Of a stretch of DNA of 64,000 nucleotides, positions 1-64,000 are shown piece after piece. The translations under genes and the position numbers were made by a program. Source of the DNA: Haliotis asinina (taxonomy: Eukaryota > Mollusca > Gastropoda > Lepetellida > Haliotidae); NCBI RefSeq assembly GCF_037392515.1, contig NC_090280.1:29393118-29457117 (forward strand). The letters are read 5' to 3'. Within the stretch, counting starts at the first letter, position 1; each line of letters starts with the position of its first letter. Under the pieces are notes generated by a model, which was not told the origin of the DNA, searched no databases, and saw only the letters and a program-made list of their open reading frames with translations.

Positions 1-292
1 ATCTACCCAGCTCTGAATACCATATCGCTCACCTTAGAGTAGGAGTGAGCAGAGACCTCAATGCGGATGCAAAACCGCATGCAGTTGAGTTCAATGGTCA
101 GACTTTGTCTTCAGGTTACACCCTGTTTGACTCTATGAAGAATGATGATAGCTTGCGTAAAACAACATGGAACGTTTCGAATTCATGGTTCCAGAATCAC
201 AGGTCTACACAACCAACACCGTCAGCATGACCTTTAATGGAGATGGTGGTCACGTGACATCTGTCGCCCTCGTTGTTGGAAAACTTCAGTAG
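1..292 (+). pseudogene. GH86-like glycoside hydrolase copy 0, C-terminal fragment
   Basis: This is the last ~97 codons of the same enzyme found at 18336-19807. Position 1 corresponds to 19515 and the TAG at 290-292 to the stop ending at 19807, with near-identical bases between. It covers the C-terminal beta-sandwich part (VGVSRDLNADAKPHAVEFNG). A one-base deletion near 177, in the stretch encoding N-V-W-E-F-M in copy 1, shifts the frame, so the open frame ends early at about 230 instead of 292. The rest of the gene lies beyond the left edge. The 3' flank also matches that of copy 1. This is either a recent pseudogene or a sequence error at one base. Confidence 0.75.
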
Positions 293-359
293 ATAAATTT
301 CACTTTGAGAATTTTTGTGCTTGTTTTTATTTCGTATCACACAAGATAAAAGGGGGAGT

Positions 360-1700
360 TGATATTTATAGGCTTAATGACAATATGTCAGCCATATCGT
401 GACTTCAGAATTTATATATTCGTAATAAACTTATTGAAATTATTTTTCAAAATGAGAACAGAGGACAATAAAACCAAATAGAATATCACTGTATCATGAA
501 TTAAGAATTAAGAAAGCATTTCAAATTTGGACAATACAGTGTAAAGCTGGGCTATAAACACTAACTGAAGGTAGATCAACATAGAAGAGACCAAGCTGCC
601 TTACAGTGCCTTTTCCACGTGGCAAAAGGCACCCTAAGAGTTGTGATCAATTTGATTCATATGCAGGTTTATTTTTTGTCACATCGGCAATATTTCAGCT
701 ATATCGTGACGCGAACAATGAATCACCATCAATAAACGTATAAATTAAAAAAAGCAAATATCACAGACAAGGTAAAACTACCAGGTAACCATAATGAGAT
801 ACTGTACAAAGAACAAAACTAAATAAGAACTGGCTATAAATTACCAGGAACTGATGACTGACCGCCATCCCAGGGACCATGGAGATTACGAATGATGTAT
901 GAAGTGATGTTGATTTGGGTACAGAGAAGGGTCCTGATACTCAATACACTCCTGCTTCCAAACTAGACTGTAAAACTCCACACTAAAGACCACGGGGAAG
1001 TACAGTACAATATATTCTACGATTAAAAACATAGTAGCCTTAAATTTACTTTGAAAGGCAAAGTCTAACATACTCTCACTGGAAGACAATTGCATTTACA
1101 ATTCTTTAAATACTTTTTAATCAATCACTAACAATCTCAGTTACTAATCTGAAAACAGCAGTTTTGCAACTCTGAGTCAATGAATTAATATTTAACGTCA
1201 CATCGGCAATAATTGCAACCGTATCGTAACAAAAACAGTCCATATAATGAAAATGAAAACATTTTCAAGTGTAAAACTAGTCCACGACGGGCAATAAAAA
1301 TATACTACAGTATCACAGATATGAACATAAAACTAGCATGAAAAACTACATTATTGTAATTTAAGAAGACAATACGATATAAAATATAGGTTATAGATTG
1401 CCAACAACTGAAGGTTAATCGCTATGCTTGGGTCTATTGGGGTTTACAGTACCTTTGCTACCTGCATGAACCCCAGCTGGATTTCCACCATCCCTTCAGA
1501 CACTGGCGTTCATGCTGAAATTTAGCTCTACATTAAAGTGACAAAAGTACTTCGATTAAAAATCTGGTAGGCTTAAATGTACTTCAAATGTTTTGGGACT
1601 TGTGCATCTTCTTAGAAGGACAATCATCTTACGCTACGGCATCCCCCTTTGAAGGCGTGACCACTAAAATTGAAATCTCTAATTTAAATCACTAAAACTA
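360..1700 (-). repeat. Three LINE 3'-tail fragments in a row
   Basis: Three stretches (about 360-640, 655-1130 and 1185-1700) each read, on the minus strand, as the 3' UTR of the I/Nimb-type LINE described at 1808-7864. They carry the 'ggtgatctacc', 'tatagcc' and 'cgatatggctgaaatattgccgat' type blocks. All three are 5'-truncated and diverged. The first also follows copy 1 (about 19850-20100), so it was present before copies 0 and 1 duplicated. I see no genes here; the short open frames carry no recognisable domain. Confidence 0.6.
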
Positions 1701-1795
1701 AAAATATACTTCTTAACACAAGGTATGAATCACAATTCATCACTCTCACATCAAGACCTCTGTGAGTTGTTATTACTTTAGAATTGACTCAGTTG

Positions 1796-1807
1796 TATTG
1801 TATATGA
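1796..1807. repeat. Target-site duplication, left, of LINE A
   Basis: The 12 bases tattgtatatga occur here and again at 7865-7876, exactly bounding the minus-strand LINE. This fixes the LINE ends at 1808 and 7864. Confidence 0.85.
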
Positions 1808-2340
1808 GTGAGTGAGGGAGTTAATGTTTAACGTCACATCGGCAATATTTCAGCCATATTGTGACGAGAACATTTAACAAAGAAAAGGATTATATGTATA
1901 TTATAAAATCTGTCGGCGAAGGACAGTAAAAGAACTAGAATATCACAATTTAAATTAAAACTAGCGTGGAAAGATAAAACTAATATCACTATTCGGACAA
2001 TACAACATAAAATCCGGCTATAGATTGCCAACAACTGAAGGTAGATCACCATACTAGGGGCCATGGGGACTTACATTACCTTTGCTACCTGCATGGACCC
2101 TAGTTGGATTTACATCATCCCCTCAGCTGTTAGCAATTTAGTCCCATCTAGCCAAATATTAAAAATACACATATGCTACGATTACAAACACTGGAAGTTT
2201 AAACGTACAGGAAATGTGTAGGGACTTACGTACCCTCTCAGGAGGACAATACTTTTACGGTACTTCAACCCCCTTTGAGGGTACAGCCACTAACAATTCA
2301 AGTTGCAGCTTAAAATGCAGCTATGTACAGAATATAATAA

Positions 2341-5300
2341 TCAAAATTCAGTGATGAAATCAATTTCTTTTAAAAAGCCAAGAATTAAATGAGAACTTAC
2401 GGTGTTAAAAAGGTCCTTAATTGTTTTTACACTGAAATATTTGTCCCTTATGATGGAGAATTCAACACAGTCACAAGGGATGCAAAACGGAGGATCCTCA
2501 CCTTTCAGTAGGTATGAATGAGTATATCTAGTGTGGCCAATGCGACATCGTCGTAAAATAACCTCTTCAAATCTGGACTGACAACCCAAGTAAGTATAAC
2601 CAATGTAAGGTTTTATCTCATGTAATTTATTTATTCCCAATTGGGTGTCCCACTTCTTCTGCATCAGATCACGGATATAAGATCTAATGTTAGCTTTATA
2701 ATCAGTGTATGGAATAAGAAGTGGTGTCACAGATTTGTTGAGTGCCGCCTTGGCAGCAAGATCGGCCATTGCGTTACCAGAAATGCCCACGTGGCTGGGT
2801 AACCAACAGAAGACGATGTCGTATTGGCCAGTAGCAAGAGTATTATACAATTCAATAATTTCAATTAAAAGTGGATGTTTACAAGAGATATTTTTAATCG
2901 CCTGAAGGCAAGAAAGAGAATCGGAATAGATTATATATTGTTTACGTTTAGGGTGTCTTTGAATATATTTAAGAGCTGTTAATATGGCGTTAGCTTCAGC
3001 TGTAAAAATAGAACTATTATCGGGTAATCTAGAAGATATTGTTCTGGATCCAATGACAGTGGCACAAGCCACTGCGCCACCGTCCTTGGATCCATCTGTA
3101 AATAAGGGTTTGCAATTGCTATATTTATGTTTTAATTGATGATATTCTTGTTTATATTGTAAGTCATTAGTTTCTGATATTTTAAATGTAGTTAATGTTA
3201 GGTCAACTTGTGGCCTAACTAATTGCCAAGGAGGAGAAGAAAGAAGACGGAAAGGTGATATACCTTCCAGCTCAATACCGGCAGAAGAAATAAATGGTTT
3301 AATTCGGTGCCCAAGAGGTGGAACAAGAGAAGATTTTTTGTTATACAAATCCTCATAAAGGGGATTGAACACACAGTTAAAGGCAGGGTTAGATTCATTA
3401 GAATATAATTTAGTAATATATTGTAAAGACAGTTTTATACGACGTTGAGTAAGAGATGGTTCATCGGCCTAAACGTAGAGACTATCAATAGGTGACGTTC
3501 TGAAAGACCCAAGACAAAGTCTTAAGCCTTGATGGTGGACGGAGTCAAGAAGTTTAAGATTGCTTTTGCAGGCTCCACCATATACGATGGAGCCATAATC
3601 AAGTTTCGAACGCACGAGTGATCGATATAGATGTAAGAGGGTTGCTTGATCCCCTCCCCACTTTGAGTTGGAAACAACTTTCAACAAGTCATCAACAAGC
3701 CTTCAGGCATTTAGGTTTAAGGGACTTAATATGAGGCAGAAATGTTAAGTGGGAGTCAAAGATTAGGCCCAAGAACTTGGCCTCCTTTACAACTTTGATG
3801 GGAGTGCCATCTAGAGATAGTTCAGGGTCTTTATGTGGCTTATATTTTCTGCAAAAATGTATACAATTAGTTTTCGATTTAGAAAATTTAAAGCCGTTTT
3901 CAAGACACCATTTATTCATTTTGTTTAAACACAACTGCAGTTGCCGTTCAATAGTATGCATGTTTTTCCCACGACAAGAAATATTAAAATCATCCACAAA
4001 TAACGATCCATCTATTGAATCGTTTAAAACTTTTGATAAACTATTTATCTTTATGCTAAAAAGTGTGACAGACAGCATACTGCCTTGTGGAACACCCTGA
4101 TCCTGAGTGTAATGATCAGACAGGGTAGAACCCACTCGAACTTGAAACTGTCTATCATTTAAAAAGTTGGCTATAAATTGAGGTAAACGACCTCGCAAGC
4201 CAAAGTCATGTAAATCTCTTAAAATACCATATTTCCATGTTGTGTCATATGCTTTTTCGAGATCAAAAAAGATAGACACAGCATATTGTTTATTAATTAG
4301 TACATTTTTAACAAATGATTCTAAACGCACTAGGTGATCAACAGTACTTCTGTTTTTGCGGAAACCACACTGTATATCTGTTATGAGATTATTTGTTTCC
4401 AAGTACCAAACAAGTCGATTATTTATCATGCGTTCCATGGTCTTGCAAACACAGCTAGTTAATGAAATCGGACGATAATTAGATGGATCCGTATGATCAC
4501 GTCCAGGTTTAGGTATTGGTACTACTATGGCGTCACGCCATGAAGGAGGAAAGTTACCCGATGTCCAAATACCATCAAAAATATTTAGGAGAGTTTCCTG
4601 ACAGGATTCTGGTAAATGTTTCAGGAGTTGATAATGTATGTTATCAGCTCCTGTAGCAGTATCATGAGCTTGATCAAATGCAGTATGGAGTTCATGAATA
4701 GAAAACGTTTCATTATAATCTTCCCCATTATCGGAATTGAAATTAATAGTTTTCTTTTCTTCTTGTTTTTGATATTGCCTGAATTTTGGTACATAATTTG
4801 AAGAGGAAGAATGTTTAGCAAGGGTTTCACCCAGTTTATTAGCAATATCTGATTTATCAGTAAGCAATTGATCTCCATGTTTAAGATGATGGACAGTAGA
4901 TTTAGTACCTTTACCTTTAATTTTCTGGACCATGTTCCACACCTTGGACATGGGTGTCCGAGAGTTTATTTTAGATACATAATTTTGCCAAGATTGGCGT
5001 TTGTTCTGTTTAAAAGTACGCCGTGCTTTAGCATTTAAAATTTTAAATTTATTTAAATTATGCACCATAGGATGGCGACGGAAATAATGTTTTGCTTTTT
5101 TCCTTGCCTTCCTAGCTTGTTTGCACTCATCACTGAACCATGGTTTTCGAATATGGGGAACTGCAGAGGAATTTGGTATACACTCATCAGCTATAGAGTT
5201 CAATTCATCAGAAAAGCATTTAATAGCATCAAGAACGTCAATAAAACGTTCAGGTTTAAGTTTTTCAGCACACAGTGTTTCATATAAAGCCCAGTTAGCC

Positions 5301-5998
5301 TTTTTAAAATTCCGCCTTCATGATGGAGGAACATCAGTTGGAGTTACAGATTTTAGTACAGTAGGAAAATGGTCACTTCCACAGAGGTCATCGTGGACTG
5401 ACCATTCAAATTCATTTATTAGTTCTGAATTTGTGAGTGGGAAGTCAAGAGCAGTATAAGTCCCTGTACCGGGGTGTAAATATGTGTTGGAACCATCATT
5501 ATGAATACATAAATCATTGTCAGAACAAAAGTCCTCCAACAATTTACCATTAGTGTTTGTAGTTACACTACCCCAGAGTGGGTTGTGCCCATTTAAGTCT
5601 CCCATTATAATACAGGGCTTCGGGCGCTGATCATATAGAGCTTGAAGATCAGTTTTGGCAAACGTCGTCGACGGAGAAATATAAAGAGAGCATAGCGTAA
5701 ACGCTACATGTAAAGTAATTCTCACTGCAACAGCCTGCATATTAGTATTAAGTGAAACAGGGCTTTGAATAACGTTTTGTTTGACTAGAATGGATGATCC
5801 GCCAGTGGCCCGATCACCCGGAGGTGCAAAACAGTGATATGCATTAAAATGACGAAGGTTAAATGTATCTGTTTGTTTTAAATATGTCTCTTGGAGACAT
5901 ATCGCTGAAGGTATAAAATCTTGGACTAATAGTTGTAATTCATGTAAATTAGTCCTTAATCCTCTGCAGTTCCACTGTACAATATTAGTGGAATAAAC
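2341..5998 (-). pseudogene. LINE A ORF2: AP endonuclease, reverse transcriptase, RNase H
   Basis: The open frame continues from the ORF1 stop with no early Met. The endonuclease (about 5998-5318) has VQWNCRGL, CLQET, IIMGDLNGHNPLWG and GSDHFP motifs. The RT (5203-3692) shows FRKNRSTVDHL, FFDLEKAYDTT, GVPQGSMLS and a catalytic FVDD in place of YADD. The RNase H (about 3100-2700) has FTDGSKDG, TAEANAI, YSDSLSCL and WLPSHVGISGN. Breaks are a frameshift near 5318, one near 3690, a Glu-to-TAG change at about 3469, and a small deletion after FCIPCD that removes the last zinc-like motif. Without these it would be about 1200 residues. Confidence 0.85.
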
Positions 5999-7318
5999 TA
6001 TCTTTTGGGGGGATTTATTGGGGATCTACCCCGCACTCTTTTAGAGGGCGACAAGCTATGTGCCCTAGAATGGACGTTTTCAGAAACGTCTATGTCTTCA
6101 AGAGACCCGTATTTATTGAACAATTGAATTTTGTTCTGTGACCCTTCAGGAGCTCTTCCACTTTGTTGTTTGGAAGCATCGGGCTTTGGCTTCGATTTAT
6201 TTTTCACAGTTTGTTGACTATCAGCTGTGGATTGAGACTTTGAGTGTGACTGAGATGATGATTTGTGATCAGAAGACGACTTTGAGGTACTAGGAAGTGA
6301 TTCCTCAGTCTGAGATGACGTAGTAGGGGATAAAAGCTGTGGAGAATCGCAGTTGACCCAAGTCAAGGTAGTTTGGCAGCCTGTAGATGATTTTGTTATT
6401 TTAGATCTGGACTCAGATGGTGGTTTTGCGACTGTAGCGTAACTTTCTGTAAGGTCAGATCTTTTTTGCTTCAGAAAAAGAGATGTTTTGGGTATATTTT
6501 ATTCTGTTTATTTCCATTTGCTCTTTCCATATTGGGCACTGTTTTGACGAAGATGAATGGTCGCCTGAGCAGTTGGTGCATTTTCTAAAGTCACTGTCAC
6601 AATCTTCTGTTGTGTGTGTCTTCTCACCACAGTGAGCACACACAACAGACAATGTGTAGGTAGATACACCGTGTCCATATTTCTGGCATTTAAAACACCT
6701 GAGCGGGTTGGGGATGTATGTATCGACCTGAATATTACAGTAGCCTGCCTTCACTGATTTGGGTGCATTTGGAGAGGAAAACGTAAACAGATACGTATAG
6801 GTTTTGATGGTTTCGTTGTTTCTTCGGGTTGAAAAGCGCTTGACGTGGAGTACACCTTGATCCTTCATTTCTGATCCTATATCAAGTTCCGACATATCGT
6901 CAAACAATCGGTCTCGATCCCTAACGATACCTTTGCTTGTGTTCAGGGTTTTGTGAGCAGACACTGTGACGGGAATGCCCACGAAAGATTTGATGTTCAT
7001 CAGGTTGGTGGATTGTTGTTTTTTACTACATTCAACTAATAGTGCACCCGAACGTAATCGTCTAATATTTTTCACATCTCCAGCAATACCTTGAATACCT
7101 TTGGAGACAGCAAAGGGGTTAAGCTTTAAAGGTGTTTTGTCAGGAGTCTCAATCACAACGAAACGCGGCCAATACTCAATCAATGCAGACGGTCTATGGT
7201 CAGTATCATAAGGGTCAGTTTCAAGTAAACGTTTTGTTTTCTTGGGTGGAATTTCATAAGCCATGGTTAGTTTAATTTGGTTCATCATCCGAACTCCCCA
7301 CCCACCACGGAGTATCAC
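5998..7318 (-). pseudogene. LINE A ORF1, nucleic-acid-binding protein with zinc knuckles
   Basis: The first ~287 residues (7318-6455) include a region around residues 208-262 with three CCHC-like knuckles (CFKC..GH, CAHCGEKTH..C, CTNCSGDH..C). In the first knuckle the final Cys is Tyr (STYT here, STCT in the copy at 32.4 kb). The probable start is the Met of MAYEIPPKK, with upstream Met codons also possible. A frame break near 6455 separates this from a Ser/Gln/Lys-rich C-terminal part at 6366-5998. The TAG stop at 6000-5998 overlaps the ORF2 frame by one base. The family role is binding LINE RNA as ribonucleoprotein. Confidence 0.75.
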
Positions 7319-7864
7319 AAGGACAATGCTAAAGCAAGCGGGCCTCCAGCCTGCAGCACCAAGGATACCCGGATGATATACTCTAGTAGAAGAATTATAG
7401 GAAATTAATCTACCAGATTGGCCCTTGAGCCATCGCCTTCTGGCACAAGACTCTAGGCAAAGTTCATATGATCATAATGCACAATACTTAAATGTACAGA
7501 TTAACAATAGTGCCAAGACCAAACTTCAAAATAATTCCAAATGAGATTTCTGCAATGACACACATGTAGTCTATGCACAGGGCTTGGCATGACCAGCCGA
7601 TTGGTTGAATCGGGCCCATTCAACCACCCGTCTAGGTGAAGTAAGGGCCGAAGTGGTGTGTTGGGCAAATGGAACACAGTTAAAAGCCCAACTGCCCTCA
7701 ACCACCAGGATCCCGTCCTCCACCGACACGGGACGCAACCCACGGCAAACAGGTTGCCCAATTTAGTCGCCTCTTACGACAAGCAATGGGGTGCTGTGGA
7801 CGGGAGAAGAGCACTTAGCGTTACCCAGCACCCACCACGAGGAGGTGGCTCTTCATGGGTGCCC

Positions 7865-7876
7865 TATTGTATATGA
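7865..7876. repeat. Target-site duplication, right, of LINE A
   Basis: This is the second copy of the 12 bases at 1796-1807. It directly abuts the LINE 5' end. Confidence 0.85.
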
Positions 7877-8055
7877 AAACTCCTGAACGTTCAAGAGTGT
7901 CGTCGAAGGCATCTATTGAAGAATTCAACTGGAGTGTGAAAATTAAATTTAATTCCTCGCCATTTGCACAAGTCAAAGTAAATTGCAATGCACAAAATGT
8001 AATAGGAATTGACGTAAATTGACTCGTAATTCCGCATGTTTTGAGGGGTGTTTTG

Positions 8056-8188
8056 TTGCATTTCATACATCATATAAGCTTGTTAAAGTGATAACTCAAG
8101 AAAGTTACTTATTGGTACCAACTTTGAGGGAAATCCATCATTTCTTGATTTATCCCCGTAACAAGCTTATATGATGCATGAAATACAA
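8056..8188. repeat. Small foldback (MITE-like) element
   Basis: A 30-base arm at 8056-8085 is the inverted copy of 8159-8188 with two mismatches, leaving about 73 bases between. It contains no coding frame. This is typical of a short non-autonomous DNA element; the target duplication is not clear. The rest of 7877-8830 is AT-rich and holds nothing else I recognise. Confidence 0.55.
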
Positions 8189-8839
8189 GGAAACAAAGAC
8201 ATACGTATTTATGAATGATTAAACTGTTTTCACAATTTACGTAAATTTTTATTACAATTTACCTCAACTAAAATTGTTACAATGTTCGTCAGTGTACGTA
8301 CAATTTACGTGTTTATTAATATTTACGTCAAGTGTATTACAGTTGCCTGCAAGTATTACAATTTGTTTGGGGTTTTTTAATTACAATTTACGTCATAACA
8401 GGCTGTGTTAAAACAACTAGTGTATAGTCTGCATTAGGCTAGTGGGCAGTGGAATATCTACTTAACCCATAAGTCATAAATTACTTAATTCATAAAGTAC
8501 TATGTAACTTGCAAAGGGCATAAGTGTAATGAGTTTGAAATAATCAGTAGACTTTATTATCATTTCGGTTCGTAACCCTAAACTTTCAGTTGCAATAAAT
8601 CAGATTGTGTCCACCCTGAACATTTGCACTGAACTGAACGTCAACTTGAACATTAGCCACGGTGCTGAATGACGAAGTGGGGTTTCTTTCTAACATATGT
8701 ATAAATAACTGTGACATGTGTTCACCAATTCAGACGTGTGGTCACGCGTCACCACACTTACCTTGACACAGACTAACTAAGCTGCTCCTATTGCTCTAAG
8801 GGTCATTGCATTTTGTTGTTTTAAGAAACGTGGGCACGG

Positions 8840-8945
8840 TGGGGGTACACTATGTTGAAGTGGGCCCAGTCTGCAATATGGTTGCTTTGCAGCACTCAGG
8901 AATATTCCAGCTAGATGGCCGCGGTCTGCAGTCTTATCATCCGTT
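8840..8945 (-). mobile_element. SINE fragment in the 5' flank of GH86 copy 1
   Basis: The stretch gcactcaggaatattccagc, with the following ggccgcggtctgca block, matches the 3' part of the SINE seen complete at 41215-41460, in reverse orientation. It lies 120 bases upstream of the copy 1 start codon. It could therefore touch that copy's promoter, which I cannot otherwise define. Confidence 0.55.
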
Positions 8946-9064
8946 TTTTCTACTTATCTCTAATAATGTGTCTATCTAAAACTGTCACGTGCTGTTCTCC
9001 CATGTGTCAAAAAACATTTAACAGTTTCTGCTGGTGAACAGAAGTATCATACTTTCACTGCAAA

Positions 9065-9298
9065 ATGTTCCCCCTGGTCCTTTTCCCTTTGTTGTTGTGT
9101 AGAGCAGCGCTAGCTGACACAACTATCACAATCTACAACGAATGGCTCTCTCAAGGTGGACGTGTCCACTATGAACCTGAAAGATGGAAAAAAATAAACG
9201 GCCTCACCCAACAGAACCTAATTCCAAAGTGTAAATCTATCGCGACGGAGACCGGACGGTGGTTGAACAGAGACGTGAACGACGGCCTTTTTGCAAAT
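9065..9298 (+). CDS. GH86-like hydrolase copy 1, exon 1 (signal peptide)
   Basis: This exon has 78 codons, exactly the length of copy 2 exon 1. It begins with a hydrophobic signal peptide (MFPLVLFPLLLCRAALA) followed by the mature start TTITIYNEWLSQGG. The Met aligns with the inner Met of copy 2, which supports this start. It ends at GCAAAT with a strong GTAAGT donor in phase 0, matching copy 2. The encoded region would be the first strands of the catalytic barrel of a secreted enzyme. The exon itself is intact; the problem in this copy is exon 2. Confidence 0.75.
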
Positions 9299-9431
9299 GT
9301 AAGTACTATGTAAAAGGCCTTGTGCATATATGATTGTATTTTCTATTGGGAAATATCTCCCATGCATGGTGTTATGTACTTGTAGATGATAATATCTGAC
9401 AAACTCTTACAACAATATTGGTTGGTTGGGT

Positions 9432-9526
9432 GGTTAACGCCGCATTCAACGATATTATACCAGTATGGCGGTGGTCTGTAATTAATCGAGTCTGGACCTT
9501 ACCATCCAGTGATCAACAACATGATC
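9432..9526 (-). mobile_element. SINE fragment that replaces the start of exon 2 of copy 1
   Basis: The block from 'cgccgcattcaacgatatta' to 'ccagtgatcaacaacatg' is the 3' half of the SINE found complete at 41215-41460, reversed. It abuts the surviving part of exon 2 directly. The ~50 exon bases that should precede QDHG are gone, so the insertion came with a deletion, or a deletion followed it. Confidence 0.7.
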
Positions 9527-9528
9527 AG

Positions 9529-9622
9529 GACCATGGACGTCAGCAAGCGATATTTGCGACCTACATGAACCAACTGAATGGCTACGGGAATAACATCTCT
9601 AACATGGTCTGGACCTTACACG
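9529..9622 (+). pseudogene. GH86-like hydrolase copy 1, exon 2 remnant
   Basis: It encodes DHGRQQAIFATYMNQLNGYG and then a stretch ending MVWTLHG, aligned with copy 2 exon 2 (QDHALQSKTWATYMRQLNGYG...MVWNIRG). The first ~17 residues of the exon (WPESRSHPGYPDPTYLQ in copy 2) are missing. The 3' end is CACG followed by GCAAGT, a GC-type donor, in the same phase as copy 2. An AG at 9527-9528 would join exon 1 to GAC in frame and skip only the lost residues, so a shortened protein is conceivable. I rate loss of function as more likely. Confidence 0.6.
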
Positions 9623-9814
9623 GCAAGTGAATCAAACGTTTGAAGAGGGATATAATATAGGAGCATATATGGATAGAAAGAAGACAGAGCAGTCAGTGTC
9701 CTAGACGGAATGAATGTTTAGTTTTTTCTTACTTTTCTAATACCTTCATCAATTTTCTAATACCTTCATCAATCATATATGCATTTGTTTCAAGGACCGT
9801 TCTTGTATCCTAAC

Positions 9815-10108
9815 GCATGGTGATATGCCTTCAGTTCCAGGTGATCACATGACCTCTAGTATGGTGATCTACCTTTAGCTGTTGGTGATCTATAGTCTGT
9901 TTTTACGTTGTATTGTCTGAATAGTGATATCGGTTTTGACGTTTCATGCTAGTTTTATTTCTTATTGTGATATTCTAGTTGTTTTACTGTCCTTTGTCGA
10001 CAGGTTTTTACCATATACATAAATACTTTTTTCAAGAATGTTCTCGTCACGATATGGCTGCAATACTGCCGATGTTGAATATTAACTCACTCACTCACTC
10101 ACTCCAGG
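9815..10108 (+). mobile_element. LINE 3'-tail, 5'-truncated, in copy 1 intron 2
   Basis: It matches the 3' UTR of the I/Nimb-type LINE and ends in tcactcactcactcactcc. It is only about 290 bases long and carries no coding part. Confidence 0.65.
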
Positions 10109-11561
10109 TGATCAATAGCCTGCTTTTATGTTACGTGTTGCCCCAATAATAGTTTTACTAGTTTTAACTGTACATGTTGGTTTTTATTCACATGGTGATG
10201 GTCCATGCTAGCCATTCTCGAAACGTCCGTAGCCCTACGAACTTCTTAAGCCCATTCTTACCACATAGGCTATCATCAAAGTTAAGAATAGACCGATCCA
10301 GTCTGTCAATCAAAACTGGCGCATGCGTCGATTTCGGCCAATCAGCAGGCCGGGTGTGCATCGTGAATTTGTTAGACTAATTTCCGGGGTTAATCGAAGC
10401 CTCCGAAGCGATGTGCTTCGAATTATGCCATTCACACTCGTAGTATCTGTTATACATTACTGCAATTTAATGAGTGCCTTCAACAAAACCATTTTGGTGA
10501 AGACAAACAAAATTTAGGTGGATCAAGGAATGCGATAGGCCTCACGATCAGTTAATTGTCGGCACCATCGTTCTCGAAACCTACGTCTGCTCGAAGTTGA
10601 GAATTTGCATGAATTTCCACACTTTCGAACGTTTGCAAAACCATTACCATTTGTATGACAACAACTAGCAGCTTTAGGCTTCGCAAGTGTTATAACACGG
10701 ATAAATTTTGTAAGTACAAAATTGTTTTTGCATAACGTTGTAGTCAATACTGGGCATTGTTTTGGTAGAATTTTGGCACAATTTGTTACATTAAAGAACA
10801 ATGTGATGTATATGGTTGCCTTCGATCTTACATATTCTTAAATTTGTCACACATTTTATGATGTTGTCAAGTTTCAAGAGCACAATCTGAAGGGCTTCTC
10901 TGCAGTATACTATCCGTCAATAGCTCAAAATATTTGAGGAGTAATATTTTTAATTCAAAGGGACAGTGTAAGCAGATGCCTATCACGCAATATCCAAAAT
11001 ATGAAAAGCATTGAGTGTCTATAAGACCATGCCTTAAATATTTCGGAATTTCCAAAAGGAGATGTGGATCGAGACGAAAGCTATGCCAGAAGAATAGTGA
11101 CTTTCTGGAATATTGGAGGGAATTAAATACAATTGTATTTCTTAACGAAGAGAATATTGTTTAATTTTTGTTACAACATAAATTTGTTCATGCAGGAGAG
11201 GTACATTGGTACACTTTAGGAATAATACAGTCATTAAAACTGATAGCAATATATCTTTTAAGGATCTTACATCCTTTAGTAAACGTACATAGAAAGGTAG
11301 TAAAATAAATAATAATATAACCGGTTATAAACAATAATTCCTAACTGACTGACATATTAGATTCGTGTGGTTTGGAAGCAGAACCAGGCATAATTAGACA
11401 ACACTATAGACATGTCATGGCAGAGCAATAGCTTGGCACTAACTTGGCAAATGCTCCGTTTTGGCCACACCCTGGTCAGGCACATATGTGTGATTACACA
11501 AATGTCAGTTTGTGATCAAATCCATATGTAGTTCAGTATATGGGTATTTCAAATGCAATAT
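10109..11561. other. Intron sequence without recognised features
   Basis: This is part of copy 1 intron 2. I see no coding region, known repeat or RNA gene; the short open frames lack domain motifs. Confidence 0.5.
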
Positions 11562-11574
11562 TCCCATACTTTGA

Positions 11575-11822
11575 TAAGACGGTAGGATTCTTTATGGATA
11601 ACAACTGCTTTATTACATATGACGCGACGTTTCGGTATGGATCCTTATACCGTTGTGAAGCAAGGGTGGAGTAATACATCACAGAACAGACTTAAAAACA
11701 TGGACAGGGATAAAGCAATAACAAAATGTAGGTATGAATAAAAGGCGGGGGATTAACAACAACAACAATTGGTGGTAGTAATGATGTGACTATGAGAGGA
11801 AGCCAAAAGTAGCTGTAGCCAA
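11575..11822 (-). repeat. Left terminal repeat of the Penelope-like element
   Basis: It is the inverted counterpart of 12908-13166, about 90% alike. It contains the bases ccgaaacgtcgcgtc on the minus strand, part of a hammerhead-like block. Confidence 0.75.
11621..11660 (-). ncRNA. Degenerate hammerhead-ribozyme-like motif
   Basis: On the minus strand there is a hairpin CGGTAT...ATACCG followed by AAACGTC and GCGTC, as in the stem II-GAAAC core of the hammerhead ribozymes known from Penelope-like element repeats. The partner core CTGATGA is not intact here (CTTCACAA). In the right repeat (about 13071-13110, +) the GAAAC has become GCAAC. It is probably an inactive relic. Confidence 0.4.
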
Positions 11823-11837
11823 ATCCACGGCCTGTCC

Positions 11838-12750
11838 ATGGGCTCCCCTCTGTCCCCATTACTCACAGAAATCTATATGACCTCCTTTGAAAAGCAAGCC
11901 CTCAACACCGCGACCATCAAGCCTACTTGCTGGTACAGAAAGGTTGACGACACCTTTGTCATCCTACGTCAAGACCAAGACCCAGCTACCCTCCTGCAAC
12001 ACCTCAACCAACAGCACCCCCGTGTCCAGTTCACCTTAGAAACAGAAACAAATGGTCAGCTTCCCTTTCTAGATGTCCTTGTAACCAGAGCCCCAGACAA
12101 CAAGATAGAAACCAGTGTCTACAGGAAGCCAACCCACTCTGACCAATACATTCATTTCGACTCCAACCATCCTCTGAAAACCCAAACTGGAATCATCTCT
12201 ACCCTCACCAGACGGGCCATAAACCTCTCCCCCATAAGTCCCAGTGGAGAAATAGAACACCTCCGACGTGTTTTCACCAAGTTCAACCACTACCCACCAA
12301 AGCTAGTTGATAAAATGATCAGATCCACGCTCCACCCAACAAGAAAAGAGGCCACCAACAAACCTGAACCAGCACCTATCCGCATCGCTTTGCCCTTCAT
12401 TGGAAAAACCTCCAACCACATCAGCCGTCTCCTAAAGCAACAAGCCGGCATTGAAACCTACTTTACCAGCTCTACATCACTGAAAACCCTGCTCAAAGCG
12501 AATGGCAGGAACATCTCTAAACAACATCAGCTACCGAAAGGTGTCGTCTACAAAATCAACTGCGACTATGGGTGAATATGTAGGTGAAACCTCACGGCCC
12601 ATAAACATCAGAATCAAAGAACACTTATCATCCACAACCAAATCAGATCGGAAATCTGCTAAATCCGACCACATCATCAAATGTCCCAATCACTGCATAA
12701 TTTGGGACAATGTAGAGATATTATCCAAAAAACCACAAGGATTTCACTAA
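11838..12750 (+). pseudogene. Penelope-like RT (C-terminal half) and GIY-YIG nuclease
   Basis: The reading frame starts inside the RT at MGSPLSPLLTEIYMTSFE. It contains the catalytic YRKVDDTFVI (V-D-D), then FLDVLVTR and YRKPTHSDQYIHF, typical of Penelope RT and its thumb. A GIY-YIG-like nuclease follows (GVVYKINC, YVGETSRPINIRIKEH, HIIKCPNH) across a frame change near 12570. The N-terminal half of the RT is missing. There is no relation to the neighbouring hydrolase gene other than position in its intron. Confidence 0.8.
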
Positions 12751-12907
12751 AAAAAACTGGCAGAAGCAGTTCAAATCAGCAGACACAAGCCCTCAATCAA
12801 CAGAGATCAGGGATATCTCATCCCAACTGCATAACATGAACTGATAAAAATAACAGATTAGAGCTCACCAGCCATCATTACTAATTACCCTATCAGCCAA
12901 GTATACT

Positions 12908-13166
12908 TTGTTACAGCTACAGCTACTATTGGCTTCCTCTCATTGTCACATCATTACTACCACCAATTGTTGTTGTTGTTAATCCCCCGCCCTTCATTCA
13001 TACCTACATGTTGTTATTGCTTTATCCCTGTCCATGTATATAAGTCTGTTCTGTGATGTATTACTCCACCCTTGCTTGACCATACGGATCCATACCGCAA
13101 CGTCGCATCATATGTAATAAAGAAGTTGTTATCCATAAAGAATCATACCCTCTTATCACTCACCAG
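12908..13166 (+). repeat. Right terminal repeat of the Penelope-like element
   Basis: It is the inverted match to 11575-11822. About 25 further bases follow before the target duplication at 13192. Confidence 0.75.
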
Positions 13167-13589
13167 CTTCTAATAATGCCAATCAAACAAATCCCATACT
13201 TTGACACGAATTTCTGTCGCCCTGGCACCTGTTCTTTCAGCAGTCCACCTAAACCGCTCTCGCACACACATGTGGGCGTTGTAGGTCTTAGAGGTTATTA
13301 TAGAATCCTTCAAATCCGGTCCTGGCACACAGCCTTTGAACCACCCAAGCCAGAATGTGTCTCCCTATAAGAGCTGTACCAATTGATAGGCTTAGGATAC
13401 TTGAGTGGAGGAAGGTAAAAATTATCATAACCCACTGTCCTGCAATCAGGTTGTATATGCATTGCATGCAAACACTTTAGCCGCCGTTATGTGTAATTAA
13501 AAAAACCCTATTTTTTAAAACGATGTTAATTTCTTTCTCTTTTTTTATTTTAAGTCAGAGAGTTAATATTTAGGATGTAGGACTCCAAT

Positions 13590-15820
13590 GTTTTAGTTTT
13601 AATCAATCTTTATTCCGTACTAACGAGGCAAACAGCCTATAGTACATTTGTATACACGACATTTACAACTGAGCAGCAGTAAAGCACGTGTGGGATATTT
13701 AGAAATTACAAATTTAAATTAGATTTTCTTTGTATGAATGCAATATAGATATACACTGACAGGTTCTGTAATTCAATAATGCTTTCACTTTTCATAACAT
13801 TGTCATTTCTATTTCATTTGGATGTTAGATATTTCTTTCTAAGGTTTCCATAGGCGGAAAATATGAAAAGAAAATGGTATTCATCTTCTACAACATTATC
13901 GTTACAGAGGTTACAAAGTCTATGGTTACGAGGAATATTAATATAACGACCAGTTTCAACAAATAACTCGTGCGATGAGCAGCGAAAACGAGATAAAGGC
14001 ACACGGAATTTCTTTACAGTGATGTTTGATGAATGCTATTCTTTGCATAGTTCAGATTTCCAATGTTTATAGTACAGACATTTCGAGGAAAGATAGATTG
14101 ATTCCAGACATTTTTGTTGACAGATGTCTTTCATTCTCTGGGTCAATGACGTAACGAAATAGTTTTCTGGCTGGGTGTTTTGATTATTCCAAACATAACC
14201 ATATCCCGTTTTGAATAAAAATTCCCTTACATTAGTCACCCAGTTTCTTTTCCCATTTTTGTCATATATCATCATCATATTATAACATTTCTTAGGAAAT
14301 CTATGACTTGTTAACAAACGTAACCAGTACTTTATAACTCTGATAGAAGAATATATGCATCACAGAAATCTGCCACACTCGCCGTACACCATGTGTTAGA
14401 TTTCAAGCCGAGGTAATTTTTGCATGCAAGCCGAGGTATTTTTTGCATGCATATAAATGGATATTTTCTATAGATTCATAATTTTTCAGTCCCCATATTT
14501 CTGATCCATGTAGCAGTATTGGGCTTACTTAAGTATCAAATAATTTGAAGAATGTTTTGTATGATAATTCCCCCAAAATGTTGAGATTTATAATTATGTT
14601 TATCCAAATCTTAAGGGCTTGCACAGATGCCTGTTTTGTGTGGTTAGTCCACGAAAGATGGTTGGAAAATAGACGTCAACATATTTATATAAGTTTTTAG
14701 TTTCTATTTTGTCGCCTTTTGTAAGTTTATTTCTCCCTTTTTGAATGTTTTCCACCATTGCCATTCTCCTATTAACTGCAAAATTCCATTCATCAGATTA
14801 GATTTCAAGTTGATCAATTTGTTTCTGTAGGTCACTTATGGTGCTAGAAAATAAGACAATGTCATCAGCGAAGAGTAACAGGAATAATTGGATTAAGTCG
14901 GGATGTAACTGGATCCGATTGTACAGTTATCACATAATTGCACAGCTAAATCATTGATAATAAATGTAAGCAGAAAGGTTCTTAAATTACAGCCTTGTCT
15001 GACACCTAAATGGCAAATAACAGTTTCTTAGACTTCGTTATTGTTTCTCGCACACACTTTGACATTTTGATATATACTACTTAGAAGTTTATTAATTTTT
15101 TGGCTAAGTCCACGAGTTTGTAAAAGGCCCCATAACTTATTTCTCTTTCTAGAATCGAATGACTTAGGAAAATAAAAAAAAGGGCATAGCATTTTCCACC
15201 TCTTGGATTCAAATATTTTTGGACAATGGATTGAAGTATGAATATATTAGCAGTTGTGATGTAGCCCTGTCTATGATATATGTAAAAAGGTTTCCGAACA
15301 TACTAAGGAGTGTAATTCCACAATAAGCATTTGGATTGTTTACATCACCATGTTTATGTATGGGAACAATAATACCAGTTGGCCCAGATGAAGGAAAACA
15401 ACCAGTTTCTAGTATAACATAATATATCAGACGAATGTTTAAAAAAATCAGGGAGAACATTGTCCATCCCTGATGGTTTTTAGCACTTGTGGTTCTGTAT
15501 ACTTTCTATTATATTTCCTGTCTATCTATGTGTGCATCTAAAATGTCACAGGCATAATCCAGGTTTGCGTCAGTATTTCCAAAGTGTGTTGGTGTCTTAC
15601 TATTTGCAAGAGTATCGTTTATTTCCGGCTTAAGAAAAAAAGATTTTCAAAATATGTATACCAATTTTCAATTCCTATTGTATTGTTTGGGTTGTTTTTC
15701 AAGTTAAGTTGTTTTAATTCCGAACAGAATATTTTCGAATCGTTTATATTTGTTTCTAAGTATACCCTTTTCTGATCAAAACATTCTTTCTCCTTCCGTT
15801 TACAGATGTTAGTGTACATA
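13590..15820 (-). mobile_element. CR1-like LINE fragment (C1b)
   Basis: It reads on the minus strand. An RT piece (GIIVPIHKHGDVNNPNAYCGITLLS, 15460-15209) is followed by degraded palm and thumb. At the 3' end is a cysteine motif region (FRCSSHELFVETGRY, CNLCNDNVVEDEYHFL; 14002-13814), then an aataaag-type end near 13605. There is no RNase H domain. The family is the same as at 22150-25436. It is full of stops and frame changes and lacks ORF1 and the endonuclease. A 24-base direct repeat at about 14400-14450 (gccgaggta...tgcatgcaa) is local. Confidence 0.65.
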
Positions 15821-15829
15821 GTGTATTGA

Positions 15830-18040
15830 CATACATACAGACAGACATATAGTTTATTTGTATATGTGGCCCTTAGGCCAATAGTACATCTGTGAAAAAT
15901 CTTAACATTGCATATATGCGCTACCTGTAATTTCGTATGTTGCTGTCACATGATAAATCTATAGACACTCATTTGTAATTTACATTACTTTCTCTGACCC
16001 TAAGTATGTGGTACAACACAAGAGCTATCTTAAACAACAGGACCGTATCTTCTGTGCGGATCAGCATAGAGAATTTTTGTCTCGATGGTTGGTTATGAAA
16101 GAATTGAGGCTGATATTTTTCTCTTAATTTCTGAATATTGCGGGCATATAAGTAGTACATGGTGCTCGTCCTCTTGCGATAGATTACAGAATGGACACTG
16201 TACTATTGTATTTACAGTTTTGGCTAATCGCACGGCTTGGACATTAAAATTGTGGGCATTACATCTACATTTAGTGCGCGCAAGCTTAAGTTGATTTAAT
16301 CTTTGAAAAGTAAATTTCTGTATTAATACAATATTTATATGTTGTATAAAAGTTTACAGACGTAGTTATTTCATGAAGTTATTTCATTGTACCAGTATTG
16401 TTGATAAATATCTTTGCATCTCGGCTTGAATAGTTCGATGAAATATTCTGCATTGCTTACATTTTGAGCAAGCCATACATTTCCAAAGCCATGACTGAAA
16501 AGAATAGTTCTGACGAAAGAAACCCAATTAGTATCTCCTGTATCAGCTTATGTTTTAAGCATTTCATAACTACGTCGTGAATATCGTGAAATTGGTTCTC
16601 TCATCAATCTAGGCAAGATGATGTAACCCGACAGCGGGCGTTAATAAACAGTGGAAAACGTCCACATTCAGCTAAAATAACTTTGTACGCGGTTCTGTAA
16701 CCAACACGTAACAGGGAACTTACAGAACTTTGAATGTACCTTTTCAATATTCATATGTATCCTAGTGTCCCATATTTCAGAACCGTACAGCAAAATTGGT
16801 TGACTTTTCCCATCAAACAGTTTAAAACTTGCGTTTAAAACTTGCGGTAGTTCTTTGCATTTACATACGAATTTCTTTATGACATGTAGGGCTCGTTCGG
16901 CTTGCATAGATAATGTTTCACAGGCTCTGGAAAATATATTTCTACAAATATGATACCTAAATATTTATCATATGATACCATCTCCAATGTTTGGCCGTTG
17001 AGGTACCATTTTTCACTATTGGACATTTTGCCTCCATTTATGAAAACCATTACTTTAGTTTTACCCATATTTATGTCGAGGCCCAATTTCAGACAATATT
17101 CATTTAGAGTATCTATCTTACATTGTAACTGGACAACAGAATCAGCAAGGATCACGACATCATCTGCAAATAGCAGCACTACAAGATCTCTGATATGTTT
17201 GTTAATAAGTACACCTCTCGTATCATTTGATAACAGTTCCTTGACAAGTTCCTCGACATGTAACAAGAAAAGAACCGGTGATAGAATGCAACCTTGCCTG
17301 ACTCCCGCATATGTATCAAATACGTCACTCATTGGAAGTTTACTAATTCTGACAGATGCTCTTAAGTTGGTGTACACATTACGTAGAAGACTTTGGAGTT
17401 TACCATGTATTCCTGACTTTAGTAGAACATATAACAGTTTCGTTCTATTAACAGAATCAAACGCTTTCTTAAAATCTACGAAAAGGTAATACATTTCCCC
17501 CCTTTCTTCTGTAGGTGTTTATGGATAATACTATTAAGAGTCAATAAGTGGTCCATAGTTGAATATTCTTCTCGAAATCCTGCTTGGCTCTCTAACAGAA
17601 GTTCGCGTGTAGACACCCAAAACTTAATGCGATTATCTAATACAGTGGTAAATATCTTATTTAGTGTATTCAGTAGTGCAATGCCTCTATAACTGTTTGG
17701 GTCACTACTTTCTCCCGACTTATGCAGAGGTACTATCAGTCCTACATTCCAGGCATCTAGGAAAACACTGGGATCTTGAACTCGATTAAACAGACTATTC
17801 ATAAGAGGAAGCAGTAAAGACATACATTCTGTAAAGAAAGTCGACTGGAAAACCATTTCTAGATCTGTGATAGCTTTCGAGGGATTCAGTTGTTTTCTGT
17901 TTTCAAAAAGCCTTTCATAATTTGCATCGTTTCTTTTTCATATAGTCACATTCACTATCAAACCATTTATTTCTATTACTATTGTTTAAATGTTTATATT
18001 GCTGTGTTCGCGTGCAAGGGTTACGAAACCAGGGCGTAAA
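15830..18040 (-). mobile_element. CR1-like LINE fragment (C1a)
   Basis: This copy is 5'-truncated, from the end of the endonuclease/linker (18040) to the 3' tail near 15830. The RT at 17856-16877 has IVPLHKSGESSDPNSYRGIA, QAGFREEYSTMDHL, FVDFKKAFDSVNR, GVRQGCILSP and catalytic FADDVVILAD. The thumb part ILLYGSEIWDTR lies at 16668-16907. A few frame changes break it. It sits directly upstream, in element direction, of C1b, head to tail, inside copy 1 intron 2. Confidence 0.7.
16668..17856 (-). pseudogene. CR1-like reverse transcriptase
   Basis: Two overlapping frames (17856-17476 and 17494-16877) encode the RT fingers, palm and part of the thumb. A third frame (16907-16668) carries SQPILLYGSEIW. 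The catalytic FADD is intact. The frame change falls between KKGGKCITFS and YYLFVDFKKAFDSVNR. No RNase H follows. The family reverse-transcribes its own RNA at nicked DNA. Confidence 0.7.
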
Positions 18041-18335
18041 TATCTATGCTTTTAGGTTTTAGCGATATAAACTCCTCAGACTCGCCAATATTCGCGCTGC
18101 TGCTTTGGTTCTCGGCCTAACGGCCATCAAATCAACCAGCCACGCGAATGTTGGTGAGATTGAGCAGGTTATTAGTTACAAAGTGCAAAGAATAGGCTTG
18201 GTTTGGACCCGGAATGGGACTCAACAAAGCGGTGCAGTAGTTTACTGAGAAAGTGAAATTTTAAATATGCCTTATAGTACACAGAAGGTAGTTTGATGTT
18301 TGATATGCCTCTCTTAATCTCATAATTATTTACAG

Positions 18336-19807
18336 GTTTAAACTGGCCAGATTGGATGAATAAGTCAAAACATCATGACAAATTCCCCAACAATGTTGAT
18401 GCAGCATCAGAGTTCGTGTCACTGATGGTCCAGGGTTGCAAGGCCTTCACATTAGGACGAATTCCATATGTATTTGAAGTCATCAATGAACCTAATTGGG
18501 CGGAAAACATCATTGACCCACAAACGAATATAGAATTCAACAGGGCAGTTGCTGACAAACTCAGATCCAGATATGGAATGAAAGTTGCTGGACCCACATA
18601 CACAAGTATGGCCTTACGTCAAGCAGACGAAGATAACTTCACATATTGGAAGAGAACTGCTGAGTTTCTGGATATGTCTCTTGACCACTTGGACTTTTTC
18701 GGTTTCCATTCCTATAACTATCTCCGTATATCAACTGCTGGAAACTATTCTTACTTTGGCATAAATGAAGCTCGTCTAGTTGCATCTCTGGACATGGTGG
18801 AAAATTACTCTTTCATCAAGAAAGGAAAAAATGTTCAATTAGTTAACACTGAATTTGGATGCGGTAACGTGTTCGGAGTCAGTCCTAATTTTGAAAATGG
18901 ACTGATAGACTTTGAAACCATTTATCAACCAAACGGCTTCATGTTTACCTTCCTTAATATGAGAGAGTTTATAGACAGAGTTACCGTCTTCCTGTCGTCA
19001 AATGGACAATACCCTGGTCATCCTTCCCTGAGGTATTCCTTATTTACTCTTGATGGCCACCCCCTTCAACCAACCAAATTCTTCAGGTTTTGGCAAAACT
19101 TTGCTAATGACCAAAAATTTCTTCGAGTCTCAAGTCAGTATAATGGGCAGGAGAGAATGGTTGCACCTCTTGTCCTTGCAAACCCTCTCACCAAGGAGAT
19201 GGTAGTTCTTCTCCACAACTATGGTAGTAAATTTGAGAATGTTAAACTATACTTTCCAAACAACTGGCTCATCCCTTCCACGGGTGAAGAAACATGCGTT
19301 CTGCTCGAAAATGGTAATCCAGCTTTTCATGACAATTATCATTTTAACATATCGAAGCTTCATGGCACTGTTGGTCTGCCCGGATCTTCAACCTGTTTCT
19401 ACAAGTTCAAAACCAACTACAACTTTGCTGGACTACGCACGAACAACGAGACCACATACTACGGCAAGGACATGATCATACCAATCAATAACGGACATGC
19501 ACAGACAACCATACATCTACCCAGCTCTGAATACCATACCGCTCACCTTAGAGTGGGAGTGAGCAGAGACCTCAATGCAGATGCAAAACCGCATGCAATT
19601 GAGTTCAATGGTCAGACTTTGTCTTCAGGTTACACCCTGTTTGACTCTATGAAGAATGATGATAGCTTGCGTAAAACAACATGGAACGTTTGGGAATTCA
19701 TGGTCCCAGAACCACAGGTTCACACAACCAACACCGTCAACATGACCTTTAATGGAGATGGTGGTCACGTGACATCTGTCGCACTCGCTGTTGGAAAACT
19801 TCAGTAG
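18336..19807 (+). CDS. GH86-like hydrolase copy 1, exon 3 (catalytic domain and C-terminal beta domains)
   Basis: This long exon has a tacag acceptor and is in phase with a preceding G, giving GLNWPDWMNKSKHHD. It encodes 490 codons. VFEVINEPNW holds the expected acid/base Glu and LVNTEFGCGNVFG the expected nucleophile Glu, 121 residues apart. FFGFHSYNYL, LVASLDMVENYS and GFMFTFLNMREFID are further barrel motifs shared with GH86. The last ~250 residues look like beta-sandwich domains. Copy 2 has VVSEFGRGN, so V-S and R are changed here around the nucleophile. The product would be an endo-hydrolase of agar or porphyran secreted into the gut. The family call is from memory of GH86 motifs, not a search. 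The exon is intact although exon 2 is damaged. Confidence 0.7.
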
Positions 19808-20335
19808 ATAAATTTCACTTTGAGAATATTTGACTTGTTTTAATTTATATCACACGTGATATAAATGGTATTATTAAAATAGTTTGTGATTGAAGGACAA
19901 CAAAACCAACTAGTATATAAGAGCATCAAGAATTAAAACTAGCATATCTCTCTCAAATCGGATTTCAAATTAGGACAATACAGTATAAAGGTGGACTTTA
20001 GATCAGCAACATCTGATGGTAGATCACAATACTATGGACCATGGAACCTTACAGTGCCTTTGCCACATGAGAAAAGAGTAGAGTTGTGATTAATTTGATT
20101 CATAAACAATACGAATGCTGTATTAAGTGATGCCGAAAAGAGTCCGGGTCCTGAAACACAATGCACGCTTAATCATGCTTCCAGAACGGACTGTAGAACA
20201 CCAAATTTATTCTATTTACATACTTTCACTGGAAGGCAAAAACATTTTCAATACTTCAAATACTTTTGAACCAACTACTAACAATCTTTGTTACTAATCT
20301 GAAAACAATAGTTTTGCAACTCTGAGTCAGTGAAA
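19808..20335. repeat. 3' flank of copy 1, duplicated with copy 0
   Basis: It follows the flank of copy 0 (293-1190) closely, with one LINE-tail segment absent, showing that the duplication carried the 3' flank. I see no canonical AATAAA within 100 bases of the stop. Confidence 0.6.
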
Positions 20336-20880
20336 TAATACGTAACGTCACATCGGCACTATTGCAACCATATCGTGACGAAATCAATTCATATAATAAA
20401 AATGAAAACATTCTGAAGTGTAAAACTAATCTGATCTAAAGAAAACAACAGATATCCTTTTATAAAACATATCAAAAACAACCAACAATTAACTGAAAAC
20501 TAATTACCCATATTTTAAAGATCCCTCTGGATAAAATTTTGAAATAAAACTTTGAAAGAGATGATAAACAATGCATGGGAAGGGATACAAAATGTAGGAT
20601 GCTCAAATTTTAAAAGATATTCTTAAGCGTTCACATGTGGACAACCCAAGGGGTGTAACCGATATTTGGTCTAATTTTGTGTATTTAACACTATCATTGC
20701 ATCGTTTGCATTGGATTTTGGGTGTATGATCTAACCACGGTTTTAAAATGGAAGTATGTTATGACAACTGTCACAGATTTGTTCACTGCCGTAGAATAGG
20801 CATTGTATTACCAGAAATTCAATGGTTTTCTTTAAAATAGATTTCTTGCAAACAAACCACGGGTAGTTCATAACACGTGT
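20335..20880 (-). mobile_element. Old I/Nimb-type LINE 3' fragment
   Basis: The tail (taacgtcacatcggca...catatcgtgacg) and a worn RNase H C-terminal stretch (ggatacaaaatgtaggatgc; gacaacccaaggggtgtaac) match LINE A on the minus strand. It is heavily decayed. Confidence 0.5.
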
Positions 20881-21739
20881 AGTTCATAAACTTGCAAAAG
20901 TAACCGTAAATCATCATTTTTTATGCCGCATCAGCCATATTACAGCTCTGTGCTGAGAAAACTCGTTAATGATAATTCTAACATAGTTAAAACAAACAAG
21001 TGGATAAAACTTACTCATACCAGAAAAGGATAACAACTCAGAAATTATGATTTAAAATCCATGCCTTGTCACAAAATGGTTTCTCTCAATTATTTTATTC
21101 TCCTACTAATGAAATTGTGTAAAAACACTGCCATTGTAGAAACACTGCCATATTATTGAGAAATTACCATTTTGTCCACACAGTCAAAAAGAATAGCTTT
21201 CAGTTACCTGACGTCGACAAGGAAGGGACTATAAAATGTTAGAAGGGCACCATAAGTGTTAGTGGGAATGACCTGTTTGGCACTGACGTAACACATTATC
21301 ATCTCTTCAGCAGACAACACTGATATTGGTATGGCTGATCATTGGCTGAATGTTATTCAGCTTGATTGTCGTTTGTTTATTCCAATTTGAACACCAACAT
21401 AATTCCTTAATGACGGGACTTCAATTGGTATGAGGACGACTGCTATTTGATCCTGATTTCTCCCGGGCATCGGCTTTACTGTTACCTTTTTATTCCGATA
21501 TGGCTTAATGCCCAAGAAAAGAATTTCTCTGTGTTTGCAACAGACAAACCTTTGCACCAAATCACAAATTGAGTTAGCAAGTTAAAATTAAAATTACACT
21601 GGCAGTATTTCGGTGAACGTTTTCTGTATAAATGAAACTTAAGTTACTTACAGTCTTTCTACTGGCCTGTCTACAAAAGACAATAAGTAACTTGTCTATC
21701 ACAGAATTATACTGCAAACTAAAGTGAGAGCATAAACAC
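20881..21739. other. Intergenic stretch without recognised features
   Basis: It is AT-rich, and I find no gene or repeat family in it. Confidence 0.45.
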
Positions 21740-22130
21740 TATTTTTTTTTATTTGAACAGCGTAATGTTAATCTAGCTTGGCCATATTTTTTGATGGACA
21801 AAAAGTACTCATTGCGTAGCAGAACATATCTATCACAGATAAAGAAAATGTGGTATTCGTTTTCCACAACATTCATATCACAGTGCAAGCAAATCGATTC
21901 TATGTCGGATTTATCACTGGCTTTTTTATGTTCTTGGTTAACCCTGAAATCATGAAGAGATATACGAAATTAACATATCGATTTAGTTAAGTTTCTATTT
22001 TCAAGTTTATGTATATATGTTTCACATTGGACTAAGTTTTTAATACTAAAATAGTGTGATAAATATGATGATGATTCAAAATTCTGCTGCCAGGATTGGA
22101 TGTACATATCGATCATAACGTGAAACATTC
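21740..22130 (-). mobile_element. CR1-like LINE 3' fragment
   Basis: On the minus strand it encodes a worn form of the cysteine-motif C-terminus (EHKKASDKSDIESICLHCD, then EYHFL) seen in the CR1-like copies. Nothing upstream of that domain survives. Confidence 0.5.
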
Positions 22131-23555
22131 ATTCTTAACAAGTAAGCTTCAAGCTTCTACACCAGTCTCAGTCTCAACCTCAGCCCATGCCGCTGCCCCG
22201 GGCAACAACCCGACATCTCCCCCGTCTTCTGACCTAGACTCCTAGTCTCCTAACTCGGCCAGGCCCACAACTACACAAGACAGCAAACATCAGGTGCAGA
22301 ATATTCCAGTTCTTCTTTATACAATTTAAAGATTTTAACATGGAATATTGACGGTTTGCTCCCAAAACTTAACGATATCGATTTCATGGAGTATATACGA
22401 AGCTATGATATTATTTGTTTAGTAGAAACGTTTCTAGACAATGTCATTTCCATACCTGAGCTCTCATCCTATGTTATGTATATTTCTAAAGCACACAGGG
22501 TAGCTAAGTATGGCCGATTATCAGGTGGGGTTGTAATGTTGGTTAAACGCACCATTGCGTCTCACTGCCAACAAGTTTTCACTGACGTAAACAATGTTGT
22601 ATGCCTCAAAATAGAGAAAAACATTGTCACTGCGCACAAAAAAATCATCTGTACTTGTTCAATGGAAGAACAAATGGAGATTTGGATGGCAACTTTACAT
22701 ATATTTCTAATCAAGGATGTAGTGTAATTGATTATTTCATTAGTTCTGTTGATGTACATCAGATCTGTAAATATATGCATATAGATACTCGTGTAGAGTC
22801 GAAACATATGCCAGTGAGTTTACACTTGAAGTGCACTACCAAAGTGACAGACAATGAGGCTGAATGTTAACATGAACAATCACGAGGTGAGTGTAGATAT
22901 AGGTGGGAGGATAGCAAGATTGATGTGTATTTACAATCTCTAAGCTATCTGTGGGGGAATGAAGACCTCAACGATTGTATAGAGATCGATGTTAATCGTG
23001 CAGTTGATGAATTTGTATCTGTCATTCTTAGAGCCGCTGATTGCATGAAAAAGCCTCTTAGAAACAAAAATAACCCCAATACTTCATTTTATAATCACCA
23101 TTGTAAATCTCCTAAAAGAGAAGCAAGACGTTCGTTAAGAAGATTTAGAACACAAAAATCAAACGAAACAAGAAGCATGTATTGCAAACTAAGGAATGAC
23201 TATAAAAATATATGTAGAAAATCAAGGGCCATGTTTAAACTCAAAAGTAGAAATAGATTAAATGCAACATTATCAGATCCAAAAGCATTTTGGAAAGAGC
23301 TCCGATCCATTTCTGGAGGAAATAAGCCACAACCTCCGATCGACAAAGATATATGGCTCGATCATTTTAATACAGTTTTTAATGGAACTGTTAATAAGTG
23401 ATACAGTACCTTTCGAATGTCAAGATGCTAAGGATTGTACTGATGATATAGATGCTACTATTCTTGAATGTGATTTCACTGATTCTGAAATTACATTAGC
23501 CTAAGATCATCTAAAAAGAGGAAAATCTCCAGGTAATGACGGTATAATTGTTGAA

Positions 23556-24618
23556 ATGCTTACATGTTGTACACATATTATTCTACCTTTTCTTAGAAAG
23601 CTTTTTAATACCTTGTTTCATAAAGGTGTTTTCCCAGACAATTGGACTAAAGCAATTATAATCCCTATACATAAAAAAGGTGAACGAGACAATCCCGATA
23701 ATTACAGAGGTATATCCCTTCTCAGTGCACTCAGCAAAATATACACACGGATTCTTCATACCAGACTTACAACATGGGCAACGATAAGAGATAAAATACC
23801 CGAATTCCAAGCCGGCTTTAGAAAACAGTATTCTACAACTGATCACATTTTCACCCTAAACGCAATAATTCAGAAATGCTTATCAAGAAAAAGGAAAAAA
23901 AGTATATGTTGCTTTCGTAGATTTTAAGAAAGCGTTCGATTCTGTCTCGCGATGTAAACTTTGGTACTGTCTTCAAAACTCTGGATTAAATGGTACAATG
24001 TTAAAGGCGATAAAAAGTATATATGCATCTGTTAAAGCATGTGTAAGATGCAACGATAACGTTCACACAGACTACTTTGACTGCCCGGTCGGTCTAAGAC
24101 AAGGGTGTATTTTAAGTCCACTTCTTTTTTCCTTCTTTATTGGTGAATTGCGCACGGATATTGTAGAGAATGGTAAATTTGGTGTACAGCTGTTTCCTGA
24201 CTTTTTAGAGATATTGCTATTACTTTTTGCAGATGATGTCATTCTCATATCCGACGTTGTCTCAGGACTACAGAAACAATTGAATATTTTAGAATCATAT
24301 TCTGATAAATGGGGACTTGAAGTTAACCTGAATAAAACCAATATTGTTGTTTTTAGAAGAGGTGGGCGATGGTCAGCTAATGACAAATGGTATTATAAAG
24401 AATCCGTTATTGATGTTGTGAATTCATATAGATATCTTGGTACTATATTTTCATCCACATTTAAAATGAATAAATGTACAAACGATCTAGCACTAAGAGG
24501 AAAAAGGGCATTATTGCAAATTTTATACAACTTAAGAAAGATTGATGTGGTTGATCCGAAGGTATTCTTTAAAATATTTGACTCACAGATTCAACCAATA
24601 TTACTTTATGGAGCCTAG
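23556..24618 (+). pseudogene. CR1-like reverse transcriptase of C2
   Basis: It carries IIPIHKKGERDNPDNYRGIS, QAGFRKQYSTTDHIF, FVDFKKAFDSVSR, VGLRQGCILSPLLFS, catalytic FADDVILISD, YRYLGTIFS and QIQPILLYGA. There is a frame change around 23915 in FVDFKKAFDS and a TAG at 24616-24618, where copies such as C1a and C3 read SEIW or LEIW. The palm is otherwise well preserved. Confidence 0.75.
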
Positions 24619-24847
24619 ATATGGGGGGTTAGCCGCATTGAAAACAGGAAAAATCCATGTCCTCGCATGTCAGAGATATTTAAATGTAGGATAACAAACG
24701 CCTAACGTTATAATATATGGTGAATGCGGACGATATCCTTTATACATAAATGCCTTATGTCGATTTATTAAATATTGGTTAAAACTTACAATATATGCTT
24801 CTCATATTCGTAATATACTTTTTTCACATGGATTTGGCTTTGTATGG

Positions 24848-25378
24848 TTGGCACAAGGTGTAGGTAATAAAGTCGATTTCCTTAGATGTTTTAAAGATGT
24901 ATGTATATATATGTTTTACCAATCGTGGCATTGTACTCTTCACAGCAGTTCACGCTACGATTTGTATACAGAGTGTAAAAGTCTGCTGGTTACTGAGAAA
25001 TATCTAAGTGTTATACATGAATTTAAATGTCGTAATGTTCTCATTAAATTCCGAGCAGGCTTACTACGATTGAAACAAAATGAAGGAAGATGGCTAAATA
25101 TTGATGTATCTTTACGCACATGTCCTCTTTGTAAACTCGGTATAGAGGATGAATTCCATTTTCTTTTAGTATGCAAGTATTATTCTGAAGAAAGACTGCG
25201 TTATTTTCCACATGTCTATAACCGAATTCCAAATATATTTATATTCAAAAGCTTGTTATCCTCAGCGTCCAGGGAATCATTGTTAAATGTATGCAAATAT
25301 ATATATACTGCTTACAAAAAGAGACAGACTTTGTTAAACGCCTATAATTGTTCTACGTCATGTTCCAATATATTCTGA
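24848..25378 (+). pseudogene. C-terminal cysteine-motif domain of C2
   Basis: It has 176 residues and contains FRAGLLRLKQNEGRWLNIDV, then RTCPLCKLGIEDEFHFLLVC, a CxxC...HxxxxC zinc-binding-like motif typical of the end of this LINE class, and ends CSTSCSNIF. It is separated from the RT by stops between 24618 and 24848. Confidence 0.65.
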
Positions 25379-25782
25379 TATATGTGTTATATGTATATGG
25401 GCCGGTGGCCTTCATGCATAATAAAGATTTCTCTCTCCAACAACTTAATTCAATATTTTATAACTTTTATCCGTGTTGTTATGAATAAACAGTATTGTTC
25501 GGTTTCTCCAAAAATAGCTTTGTTTGCTGCATATATTTACCCACCCCTGGAAATCTTTTGAAGAAGCTTGTTTGTACTTTTTCTATAACTTCCTGGTATT
25601 TTACACCCCAGATTTCTAACCCATATGTGAGAATAGGAGATGTTTTGGAATCAAATATTTTACAGGCAGTTTGAAAATCAATATGTTTGTTGCAAGTATG
25701 TTTATTGCAATGATAAGACTGGTCCCATTGCTTTCCGTCCCTGAATTGCCAAAGTTTCACATGCCTTTGTCCATATCAATCT

Positions 25783-26485
25783 TCAGGAAAACATAATGCC
25801 CAGGTAATTGTAATAAGTCACAGTTTCGAGATTTATATTATTATAAGACCATTGTTCATGCCTGGAAAGTATTTCTGATGACAACGATTTGTCTATGTTT
25901 ACACTTAGTCCCCATTTCGAGCAATACTTAGGTAAGACATCCAATTGCCTTTGCAGACCAACAGTGGAGAAGGAAAACAACAACATCATCTGCAAATAAC
26001 AACAACATTAAATCGTCAATACTCTGGTTAACAAATACACCATAATTGCAGGCTTCACACATTTCGTGCACAAGTTCATTGATAAAGAATATAAATTATA
26101 CAGGACTTTTTTACATTTTTACAAGGAGATATAACAATTTTCTTCTGTCAACGAGGTCAAAGACCTTTTTAAAATATATAAATGCACCATAAAATCTACC
26201 TTTGTGCTTATTCAGATATTTAGTATATAAGGCCTGTAAAGTAAATATTTGGTCTGCAGTGGAATACTCTGGGCGAAACCCAGCTTGAGATTCAGCAATG
26301 AGTTTATTAATATGTAACCAGATTCTTAAACTTTTTTCTATAATTAATGTTCCACAACAGGTCAAGAGATATATGCCTCTGTAGTTGTTTGGATTATTTC
26401 TTGGCCATGATTTAAATAACAGGATTATCATACCAGTATTCCAGCTATCTGGAAATACACCACTATCCAAGACTTTATTGAACAA
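25783..26485 (-). pseudogene. Reverse transcriptase of C3
   Basis: It carries SWNTGMIILLFKSWPRNNPNNYRG, QAGFRPEYSTADQIF and FKKVFDLVDRRKLLYLL in 26485-26111, then the palm end LQRQLDVLPKYCSKWGLSVN and YYNYLGIMFS in 25995-25783. The catalytic segment between them is broken by frame changes and a deletion. Confidence 0.6.
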
Positions 26486-27507
26486 TAAGAGTAGAAAAGG
26501 TAAGAAATACGAAGTACTCAGCTTTAAAAAATCAGGAGGTATACCATCATCACCAGGGACCTGGTTTCAAGTCCCGAACATTGTTAAGTAACTCTTTTTC
26601 TGTGATTACACTATTCAGTATGTCATTAGTAAGGTCTGTTGGGAAATTATCACAGGATTCACAAAGTTCACAAGTGTGGTTATCAACAAAACTATACACT
26701 GCATCATCGAACGAATTATTCTGGGGATTTTTTTTATTTGGGTTCATACGTCTGGTGTGATGTTACCCGTTCCTTTTCTGATAAAAATCGACGTTTTACT
26801 GTTCTCCAGAAGAGTCTACAATCACCCTCCAGAGGTGGCATTTGAGATCTCATCTGCAAGTATTTTAGCGTATTGGTCTTTCCTCAGCTTGCAGTAACGT
26901 TTAAAGTTTGCTTTAGCTTGCAAATAATTTGTTAGGTCATTTTTGCAATGATACTTTCTAAGTTTAGTGAGATATTTATACTTCTCTGATTTCAGAAACT
27001 TGCACTCATTGTCAAACCATGGTGATTGGTTACTACATTTTTCGTTAAAATTGTTTGCATTATGGCTCACATTAGAGCAGAGTAGTTGGAAAATATCTGT
27101 TAATTTGGAAACAGCGACATTAACATCAGTGTCTAGGGATCAAACAAATTCCTCCTTACATGTATCTATAATATCATCAGAAACCACCGCCTGAAATTGT
27201 TCATAGCTAGTATCATTCATTCATAGCTAGTACCATTCATTCTAAAGCGAGGTACTCGTACCATCGGTATGTCATTATGGACATTTGTACATTGCTGTAT
27301 AGAGAAAATATTAGTAAAGGTACATACAAGTGGTAGGTGATCTGATTCTGTCCTTGTGAGGACTGACATATCCTCCATATTAGGAAATAAACAAGGACTG
27401 ATGATAAAATAGTCTACTATACTGGTTCCAGTGTTAGAAATATATGTCCAGTTAGCCCATTGACGATATGCATGTGCATGGTTTTACAAAGAGTGAGCAT
27501 CTCAAGA

Positions 27508-28186
27508 CCATTGGCTGGAGGGGGTCCACATGCGCCCCTCCCCCACCCCCCCCCCCCCCCCCGGTTGTCAGAGGGTATGTCATGAGCTGACTAAGGTTCA
27601 GTGTTTTACCTTCAAGTGTCTGAGATTTGACAGTTTGAAAACCTATTTTACGGTTTGAGATTTATCCCTTTATTTCACATTCAGCAGAAGTGAAAATTGG
27701 TTAAATAATGGAACATTAGCCTTTCTGTTTTGTTACAACATCATCATAGTTCACTTCCTGGGGTGTTATAACGGTACAATTCCCTATTTGGAACCAGAAC
27801 ATTGACATATAGGAGCAAGAGTAAGATTTTGTGATTTTGCTAAATTGTGTGACCTTTTGACCTCTGGTGACCTACTTGTCTGCCTGATTTGCATATATTA
27901 TGTACCATGTGAAAGAGAATTCAAATACCAACATTTTGAGTGGTGGTTTGTAACGGTGAATTCACAGGGCAAAAAGATATTGTTGCATTTGTTTCCCCTC
28001 CCCCCTAAAAAATGACGTATGAAAAACATGTGGGGTAGCACTTAAAATGCTCTCCATAGGTACCTCGGGAACCAGTTTATTAAATGTTAACATGCATTTT
28101 TCTGATGGAGAGACCCATGGCTACTAGAAAATACACAAGAAGTAGAACTGTGGGAGGGCCGCATGTGGACCCCCTCCAGCCAATGG
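27508..28186. mobile_element. 679-bp non-autonomous DNA element (MITE) in C3
   Basis: The ends are inverted copies: ccattggctggagggggtcc at 27508 and its reverse complement ending at 28186, identical over 27 bases and similar for ~9 more. There is no transposase frame inside. A 17-base C run lies at about 27546-27562. It splits the C3 endonuclease, so it is younger than C3. No clear target duplication is seen. Confidence 0.75.
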
Positions 28187-28672
28187 ACTATATCTACAGG
28201 TGTGTAATTGGCATTACCGTCAAAAATAAAATCGTCGTCAGTTGCTGTTCTCGCATTAAAGTCTCCACATATAATGAAAGCTGAATTCACACCAAATTCT
28301 GTTTTCAGTTGGTGAAGGTTGTTCTCCAGCAAGTCGATCCCACTATCGTCTAGTCTCATGTTACTCCGGCGCCCCAGCCGTGTGCACGTATGTACCTATA
28401 TGTACATGGAAGACGGGTTAAGGGAAATCAACATTAACTAACTGAAGGACAATACGGTTGTCCCATGTATCTTTAATTCTATAAAATACATCTTTTAACT
28501 GATCTCTAACACATACAGCGACCCCACCGGAGTATCTGCCACAGTTGTGGCGACGTTTTGCTTCGCTTGCAAAGCAGAAATAATTAGGCAATGTAGTGCT
28601 AAGCAGGGCTTGTGTATTATTACACAGAGTTTCTGTAAAGCCTATTACGTCAAACACGTTAACAAAGGACAC
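28087..28672 (-). pseudogene. AP-type endonuclease part of C3
   Basis: FDVIGFTETLCNN, GRYSGGVAVCVRD (28672-28418) and IICGDFNARTATDDDFIFDG (28359-28187) are the metal- and DNA-binding blocks of a LINE endonuclease. The coding sequence resumes beyond the MITE at about 27507 (LEMLTLCKTMHMHIVNG). Confidence 0.6.
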
Positions 28673-28783
28673 AATCTTGAAAGATTAGAGCTGATCGCAA
28701 CTCATTTACGTTCCAAGCACTGAAGGAAACAGTTTCATCCGGAGAGTCAAGGGACGGGTATCACTGGGGCCACGGCCAAGCTC

Positions 28784-29769
28784 CTATGCAGAATCCGGTC
28801 CCCCTGGACTGGACGTCTCTAACATCACACTGTAGGAGTTGTCGCCCTTTGGATTGTCGGCCTTGTCCTTACGTTGTGTAGATGAGAGTCTCTGAGTCCA
28901 GTTACGTCGCTGACCGATCTGCTTTAGATCGTGCTTAAGTTCATCAAAAATATAGACACTGCCGTTGATAACAAGTTTGTCACCTCTAGAAGGCAGTACA
29001 ACCCTCACTTTGTGCATTGTCTATGAAAGGGAAGATCTAAGCCATCTCTCCCTCTCCGTGAAATCTTCTGAAATGCGAAAATTTATATCATCTTTCAGGA
29101 GAGATTTTCCAGCTTTTAGGATGTTACTTTCATCCTTGTAAGAGGCAAACTTTACAATGACAGGGCGATTGGCTGTTTTTGCTTTCAGTCGATGTGTCCG
29201 CTATATCGGTACAGTATCGGCGTTTTCTAGTTTAAGGATATCGTGAAAGAAGTTTCTCACTTTGGCTTCACTATCCTCCCACGAAAATATCAGATTTGAT
29301 CGACGTGACTGTGCCTCGATGTTGTCAGTTTTAATTTCTAAATCAAACAGTTTCTGTTTCAAATCCTACTTTTCTGCCTTCAGGTCAACTAATTTATCCC
29401 CAAAGTCTTTAGAAAGTCTATCAAACTTTGTGTTCATAGATGATATCTCATCCTGAACTGTTATCAACGTCTTTGCAATGGCAGCCATATTATTCCGGTC
29501 GGACTGTGCCTGTTCACTCCCACCCGATAAACATTCGCCCGCCACGTTTTAGTTGACGATGTTGTTTGTAATCCGTTCTTATTGGAGTCACTTTTATAGT
29601 ACCCACCACCAGTTCTGGGTCCAGGGTTGCTTTCAAAGTCACCCGACAAGACAACAAGCATACACAAGTCCACAAACAATCTTGTACCTATCTCGATAGC
29701 GTAATAACGGGGGTCTTCCATCCACTTTTTTTCAATCTTTGACAAAAGGTTCCAATGGTGGCCATCCAA
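28784..29769 (-). pseudogene. ORF1 of CR1-like LINE C3
   Basis: The N-terminal ~100 residues (29769-29464) start MDGHHWNLLSKIEKKW and contain LCMLVVLSGDFESNPGPRTG, a 2A-like motif. Downstream, across frame changes, are a heptad-like stretch (TVQDEISSMNTKFDRLSKD), then NLIFSWEDSEAKVRNFFHD and RPVIVKFASYKDESNILK, as in the coiled-coil plus RRM ORF1 proteins of L1-like and CR1-like LINEs. The C-terminal piece is at 29017-28784. Confidence 0.55.
29617..29643 (-). other. 2A-like translational recoding motif (GDFESNPGP)
   Basis: It fits the D-x-E-x-N-P-G-P consensus, preceded by the hydrophobic LCMLVVLS typical of working 2A peptides. In such motifs the ribosome skips the last Gly-Pro bond. 2A-like motifs at the N-terminus of LINE proteins are known in CR1/L2/Rex/Crack-type elements of marine invertebrates. 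Confidence 0.75.
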
Positions 29770-29798
29770 ACATCAGTTGAAACTCCCATGGTACTCAC

Positions 29799-30517
29799 TC
29801 ATATACCTGATACGTCCTGACGCCAAATATGTGGCAGTATGTTCCCTATTTCTTGACTTATACCAATTTTATCTCGGACACAACACACCCAGCTGACAAC
29901 ACTGCTGGTCACGTGACAAACAGAAAAAGGAGGATAAAATATCTGGTTATCAGTTTATGACACACATGTAGGAATCGGGCTATAGATCACCAGGAAATAA
30001 GGCGGTGTTCAGTATTCATTCACTGTACGTTTTTCAAACATTTCATAGGCGTATGTTCATGGACTGCAGTGGGATATGTTATTTGAATAGTGCTTCTGTT
30101 GAAGGGGTTGCAAGCAAAGGATATATATAACTATAGCAAACTGATACGTGGTTTCCACCAAACATGAAAGAATCGCGAGTCTTGCTTAATTGTGTGCCAC
30201 TGACCTTCAACTGAAATACAACATTGCATCGACTTTGTTTCAGCTTGGTATTCAACTGACCAAGTGTATGCATGTTCACGATATACCACAATATCCAAAT
30301 ACAAATTTGTTATACAGATTCAAATAGGTCATTGTTTACGTTATGATTACACAATGATATAAATAACACAACAGCATGTGTCTGACTGTTTGAACTATTG
30401 GCCACCATTGACTATAGATGGCCGACTCGCAGGGAATGGAAAGGTTATGTTAGAGGTCACATGCAACCAAACATAATTAATACACAGTTATCATTTGTTC
30501 ATGATATATAAAATGCA
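29799..30517. repeat. 719-bp tandem duplication, unit 1
   Basis: It appears identical, on reading through, to 30518-31236. The unit begins tcatatacctgatacgtcc and ends ataaaatgca. No gene is recognised in it; the 70-residue minus-strand frame has no domain motif. Confidence 0.85.
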
Positions 30518-31236
30518 TCATATACCTGATACGTCCTGACGCCAAATATGTGGCAGTATGTTCCCTATTTCTTGACTTATACCAATTTTATCTCGGACAC
30601 AACACACCCAGCTGACAACACTGCTGGTCACGTGACAAACAGAAAAAGGAGGATAAAATATCTGGTTATCAGTTTATGACACACATGTAGGAATCGGGCT
30701 ATAGATCACCAGGAAATAAGGCGGTGTTCAGTATTCATTCACTGTACGTTTTTCAAACATTTCATAGGCGTATGTTCATGGACTGCAGTGGGATATGTTA
30801 TTTGAATAGTGCTTCTGTTGAAGGGGTTGCAAGCAAAGGATATATATAACTATAGCAAACTGATACGTGGTTTCCACCAAACATGAAAGAATCGCGAGTC
30901 TTGCTTAATTGTGTGCCACTGACCTTCAACTGAAATACAACATTGCATCGACTTTGTTTCAGCTTGGTATTCAACTGACCAAGTGTATGCATGTTCACGA
31001 TATACCACAATATCCAAATACAAATTTGTTATACAGATTCAAATAGGTCATTGTTTACGTTATGATTACACAATGATATAAATAACACAACAGCATGTGT
31101 CTGACTGTTTGAACTATTGGCCACCATTGACTATAGATGGCCGACTCGCAGGGAATGGAAAGGTTATGTTAGAGGTCACATGCAACCAAACATAATTAAT
31201 ACACAGTTATCATTTGTTCATGATATATAAAATGCA
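30518..31236. repeat. 719-bp tandem duplication, unit 2
   Basis: This is the second unit, immediately adjacent with no spacer. The absence of visible differences means either a very recent duplication or an assembly artefact. Confidence 0.85.
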
Positions 31237-31719
31237 TTGGTGATTGTGAAAACATACCAAATAAACAAAGCTATAAGCATATAATCACCAATCAAAAGTG
31301 GAATATTTTGTTCCTGACTTAAACCTCTCTGGAAATGAAGCAGCCGCGATACCGAACCCAGTCAGGGCCTTACTTCACCTAGACGGATGGTTGAATGGGC
31401 CCGGTTCAATAAGTCGGGTGGTCATGCCAATCCCTGTGCATGGATTATAAATATATTTATCATTGCACAAATGTAATTTGGAATTGGTGTAATCTTGGGC
31501 TTGGTTTTCTTGTCTAAAACATGTTTGATTTTGAACTATGTTGTTTTGAACTTTGCCTAGAGTCTTATGAACAGAAGGCGATGGCTTATGGGCCAGTCTG
31601 GTGGATTAATTATTCATAATTCTTCTATGTCATCCGAGTATCCTTGGTGCTGCAAGCTGGCGACCCACTTATTTTTAGCATTGTCCTTGTGATACTCCGT
31701 GGTGGCTGGGGAGCTCGGA

Positions 31720-33160
31720 TGATGAACCATATGAGACCAACCATAGCTTATGAAATTCCCCTAAAAACAACAAAACGTCCTGTTGAAATTGATCCTGTCG
31801 ATACTGACCACAGAGCGTCTCTATCGATTGAGAATCGGCCACGTGTCCTTGTTATTGAGACTCCTGACAAGACACCATTAAAGCTGAACCCTTTCGCAGT
31901 ATATAAGGATATTGAAGGTATTGCTGGGGATGTTGAGAACATTAGACGCTTACGTTCGGGTGCACTGCCAGTTGAGTGCGGCAAGAAACAACAAGCAACC
32001 AATACTCAATCTCATGAGTATTGAATCTTTTGTGGGCATTTCGGTCACGGTCTCTGCCCACAAAAACGTGAACACAAGTAAAGGTATCGTTGGAGATCGT
32101 GATCGATTGTTTACTGATATATCCGAACTTGACATAGTATCATACATGAAAGATCAAGGTGTGCTGTATGTACATCGACAAATGCTCCCAAATCGGTGAA
32201 GGCATGTTACTGTAACATCCAAGTTGAGACCCACATTATCAACCCGCTCAGGCATAAAAACAATATGTTAATGGTAAATTTACTAACATCTCAAAATCCT
32301 CTTCCTATACATTCAGTTGCAACTTTGTTAAACCATATATTTACTGCTAGATAATTATTTTAATTTGTGTTCACGTGACATTATAAACGCAGTATATCTC
32401 AACTGTAAATTGGTCCATAAGCCCGTATATTACCGAATAAAACTGTCTGTCTGCCAAAATGGACACAGTGTATCTACCTGCACAATGTCTGTTATGTGTG
32501 CTCATTGTGGTGAGAAGACACACGCAACAGAAGATTGCGACAGTGATTTTAAAGAATGCACGAAACGCTCAGGCGACCATTCATCTTCTTCGAAACAATG
32601 ACCAATTTGGAAAGAGCAAATGGCGATAAACAAGATAAAGTTTTCCCAAAATATCTCTTTTTCTGAGGCAACAAATACTGGTGAAGAGATCTGACCTTCC
32701 AGAACGTTATGTTACAGTACTGTAGCAAAATCATCACCTGAATCCAGCTCGAAAATAACAAAATCATCCACAGGATGCCACACTACCTTGACTTGGGTTA
32801 GTTCCGACTGTCCACAGCTTCTGTACCCTCCTATATCATCCCAGACTGAGGAATCACTTACTTCATCAAAGTCCTTTTCTGGTCATAAATCCCCTTCTTC
32901 TTCACAGTCACGCTCTGAGTCCCATTCAACAGCTGACAGACACCAAATTGCTAAAATAAGCCCAAAGCTAAGTCTGACGCTTCCAAACAACAAAGTGGTA
33001 GAGCACCAAAGGGTCACAAAATAGAATTCAGTTGTTCAACAAATATGGATCTCTTGAAGACAAGGACGTGTCTCAAATGGTCCATTCTAGGACACATAGC
33101 TTATCGCCCTCCAAAAGAGTGCGGGGTAGATCCCCAATAAATCCACCCAAAAGATACTTT
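31720..33160 (+). pseudogene. LINE B ORF1
   Basis: MRPTIAYEIPLKTTKRPVE (about 31730), PLKLNPFAVYKDIEGIAGDV and, later, CAHCGEKTHATEDCDSDFKE align with copy A ORF1. The frame breaks at several places, and foreign sequence replaces part of the centre. Confidence 0.7.
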
Positions 33161-36100
33161 ATTCCATTAATATTGTACAGTGGAACTGCAGAGGACTGAG
33201 GACTAACTTTCATGATTCGCAGGTATTAGTCCAGAATTTTACACCTTCAGCGATCTGTTTGCAGGAGACGTATTTAAAACAGACAGACACTTTTGACCTT
33301 CATCATTACAAAGCATGTCATTGCTTTTCACCTCCAGGTGAGAAGGCCACGAGAGGATCTTCCATTCTAGTCAACGAGAACATTATCCATAGCCCCGTTT
33401 CACTTAATACCAATTCCTTGCCGTACGACTAACTTTGCACGTTGTGTTTACATTATGTTCTCTCTATACCTCTCCGTCTTTGACGTTTCGCAAAACCGAT
33501 CTTCGAGCTCTCTATGACCGACTCCCGAAGCCCTGTATTATAATGGGAGATCTGAATGGGCACAACCCACTCTGGGGAGGTGTTACTACAAACGCTAAAG
33601 GTAAATTACTGGAGGACTTTTGTTCTGATAATGATTTATATATTCATAATGATGGCTCCAACTTATATTTACACCCTGGTACTGGAACCTATTCTGCTCT
33701 CTACATGTAACTCACAATTTCAGAACTACTAAATGAATTCGAATGGTCAATACACGATGACCTCTGTGCAAGACTATACTAAAACCTGTAACTCCATCTG
33801 ATGTACCTTCATAAGGCGGAATTTTACAAAAGGTTAACTGGGCTTTATATGAAACACTGTGTGCTGCGAAACTTAAACCTGAACGTTTTATTGACTTTCC
33901 TGATGCTATTAAATGCTTTCCTGATGAACTGAATTCCATTGCTGATGAGTGTATACCAAATTCCTCTGCAGTTCCACATATCCGGAAATCATGGTTCAGT
34001 GATGAATGCAAACAAGCTAGGAAGGCAAGGAAAAAAGCAGAACATTATTTCCGTCGCCATCCTATGGTGTATATTATTAATTTAAATACATTTTAAATTT
34101 TAAATGCTAAAACGCAGCGTACGTTTAAACAGAACAAACGCCAACCTTGGCCAAATTATGTATCCAAAATAAATTCTTGGACACTCATGTCCAAGGTATG
34201 GAACATGGTCCAGAACATTAATGGTGAAGATACTAAATCTGGTGTCCATCATCTTAAACATGGAGATCAATTACAGATAAATCAGATATTGCAAATAAAC
34301 TGGGTGAAACCGTCTCAATACACTCTTTCTTTTCTAATTATGTGACTGAATTCCAACAGTACAAAAAAACAAGAAGAAAGGAAAACTAGTAACTTCAGTT
34401 CTGATAATGGGGAAGACTATAATGAACTATTTTCTGTTTACGAGCTCTATACGGCTCTTGTGCAAACCCACGATGCTGCTACAGAAGCTGATAACATACA
34501 TTATCAACTCCTGAAGCACTTACCAGAATCCTGTCTTCAAACTCTGTTGATTATTTTTGATTGTATTTGGACATCGGTTAACTTTCCTCCCTCATGGCGT
34601 GACGCTATAGTAGTACCAATACCTAAACCTGCATACGAATCCGTCAAATTATCGAACAATTTCAGTAACTAGCTGTGTTTGCAAAACCATGAAACGCATG
34701 ATAAATAATCGACTTGTTTGATACTTCGAAACAAAAGACCATATAACAGATATGCAGTGTGGTTTCCGTAAAAATAGAGGTACTGTCGATCATTTAGTGC
34801 GTTTCGAATCATTTGTTAAAAACACTTTAATCTATAAACAACACGATGTGTATATCTTTTTTGGATCTTGAGAAGGCATATGATACAACCTGGAAATATA
34901 GCATTTTAAGAGATTTACATGACTTCGGTTTGCCAGGTCGTTTGCCTGATTTGTGGCCAACTTTTTAAATGACAGACAATTCCAGGTCCGCGTGGGTTCT
35001 ACAATCAGTATCGGGTTGTTCCACAAGGCAATATTTTGTCTGTTCATGTCTCTTTTTAGCATAAAGATCAACAGTTATTCTAAAGTTTTAATAGATTTAA
35101 TAGATGGATCGTTATTTGTGGATGATTTTAATATTTCTTGTCGTGGGAAAAATACGCACACTATTGAACGGCAACTACAGTTGTGTTTAAAAAATAGATA
35201 AATGGTGTCTTGAAAACGGCTTCAATTTTTCTAAATCAAAAACCAGTTTATACACTTCTGTCTTAAATACAAACCCCATAAAGACCCAGAACTATTTCTA
35301 AGCGGTACCCCAATCAAAGTGGTCAAGGAGGCCAAGACGTATTTTCGATTCACATTTGACCTTTTTGCCGCACATTACATCCCTTAAAGCCAAATGCCTG
35401 AAGGCACTCGATTTATTAAAGGTTGTTTCTAATTCAAAATGGGGAGGGGATCAAACTACCCTTCTTCACTTATATAGATCACCGGTGCGATCTAAACTTG
35501 ATTACGACTCCATCGTATATGGTGGAGCTTGTCAAAGCAACCTACAACTACTTGATTCTGTGTTCCACCAAGGCCTACGACTTTGTCTTGGTTCTTTTAG
35601 AACCTCTCCTATCGACAGTCTATACGTCGAGGCTGATGACCCTTCTCTCAACCAACGCCGTATAAAACTATTTTTACAATACATTACAAACTTAGCTTCT
35701 AATGAGTCTAACCCCGCATTTAATTGTGTCTTTAATCCTCTTTATGAGGATTTGTATAACAAAACGTCTTCCCTTGTTCCGCCTCTTGGGCTCAGAATCA
35801 AGCCATTTCTTGCTGCTTCTAGCATTGAGCTGGAAAATATAGTTCTTCTCCTTCTGAGCAATTGGTTTGATCCCAAGTGGACCTAACATTAACTACATTT
35901 AAAAATGAGAGAAGAATATAATCAATTAAAACATAAATATAGTAATTAAAAATCATTATTTACAGATGGATCCAAGGACGGTGGCACAGTGGCTTCTGCC
36001 ACTGTCATTGGATCCAAAACAATATTTTCTTGATTACCGGATAACAGCTCGATTTTTACAGCTGAAGCCATATCAACGGCTCTTAAATACATTCAAAGGC

Positions 36101-36720
36101 ACAATAAACACTAACAGTATATAATCGTTTCAGACTTTCTTTCTTGATTTCAGGCTATTAAAATATTTCTTGCCAACGTCCACTTGTAATGGAAATTATT
36201 GAATTGTATAATAATCTTGCGACTGTTGGTTACCCAGCCACGTAGGCGTTTCTGGTAACACAATGTGCGATCTTGCTGCTGGGGCAGCACTCAACAAATC
36301 TGACACCATTTCTTATTCCATACTCTGATTACAAAGCTAGCATTAGAACTTACATCCGTGATCTGATGCAGAAGACGTGATACACCCAAGTAGGTATGAA
36401 TAAATTACATGAAATAAAACCGCATGTTGGTTACACTTACTTGGCATTACATTTGGGCTGTCAGTCCAGATTTAAAGAGGTTATTTTACGACGATGTCGA
36501 TAGACCTATGGATACCTATTGAAAGGTGAGGATCTTCCGTTTTGTATCCCTTGTGATGAGAGAGTAACGGTCAAGCATATCCTGCTTGACTGTGTTGAAT
36601 TCTCCATCATAAGGGATAAGTATTTTACAGGTAAAACAATGAAGGACTTTTTAACACATTTAGCTCTCATTTAATTATTGTTTTTGATTTTAAAAGAAAT
36701 TGATTTTACGACTGAATTTG
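33160..36720 (+). pseudogene. LINE B ORF2: endonuclease, RT, RNase H
   Basis: Endonuclease: IIMGDLNGHNPLWGGVTT (33540). RT: CGFRKNRGTVDHLVRFES (about 34760), DLEKAYDTTWKYS (34865), LFVDDFNISCRGK (about 35115). Post-RT: SNSKWGGDQTTLLHLYRSP (35430) and FRTSPIDSLYVEADDPS (35600). RNase H: TDGSKDGGTVASATVIGSK (35965), with deletions in the second half. Numerous frame breaks. Confidence 0.75.
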
Positions 36721-37033
36721 ATTATTATGTTTTGTAGATAGTTGCATTTTAATTATTGGTAGTTTAGATTAGTAACTTGAATTGTTAGTGGCTGTACCCT
36801 CACAGGGGGTTGAAGTATTGTAAAATTATTGTCCTCCTGTGAGGGTACGTAAGTCCCAAAACATTGCATGTACTTTTAGATTTTCCACTGTTTTTAATCG
36901 TAGTATATGTGTATATTTAATTCTTGGGTAGATGTGAATAAATTGCTAACATCTGAAAGGATGGTGTAAATCCAGCTAGGGTCCATGCAGGAAGGAAAGG
37001 TACTGTATGTCCCCATGGTCCCTAGTATGGTGA

Positions 37034-37365
37034 CATAGGAACCCGATATCGCACCGTAGGTTAAACATAGACCATAGATATACACTCACGTCATATATAT
37101 TAATAGAGTAAAGGAGCAGCAGCTGCTATATTGGATTATCGTGCCGACATCGACTCGCTCCGATTTCAAGCTGAAATGTACGCTAAGAATTCGGTGACAT
37201 TCAAAACTATGCACACGTAGCTCTCAATTATACACGTCCCCACACATCCTGCCTGATTTCCACGACATAACACCCATTTTATTAACTTTAATACGTCCTC
37301 AAAATAGAAAATCAAACCAAAACACCTCTAGGGTGAACGTTATCCCGCGATATCTGGTTCCTGTG
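37034..37365. mobile_element. 332-bp MITE, hAT-like
   Basis: Its ends are 19-base inverted repeats with two mismatches (cataggaacccgatatcgc / cacaggaaccagatatcgc). It is flanked by the 8-base duplication tatggtga (37026-37033 and 37366-37373), inside the LINE B 3' UTR, which reads continuously across the insertion. An 8-base target duplication suggests hAT-type mobilisation. No coding frame. Confidence 0.75.
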
Positions 37366-37822
37366 TATGGTGATCTACCTTTAGTTGTCGGCAATCTATA
37401 TCCTGTTTTTATATTGTATTGTCCGAATCGTGATATTCGTTTTAACTTTTCACGCTAGTTTTAATTCCATTTGTGATATTTTACTGTCCTTTGTTGACAG
37501 TTTTTATGACATACATATATCCCATTTCAGTGGTAAATATTCTTGTGACGATATGGCTGAAATATTGCCGAAGTGACGTTAAATATTACTCACTCACTCA
37601 CTCACTCGTCCACATTGCATTCAGACCACCCAGCTGTTTAACATGGGTACCTGAAAAGTGTTAATCTTTGTCTTAACGTAGGGGGCTGACACGTTAAAAG
37701 AACAGCGCGTCAGTTAGCCCTGTGCGAGTATTCTTAATTTAGGTCACAGACACCGTCGTTTGTTTTCTGCCATAGATTAATCGAAATTAGGCTTAGAAGT
37801 TATTGAATATGGCATCTTAGAA

Positions 37823-37981
37823 AAGAAATACAGTTCGCTCTATCACCATGTATAGTGTAATAAAGCACACTTTCGCCCTGAACTATTATAACGTTAAAGC
37901 ACTCGGACGCAAGTATAATAGTTCAGGGCGAAATAGTGCTTTATTACACTATACATGGTGGTAGAACGAACTGTATTTCTT
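37823..37981. repeat. Foldback element with ~68-bp arms
   Basis: Left arm 37823-37890 and right arm 37914-37981 are inverted copies with about four differences, separated by ~23 bases. It can form one long hairpin. It is a non-coding MITE-like element lying before a LINE tail. Confidence 0.75.
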
Positions 37982-37982
37982 A

Positions 37983-38280
37983 ACTAGGGTCCGTGTAGAT
38001 AACTTAAGTAATGGAAGTTCCTATGGTCCCTAGTATCGCGTTCTATCATTAGTTGTGGTGATCTATAGCCCATTTATATTTTTGTCTTGGTCTCATTTAA
38101 TGATATCGTTTTATGATTACCTGGAAGTTTTTCCCTTCTCTCTGATACTATATTTTCACTGTTCTTCGTCAACATTTGTTTGGTAAATATTAAGTTATTG
38201 TATTATAAATGATTGTGTTCATCACTGTATGGCTGAAACATTGCCGATGTGACAATACATATAAGTTCTCTCTCTCACTC
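37983..38280 (+). mobile_element. LINE 3'-tail fragment
   Basis: It has the 'ctagggtcc', 'ggtgatctatagccc' and 'gtatggctgaaacattgccg' blocks and ends in a CTCACTC-type repeat near 38280. It is diverged, with no coding part. Confidence 0.55.
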
Positions 38281-38317
38281 ATTATTTAAACTAGCACAGT
38301 AATTGATTCTTAAGAAT

Positions 38318-38402
38318 TATGTCAAGATTATGTAACACTATCCGCCATGATATTGCTGGGATATTCTTAAAGCGGCGTAAAAGACTACTCATTCATTCAC
38401 TG
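38318..38402 (+). mobile_element. SINE 3' end
   Basis: ccgccatgatattgctggga and gcggcgtaaaagactactc match the 3' end of the SINE at 41215-41460. Confidence 0.55.
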
Positions 38403-38456
38403 AGGTATCTGCAGAGTGTTCTGAAACAGAATCGCAATCACTGTGCCAGTGCCACA

Positions 38457-38508
38457 GCCCATAACACCCACAATGTTGTCTTGCCCATAACACCCACTAT
38501 GTTGTCTG
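38457..38508. repeat. Two tandem 26-bp units
   Basis: The unit gcccataacacccac...tgttgtct occurs twice with two differences. The following 38571-38640 stretch also occurs at about 49620-49705, in the 3' flank of copy 3. Confidence 0.7.
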
Positions 38509-38888
38509 GGCCAGTCGTTAAGATCCAAAGATTGTCGACGGCTTCTTGACAAAGGCATGATCAATCCTAGATACTTGTCGCTATATTCTCGCATGATCGT
38601 TGCAGAGGACACCCCAACTGCGCTTCACACATAGTACCCTTTGTACCGAAACTTCTCCCACGCTCATCATTCGGCGACAATAAGTGAAGACCCAATCTGT
38701 TGATATAATGTATGTAGCTTTATAAGCACACTATTACTAGTTTTATATAACGTCAAAGATGAAATATTGCCCACGTTAGACTTTAACTATCTCACTCAAC
38801 GTGAAAGCACATGTGTCTTTCTTCTTTGACTTCAATAAATCTGGACAGAAACATACCGAATCACAACCCACATGGAGATTTAATAATC

Positions 38889-38894
38889 TTTATT
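38889..38894 (-). promoter_or_regulatory. Polyadenylation signal of GH86 copy 2
   Basis: AATAAA on the minus strand (ggaataaagattatt), about 75 bases after the stop codon of copy 2. Confidence 0.6.
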
Positions 38895-38969
38895 CCATCA
38901 ATGACAGGCAGCCATCTACGAGAATTTCAGTCCTAAGATCACCCATGTTCTGAGGATAAGTGTTTTCTC

Positions 38970-40426
38970 CTATATTTTACCGACAATGAGGCCAACAGAT
39001 GATACATGACCACCGTCGCCTTGAAAGGTCATGTTGACGTTGTTTGTTGCACGGACTTGTGATTCGGGGACCATGAACACCCACACGTTCCATTTTGTTT
39101 TTCCGTCGGTCTTCATAGAATCAAAGAGCATGTAGCTTGATGACAGCGTGTGGCCATTGAACACAACTGCCTTCGGTTTTGCGTCAGCATTCAAATTTCT
39201 GCTAACTCCCACCCTAAGATGCGCAGAACTGTAACCAGAGCTTGGAAGACGGATGGTTGTCTGAGCATGACCATGGCTGATAGGGATGACCATGTCTTTG
39301 CCATAGTATGTGCGTTGGTTGCACGTGGGCATTCTGCCAAAGTTGTAGTTGGTTTTAAAAGTGTAGAAGCATGTTGATGATCCAGGTAGACCCACGGAGC
39401 CATGATCCTTAGATATGTTGAAATGGTAGTTGAGATGAATTGCTGGATTACTGTTTTCGAAAAGAACGCATGTTCGTTCGCCTGTGGGAGGATTCATCCA
39501 GCTTTTGGAGAAGTCAAGTTGTACATTTTGCCAATTTCTATCATAGTTGTGAAGAAGAACTACCACCTCTTTGGTGAGAGGGTTTGCCAGAGCCAGGGGT
39601 GCAATTACTCTTTCTTGTCCATTGTATTGACTTGAAACACGGAGAAACTTGTGGTTATAAACGAAGTTTGTCCAAAACGTGAAATATTTCGTCATGGTAA
39701 GAGCATGACCGTCTTTGGTAAATAAGGAATTCCTTAGGGTGGGATGACCCGGATATTGAACATTTCCGTGAAGAAAAACTAGAACTATTTCGATAAACTC
39801 CCTCAAGTTCAGGAAAGTAAACATGAAACCGTTGGGTTGATAAATGGTCTCAAAGTCAATGATTCCATTTTCGAAACCGTCTGGAAGTCCGAAAACATTT
39901 CCTCTACCAAATTCACTGACAACTAACGGAACATTTTTGCCTTTCTTGAGATGGGAGTAATTCTCCACCATGTCAATAGAGGCGACCAGACGAGCTTCGT
40001 TGATGCCAAAACGTGAATAGTTTCCACCTGACACCCGCAGATAATTGTAGGAATGGAAAGAGAAAAAGTCCAAATGATCAAGCGTCATGTCCATAAACTT
40101 CGCAGTTCTTTTCCAATAGCTGAAGTTATTTTCATCTGCTTGTCGTAAGGCCATACTGGTGTATGTTGGTCCGGCAACTTTCATTCCAAATCGTGATTTC
40201 AGCTTCTTGGCAACAGAGTTGTGAAAATCTATATTTGTTTGTTGGTCAATAATCTTTTCGACCCAATCAGGTTCATTGATGACTTCAAATGTGTAAGGAA
40301 GGCGTCCTCCTGTGTAGTCCTTAGCACTCTGAACCATTAGCGACACAAATTCTGATGCAGCATCAACGTTGTTTGGGAACTGACCTTGATGACGTGATTT
40401 ATTCATCCAGTCGGGCCAGTTCAGTC
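38970..40426 (-). CDS. GH86-like hydrolase copy 2, exon 3 (catalytic and C-terminal domains)
   Basis: This is the last exon of the complete copy. The acceptor acag at 40430-40427 joins a G from exon 2 to give G-LNWPDWMNKSRHQ; the stop TAG is at 38972-38970. In the spliced protein of about 611 residues, FEVINEPDW places the acid/base Glu near 178, and LVVSEFGRGNVFG the nucleophile Glu near 298. FFSFHSYNYL, ARLVASIDMVENYS and FETIYQPNGFMFTFLNLREF are further barrel motifs. About 250 residues of beta-rich sequence follow. GH86 enzymes (beta-agarase, beta-porphyranase) have this barrel plus beta-sandwich plan, mostly in marine bacteria. The frame is fully open. Function is inferred; another clan GH-A family cannot be excluded without a profile search. 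Confidence 0.8.
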
Positions 40427-40756
40427 CTGTACAGAAGAGCGTGAGAGAAAAGGAAAGTCAAACATTAGTCAAACGGAGAGACAGACACTCCTGGAGTTCC
40501 TCAAGCTCTGTACATGATGAAAGTATAGGTCAGCATTGTATATAACAGCTGTGCAAAACGTTTACAAAAGAGAAATGAGAAAGTGATTCTTTAGTGAATT
40601 TTGTTGTATATTTAGTTGTGTGCATATGATAGGCATTACAAATATCTAGTACATGATGTTCATGGTCTATATAATGCTGATATAGAGCATAGTCTTTCGT
40701 CATATTCAGTTCCATCATACCTGCCACAATCAACCGCATATTTGATATCACTCCAT

Positions 40757-41508
40757 TTGAACCTTGATATAGCAATTCTTAAATGCACAGGATATCCCAA
40801 CACAAATATCTTTCAAAATTGAACAAAGTTTCATACTCGTTATATAATATGTATTTAAGAGATTCACTAATTGATGAGTACCAAGATTGTTGTAAGCTAT
40901 CACCTAGCCTGTTTTTGAATAGATAACAAAATATTTAACATTTCCAATTTCTTGTATTTTTCCAAGCATAGCCAAACCCATATTGGAATAGTAAATGTCC
41001 GTTTTGAGACCCATGTATCACAGCCAAAGCTATCTTATGCGCCCAAATTACATATATGTGGGAGACTTTTGTATCATATCAGCCGCAGTATTAAAAACAT
41101 TGAATGTAAACCTTGATATAGCAATCTAAAATGCATAGGATATCACAACGCAATGATCTTTCAACATTTAAAAAAAGTTTGATACTACTTATATAATAAC
41201 CATTCCAGAGATTCGACCCGTGAAGGTCCCGGATAGAATAGGCCTTCAGCAACCCATGCTTGCCAAAAAAGGCGACTAAAGTTGTCGTAAGAGGCGACTA
41301 ACGGGATCGGGTGGTCAGGATTGATGACTTGGTTGACACATGTCATTGGTTCCCAAGTGCGCAGTTTATGCTGTTGATCACTGGATTGTCTGGTCCAGAC
41401 TCGACTATTTACAGCTGAATAGTGCTGATTGCGGCGTAAAACTAAACTCACTCCCTTCACGAGATTCACTAACTGGTGATTGTGCAAAGTTATCGCCTAG
41501 TAAAATTA
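40757..41508. repeat. Imperfect ~150-bp direct repeat in intron 2, second unit split by a SINE
   Basis: 40757-40910 (aaccttgatatagcaattct...gagattcactaa...cacctag) recurs as 41110-41214 plus 41461-41508. The SINE at 41215-41460 sits in the middle. This shows the intron sequence before the SINE arrived. Confidence 0.7.
41215..41460 (+). mobile_element. Full-length SINE (246 bp)
   Basis: It starts gacccgtgaaggtcccgg and ends gcggcgtaaaactaaactca plus a short CTCC/CAC tail. It is flanked by gagattc at 41208-41214 and 41461-41467. It has a conserved cgtaagaggcgactaacggg block and a ggttcccaa B-box-like site. This element is the reference for the many SINE pieces in the window. Confidence 0.8.
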
Positions 41509-44345
41509 CTAAACTGTCACAAAACTTTTGTACCATACAATGTGAAAATGGGCTATAGATCGCCAACAACTGAAGGTAGATCACCACACTAGGGACCATG
41601 AGAACTTAGGGGACATTGGCTTCCTGCAAGGACCCCATCCTCGTTTACTCCATCCCTTGAGCTGCAAGCAGTTTTGGAAAATCTACCCAGACACCCAGAC
41701 ATTAAAAAGACACATATTCTACGATTGAAAAAGGAAGAAGAATCTACTTTGAATGCTTTTGGACTTCTGTGTTTGTCAAGAGAACAATAATTTTACAGGA
41801 CTTCAACTCCTATGTAAAACGTTGGATCCTCACCTTTCAATTGATATGTAGTACATCGTGTGGCCAATACGGCATTGTCGCATGATGACTTCTCCACATC
41901 TGGACTGACAACCCACGTAGGTACAATCAGTACAGTGAGTGAGTGAGTGAGTGTAGTTTTACGCCGCACTGAGCAATATTCCAGCTATATGGCGGAGGTC
42001 TCTAAATAATCGAGTCTAGACCAGACAATCCAGTGATCAACAACATGAGCATCGATCTGCGCAATCGGGAACCGATGACATGTTTCAACCAAGTCAGCGA
42101 GCCTGACCACCCGATCCCGTTAGTCGCCTCTTACGACAAGCTGAGTCGCCTTTTATGGCAAGCATGGGTTGCTGAAAGCCTATTCTACCCCGGGCCCTTT
42201 ACGGGTATAACCAGTACAGGTTTTTACTGCATGTTAATTAGTAATACCTACTTGGGTGTCTTGCACTTCCGCATGAGATCACGGATGTAGGTTTTGATGC
42301 TGGCTTTGTAATCAGAGTATAGGCCAGTACAAGGTGTCACAGGTTGAGTGTTACCTGAGCAGCAAGGTCGTTATTTTGTTCCCAGAAATGCCAACGTGGC
42401 TTGATAACTAACGGATGACGATGTCGTATTGGTCAGGAGAGGGGGGTCATTATACAATTAAATAATTTCTATTAAAAGTGGGTGTTTTCACTCACGATAT
42501 ATTTTAATCGCGTTAAGGCAAGAAAGATACTCAGAAAAGATTATTACTGTTTACACTTTGGATGTGTATTGGTCTATTTTAAGATTGTTGATATGGCGTT
42601 AACTTCAACAGTGGAAATAGAGCTGCTATCAGGCTATCGAGAAGATGTTTTCCGGATCAAATGGCAATGGCACAAGCTGCAGCGCCACCATCCTTGGACC
42701 CGTATGTAAATATGTAAATAATTGCTATATCTATTTTTTAAATGATAATATTCTTGTTTATATTGTGATTCGTTAGTTTCTGATTTCTTAAAATGTACAC
42801 AACGTTAGGTCAACTTGTAACCTAACCAAATGCCAAGGAGAAGAAGAGAGAAGTCGTGAAGCAGCTGTTTTCCAGCTCAGTGCCAGCAGCAGCAATGGAT
42901 ATGAATGGCTTTATTCTGAGCCAAAGAGGTGGATCAAGAGATGGCATTGTGTGTTATACAAATCCACATAAAAGGATTGAAGACGCAGTTATATGCGGGG
43001 TTAGATTATTGATATGCGTATTTCTAAATTGACTAAATGTTCTTATTTTTTTTATTTTTTCCAGGTCAACTTGGGGCCTAAATAATAGCCAAGCTGGAGC
43101 AGAAAGAAGACAAGAAGGAGATATGTTGCCCAGCTCAGTGCCACTAGCAGCGATGAATGGCTTTATTCTGAGCCCAAGAGGTGGATCAAGAGACGGCATT
43201 TTTATGCAAGGTTAGATTTGGTAACGTTTACTTTAGTAGTATACTGTAAAGATGATTTTAATGTGGAAGAAGTGGTTCATCTGCCTCAATGTCATTGGGA
43301 GAAGTTCTTAAAGATCCAAGACAAAGTCTTAGACCTTGCTGATGGATAGAATCTAAAATTTTAAGGTTCTTTTACTGACTCCACAATATACAATGGAGCC
43401 ATAATCACGTTTGGAGCGAGTGAGAGATCCGTATAAGTAGGGTAGTTCGATCCCCTCCCCATGTTGAATTAGAGATATATAAAGTCAAATGGTGGGGGGC
43501 AAAAATACGACCCAGAAACTTACAACTTTGATAGTGTCATTTAGAAATATTTCAGGGACTTTATGTGGTTTGTATTTACGGCAGAAATGTATACAATTAG
43601 TTTCGGACTTTATGCTTCAATTTAAAACCATTTTCTAAACACCATTTATATATTTTGTTTAGACACATCTGAATTTGCCGTTCACTACTGTGCACATTTT
43701 ACCGCGACACGAAATGTTAAAATCATCCACAAAAAAGTGATCTATCAATTGCTTTATTTATAATCTTGGATAAACTTTAGATCTTGACACTAAATAAAGT
43801 AACTTACGAAAAATACTGCCTTGTGGGACACTCTGATCCTGACTGTAATGATGGCACAGGGTAGAACCCACGCGGCCTTTAAATTGTCTGCGAAGTCGAG
43901 TAAATCTTTTCAAATGCCTTATTTCAACGTCGTGTCGTATGATTTTTCAAGATCAAAAAGGATAAACACAACGTGTTTTGTATTAATGAGAGCGTTCTAA
44001 ATAAGCTATTCCAAACGCACTAGATGATTGACAGTACTTCTATTTTAATGGAAACCACATGTGTAACTGCTATAAGGTTATTTGTTTCCAAGTACAAAAC
44101 AAGTCAATTATTTAGCATGCCTTCCATGGTTTTCAAACACAGCTAGTCAACGAAATTCGGTTGAAAATTCGACGGAATCGTACGGCCACGTCCAGGTTTT
44201 CTTACTGGTAATACCACAGCATCACACCATGAGGAATTTCCGTGACATCCGAATATCTCACAAATATGTAAAAGTGTCTCTCAACATGATTCTGGTAAGT
44301 GCTTTAAAAGTTGATATTCTATATTAGCAGCTCCAGTAGCAAATC
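41500..44345 (-). mobile_element. I/Nimb-type LINE, 5'-truncated and decayed (copy C), in copy 2 intron 2
   Basis: From the right: RT fingers (44345), FVDD region (about 43700), post-RT domain (43400), RNase H (42700-42300), then the 3' UTR to about 41500. All are worn by indels. A ~85-base piece near the linker occurs twice (about 42875-42960 and 43115-43200), a local duplication. The 5' breakpoint next to 'aaatcgaactaat' is the same as in copy 3's intron (51653), so the insertion is older than the split of copies 2 and 3. Confidence 0.7.
41935..42205 (-). mobile_element. Full-length SINE inserted in LINE C
   Basis: Same family as 41215-41460, reversed. It begins with gtgagtgagtgagtgag and ends cgggccctttacgggta. 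A 13-base duplication with two mismatches (tacaatcagtaca at 41922-41934, tataaccagtaca at 42206-42218) flanks it. It lies inside RNase H-coding sequence of LINE C. Confidence 0.8.
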
Positions 44346-44458
44346 GAACTAATGTTGTGGAACTGTTATTCCTTATTTGTCTTTGATTTAGACATCTCTG
44401 AAAAATGTTTAGTCCCCTGTTTAGACATTTCCTCAACCAGTTTAATGACTTTAGATAC

Positions 44459-44603
44459 CTCTTATGTTCCAGACCATGTTGTCAACAGCACTCCCGTAGC
44501 CATTTAATTGTCGCATATACGTCGCCCAAGTCTTCGACTGAAGTGCATGGTCCTGGAGATAGGTGGGGTCTGGGTACCCAGGGTGACTTCGACTTTCTGG
44601 CCA
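44459..44603 (-). CDS. GH86-like hydrolase copy 2, exon 2
   Basis: It has 145 bases, 48 codons plus one base. The acceptor ttttcag precedes TGG; the donor is AGAG|GTATCT. It encodes WPESRSHPGYPDPTYL, then the QDHALQSKTWATYM stretch and MVWNIR. It begins in phase 0 after exon 1 (LFPN) and ends with the first base of the Gly codon completed by exon 3, so the three exons join without a gap. The same exon of the same length is at 51760-51904. This part supplies early barrel strands and the N-P-G-Y-P-D loop common in GH86. Confidence 0.85.
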
Positions 44604-44699
44604 CTGAAAATAAAATGATACATTACAGTATGGCTGTGTTAGGTCTTCCATGAATAACCTCGATAAGTGACTTCCATATTGTAATGAAGCCCATTTCGT

Positions 44700-44765
44700 G
44701 CGTTCCCCGTTATGATCTTGCAGGAATATTGCTAAAGGTTACATAAAACTCCACTCACTCCATGT
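44700..44765 (+). mobile_element. SINE 3' end in copy 2 intron 1
   Basis: gttatgatcttgcaggaatattgctaaagg...aaaactccactcactcc. The same piece is at 52005-52065 in copy 3 intron 1, so it predates that duplication. Confidence 0.5.
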
Positions 44766-44799
44766 TGGGGTAGAATGGATATACATTGTCCAAGGTGAG

Positions 44800-45115
44800 G
44801 TGAAATAGGGTTAAACGTGAGACTTAAGATTCTTTCGCTCATATGACGACGTGCATGCGTGTGTATGTGTGGCTGCTTTGCACTCAAGCAGACCTAAGCT
44901 GGTTTCAAAGTGCTAGCTCACTTAGATGTCATACCTCAGTTAAGCATGAATACTCCTCACAGTCACATTATACTGAGCCAACCCATTAATTCCAAGCGCC
45001 AGGCAGGGACCAACAAGTACAATATGTCAATGTTGTTTGGTATGACGCAGCCGGGGATCGAACCGGCTACCATGTGCTCTCCAGGCAGACGCTCTACCCA
45101 CTACACCACAGAGGC
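44800..45115 (-). mobile_element. Second SINE family, tRNA-derived
   Basis: On the minus strand it starts at 45115 with a tRNA-like head (gcctctgtggtgtagtgggt, A box; ccggttcgatccccggc, B box with a perfect 5-bp T stem, to 45042). A body follows (ggtccctgcctggcgc...cgtcgtcatatgagcg) with a cacctcacctt-like end near 44800. A headless copy lies at 52080-52310. Confidence 0.65.
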
Positions 45116-45317
45116 GGTCAGTCCAAATGTATCACAAAATAGTTATAGGATTATATTCACCCAAACATATTTGACAATGTCAGTTAGAATAGTATGCTTC
45201 AGGCTGTTGAGAATAGAAATGGTAAGCCCTACAGTATCACATGAATAGCTCCTTGTCCACGGATATCATTCAATAATTAAACCATTCACCAGCATTTCTA
45301 TTGCAGACCATACTTAC

Positions 45318-45551
45318 ATTAGGAAAGAGGTTGGCTCTCTGGTCTCTGTTCAGCCAACGACCAGCAGCTGTCCCGATAGATTTACATTTTGGTATTAGGT
45401 TTTCTTGCGTCAGTCCATTAAGTTTGCTCCATCTTTTAAATTCATAGTGGACATGCCCGCCCTGGGAGAGCCACTCGTTGTAGATTGTGACGGTTGTGTA
45501 AGAGAACACCGATCCCCACAGCAACAAAGTGCACAGAACCGGTAGGAACAT
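45318..45551 (-). CDS. GH86-like hydrolase copy 2, exon 1 (signal peptide)
   Basis: It has 78 codons from the Met at 45551-45549, the same length as copy 1 exon 1. An upstream in-frame Met at 45572 would add MALHSSR, which copy 1 lacks, so I prefer the inner start. The signal peptide MFLPVLCTLLLWGSVFS is followed by YTTVTIYNEWLSQGG. It ends LFPN at a GTAAGT donor, phase 0. With exons 2 and 3 it makes one uninterrupted protein, so this is the best candidate for a working gene in the window. Confidence 0.85.
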
Positions 45552-45702
45552 TCTGCTTGAGTGCAATGCCAATTTCGTTCTCTAACACGAGAACGTTAAG
45601 TTTAGGCGAGCAATGTGCATGTGAAAATGACATGTGCAGAGTGTGGGAAAAACATGTAAGATAACAGACGACAGAAGAATTGATAACGAACGGTGCCTCA
45701 GA

Positions 45703-45930
45703 TCCAGCAATATTCCAGCTATATGGTGCCGATTTGTAAATAATCGAGTGTCGACCAGACAATCCATTGATGAACAAAATGAGCATCGATATACACAAAT
45801 GGGAACCGATGACATGTGTTAAGTTAGTGTGACCTCCCGATCCCGTTAGTCGCCTCCTCCAACAAGCATAGTCGCCATTTGTGGCAAGCATGGGTTGTTA
45901 AGACTTATCCAACCGATGATCTTAACGGGT
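45703..45930 (-). mobile_element. SINE, nearly full length, 5' of copy 2
   Basis: It has 'agcaatattccagctatatgg', 'gggaaccgatgacatgtgtt' and 'cccgttagtcgcctc' blocks as at 41935-42205. It lies ~150 bases upstream of the copy 2 start codon, within the likely promoter area. It is absent from the copy 3 flank at the matching place (52700-52850), so it came after that duplication. Confidence 0.7.
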
Positions 45931-46370
45931 CATATCCTGCACCTTTAATTTGAAGGACAAAAGATGTAATGGCTAAAGCATTCCGTTTTACGTCAGACAC
46001 TGGAACACCTGTCCGATATCGACTTTGTCCTAAGTGTCTTTCTAAAACTATATCACCTTTTATTATGTTTCTAAAAGAGATAACAACATCTAATACCTTC
46101 TATGTTCGAGAAAAAGGGTTAGACAATATGTAGGATCTGGGTAACCACATGGCGACTGTGCCTTTGGTGCGTCTGAAAAAATATATTGACATTAACTTAA
46201 ATGTCGTTTCATTCTGTCGAACAGCCCTTCATACAAACTACTTTAATGTTGCTGTTAATTCGACTGCATTGTATGAACATGTGCAAGAATATGTTCCAAG
46301 ACCGTTTAGTAATGTCGTTCAACATATGCATGTTCAAGTGGAATGCTTCAACATCATTCCTCTGATATGG

Positions 46371-46560
46371 GTGAGTGAGTCAATTAAGGTTTACAGTCAC
46401 ATCATCAGTGTTTCACACATATCGTGACAGAACGGGTCATAAGTAAATATTTTACATTGTGATGCTACAATATCTGTCAACAAAGTACAGAGATTTAGAA
46501 CTGGATGGAACGCACTAAGATATATTCATTAGGACATTACAACATAAAACTGACAGAGTG
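46371..46560 (-). mobile_element. Diverged LINE 3'-tail fragment
   Basis: tgagtgagtcaattaagg...cacatcatcagtg...atatcgtgacag is a worn tail of the I/Nimb-type LINE. The remaining 45931-46734 holds nothing else I recognise. Confidence 0.45.
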
Positions 46561-46734
46561 AATTAATATTTATTTAATATTGTGATGAAACGGATGATAC
46601 ATTTTGAATAGTGTTACAGTCAATAAAGTGCCGAGACAAATGTCATAAGAATCCCCTTTGAACCAGCAAAATATGACACAGATAACTCTAAGATATTTAA
46701 TAACATACTGAGCAAACAATGAGTCAAGAAAGAA

Positions 46735-47497
46735 ACGTCCTTCTTTCTACAGTGCGCTATAAAAGAACAAGAGATGGTAAGATGGTTAAGATGTTATTAT
46801 TTCATTGCTGAGATCTGTGTGATGTACTTGATACACTCACAGTGCCACAATCAGTTCCATTAGGTTATACCGCCGTTCCAAAACACGGATATACAAAATG
46901 TTAAGTCACAAGAATAAAAATTCGAAATTTCTCAGTTCAATATTTTGTATGGCCGTCTTGCCTCTCGTCACGATATGGCTGCAACATTGGCGATGTGAAG
47001 ATACATATTAACTCACTCACTTACTACAGTTCCAGCATGATACGAAATTTCGCTGGAACCAATATCATGGACTGGCCATCGAGGTCTCCTGACCTTAAAC
47101 TAATAGAGCACGTTTGGGATGCACTTGGGAGAAGGCTTCGTGGTCTGAGGAACCAACCTCAGCATTTGCAGGAACTTGGAGCTGCCTTGCAAGAGCAATG
47201 GCACAGAATCTCCAACCACGTGTTCACAAGCATCAGGTAGTCGATGAGGAGACGGTGTTTGGCAGTGGTGAATGCGCGGGGCGGCCATACAAAATATTGA
47301 ACTCAGAAATTTCGAATTTTTGTATTCTTGTGACCTAACATTTGGTATACCCGTGTTTTGGAACGGCGGTATAACCTAATGGAACTGGTTGTGGCACTGT
47401 ATCGAGTACATCACACAGATCTCAGCAATGAAATAATAACATTTTGACCATCTTATCATCTTATGTTCTTTTTATATTGCCCTGAAGAAAGAATCAA
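46735..47497 (+). mobile_element. Tc1-like DNA transposon remnant with ~220-bp inverted ends
   Basis: 46735-46954 and 47278-47497 are inverted copies of about 220 bases, roughly 88% alike. Between them is the C-terminal end of a Tc1-type transposase. A LINE-tail piece (46970-47030, tctcgtcacgatatggctgc...ctcactcac) lies at the left inner border. Most of the transposase is gone. It can form a long hairpin. Confidence 0.75.
47040..47240 (+). pseudogene. Tc1-like transposase, C-terminal fragment
   Basis: It encodes AGTNIMDWPSRSPDLKLIEHVWDALGRRLRG and then LQELGAALQEQWHRI, the end of a Tc1/mariner DDE transposase. The S-P-D-L-x-x-I-E-H block holds the last catalytic acid. The two other catalytic Asp residues and the DNA-binding N-terminus are missing. 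Confidence 0.75.
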
Positions 47498-48564
47498 AGT
47501 TTCTCTTTTGATTCAGTATATCATCAAAGTGACTTTAAATGTTAACTCACTAAGGTAATATATGGCTTTGATTATGACTGGATACGAAACATTGCTAAGT
47601 AGACTCTTTGTAGATCCAAGACGGGCACAATTTCTCTACTTATTATCAGACATTTTATCGTAGTCTTAATAATACAAACAGAAAAAACCAAAACAATAAG
47701 ACCGATAATATAAAAATTACATACAATTCCACCATAAAACAAGGTCTAAAATAAAGTTTCAAAAAGCGGCACTCCAATCTCTTAAGGGTTTCAATAAATA
47801 GTTCTACACTACATTCTTGCCATTCCTTACACCGAGATAACGGTAAACATATACTTTGCCATAACCTACTTTATGTTTATCTTAACTAAGTACTAAATGC
47901 TTGACAAATTCCCATACGGTCTCATAGCAAATGTTTTTCACCAACGTTTAACAGAATTCACAAGTATCTAAGTCTTCACATCACAGACAATGAACCCTTT
48001 TTACTTTCCCAATCGGGAGGTGAATACTCATGTATTTTTTCTCTGACCATAAGGCTATATTTGCTAGAAATATGTAATGGGCAGGGCATATACTGACCTG
48101 ATCATCTAATGTTAATCACAATAGGGCGAGTATGCAGATCAAGGTACTGTCTTTGGTAAGTGTGTGTTTTCTCACGCACAGCAACCCTACCTTGTGGATA
48201 TATAAGATGTTTCGGTTACAGATACTGCATCCTCACTTATCCAGCATTTCACATCTCGTCCATGTGAGTAATAAATATTCAGGACTATTCCAGCTTCACG
48301 TCTTCATTACTGATGTTATATTAGGGTCCTGTCACACCTTGACGATGTAGGCACAGTAGGCCAATGCATGAAAACTTGGGGGCGTTCGGTGGCGTTATGA
48401 GCAATTAGTACAGCGGTTAAGTAGATAAAATGTGCATTTAGTGATAAACGCATGAACCTTTGCACATTTGTAGACTGATGTATGGTGAACATTTTAGGAT
48501 ATGGAGGCACTCAAATATTGTATTGCGTATGTGCAGTAGATAGTTGTTTATGATAATGGCTAAA
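47498..48564. other. Intergenic stretch without recognised features
   Basis: I find no gene, repeat family or RNA here. Confidence 0.4.
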
Positions 48565-48900
48565 TTTCAGTATAATCTCCAATGGCTGAGGGGATGGTGT
48601 GAATCCATCTGGGGTCCATGCAGGTAGCAAAGGTACTGTAAACCCCCATGGTCCCTAGTATGGTGATCTACCTTCTGTTGTTGGAGATCTATAGCCCGTA
48701 TTTTATATTGTATTGTCCAAATAGTGGTATTTGTTTTAACTCTCCACACTAGGTTTAATTGTAGCAGTGATATTCTAGTTGTTTTACTGTCCTTTGACGA
48801 CAGGTTTTTATGATGTATACACATTTCATTTCAGTATCAAAATGTTCTCGTCATGATATGGCTGAAATGACCTTGTTTATTAATGACTCCCTCACATCAC
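48565..48900 (+). mobile_element. LINE 3'-tail, 5'-truncated
   Basis: It matches the last ~335 bases of LINE A (ggtccatgcaggtagcaaagg, then agtatggtgatctaccttc), ending near tgactccctcaca. No coding part. Confidence 0.65.
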
Positions 48901-49610
48901 CGTTTACACTCATGTAATAAGGAGGCTTGTCTGTATGACTATTTTGTCCATTCGGGTACGCCATACATTCATTAAGAATTTAAAGAATTCTACCATTTCT
49001 CTCAATAATAGATTTCCAACAGAAGTTGTGGAAGGTAGACGACATATCCAACCAATCAAGAACATGTTAAATTTGGAACGTCCTTATGACCAAAGGCCTC
49101 ATGACCCAAGGCCATGTTATTCTTCAAACAGAGATAGCCGAGTGATTTCATGTAAGTCACCTGAACTTCACATGGGCGTACTACATGCTGTCTCTATTCT
49201 TTGTATATGTTGTTTCCCACGCAGAAAGTAATGATTTCTTTACCTAGGCTTAAACGCCATCTCTATGTCAAAGAGTATATGTCGCCAGGAACTAGCTCAC
49301 AAATCGAGTCGGTAATTTACTGGACAAAATAAGTTAGGGATATTGATATTTTTATGACTGACATTTTATCAGTCTGTCAGTGAATGGATGGATTGTCATT
49401 CATAATTTCAAAATTTACATGTATCCCTGACTATTTTGTCCAGTATGCAACATGCAGATTGTATTAAGAAATGAGAAATATTTTCCCTTTTTTCGTGCCA
49501 TTTAAACACGTTAGTTAGTATTTTCCGACAATTTGATGCAAGATCAAATACGCCACCATTCAAAAGAATACATTCCAGCCATTTGTCAGCATCTAGACCT
49601 GGGACCATGA
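48901..49610. other. Intergenic stretch without recognised features
   Basis: A 98-residue plus-strand frame (48935-49231) shows no domain motif, and I do not call it a gene. Confidence 0.4.
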
Positions 49611-49758
49611 TCATTCCTAGATGGCTATACGTGTGAGTGTTGTTTCACACTCGCGGTATCATTGCAAAGGACATCCAAAATGCGCTTCACACATTGTACC
49701 CACGTGGAAATCGAACGAGGTCTTCAGCGTGACCAGTGAACGTTTTATCCTCTTGGCT

Positions 49759-50546
49759 ACGCTCCCGCACAGAACTGTAGCCAGTGCTTGGAAGACGGTT
49801 GGTTGTCTCAGCATGCCCATAGCTGATAGGGATATCAATGTCTTTGCCATAATATGTGCGTTGGTTGCACGTGGGCATTCTGTCAAAGTTGTAGTTGGTT
49901 TTGAACGTGTAGAAGCATGTTGATGATCCATGCAGACCCACGGAGCCACGATCCTTGAAATAGTACTTGGGATGAGTTGCTGGATTACCATTGTCTAAAA
50001 GAACGCATGTTTCTTCACCCGTGGAAGGACTGATCCAGCTGAAGTCCAGTTGTACATTTTACCATTTTATATCATAGTTGAAGAAGAACTACCACGTCTT
50101 TAGTGACAGGGTTTGCAAGGGCCAGGGGTGCAACTACTCTTTCTTGTCCATTGTATTGACTTGAAACACGAAGAAACTTGTCCTAAACGAAGTTTGTCCA
50201 AAACGTGAAATATTTCGTCATGTTAAGAGTTAGTGGTAAATAAGGAATTCCTTAGGGTGGGAATATGACCACGGATGTTGAACAATTCCGTGAAGAAAAG
50301 CTAGAACTATGTCGATAAACTCCCTCGAGTTCAGGAAAGTAAACATGAAACCGTTGGGTTGATAAATGGTCTCAAAGTCAATCATTTCATCTTCAAAACT
50401 GAGGGAACGTCGTAGCACATTTCCTCTACCAAATTCACTGACAACTAACGGAACATTTTTGCCTTTCTTGAGATGAGAGTAGTTCTCCACTGTTTGGGAA
50501 CTAACCTTGATGATGCAACTTATTCATCCAGTCGGCCAGTTGAGTC
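49759..50546 (-). pseudogene. GH86-like hydrolase copy 3, exon 3, broken
   Basis: The acceptor tcag at 50550-50547 is followed by a form of LNWPDWMNK carrying a one-base deletion. After ~10 codons, about 130 codons are missing, including the V-I-N-E-P acid/base. The sequence resumes at VENYSHLKKGKNVPLVVSEFGRGN (nucleophile present) and runs to FETIYQPNGFMFTFLN. Further frame breaks follow near 50230 and 50080. The C-terminal ~75 codons after LPSTGYSSV are replaced by flank sequence. It is closest to copy 2. Confidence 0.8.
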
Positions 50547-50604
50547 CTGAAAAGAAGAGCAAGAGAGAAAAGCGAAAGTCAAACATTAATCTAACATTTT
50601 ATGG

Positions 50605-51653
50605 CTGCCTTTACAGGCTTCATGTGAACCATATGCAATGGAGAAGCCATAATCACGTTTGGAGCGAATACATTATCTGTACAAGTAGGGTGCTTTGATC
50701 CTCTCCCCATTTTGAATTAGAAACAACTTTCAACAAGTCGAGTGCCTTCAGTCATTTAGCCTTAAGAGATTTAATATGCGGCAAAAAGTCAAGTGGGAGT
50801 CAGAAAGAAGAACCAGAAACCAGTCTCTTTTACAAGTTTGATAGGTGTGTGATTTAAGAATAGTTCAGGGTCTTCATGTGGTTTATATTTACCGCTAAAA
50901 TATATTCAGTTAGCTTTAGACTTTAAAATCTAAGACCAATTTCTAAACACCATTTATTTATTTTCTGTAGGCAGAGCTGCATTTGCCGTTCAATAGTATG
51001 CGTATTTCACCGCAACAACAAATGTTACAACGACGAAAGGTAATCCATCAACTGAATCATTTAAAACCTTTAATAAACAGTTGATCTTGATGTTAAATAA
51101 AGTAACAGACAAAAAATACTGCCTTGTGGGACACCCTGATCCTGATTGTAATGATCACACACGGCACAACCCTCGCGGACTTCAAATGGTCTGTCATTTT
51201 AAAAGTTAGCTACATATTGCCATGTAAATCTTTTATTATTCGTATGTCATCATCGTGTCATATGCTTTATCAAGGTCAAAACAGACAGACAATCAGAGCA
51301 TTTTAACAAATGGTTCCAAACGCCTAAGATGATCGACAGTACTTCAATGTTCAAGGAAACCACATTGTATATCGCCTATAAGGTTATTTGTTTCCAAGTA
51401 CGAAACAAGTTGATTTCGTATCATGCCTTCCATGACTTTATAACTAGTCAGTGAAATCGGTCGATGGTTTGACGGATCCGTGTGATCACGCTCAGGTTCA
51501 GGTAGTGATACTTACTACTGTACCGTCACGCCATGAGAAAGGAAATTTCTCTGACGTCCAAATATTGTCAAAAATGTGTAAGAGCGTCTCTAAACATGAT
51601 ACGCGTAATCGCTTAAAGACTTGATAATGGATGTTATCATCCCCTGTAGGAAA
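50605..51653 (-). mobile_element. I/Nimb-type LINE RT fragment (copy D) in copy 3 intron 2
   Basis: On the minus strand it covers RT and post-RT sequence of the LINE A family, badly decayed. It has the same 5' junction as LINE C in copy 2 (next to aaatcgaactaat). Its 3' part is lost by a deletion that joins it to the intron start near 50605. Confidence 0.7.
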
Positions 51654-51759
51654 TCGAACTAATGACATAACTTCTTGTGCAACTGCTGTTCCTTATATGG
51701 TTTTGGTTCAGTCATCTCTATGTAGATATTTCTTCCACCAATTTAATGACTTTAGACAC

Positions 51760-51904
51760 CTCTTATGTTCCAGACCATGTTGTCGATGGCACTCCTGTAG
51801 CCATTTAGTTGTATCATGTATGATGCCCAAGTCTTTGAATGAAGTGCATGGTCCTGGAGATGGGTGGGGTCTGGGTACCCAGGGTGACTTGGACTTTCTG
51901 GCCA
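51760..51904 (-). pseudogene. GH86-like hydrolase copy 3, exon 2
   Basis: It has 145 bases, intact, with acceptor tttcag and donor AGAG|GTGTCT. It encodes WPESPSHPGYPDPTHL and then QDHALHSKTWASYM to MVWNIRG. It is open and well preserved, but it belongs to a gene whose exons 1 and 3 are broken. Confidence 0.75.
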
Positions 51905-52004
51905 CTGAAAATCAAATAATACATTACTGAAAGAGAATGTGAGTTCTTCCGTTAACAACGTCCATAAGTGACTCCCATATTGTGATGAAGCTAATTTCTG
52001 ATCT

Positions 52005-52310
52005 TGCTCGTTGTGATATTGCTGGAATATTGCTAACAGTTGCGTAAAGCCCCACTCACTCCATATTGGGAAATGAATATACATATTCCCAGGTGAGGTG
52101 AAATGGGGTTAAAGGTCACACGGGAGAATATCTCGCTCATATGACGACGTGCACGTGTGTGTGGCTGCTTTATACTGGCTCAGTCCTAATCTGTTTTTAT
52201 ACTGCTAGCTCACTGAGATGGCATACCACAATACCCCACTTAGTCACATTATACTCCGAGCCAACCACTGATGGTCAGCACCAGGCAGGGACCAACTAGT
52301 ATCATATTTT
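52005..52310. mobile_element. SINE pieces in copy 3 intron 1
   Basis: 52005-52065 matches the SINE 3' end at 44700-44765. 52080-52310 matches the body of the tRNA-derived SINE at 44800-45115 without its tRNA-like head. Both are shared with copy 2 at equivalent places. Confidence 0.55.
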
Positions 52311-52505
52311 ACTGTCCTTTGGGCGGTCTGTTCATGTCATGAAACAGTTATAATATTATATTTACCCAAACATATTTGGCAATGTCAGCTAAAATGATAT
52401 GCTTCAGGTTGTTGAGAATTGAAATGGTAAGCCCTGCAATGTTACATACAATGCATGGCTCTGACATTCTTCAGTGATCACACAACTGCTGCATGTCATA
52501 CATAC

Positions 52506-52668
52506 ATTAGGGAAAAGTATGTCTCTCTCGTCTCTGTCTAGCCAACGTCTCTGCTCCATCTTGCAAATTCATTGTGGATTGCCCACCCTGGGAGAGCCAC
52601 TCGTTGTAGATTATGACAGAGAACGCCGATCTCCACAGCAACAAAGTGCACAGAACCACTAAGAACGA
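52506..52668 (-). pseudogene. GH86-like hydrolase copy 3, exon 1, broken
   Basis: It aligns with copy 2 exon 1 but is ~71 bases shorter: one deletion removes the KLNGLTQENLIPKCKSIG region and there are small indels near GGHVHYE. The start codon ATG has become TCG at 52668-52666. The donor AAT|GTATGT is kept. With the exon 3 losses this shows a dead gene. Confidence 0.75.
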
Positions 52669-52699
52669 GTACAATTCCACATTCATTCTCTAACACGAG

Positions 52700-53060
52700 C
52701 TTTAAACTTTACGTTTAGGGCAGAAATGTACTTGTGAAAATGGCCTGTACAGAGTCTGGGGGAAAACATGTGACTAAGAGACGACAGAAGAACTGATAAC
52801 AAACGGTGTCTCAGACCCAACAAATATCCTCCCTCTGCTCTCGTCATAATCTATTTTCATCTTGTGGATATAACATGGGGTAAAGTTGACATGAACCATT
52901 GAAGCTCTATACTCATGGTGCATCAGAAAATGACTTGTGCAGAGTCTTGTTATAACGTGTGAGATAAGAGAAGACAGAATAATTGTTAACGAAAGGTGTA
53001 TCAGACCCAACAAATAACCCTTCTCTGCTCTCGTTGTCTTATTCATATGTAATCTATTTT
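52700..53060. repeat. 5' flank of copy 3, partly duplicated in tandem
   Basis: 52735-52862 (cttgtgaaaatggcctgtacagagtc ... cccaacaaatatcc) recurs diverged at 52920-53060. It also matches the 5' flank of copy 2 at 45615-45710. It is the likely ancestral promoter area of copies 2 and 3; I see no defined TATA box. Confidence 0.55.
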
Positions 53061-53529
53061 CTGCTTGAGTATATCACGTGTTTCAATAAAGTTGACAGGA
53101 ACCTCGGAAACTCTACACGGTAAGGGGACGGGGGGTAACAAAGTGATAAATCAGTTAAAATAGATCGTTCGCACGAAATCTAAATGAGCATGGAACTATT
53201 GACTTTCACGTGCACAATCCGGTTTTTGTGATCATAGAGTATGGCTTTCAGTTACTTATAATGTTGTCGTGCGGCAAAGGGTGCTCGTGTTTCAGAAGAA
53301 AGGAAATGTTGTGTAAAAACACGTTAGTGTATTATTAAACAATGTCCTCGTTCTGTGACGGCGTGTCACTATGAAAATAATCTGAAATCAGGTAGGCCTC
53401 ATGTGTTAACATCAACGTGTACACCCACGGGGTTTAGGGCAGACAAATCCTGAAAGCTAATAGGTGTGCAAATTTCGGCGGTTTTGAGCGTTATCTTCAT
53501 GTGAAGATCCGAGTTAGAATTTGTCTAGA

Positions 53530-53720
53530 GCTCATGTTTGTCGTAAGAGGTGTGTATCGAGGCTCGCTGACTTGACCGACACTTGCCATCGTATCCCAGT
53601 TGTGTACATCGATGCTTATGATGTTGAGCACTGGGTTGTCTGGCCCTGACTCAGTTATTTACAGACTGCCGCCATACAGATGGAACGCTGCTGAGTGTGG
53701 CATTAAACAACGACAACCAT
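53530..53720 (+). mobile_element. SINE, 5'-truncated
   Basis: It runs from gtttgtcgtaagaggtgtgt to gctgagtgtggcattaaac, the SINE family of 41215-41460, diverged. A second short piece, reversed, is at 53830-53880. Confidence 0.6.
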
Positions 53721-54312
53721 TATCTCCTTGTATGTTGGACCTCTTGATTGACTGTTGTTTGGGGCCGCACTGGGCAATGACTAAATACCTACCACCAAAG
53801 AACGAGTAAAACAGTAAGCATCAGATATACGAGTGAGTTTTGTTGTACACCGCACTCAGCGACATTCCAGATATAAATGTTTGTTTGTTTATCGCCACAA
53901 TCTGCAATAGTACAGCTATTAGGCCATCCCAATTAAAGTTACAGTTTGTCTATGTATGATATATGTACGGAAAAGCATTGAAAATGCCAGTATTGTGTAT
54001 CTTTTTATCCAGACTTAAGGTATATGAAAAGGTATCGGCGAATGATGTAGACATGATGCTCTAGACAAAGCATTGTGAAGAACGACTCGCCAAACACACA
54101 AAACTAAACTCACTCACTCACTGACAGATGAGATACGAAGAGTGACAGCGGAGTAACGGTAACGTTCCTTGGGCATGCTTCAGTTTATAGTACCCAGTAA
54201 AGTTTTTGGGCAGCGGTTTCAACCATCTTTAGACTATATATCAGATACCACCAGAGGTCAATGTCGTGCAACAACACCTCGCCAAGATCGCCATCTTTTA
54301 GATACAGAAACA

Positions 54313-54870
54313 GGTCTTGGTGCTCCGCCTACTTTTTATGTGTCCTACCAGACCCCCCTGCGGTATTTCTTTCTGCTCCAAAACCGAGTCTCTGCTTACA
54401 GACTGAGATAAAATGTCATATAAAGGAAAATTCTGTAAACTTTGCATTTGCAACAAATACCCACACCTCTGTATTGACGTAGACATGACAAACTAATTTC
54501 ACTGATGGCTACAGCAATTCTTTTAGTAAGAGTTCCGCCAATTACCCACGCTTGACATGTAGGCTATATTACGATTATTTCTAGGGGTTAGGGTTTAGAT
54601 TTAGCATTATGTTTAGGGAAGGGTAGGCTTTCTACAAAAAAATACACATCGATTCTTAGGCATAGAATGGTAAAACACGGGTTTACCGGCGGAAATCTTT
54701 CCATATCTTTAAGGATCTGTTCATAAAGAATATTTTTTTGCGATTATAAGCTCGACAAAGATAAACAGTTCATACAAACATAATGTGTCATCTGGTGCTC
54801 CGCCCGGTGTCTATGTGTCCTACCTGACCCCATTGCGGTATTTTTCCATGCTTCAAAACGGAGTCTGAGG
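54313..54870. repeat. Diverged ~80-bp direct repeat pair
   Basis: 54313-54395 (ggtgctccgcctac...tatgtgtcctaccagacccc...gagtctctg) and 54792-54870 are about 75% alike. The family is unknown. The sequence between them and around them (53880-55187) holds nothing I can name. Confidence 0.55.
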
Positions 54871-55189
54871 ATCTTAACCGGCGTATCTATCACGTGGCGT
54901 GTTGCATGTGTAGTCCGTGAAAATCATGCATAAGAGCAAATGTTATCGATTGACACAATGACGTGCGACAGTGACGGTTAGACATAGGGTATCTTGGAGA
55001 ACAACTGATAATGGCAGTGTTCCTAAACTTCTACAGTTTGGCGAACCTGTGGATATGGAGACAATTCAAGTTAGGGTGTTTAAAAGTATGAATGACTTGT
55101 TTCCTTTTATCGTAAGTGGCAAAACCACCGTCTACTTTTATCAATTTCTGCATACCTGACACTTTCAGGACACTGCCTGACTATATATA

Positions 55190-56484
55190 CGAGGGTTGGC
55201 TGAAAAGTTCTAAGCCTCAATGTGAAAAAAAGTTACAAAGTCCACGTTTGTAATTTATTTTTCTACATAGTCCCCTTCCAAGTTCACACACTTTTGCCAG
55301 CGATGCTGCAAGGCCCGAATCCCGGTCAGGAAGAAATCTTCTTCAGCTACCCTAAAAAAAATCAGTCACAGCGGAAATGACGTCATCATTACTTGCAAAA
55401 TGGCGACCGGCGAGTTCCTTTTTCATTTTGGGGAACAGGTGGAAGTCAGAAGGAGCCAAATCAGGTGAATAAGGAGGATGGTCAATGAGTTCAAAGCCAC
55501 AATCGCGGATTGTTGACATGGCCACCACCGATTTGTGAATAGGCGCATTGTCTTGGTGGAAGAGGACACCTTTAGCGATCATCCCTCGTCGTTTGGCTTT
55601 GATTGCTTCACGCAATTGGTTCAGTAGATCAGCATAGTATCTGCCGTTGATAGTTTGACCTTTTTCAAGATAATCAATGAGCAGAATACCCCTGGAATCT
55701 CAAAAGACTGATGCCATCACCTTTCCAGCTGAAGGAACAGACTTGGCTTTCTTCGGAGCTGGTGAATCAGGATGCTTCCACTGTTTTGACTGTAGTTTTG
55801 TTTCTGGTTGAAAGTGATGTATCCAGGTCTCATCCATGGTTACAAATCGTGCCACAAAATCATCGGGATCTGCTTCAAAACGACGCAAATTGTCAAGGGA
55901 CGTCTGGAACCTGACACGCTTCTGTTCTGCTGTCAAGAGCTTTGGCACCCATCTTGCAGAAACTTTAGTCATTCCTAATTCGTTGGTGATAATATGCTCA
56001 ACCCTCTCGTGAGAGATGCCCACTACACTAGCAATATGTCGAGTAGTCAATCGTCGATCATCCATCAACATATCGAGCACTCGCGTGATGTTTTCTGGAG
56101 TGGTTGCCGTTGAAGGCCTTCCTGAGCGTGGGTCATCATCAAGGTTTTGTCTGCCACGCTTAAATTCTTCAGCACACTTCTTTACTGTGGAAAATGAAGG
56201 AGCATCATCCCCTAGAGTGGAGACCATGTCAGCATGTATCTGTGTTGGGGACATCCCTTTCTTTTGCAAGTACTTGATGACTGCCCTGTATTCAGTTTTG
56301 TCCATTTCTGATGATTTCAGAGGGTAGATTTACCAAAAGAGCTGTATTTGAGATAAAACTATTAGTACGTTTGTAGTTCTTGTGTCTATGATTCACTAAA
56401 TGATTGTCCTCATTGGTGGCAAACACCTGTCTCTACCTGGTGGGGAAAAAACACTCAGGCTGAGAACTTTTCAGCCAACCCTCG
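55190..56484 (-). mobile_element. mariner DNA transposon, 1295 bp, nearly complete
   Basis: The terminal inverted repeats are 28 bases with one mismatch (cgagggttggctgaaaagtt...). A TA dinucleotide is duplicated on each side (55188-55189 and 56485-56486). Length and layout are those of mariner. The single transposase gene runs on the minus strand and has two defects. Both TIRs look usable. Confidence 0.9.
55255..56305 (-). pseudogene. mariner transposase (DD34D), two defects
   Basis: From MDKTEYRAVIKYLQKKGMSP at 56305, the N-terminal helix-turn-helix region is followed by FVTMDETWIHHF (first Asp), VLFHQDNAPIHKS (second Asp) and HPPYSPDLAPSDFHLF (third Asp), the mariner DD34D set, all present. 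A Trp codon after KVMASVF is TGA (about 55698), and an extra T in a T run near 55350 shifts the frame after VTDFF. The rest (RVAEEDFFLTGIRALQHRWQ) follows in the shifted frame to a TAA at 55255. The family length of ~345 residues is met. Confidence 0.9.
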
Positions 56485-56486
56485 TA

Positions 56487-57420
56487 CAAGCATGTTATGC
56501 TTGACTGTGGCTCTCTCATCACAAGGGATATAAAACGGAGGATCTTCACTTTGTAACAGGTATTAACGCATATGACCAATGCGACGTCGTTGTATAATGA
56601 CCTAAAATCTGGAGTGCTAACCACCTAGTAGGTGTAACCAATACAAGGTTTTATTTCATGTAATTTATTAATACCTGCTTCAGCGTCCCACCTCTTCTGC
56701 ATCAGATATGGATGTGGGTTCTAATGTTAGATATGCAATCAGTGTGGGATAAGAAGTGGCTCCACAGATTTGCTGAGTGCTGCCTTAGCATAAATGCCAA
56801 CATGACTGGGGAACCAACAAAAGACGATGTTGCATTGGCCAGTCGCAAGTTCATTACACAACTCAACAATTATTTCGCGTAAAAGTGGATGTTTACAATA
56901 AGGATTTTTAACAGCCTGAAGACATGAAAGAGAATTGGAAAAGATATGTTTGTTTATGTTTAGTGTGTCTTTGAATATATATAACACCTGAGGCGTTTGC
57001 ATCTGTTGTAAAACCAGATCTGCTATCTGGTATTCTAGAGCATACTGTGCTGAATCCAGTGACAGTGGCACATGCCCCCAGACCACCATCCTTTGACCCA
57101 TCAGTAAATAAGAATTTTGTATGTATTATCTTTTAGTTTTAATTGATTTTATTCTTGTTAATGCTGCAGTTTCTCAGTATCTAAGGTCTTATGTCAACTT
57201 CAGGCCTCACCAGCTGCCGAGGAGGGGATAAAAAACGACAGGAAAGAGATATACTCAATGCAGGCAGCAGAGAGGAATGGATTAGTTAGTATAGAGGTTT
57301 GTTATATACTGCAAGGATAATGGTTAAAGGATGACTCATCAGCTTCAACAGACGGGAGAGGTTCCAAAGGAGCCAAACCAAAGGAACCTATACAAAGTCG
57401 CAGAGCTTGATGATGACGAG
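56487..57420 (-). mobile_element. I/Nimb-type LINE fragment (copy E)
   Basis: On the minus strand it has post-RT sequence (57420), RNase H (KNPYCKHPLLREIIVELCNE, NIVFCWFPSHVGIYA, 57000-56760) and the C-terminal region ending with CDERATVKHNML at 56490. The mariner stands at its 3' edge. Beyond the mariner the LINE does not resume, so it was cut before or during that insertion. Confidence 0.65.
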
Positions 57421-57934
57421 TGTGTATTTTCTGTATATTTTTGTTATTAATTCAGTAATAATTATTATTGGGTCACAACATTTAGTGTTTTGAATATTAA
57501 ATATGATGGGTCACATTTCGTTTTAATAGCTGGTCAACACTTTTATCATTCTGGTTTTCCGGAATTTTCTGCTCCTAGTTTTCGATGTGATTACTTCCGA
57601 GAGACCTATTCTAGGGCATTCTACAGTGTTGACGATGTTCGTTTGTGCCCGAACTTTCGGGAAATGACTTAGTAAATATATATAAAGGCTGGTTGCCGTG
57701 CAGAGGGTGACACTCACACTCATTCACATCACTGCCAACGCTTGAAAGCCCGTCAACGCCTGACCTACATTATCTGCTGTCGCACCGATCACTGTGTTGA
57801 CATTCTGCCATAGTTGATTCTCTCTCACACCAAGACTTTAGTGAGTTTGCCATACTGTCTTTTGTGACCCATTGAATTAGGTTTTGTCTCTCTTGAATTG
57901 TACCTGAAATCAGCATTGTTATATTGACGTGTGA
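57421..57934. other. Unassigned stretch with a TATA-like site
   Basis: It holds aatatatataaaggctgg at about 57674-57691, followed by tandem CACTCACACTCATTCAC-like sequence. I cannot link it to a gene; the next downstream sequence is a truncated LINE. It could be a promoter of an element or gene not otherwise preserved. Confidence 0.3.
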
Positions 57935-58335
57935 ATTTGTATACCTTGCTCTCGTCCAATCAAGAGCATACTCTGCCGTTGTTACCTCCTCTAAACAAAC
58001 AGTCGCGTGTCAGACAGCAATTTGCTGGGTCATAGACCAACAGACATTATATTCCACTAACAAGGAATCCACATCACCTACGTCTGCATCACAGACTGAT
58101 GTACCATTAACCTGTCAGTTACCTGAAGTCGAAGCAGAACCAGAATCGCAGTCCGAGTGACAGTCTCAACGTTCATCTCGAAAGGATAAGAAACATTCGC
58201 GAAAGAAAGAATCAAAGGCCCTCAAACATCTGAAAGTGCCTTCGTCAAATCCTGTACCGGTTCATAATTCATATGAATCTTTGGATATGGATGTGTACCA
58301 ACCTCATGCTAGATCACCAATTGAACCTCCATGAG
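57935..58335 (+). pseudogene. LINE F ORF1, C-terminal part
   Basis: YSAVVTSSKQTVACQTAICWV matches the C-terminal region of LINE A ORF1 (SYATVAKPPSES...CQTTLTWV). Then a Ser/Lys-rich stretch ends RSPIEPP and TGA. The TGA at 58333-58335 overlaps an ATG at 58332-58334 that opens ORF2. Confidence 0.65.
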
Positions 58336-61300
58336 TTATACACCAAACAATCTTCAATGGAACTGTAGAGGATTTCGCAACAATTTTAATGACCTTCAGC
58401 TATTAATACAAGATATAAAGCCATCAGCCTTTTGCTTACAGGAAACTTTCCTTAAAGCTACAGATAATTTTGACTTAAAATATTGTAATTCATAACCATC
58501 ACTTTTCTCCTCCAGGTGATAAAGCTACAGGAGGATCTTCTGTTACGGTGAGGCAGGGCGTCACTCACAGTCCTGTTCCTCTCAATACCCCCCTCCAAGC
58601 TGTGGCTGTACCCCTGTACTCTTTATATATTCAGCCTTCGTTTTATCTCCGACAGGTTGATCTTCAAGCATCATATGATCAGCTACCGACGCCTTGAGTC
58701 ATCATGGGGGATTTGAATGGCCATAACCCACTTTGGGGTGGTACTAATCTCAATGCAAAGGGTAAAATCTTAGAGGAGTTTTTCTCAAACAATGATTTAT
58801 ACATTTTTAATGATGGTTCTCACACTTATCTTCATCCGGGAACTGGCACATACTCTTGTCTGGACTTGTCAGTTGTGGATTCCAATTTACTGAGTGAATT
58901 TGAGTGGTCAGTTCAGGATGACTTGTGCGGAAGTGACCACTTCCCTAATGTACTAACATCTGTGTCTCCAACAGATGTCCCTCCATCATCCACATGGAAT
59001 TTCACTATGGCTAACTGGCCTTCATATGCAACTCTATGTAGTAATTAACTCACACCTGATGTTTTTATTGATACAACTGATCCCATAGAATGTTTCTCTG
59101 CTGATCTTCTAAAAATAGCTGAAGATTGTATTCCGAAGTGCTCTACAAATCCTCACGTCCGTAAACCATGGTTTACAGCTGATTGCAAACAAGCTAAGAA
59201 GGCAGAAGGAAGGAAGGCAGAACAATATTTCCGTCACCATCCACTGGTCCATAATCTAAATAGCTACAAAATTCTAAATGCTAAAGCCCAGCATACCTTT
59301 AAACAAAATAAACATCGGTTTTGGCTAAATTATGTTTCACAGATAAATTCACGAACACCGATGTCAAAGGTATGGAACATGATCCAGAAAATTAAAGGTA
59401 AGCGAAACAAATCAAGCATACACCATCTCAACTCTAGAGATCAATTGGTAACTGATCACTCTGATATCGCAAATAAACAGCAAAACGTGCAAAACATTCT
59501 TCCTCATCCAACCATGCACCTGAATTTCATAAATACAAAAACTGCAGGGGAAGAATTGCATACATTTTCATTCGGACAATAGGGAAGAATAACGAACTCT
59601 TCTCTCCATGAGCTTTTTAAGGCTCTTGAACAAGCTCATAATACTGCTACAGGAGCCGATGGTGTACATTATCAACTCCTGAAGCACTTACCCGAATCAT
59701 GTTTAGAGACACTGTTGAATATCTTTGATGAAATTTGGACATCTGGTAAATTTCCTGCGTCTTGGCGTGATGCCATAGTTGTTCCCATACCCAAATCTGG
59801 CCGTGATCATACTGATCCATCTAGTTATAGACCTATTTCTCTGACTAGTTGCTTTTGCAAAACCATGTAACGCATGGTCAATAACAGATTAACATGGTAC
59901 TTTAATTTAATCAGAGGTATTCAATGTGGTTTTCGTAAAAATCGAAGTACTATTGACCATTTGGTTGGACTGGAATCATTTGTAAAGAATGCTATTGTCA
60001 ACAAACAATATGCAGTGTCAGTCTTTTTTTATTTAGAAAAGGGTTATGACACTACATGAAAGCATGGCATTTTAAAAGATTTACATAATTTTGGATTGCG
60101 AGGCCGCCTGCCTCAATTTATATCAGAATTTTTAACCGACAGGCAATTTCAAGTCCGAGTGGGTTCTACACTGTCTGATTATTGTACTCAGGATCAGCGT
60201 GTACCACAAGGCAGTATCCTGTCTGTCACTTTATTTAGCATTAAAATCAACACTTTAGCAAAGGTTTTAAATGATTCAATTGACGGATCCCTTTTCGTGG
60301 ATGATTTTAACATTTGTTGTCGTGGGAAACATATGCTTACTATGGAACGACAATTACAAATTTCTTTAAACAAGATTACTAAATGGTGTTTGGAAAATGG
60401 ATTTAAATTTTCAAATTCAAAAATTCTATCCATTTTTGCCGACAGTATAAACCTCACGCAGATCCGCAAATATATTTAGATAACACACCTATTGAAGTTG
60501 TAAAAGAAGCGAAATTCTTCGGGTTAATTTTTTATCACCATTTGACCTTTAGACTTCATATCAAATACCTAAGAAATATATGCCTGAAGGCCTTGATTTG
60601 CTGAGGGTTGTTTCCAACTCGAAGTGGGAGGGGGTCAGAAAGCCCTCCTCCACCTGTACCGAGCGTTTATATTATCCAAACTTGATTATGGCTCCATTGT
60701 ATATGGTGGAGCCTGTAAAAGCAACCTAAAATTATTGGATTCTGTCCACCACCAAGGCTTAAGACTTTGTCTTGGGTCCTTTCGAACTTCCCCTATTGAC
60801 GGTCTGTATGTCGAGGCCGATGAACCTTCTCTTACCCAACGGCGTATAAAATTATCTTTACAGTATCTCACAAATCTATATTCTCATGCGTCTAACCCTA
60901 CATTTAAAAGTGTTTTTTCAATCCTCTTTATGAGGATCTCTACAATAAAAAGTCTTCTCTTGTTCCACCTCTTGGGGTAAGAATTAGACCATTCATTTCC
61001 GCCGCTGGCATTGAGCTGGAAAATAAATCTCCCTCCCGTTTGCTTTCCGCTTCTCCTTGGCAGCTGGTGAGGCCACCTCTATTTCCACAGCAGAAGCTAA
61101 CGCCATATTAACATCTCTTAACCCTAACCCTAACACAGTTTAAGAAGTCGGAAACTAATGAATTACAATATAGACAAGAATATACTTAACTAAAAAGTAA
61201 CTATAATACATACAGACCCTTATTTACAGATGGATCCAAGGATGGTGACACAGTTGCTTGTGCCACTGTCATTGGATCCAGAACAATATCTTGTCGATTG

Positions 61301-63000
61301 CCCAAGAACACCTCTATTTCCACAGCAGAAGCTAACGCCATATTAACATCTCTTAAATATATCAATAAACATCGTAAATATAAACCATTCATAATCTTTT
61401 CAGATTCTCTTTCATGCCTTCAGGCCATTAAAAAAATTCTTGTAAACATCCAGTTTTAATAGAGATTATCGAATTGTATAATTATCTTCCCACTGGCCAA
61501 TGTGACATCGTCATTTGTTGGTTACCCAGCCATGTTGGGATTTCTGGGAATTCAACGGCTGATCTTGATGCCAAGGCAGCACTCAACAAATCTGTGACAC
61601 CACTTCTTATTCCATACTCTGATTACAGAGCTAGCATTTGATCTTACATCCGTGATCTAATGCAGACGAGGACGATGGCGCAGTGGCTTGTGCCATTGTC
61701 ATTGGATCCAGAACAATATCTTCTAGATTACCAGATAATAGTTCTATTTTTACAGCAGAAGCTAACGCGATACTCACGGCTCTTAAATATATTGAAAGAC
61801 ACCCTAAACATAAACAGTATATAATCTATTCCGACTCTCTTTCTTGCCTTCGGGCTATTAAAAATATTTCTTGTAAACATCCACTTCTAATTGAAATTAT
61901 TGAATTGTATAATAATCTTGCTACTGGCCAGAGCGACATCGCCCTTGTTGGTTACCCAAGGCAGCACTCAACAAATCTGTGACACCACTCCTTATTCCAT
62001 ACTCAGATTATAAATCCACAATAAGATCTTTTATCCGTGATCTGATGCAGAAGAAGTGGGATACCCAGGTAGGTATAAATAAATTACATGCAATAAACCC
62101 TTATATCGGTTATAGTTATTTGGGTTGAAAGAACTTTTTAATAATGTTAGCTCTCATGTAATTATTGCATTTTTAAAAGAATTAGATTTGTTAAATGAAT
62201 TGTAAATAGATAAATATTTTATTCTTGGAAGTTTGAATTAGTAACTTAGAGTGTTAGTGGCAGTATCCTCGAGGGGGATTAAAGCACTGTAAAATCATTG
62301 TCCTCCTGAGAGGGTTCGTAAGTCCCAAAACGTTTAAAGTACGTCAAAACGTTCCACTGTTTCTAATCGTAGAATACCCGTCCTTTTAATTTATGGCTAG
62401 ATTTTTTGAATTGCTAACGGCTGAAGGGATGATGTAAATCCAGCTAGGGTCCATGCAGGAACCAAATGTATTGTAAGTCCCCATGGTCCCAAGTATGGTG
62501 ATCTACCTTCTGTCGTTGGTGATATATAGCCCGTATTTTATATTGTGTTGTCCTAATAGTGATCTTAGTTTTAACTTTCCAGACTAGTTTTAAATTGTAA
62601 CTATGATATTCTAGTTGTTTTACTGTCCTTTGTTGACATGTTTATTTATGAAATATATTTAATCCATTTCAGTGTTAAATGTTCTCGTCACGATATGGCT
62701 AAATATTGCCGATGTGAAGTTAAATATTAACTCACTCACTCACTCACTCACTCACTAATGCAGACGAAGTGGGACGCTCAAGTGGGTGTCAGCAAACTAG
62801 GTGAAATAATACCGTATGTTGGTTACACCTGGGTTGTCAACTTGTCCTCCGTTTTGTGTCCCTTGTGAGAGAGTCACAGTCAAACAACTCCTGCTTGACT
62901 GTTGAATTCTCCATCATAAGGGATAAATATTTCCATGTTAAAACTGTTAAGGATCTTTTTGATACTCTTAATTATCATTTAATTCTTTGATTTTGAAAAG
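58332..63000 (+). pseudogene. LINE F ORF2: endonuclease, RT, RNase H
   Basis: It starts MSYTPNNLQWNCRGF at 58332. Endonuclease: VIMGDLNGHNPLWGGTNL and GSDHFPNVL (58704-59048). RT: CGFRKNRSTIDHLVGLES (59925), FLTDRQFQVRVGSTLSD (60125), LFVDDFNICCRGK (60290). Post-RT: SNLKLLDSVHHQGLRL (about 60720). RNase H: TDGSKDGDTVACATVIGSR (61230), with LQAIKK just before a frame break. After the nested LINE the C-terminal coding part resumes at about 62768 and fades by 63000. About ten stops or frame changes are visible. Confidence 0.75.
61670..62755 (+). mobile_element. Nested 5'-truncated LINE (1086 bp) inside LINE F
   Basis: It begins within the RNase H domain (GGACGATGGCGCAGTGG, D-G-A-V-A) and encodes CAIVIGSRTISSRLPDNSS through AIKNISCKHPLLIEIIELY (61683-61982). 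The 3' UTR ends in a (CACT)n tail at 62755. The 12-base duplication taatgcagacga flanks it. It is closer to LINE A in sequence than its host element is. Confidence 0.85.
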
Positions 63001-63639
63001 AAATTGATTTCATTAATGAAATTTGATAAATATGTTCTGTAAGTAGATGTGTTTTAATGACTGGTAGTTTTGATTAGTAACTTTGATTGTTTTCGGCTGT
63101 ACCTTCAAAGGGGTTAAAGTACCGTAAAATTATTGTCCCCATGAAAGGGTATGTAAGACCCAAACCTTTCAAAGAAAAATTGAAACATACCAAATTTGTA
63201 ACTATAGCATTTTTGTTATTTTAATTTTCGGCTAGTTTTTCCTACAGTCGCCAGTAGCTGAGGTGATGCAACGGCACTGTAAGTCCCCGTGGTCCCTGGT
63301 AAGGTGGTCTATCCTCAGCTGATGGCGACCAATAGACCAATTTTACATTGTTTTGTCCAAACTCATTTTTCTCCTTTAAAGATATCTGCTAGATAGTTTT
63401 AACTCAGTCTGTGATAATCTAGTGTTTTACTGTCTTTCGTCGACCGGATTTTCTATATCTTATGTCTATCGTATAAATTTAGAACTAGTTTTAGTCACGA
63501 TATGGTTGAAATATTGCCGATATGACTTTAAATCTTAACTCACTCACTCACTCACGTAAACCAAAAACACCAATGTCAGCAAGATAACAGTTTGGTGATG
63601 GCGTGTTATTGGCCAGGCTGAAAACGTAATACAATCATG

Positions 63640-63950
63640 CGTATTCATATATTGTCAATACCACTTCAAAATACTTTCTGGAAGTTCAAATTGAAATTTT
63701 AGTTTGTGGGCACATCCGTCTTTGCCAGCTATAATTCGTACTATTTCGCCAAATAATGTACAAAAAACAAGAGAGAGTGTCAATGTGCACGCATACAAGC
63801 ATACTGTTCTATATTCTTTTGGTTTTACAACTGGTTTGCATACACATACATGAACATGTATTTATGGTGAATTTACAACTGATTTAGCCACGATATGGTT
63901 GACATATTGCCAATGTGGCCCAACGTTTTAACACGCTCGCTCACTCATTT
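63640..63950 (+). mobile_element. Diverged LINE 3'-tail fragment
   Basis: The end part 'ttagccacgatatggttgacatattgccaatgtgg...cgctcactcattt' is the LINE tail. The upstream part is too worn to follow with certainty. Confidence 0.45.
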
Positions 63951-64000
63951 ATCGTGTGGAGGCTCAGGGCATCCTGTCAACTGATACCACGTTATATACT

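What the first reader, a model, noticed from the sequence alone, without database searches (positions are those of the whole stretch)
38970..45551. A complete three-exon GH86-like agarase/porphyranase gene in an animal genome
Exons at 45551-45318, 44603-44459 and 40426-38970 join in phase (0, then 1) with consensus borders into one open protein of ~611 residues. It has a signal peptide, a V-I-N-E-P acid/base and a V-S-E-F-G nucleophile. GH86 is known mainly from marine bacteria that degrade red-algal galactans. A secreted, intron-containing animal copy would imply that the host makes its own agar- or porphyran-degrading enzyme, perhaps gained by ancient transfer from bacteria.
Basis: partly seen in the sequence, partly recalled or inferred. 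Interest (0 to 1): 0.85.

Follow-up and report, generated by a model that had tools for sequence, protein, structure and literature searches.

The report
Probable animal relatives of seaweed-digesting enzymes
The window holds an intact, intron-containing gene, with a second mostly intact copy and two broken ones, for a probably secreted protein distantly related to bacterial enzymes that digest red-seaweed sugars, which suggests that the host animal itself may carry such an enzyme.

Summary
Three minus-strand exons (45551-45318, 44603-44459, 40426-38970) join into one open 611-residue protein with GT/AG borders. It is related to GH86: phmmer against the PDB puts the GH86 porphyranase 4aw7 first at E 5.6e-20; a profile from 87 bacterial rows scores it 157.6 bits while 0 of 200 shuffles score; the exon-3 fold matches GH86 structures at ranks 1-7. 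Both catalytic glutamates are kept.

The two main copies differ with dN/dS 0.14, and copy A is more constrained than broken copy C. Contamination or recent transfer is unlikely: BLAST identity to the bacterial rows is at most 27% over 400 columns or more.

Not shown: substrate, expression, donor, host species. 16 of 46 near-invariant bacterial positions are changed. 'Agarase/porphyranase' is a hypothesis; 'divergent, probably animal, GH86-like glycoside hydrolase' is supported.

The parts
45318..45551 (-). Gene A exon 1: start codon, hydrophobic signal-like N-terminus MFLPVLCTLLLWGSVFS, residues 1-78; donor AAT|gtaagta
   Evidence: mean Kyte-Doolittle of residues 2-16 is 2.07
44459..44603 (-). 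Gene A exon 2, residues 79-126 and first base of codon 127; acceptor ttttcag|TGG, donor GAG|gtatct; holds the stretch PESRSHPGYPDPTYL that aligns with bacterial PERPG-DP
38970..40426 (-). Gene A exon 3, rest of codon 127 to residue 611 and stop: most of the barrel with E178 and E298, and the C-terminal sandwich domains; acceptor tctgtacag|GA
38889..38894 (-). AATAAA polyadenylation-like signal about 75 bases after the gene A stop
9065..9298 (+). Copy B exon 1 (MFPLVLFPLLLCRAALADTT...), same donor position as gene A
9529..9622 (+). Copy B exon 2, shortened: the counterpart of residues 79-95 of A is replaced by SINE-like repeat sequence; inferred acceptor CAG|GAC, inferred GC donor (CACG|GCAAGT)
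   Evidence: both splice sites are inference
18336..19807 (+). Copy B exon 3, fully open, 74% identical in protein to exon 3 of A, both catalytic Glu kept
49660..52665 (-). Copy C: pseudogene, close relative of gene A with deletions, frameshifts and stops; intron sequence also matches that of A
1..292 (+). Copy D: 3' end of a further copy close to B, cut by the window edge; reading frame changes near 176-182

Best explanation
Gene A is an intact host gene for a secreted retaining beta-glycoside hydrolase that forms a divergent, probably animal, lineage next to bacterial GH86. It would consist of a TIM barrel with E178 as acid/base and E298 as nucleophile, followed by two beta-sandwich (Ig-like) domains. 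The most likely use is digestion of a red-algal (or other marine sulfated) galactan in the gut by an endo cut of beta-1,4 bonds. The family has been kept by purifying selection while local copies were born and died. Shown: gene structure, homology, catalytic pair, selection, copy family. Inferred: secretion, mechanism, digestive use. The origin is most likely an old transfer from marine bacteria, but no donor can be named.
For: Open spliced frame with GT/AG borders. PDB phmmer: 4aw7 GH86 porphyranase 5.6e-20, BuGH86 8.3e-16, 8h97 2.9e-13; next family GH51 0.055. Pfam BPA_C PF18040 31.7 bits, cut-off 26.2; copy B 41.3 bits. Bacterial profile 157.6 bits, 0 of 200 shuffles. hhalign probability 99.9, E 1.4e-32. 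E298 aligns with E322 of the B. uniformis enzyme, whose E322Q nucleophile mutant is described as inactive (passages of PMC5849685); chain 5ta0, titled E322Q, reads Gln there. Exon-3 model pTM 0.82; Foldseek ranks 1-7 all GH86 at 9.0e-26 to 1.9e-23, rank 8 at 8.1e-16. dN/dS 0.136, dS 1.16. Lineage changes silent:replacement A 11:8, pseudogene C 3:21, p 0.003.
Against: Only 30 of 46 positions that are at least 95% identical in bacteria are kept in each copy; the Asp of HxYD (87 of 87) is Asn in both. BuGH86 Q138 (-3 subsite; Q in 78 of 87, H in 4) aligns with Ile/Leu and T82 with Gln/Val, though the alignment is uncertain there. Pfam PF18206, found in 5 of 5 bacterial controls, is not found in A or B. 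No transcript or activity data. The fold was predicted with bacterial GH86 rows in the alignment, which favours a GH86-like model.
Confidence: 0.64

Rival explanations
1. It is an active host glycoside hydrolase, but its substrate is not agar or porphyran: for example another algal polysaccharide or an animal-made sulfated glycan. The GH86 scaffold was repurposed.
For: Very long branch outside all sampled bacterial rows; changed near-invariant and possibly subsite positions in both copies.
Against: The catalytic pair is kept; the GH86 enzymes with solved structures are named porphyranase or agarase (PMC5849685 passages).
Confidence: 0.35
2. Gene A is a dying relic, like copies C and D, with no function today.
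For: C and D are broken, and exon 2 of B is damaged by a repeat.
Against: Gene A is fully open; since its split from C it has 11 silent to 8 replacement changes while C has 3 to 21 (p 0.003, 198 codons); dN/dS A-B 0.136.
Confidence: 0.08
3. It belongs to another clan GH-A family (GH51, GH30, GH39, GH79) and only resembles GH86.
For: Identity to bacterial rows is only 19-24% in the full alignment; Foldseek also lists GH30, GH51, heparanase and GH39 at lower rank.
Against: Next family by sequence is GH51 at E 0.055 against 5.6e-20; in Pfam only BPA_C passes its cut-off, and copy B matches it too.
Confidence: 0.04
4. Bacterial contamination or a very recent transfer.
For: Relatives were found here only in bacterial records, but no eukaryotic collection was available.
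Against: Two introns with shared positions in several copies, surrounding eukaryotic transposons (6 of 8 scanned frames), and no BLAST segment of 400 columns or more above 27.2% identity among the 87 rows and 28 genome-search proteins compared.
Confidence: 0.01
5. An old eukaryotic family inherited vertically, from which bacterial GH86 also descends, rather than a transfer into animals.
For: The pair lies outside all bacterial rows under midpoint rooting.
Against: Midpoint rooting follows the longest branch and proves nothing; no other eukaryotic relatives could be sampled here.
Confidence: 0.12

Closest known systems
BpGH86A beta-porphyranase, Bacteroides plebeius (PDB 4aw7)
   Same: Best sequence hit (E 5.6e-20) and best fold hit (E 9.0e-26); GH86 catalytic pair (PMC5849685 passages say it is conserved between BpGH86A and BuGH86)
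   Different: 22% identity in the fold alignment; bacterial; its -2 subsite residue F77 and -3 residue H114 have no evident counterpart (uncertain alignment)
BuGH86 beta-agarase, Bacteroides uniformis (PDB 5ta0, 5ta1, 5ta5)
   Same: Nucleophile E322 aligns with E298; barrel and two Ig-like domains (PMC5849685 passages)
   Different: T82 and Q138 align with Gln71 and Ile125 (uncertain); HxYD is HxYN
GH86 agarase Aga86A_Wa (PDB 8h97)
   Same: Aligns over residues 77-606 and in fold
   Different: 20% identity in the fold alignment
GH86 relative of Agaribacterium haliotis (L007; strain 'feces2' by its record title)
   Same: Best-scored locus in GTDB and second-best profile score (95.1 bits; best 97.3)
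   Different: 26% identity; groups with other Pseudomonadota rows, not with the window's genes

Membership tests
GH86 | Significant similarity to GH86 enzymes over the catalytic domain, better than to any other family | tested here: met
   5.6e-20 against GH51 0.055; 157.6 bits, aligned 79-608; hhalign 99.9%. Curated CAZy/dbCAN profiles were not available
GH86 | Two catalytic glutamates of clan GH-A | tested here: met
   E178 matches E in 86 of 87 rows (1 gap), E298 in 87 of 87; E322 of BuGH86 is the mutated nucleophile. The acid/base role of E178 is recalled clan knowledge
GH86 | Barrel plus two beta-sandwich domains | tested here: met
   Exon-3 model only, so the first barrel elements are missing; bacterial rows were in the alignment used
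GH86 | Pfam BPA_C (PF18040) C-terminal domain | tested here: met
   A 31.7 and B 41.3 bits against cut-off 26.2
GH86 | Pfam Porphyrn_cat_1 (PF18206) beta-sandwich domain 1 | tested here: inconclusive
   Not found by sequence in A or B, though 5 of 5 bacterial controls have it; strands are predicted in that stretch of the model
GH86 | Near-invariant positions of the family | tested here: inconclusive
   30 of 46 kept in each copy
GH86 agarase/porphyranase | -2 and -3 subsite residues (T82/F77, Q138/H114) | tested here: inconclusive
   Aligned residues are Gln71/Val and Ile125/Leu; alignment uncertain in these loops. The paper's M396/S326 could not be mapped: residue 396 of L003 is Glu
GH86 agarase/porphyranase | Hydrolysis of beta-1,4 bonds in agarose or porphyran | not testable with these tools
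   Needs a bench assay

The most novel reading that the evidence does not exclude
A herbivorous marine animal carries its own turning-over family of GH86-derived enzymes, an animal-only subfamily with a new substrate range, so that the host and not only its gut bacteria opens up red-algal galactans.
Probability: 0.4. Interest if true: 0.82.

Novelty: new variant of a known kind. Interest (0 to 1): 0.65.

Why it matters
From general knowledge, digestion of red-algal galactans in animals is mostly credited to gut microbes; the passages read of the abalone microbiota paper PMC5870069 name GH86 only in bacterial genomes. A host-encoded GH86-like family under purifying selection would make the question 'host or microbe?' directly testable, would extend a family that these searches met only in bacterial records, and would offer a distant active site for studying how galactan specificity changes.

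Tried and rejected
Rejected: contamination or recent transfer (no BLAST segment of 400 columns or more above 27.2% identity; short segments up to 36%). Rejected: another GH-A family. Rejected: chance splicing.

Led nowhere: the window's own genome is not held. Viral contigs gave no relative, phages none, NCBIfam nothing. Host species by repeat fragments in papers: 0 papers, then 7 unrelated ones by title. Translating copy B exon 3 from 18336 was out of frame; corrected. The first lineage test let a non-homologous tail of copy C in (A 16:19, C 16:83, 300 codons, p 0.0009); it was redone on the homologous part with a local identity filter (198 codons, p 0.003). Donor search by tree: placement is unstable. 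In the 53-row tree a branch with support 97/89 keeps the pair apart from 31 rows, but four long bacterial rows meet the pair's branch; without those four and L083 the pair joins an open fork. pdb_via is not on the machine. The second structure job and the rest of the genome quota were not used.

Limits of the samples: the GTDB scan used two peptide patterns (188 stretches, 99 relatives, best 80 kept). The genome searches drew samples of larger groups in 5 of 6 cases. In tree 85 I used 26 of the 87 first rows and 25 of the 28 later ones.

Paper searches behind the statement that no animal GH86 was met in print: GH86 + mollusc, 2 papers; abalone + agarase, 41, of which 30 listed; porphyranase + gastropod, 2; Haliotis + horizontal gene transfer + glycoside hydrolase, 16; GH86 + horizontal gene transfer, 22; agarase + Littorina, 4; GH86 + Haliotis, 4; GH86 + mollusk, 4. 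Only titles and abstract starts were seen, except passages of PMC5849685 and PMC5870069, so a mention deep in another text would have been missed. Subscription papers, CAZy and NCBI protein annotation were not searched.

Full report
Observation. The minus-strand exons 45551-45318, 44603-44459 and 40426-38970 join without a stop into 611 residues, with borders AAT|gtaagta, ttttcag|TGG, GAG|gtatct and tctgtacag|GA. An AATAAA lies about 75 bases after the stop. The N-terminus is hydrophobic like a signal peptide (mean Kyte-Doolittle 2.07 over residues 2-16); no dedicated signal-peptide program was available.

Family. phmmer against the PDB gives seven distinct sequences at E<=1: four GH86 (4aw7 5.6e-20; 5ta1 8.3e-16; 5ta0 2.0e-15; 8h97 2.9e-13), then GH51 at 0.055 and 0.065 and a ribosomal protein at 0.8. 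Pfam gives BPA_C (PF18040) above its cut-off and one unrelated hit below its cut-off. As control, 5 of 5 bacterial relatives carry both PF18040 and PF18206; copy B exon 3 carries PF18040 only. A profile built from 87 bacterial rows (one of them only 432 aa) without the window's genes scores the spliced A 157.6 bits (residues 79-608), exon 3 alone 146.4 and B 121.7; exons 1-2 alone, the reversed protein and 200 shuffles give nothing at E<=10. hhalign of the A/B pair against 19 bacterial rows gives probability 99.9, E 1.4e-32 over 504 columns.

Active site. E178 of VINEP and E298 of VSEFG align with Glu in 86 of 87 (one gap) and 87 of 87 bacterial rows. E298 aligns with E322 of the B. uniformis plasmid enzyme L003. 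[quoted passage not shown] Of 46 columns at least 95% identical in bacteria, A keeps 30 and B keeps 30; changed ones include the Asp of HxYD, Asn in both copies. The same paper puts the agarose/porphyran choice in the -2 subsite (T82 against F77) and a shared Q138/H114 in -3; the residues of A aligned there are Gln71 and Ile125, in loops where the alignment is uncertain. I therefore do not assign agarase or porphyranase activity.

Fold. AlphaFold2 of exon 3 with 38 other rows gave mean pLDDT 79.9 and pTM 0.82. Foldseek ranks 1-7 are all GH86 (E 9.0e-26 to 1.9e-23, TM by query 0.73-0.74); rank 8 is Xyn30D at 8.1e-16 (50 of 1456 matches shown). The bacterial rows in the alignment may favour this outcome, and the first barrel elements, in exons 1-2, are absent from the model.

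A gene family. tblastn within the window shows copy B on the plus strand: exon 1 at 9065-9298, a shortened exon 2 at 9529-9622, exon 3 at 18336-19807; pseudogene C at 49660-52665 (minus); and the 3' end of copy D at the left edge. In B the first 17 residues of exon 2 are missing and the DNA there looks like a SINE repeated in the window (compare 9420-9525 with 41450-41340), and intron 2 would start with GC; both borders are inferred. C matches A outside the coding parts too: 73% over 1616 columns spanning intron 1, exon 2 and part of intron 2, and 86% over 752 columns of exon 3, so it arose by DNA duplication.

Selection. A and B exon 3: 484 codons, dN 0.157, dS 1.158, ratio 0.136, and between 0.12 and 0.16 in each of five consecutive blocks; exon 1 ratio 0.22 over 78 codons. 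With B as reference, changes private to A are 11 silent to 8 replacement, private to C 3 to 21 (Fisher p 0.003, 198 codons in the filtered homologous part). A coarser first version that included a non-homologous tail of C gave 16:19 and 16:83. So A is constrained and C is not.

Relatives and origin. In GTDB, 188 stretches matched two peptide patterns, 99 encode a relative and 80 were kept (79 loci); identity of the best segment is up to 36% over short stretches. Recomputed against the 87 rows and 28 genome-search proteins, which overlap in part, the highest identity over 400 columns or more is 27.2%. Plasmids: 8 records, all under 60%. Phages: none. Viral contigs: none. Profile searches found matches in 15 of 341, 12 of 387, 27 of 144, 18 of 349, 4 of 247 and 26 of 246 genomes, together 102 of 1714, best 97.3 bits. 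In trees of 89, 53 and 48 rows the pair is set off from the bacterial rows by about 7.8, 4.1 and 5.4 changes per column (both sides of the midpoint root added), without a stable neighbour. This argues against a recent transfer. It fits an old one but does not prove it, since no outgroup and no other eukaryotes were available.

Host. Of 8 further frames scanned, 6 gave transposon-type domains (reverse transcriptase, endonuclease, RNase H, Mos1-type transposase; one of the six, at 11796, below its cut-off) and 2 gave none. This shows a eukaryotic setting and fits an animal. From recall only, the SINE resembles those of abalone; the search for its fragments in papers did not confirm this.

Literature. 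The eight searches listed in Tried and rejected met no report of an animal GH86 in the titles and abstract starts shown. CAZy, NCBI protein annotation and subscription papers were not searched, so priority is not claimed.

Conclusion. An intact, constrained, intron-containing, probably animal gene for a divergent GH86-like hydrolase is well supported. Digestive galactan cleavage is the leading reading, and a changed substrate is the main rival.

Noticed in passing
2341-7471 (-), 22254-25378 (+), 16877-17937 (-), 58698-60980 (+): Several long frames that look like non-LTR retrotransposon remains; in 2341-6025 three neighbouring frames carry RNase H, reverse transcriptase and endonuclease domains; the frame 6455-7471 gave no domain.
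   Followed up: partly
55352-56329 (-): Mariner (Mos1-type) transposase in two adjoining open frames; only the longer one was scanned.
   Followed up: partly
11796-12575 (+): Reverse transcriptase piece (Pfam score below its cut-off) that from recall looks Penelope-like, lying inside intron 2 of copy B.
   Followed up: partly
38590-38700 (-) and 49640-49770 (-): A similar stretch around 'atgtgtgaagcgca' follows gene A and stands where copy C loses its 3' end; it looks like a repeat.
   Followed up: no
L048 and L003: A contig titled as a 'Clostridia' MAG carries a protein almost identical to that of a Bacteroides uniformis plasmid (tree distance under 0.01): mobile element or binning error.
   Followed up: no
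   Followed up: partly
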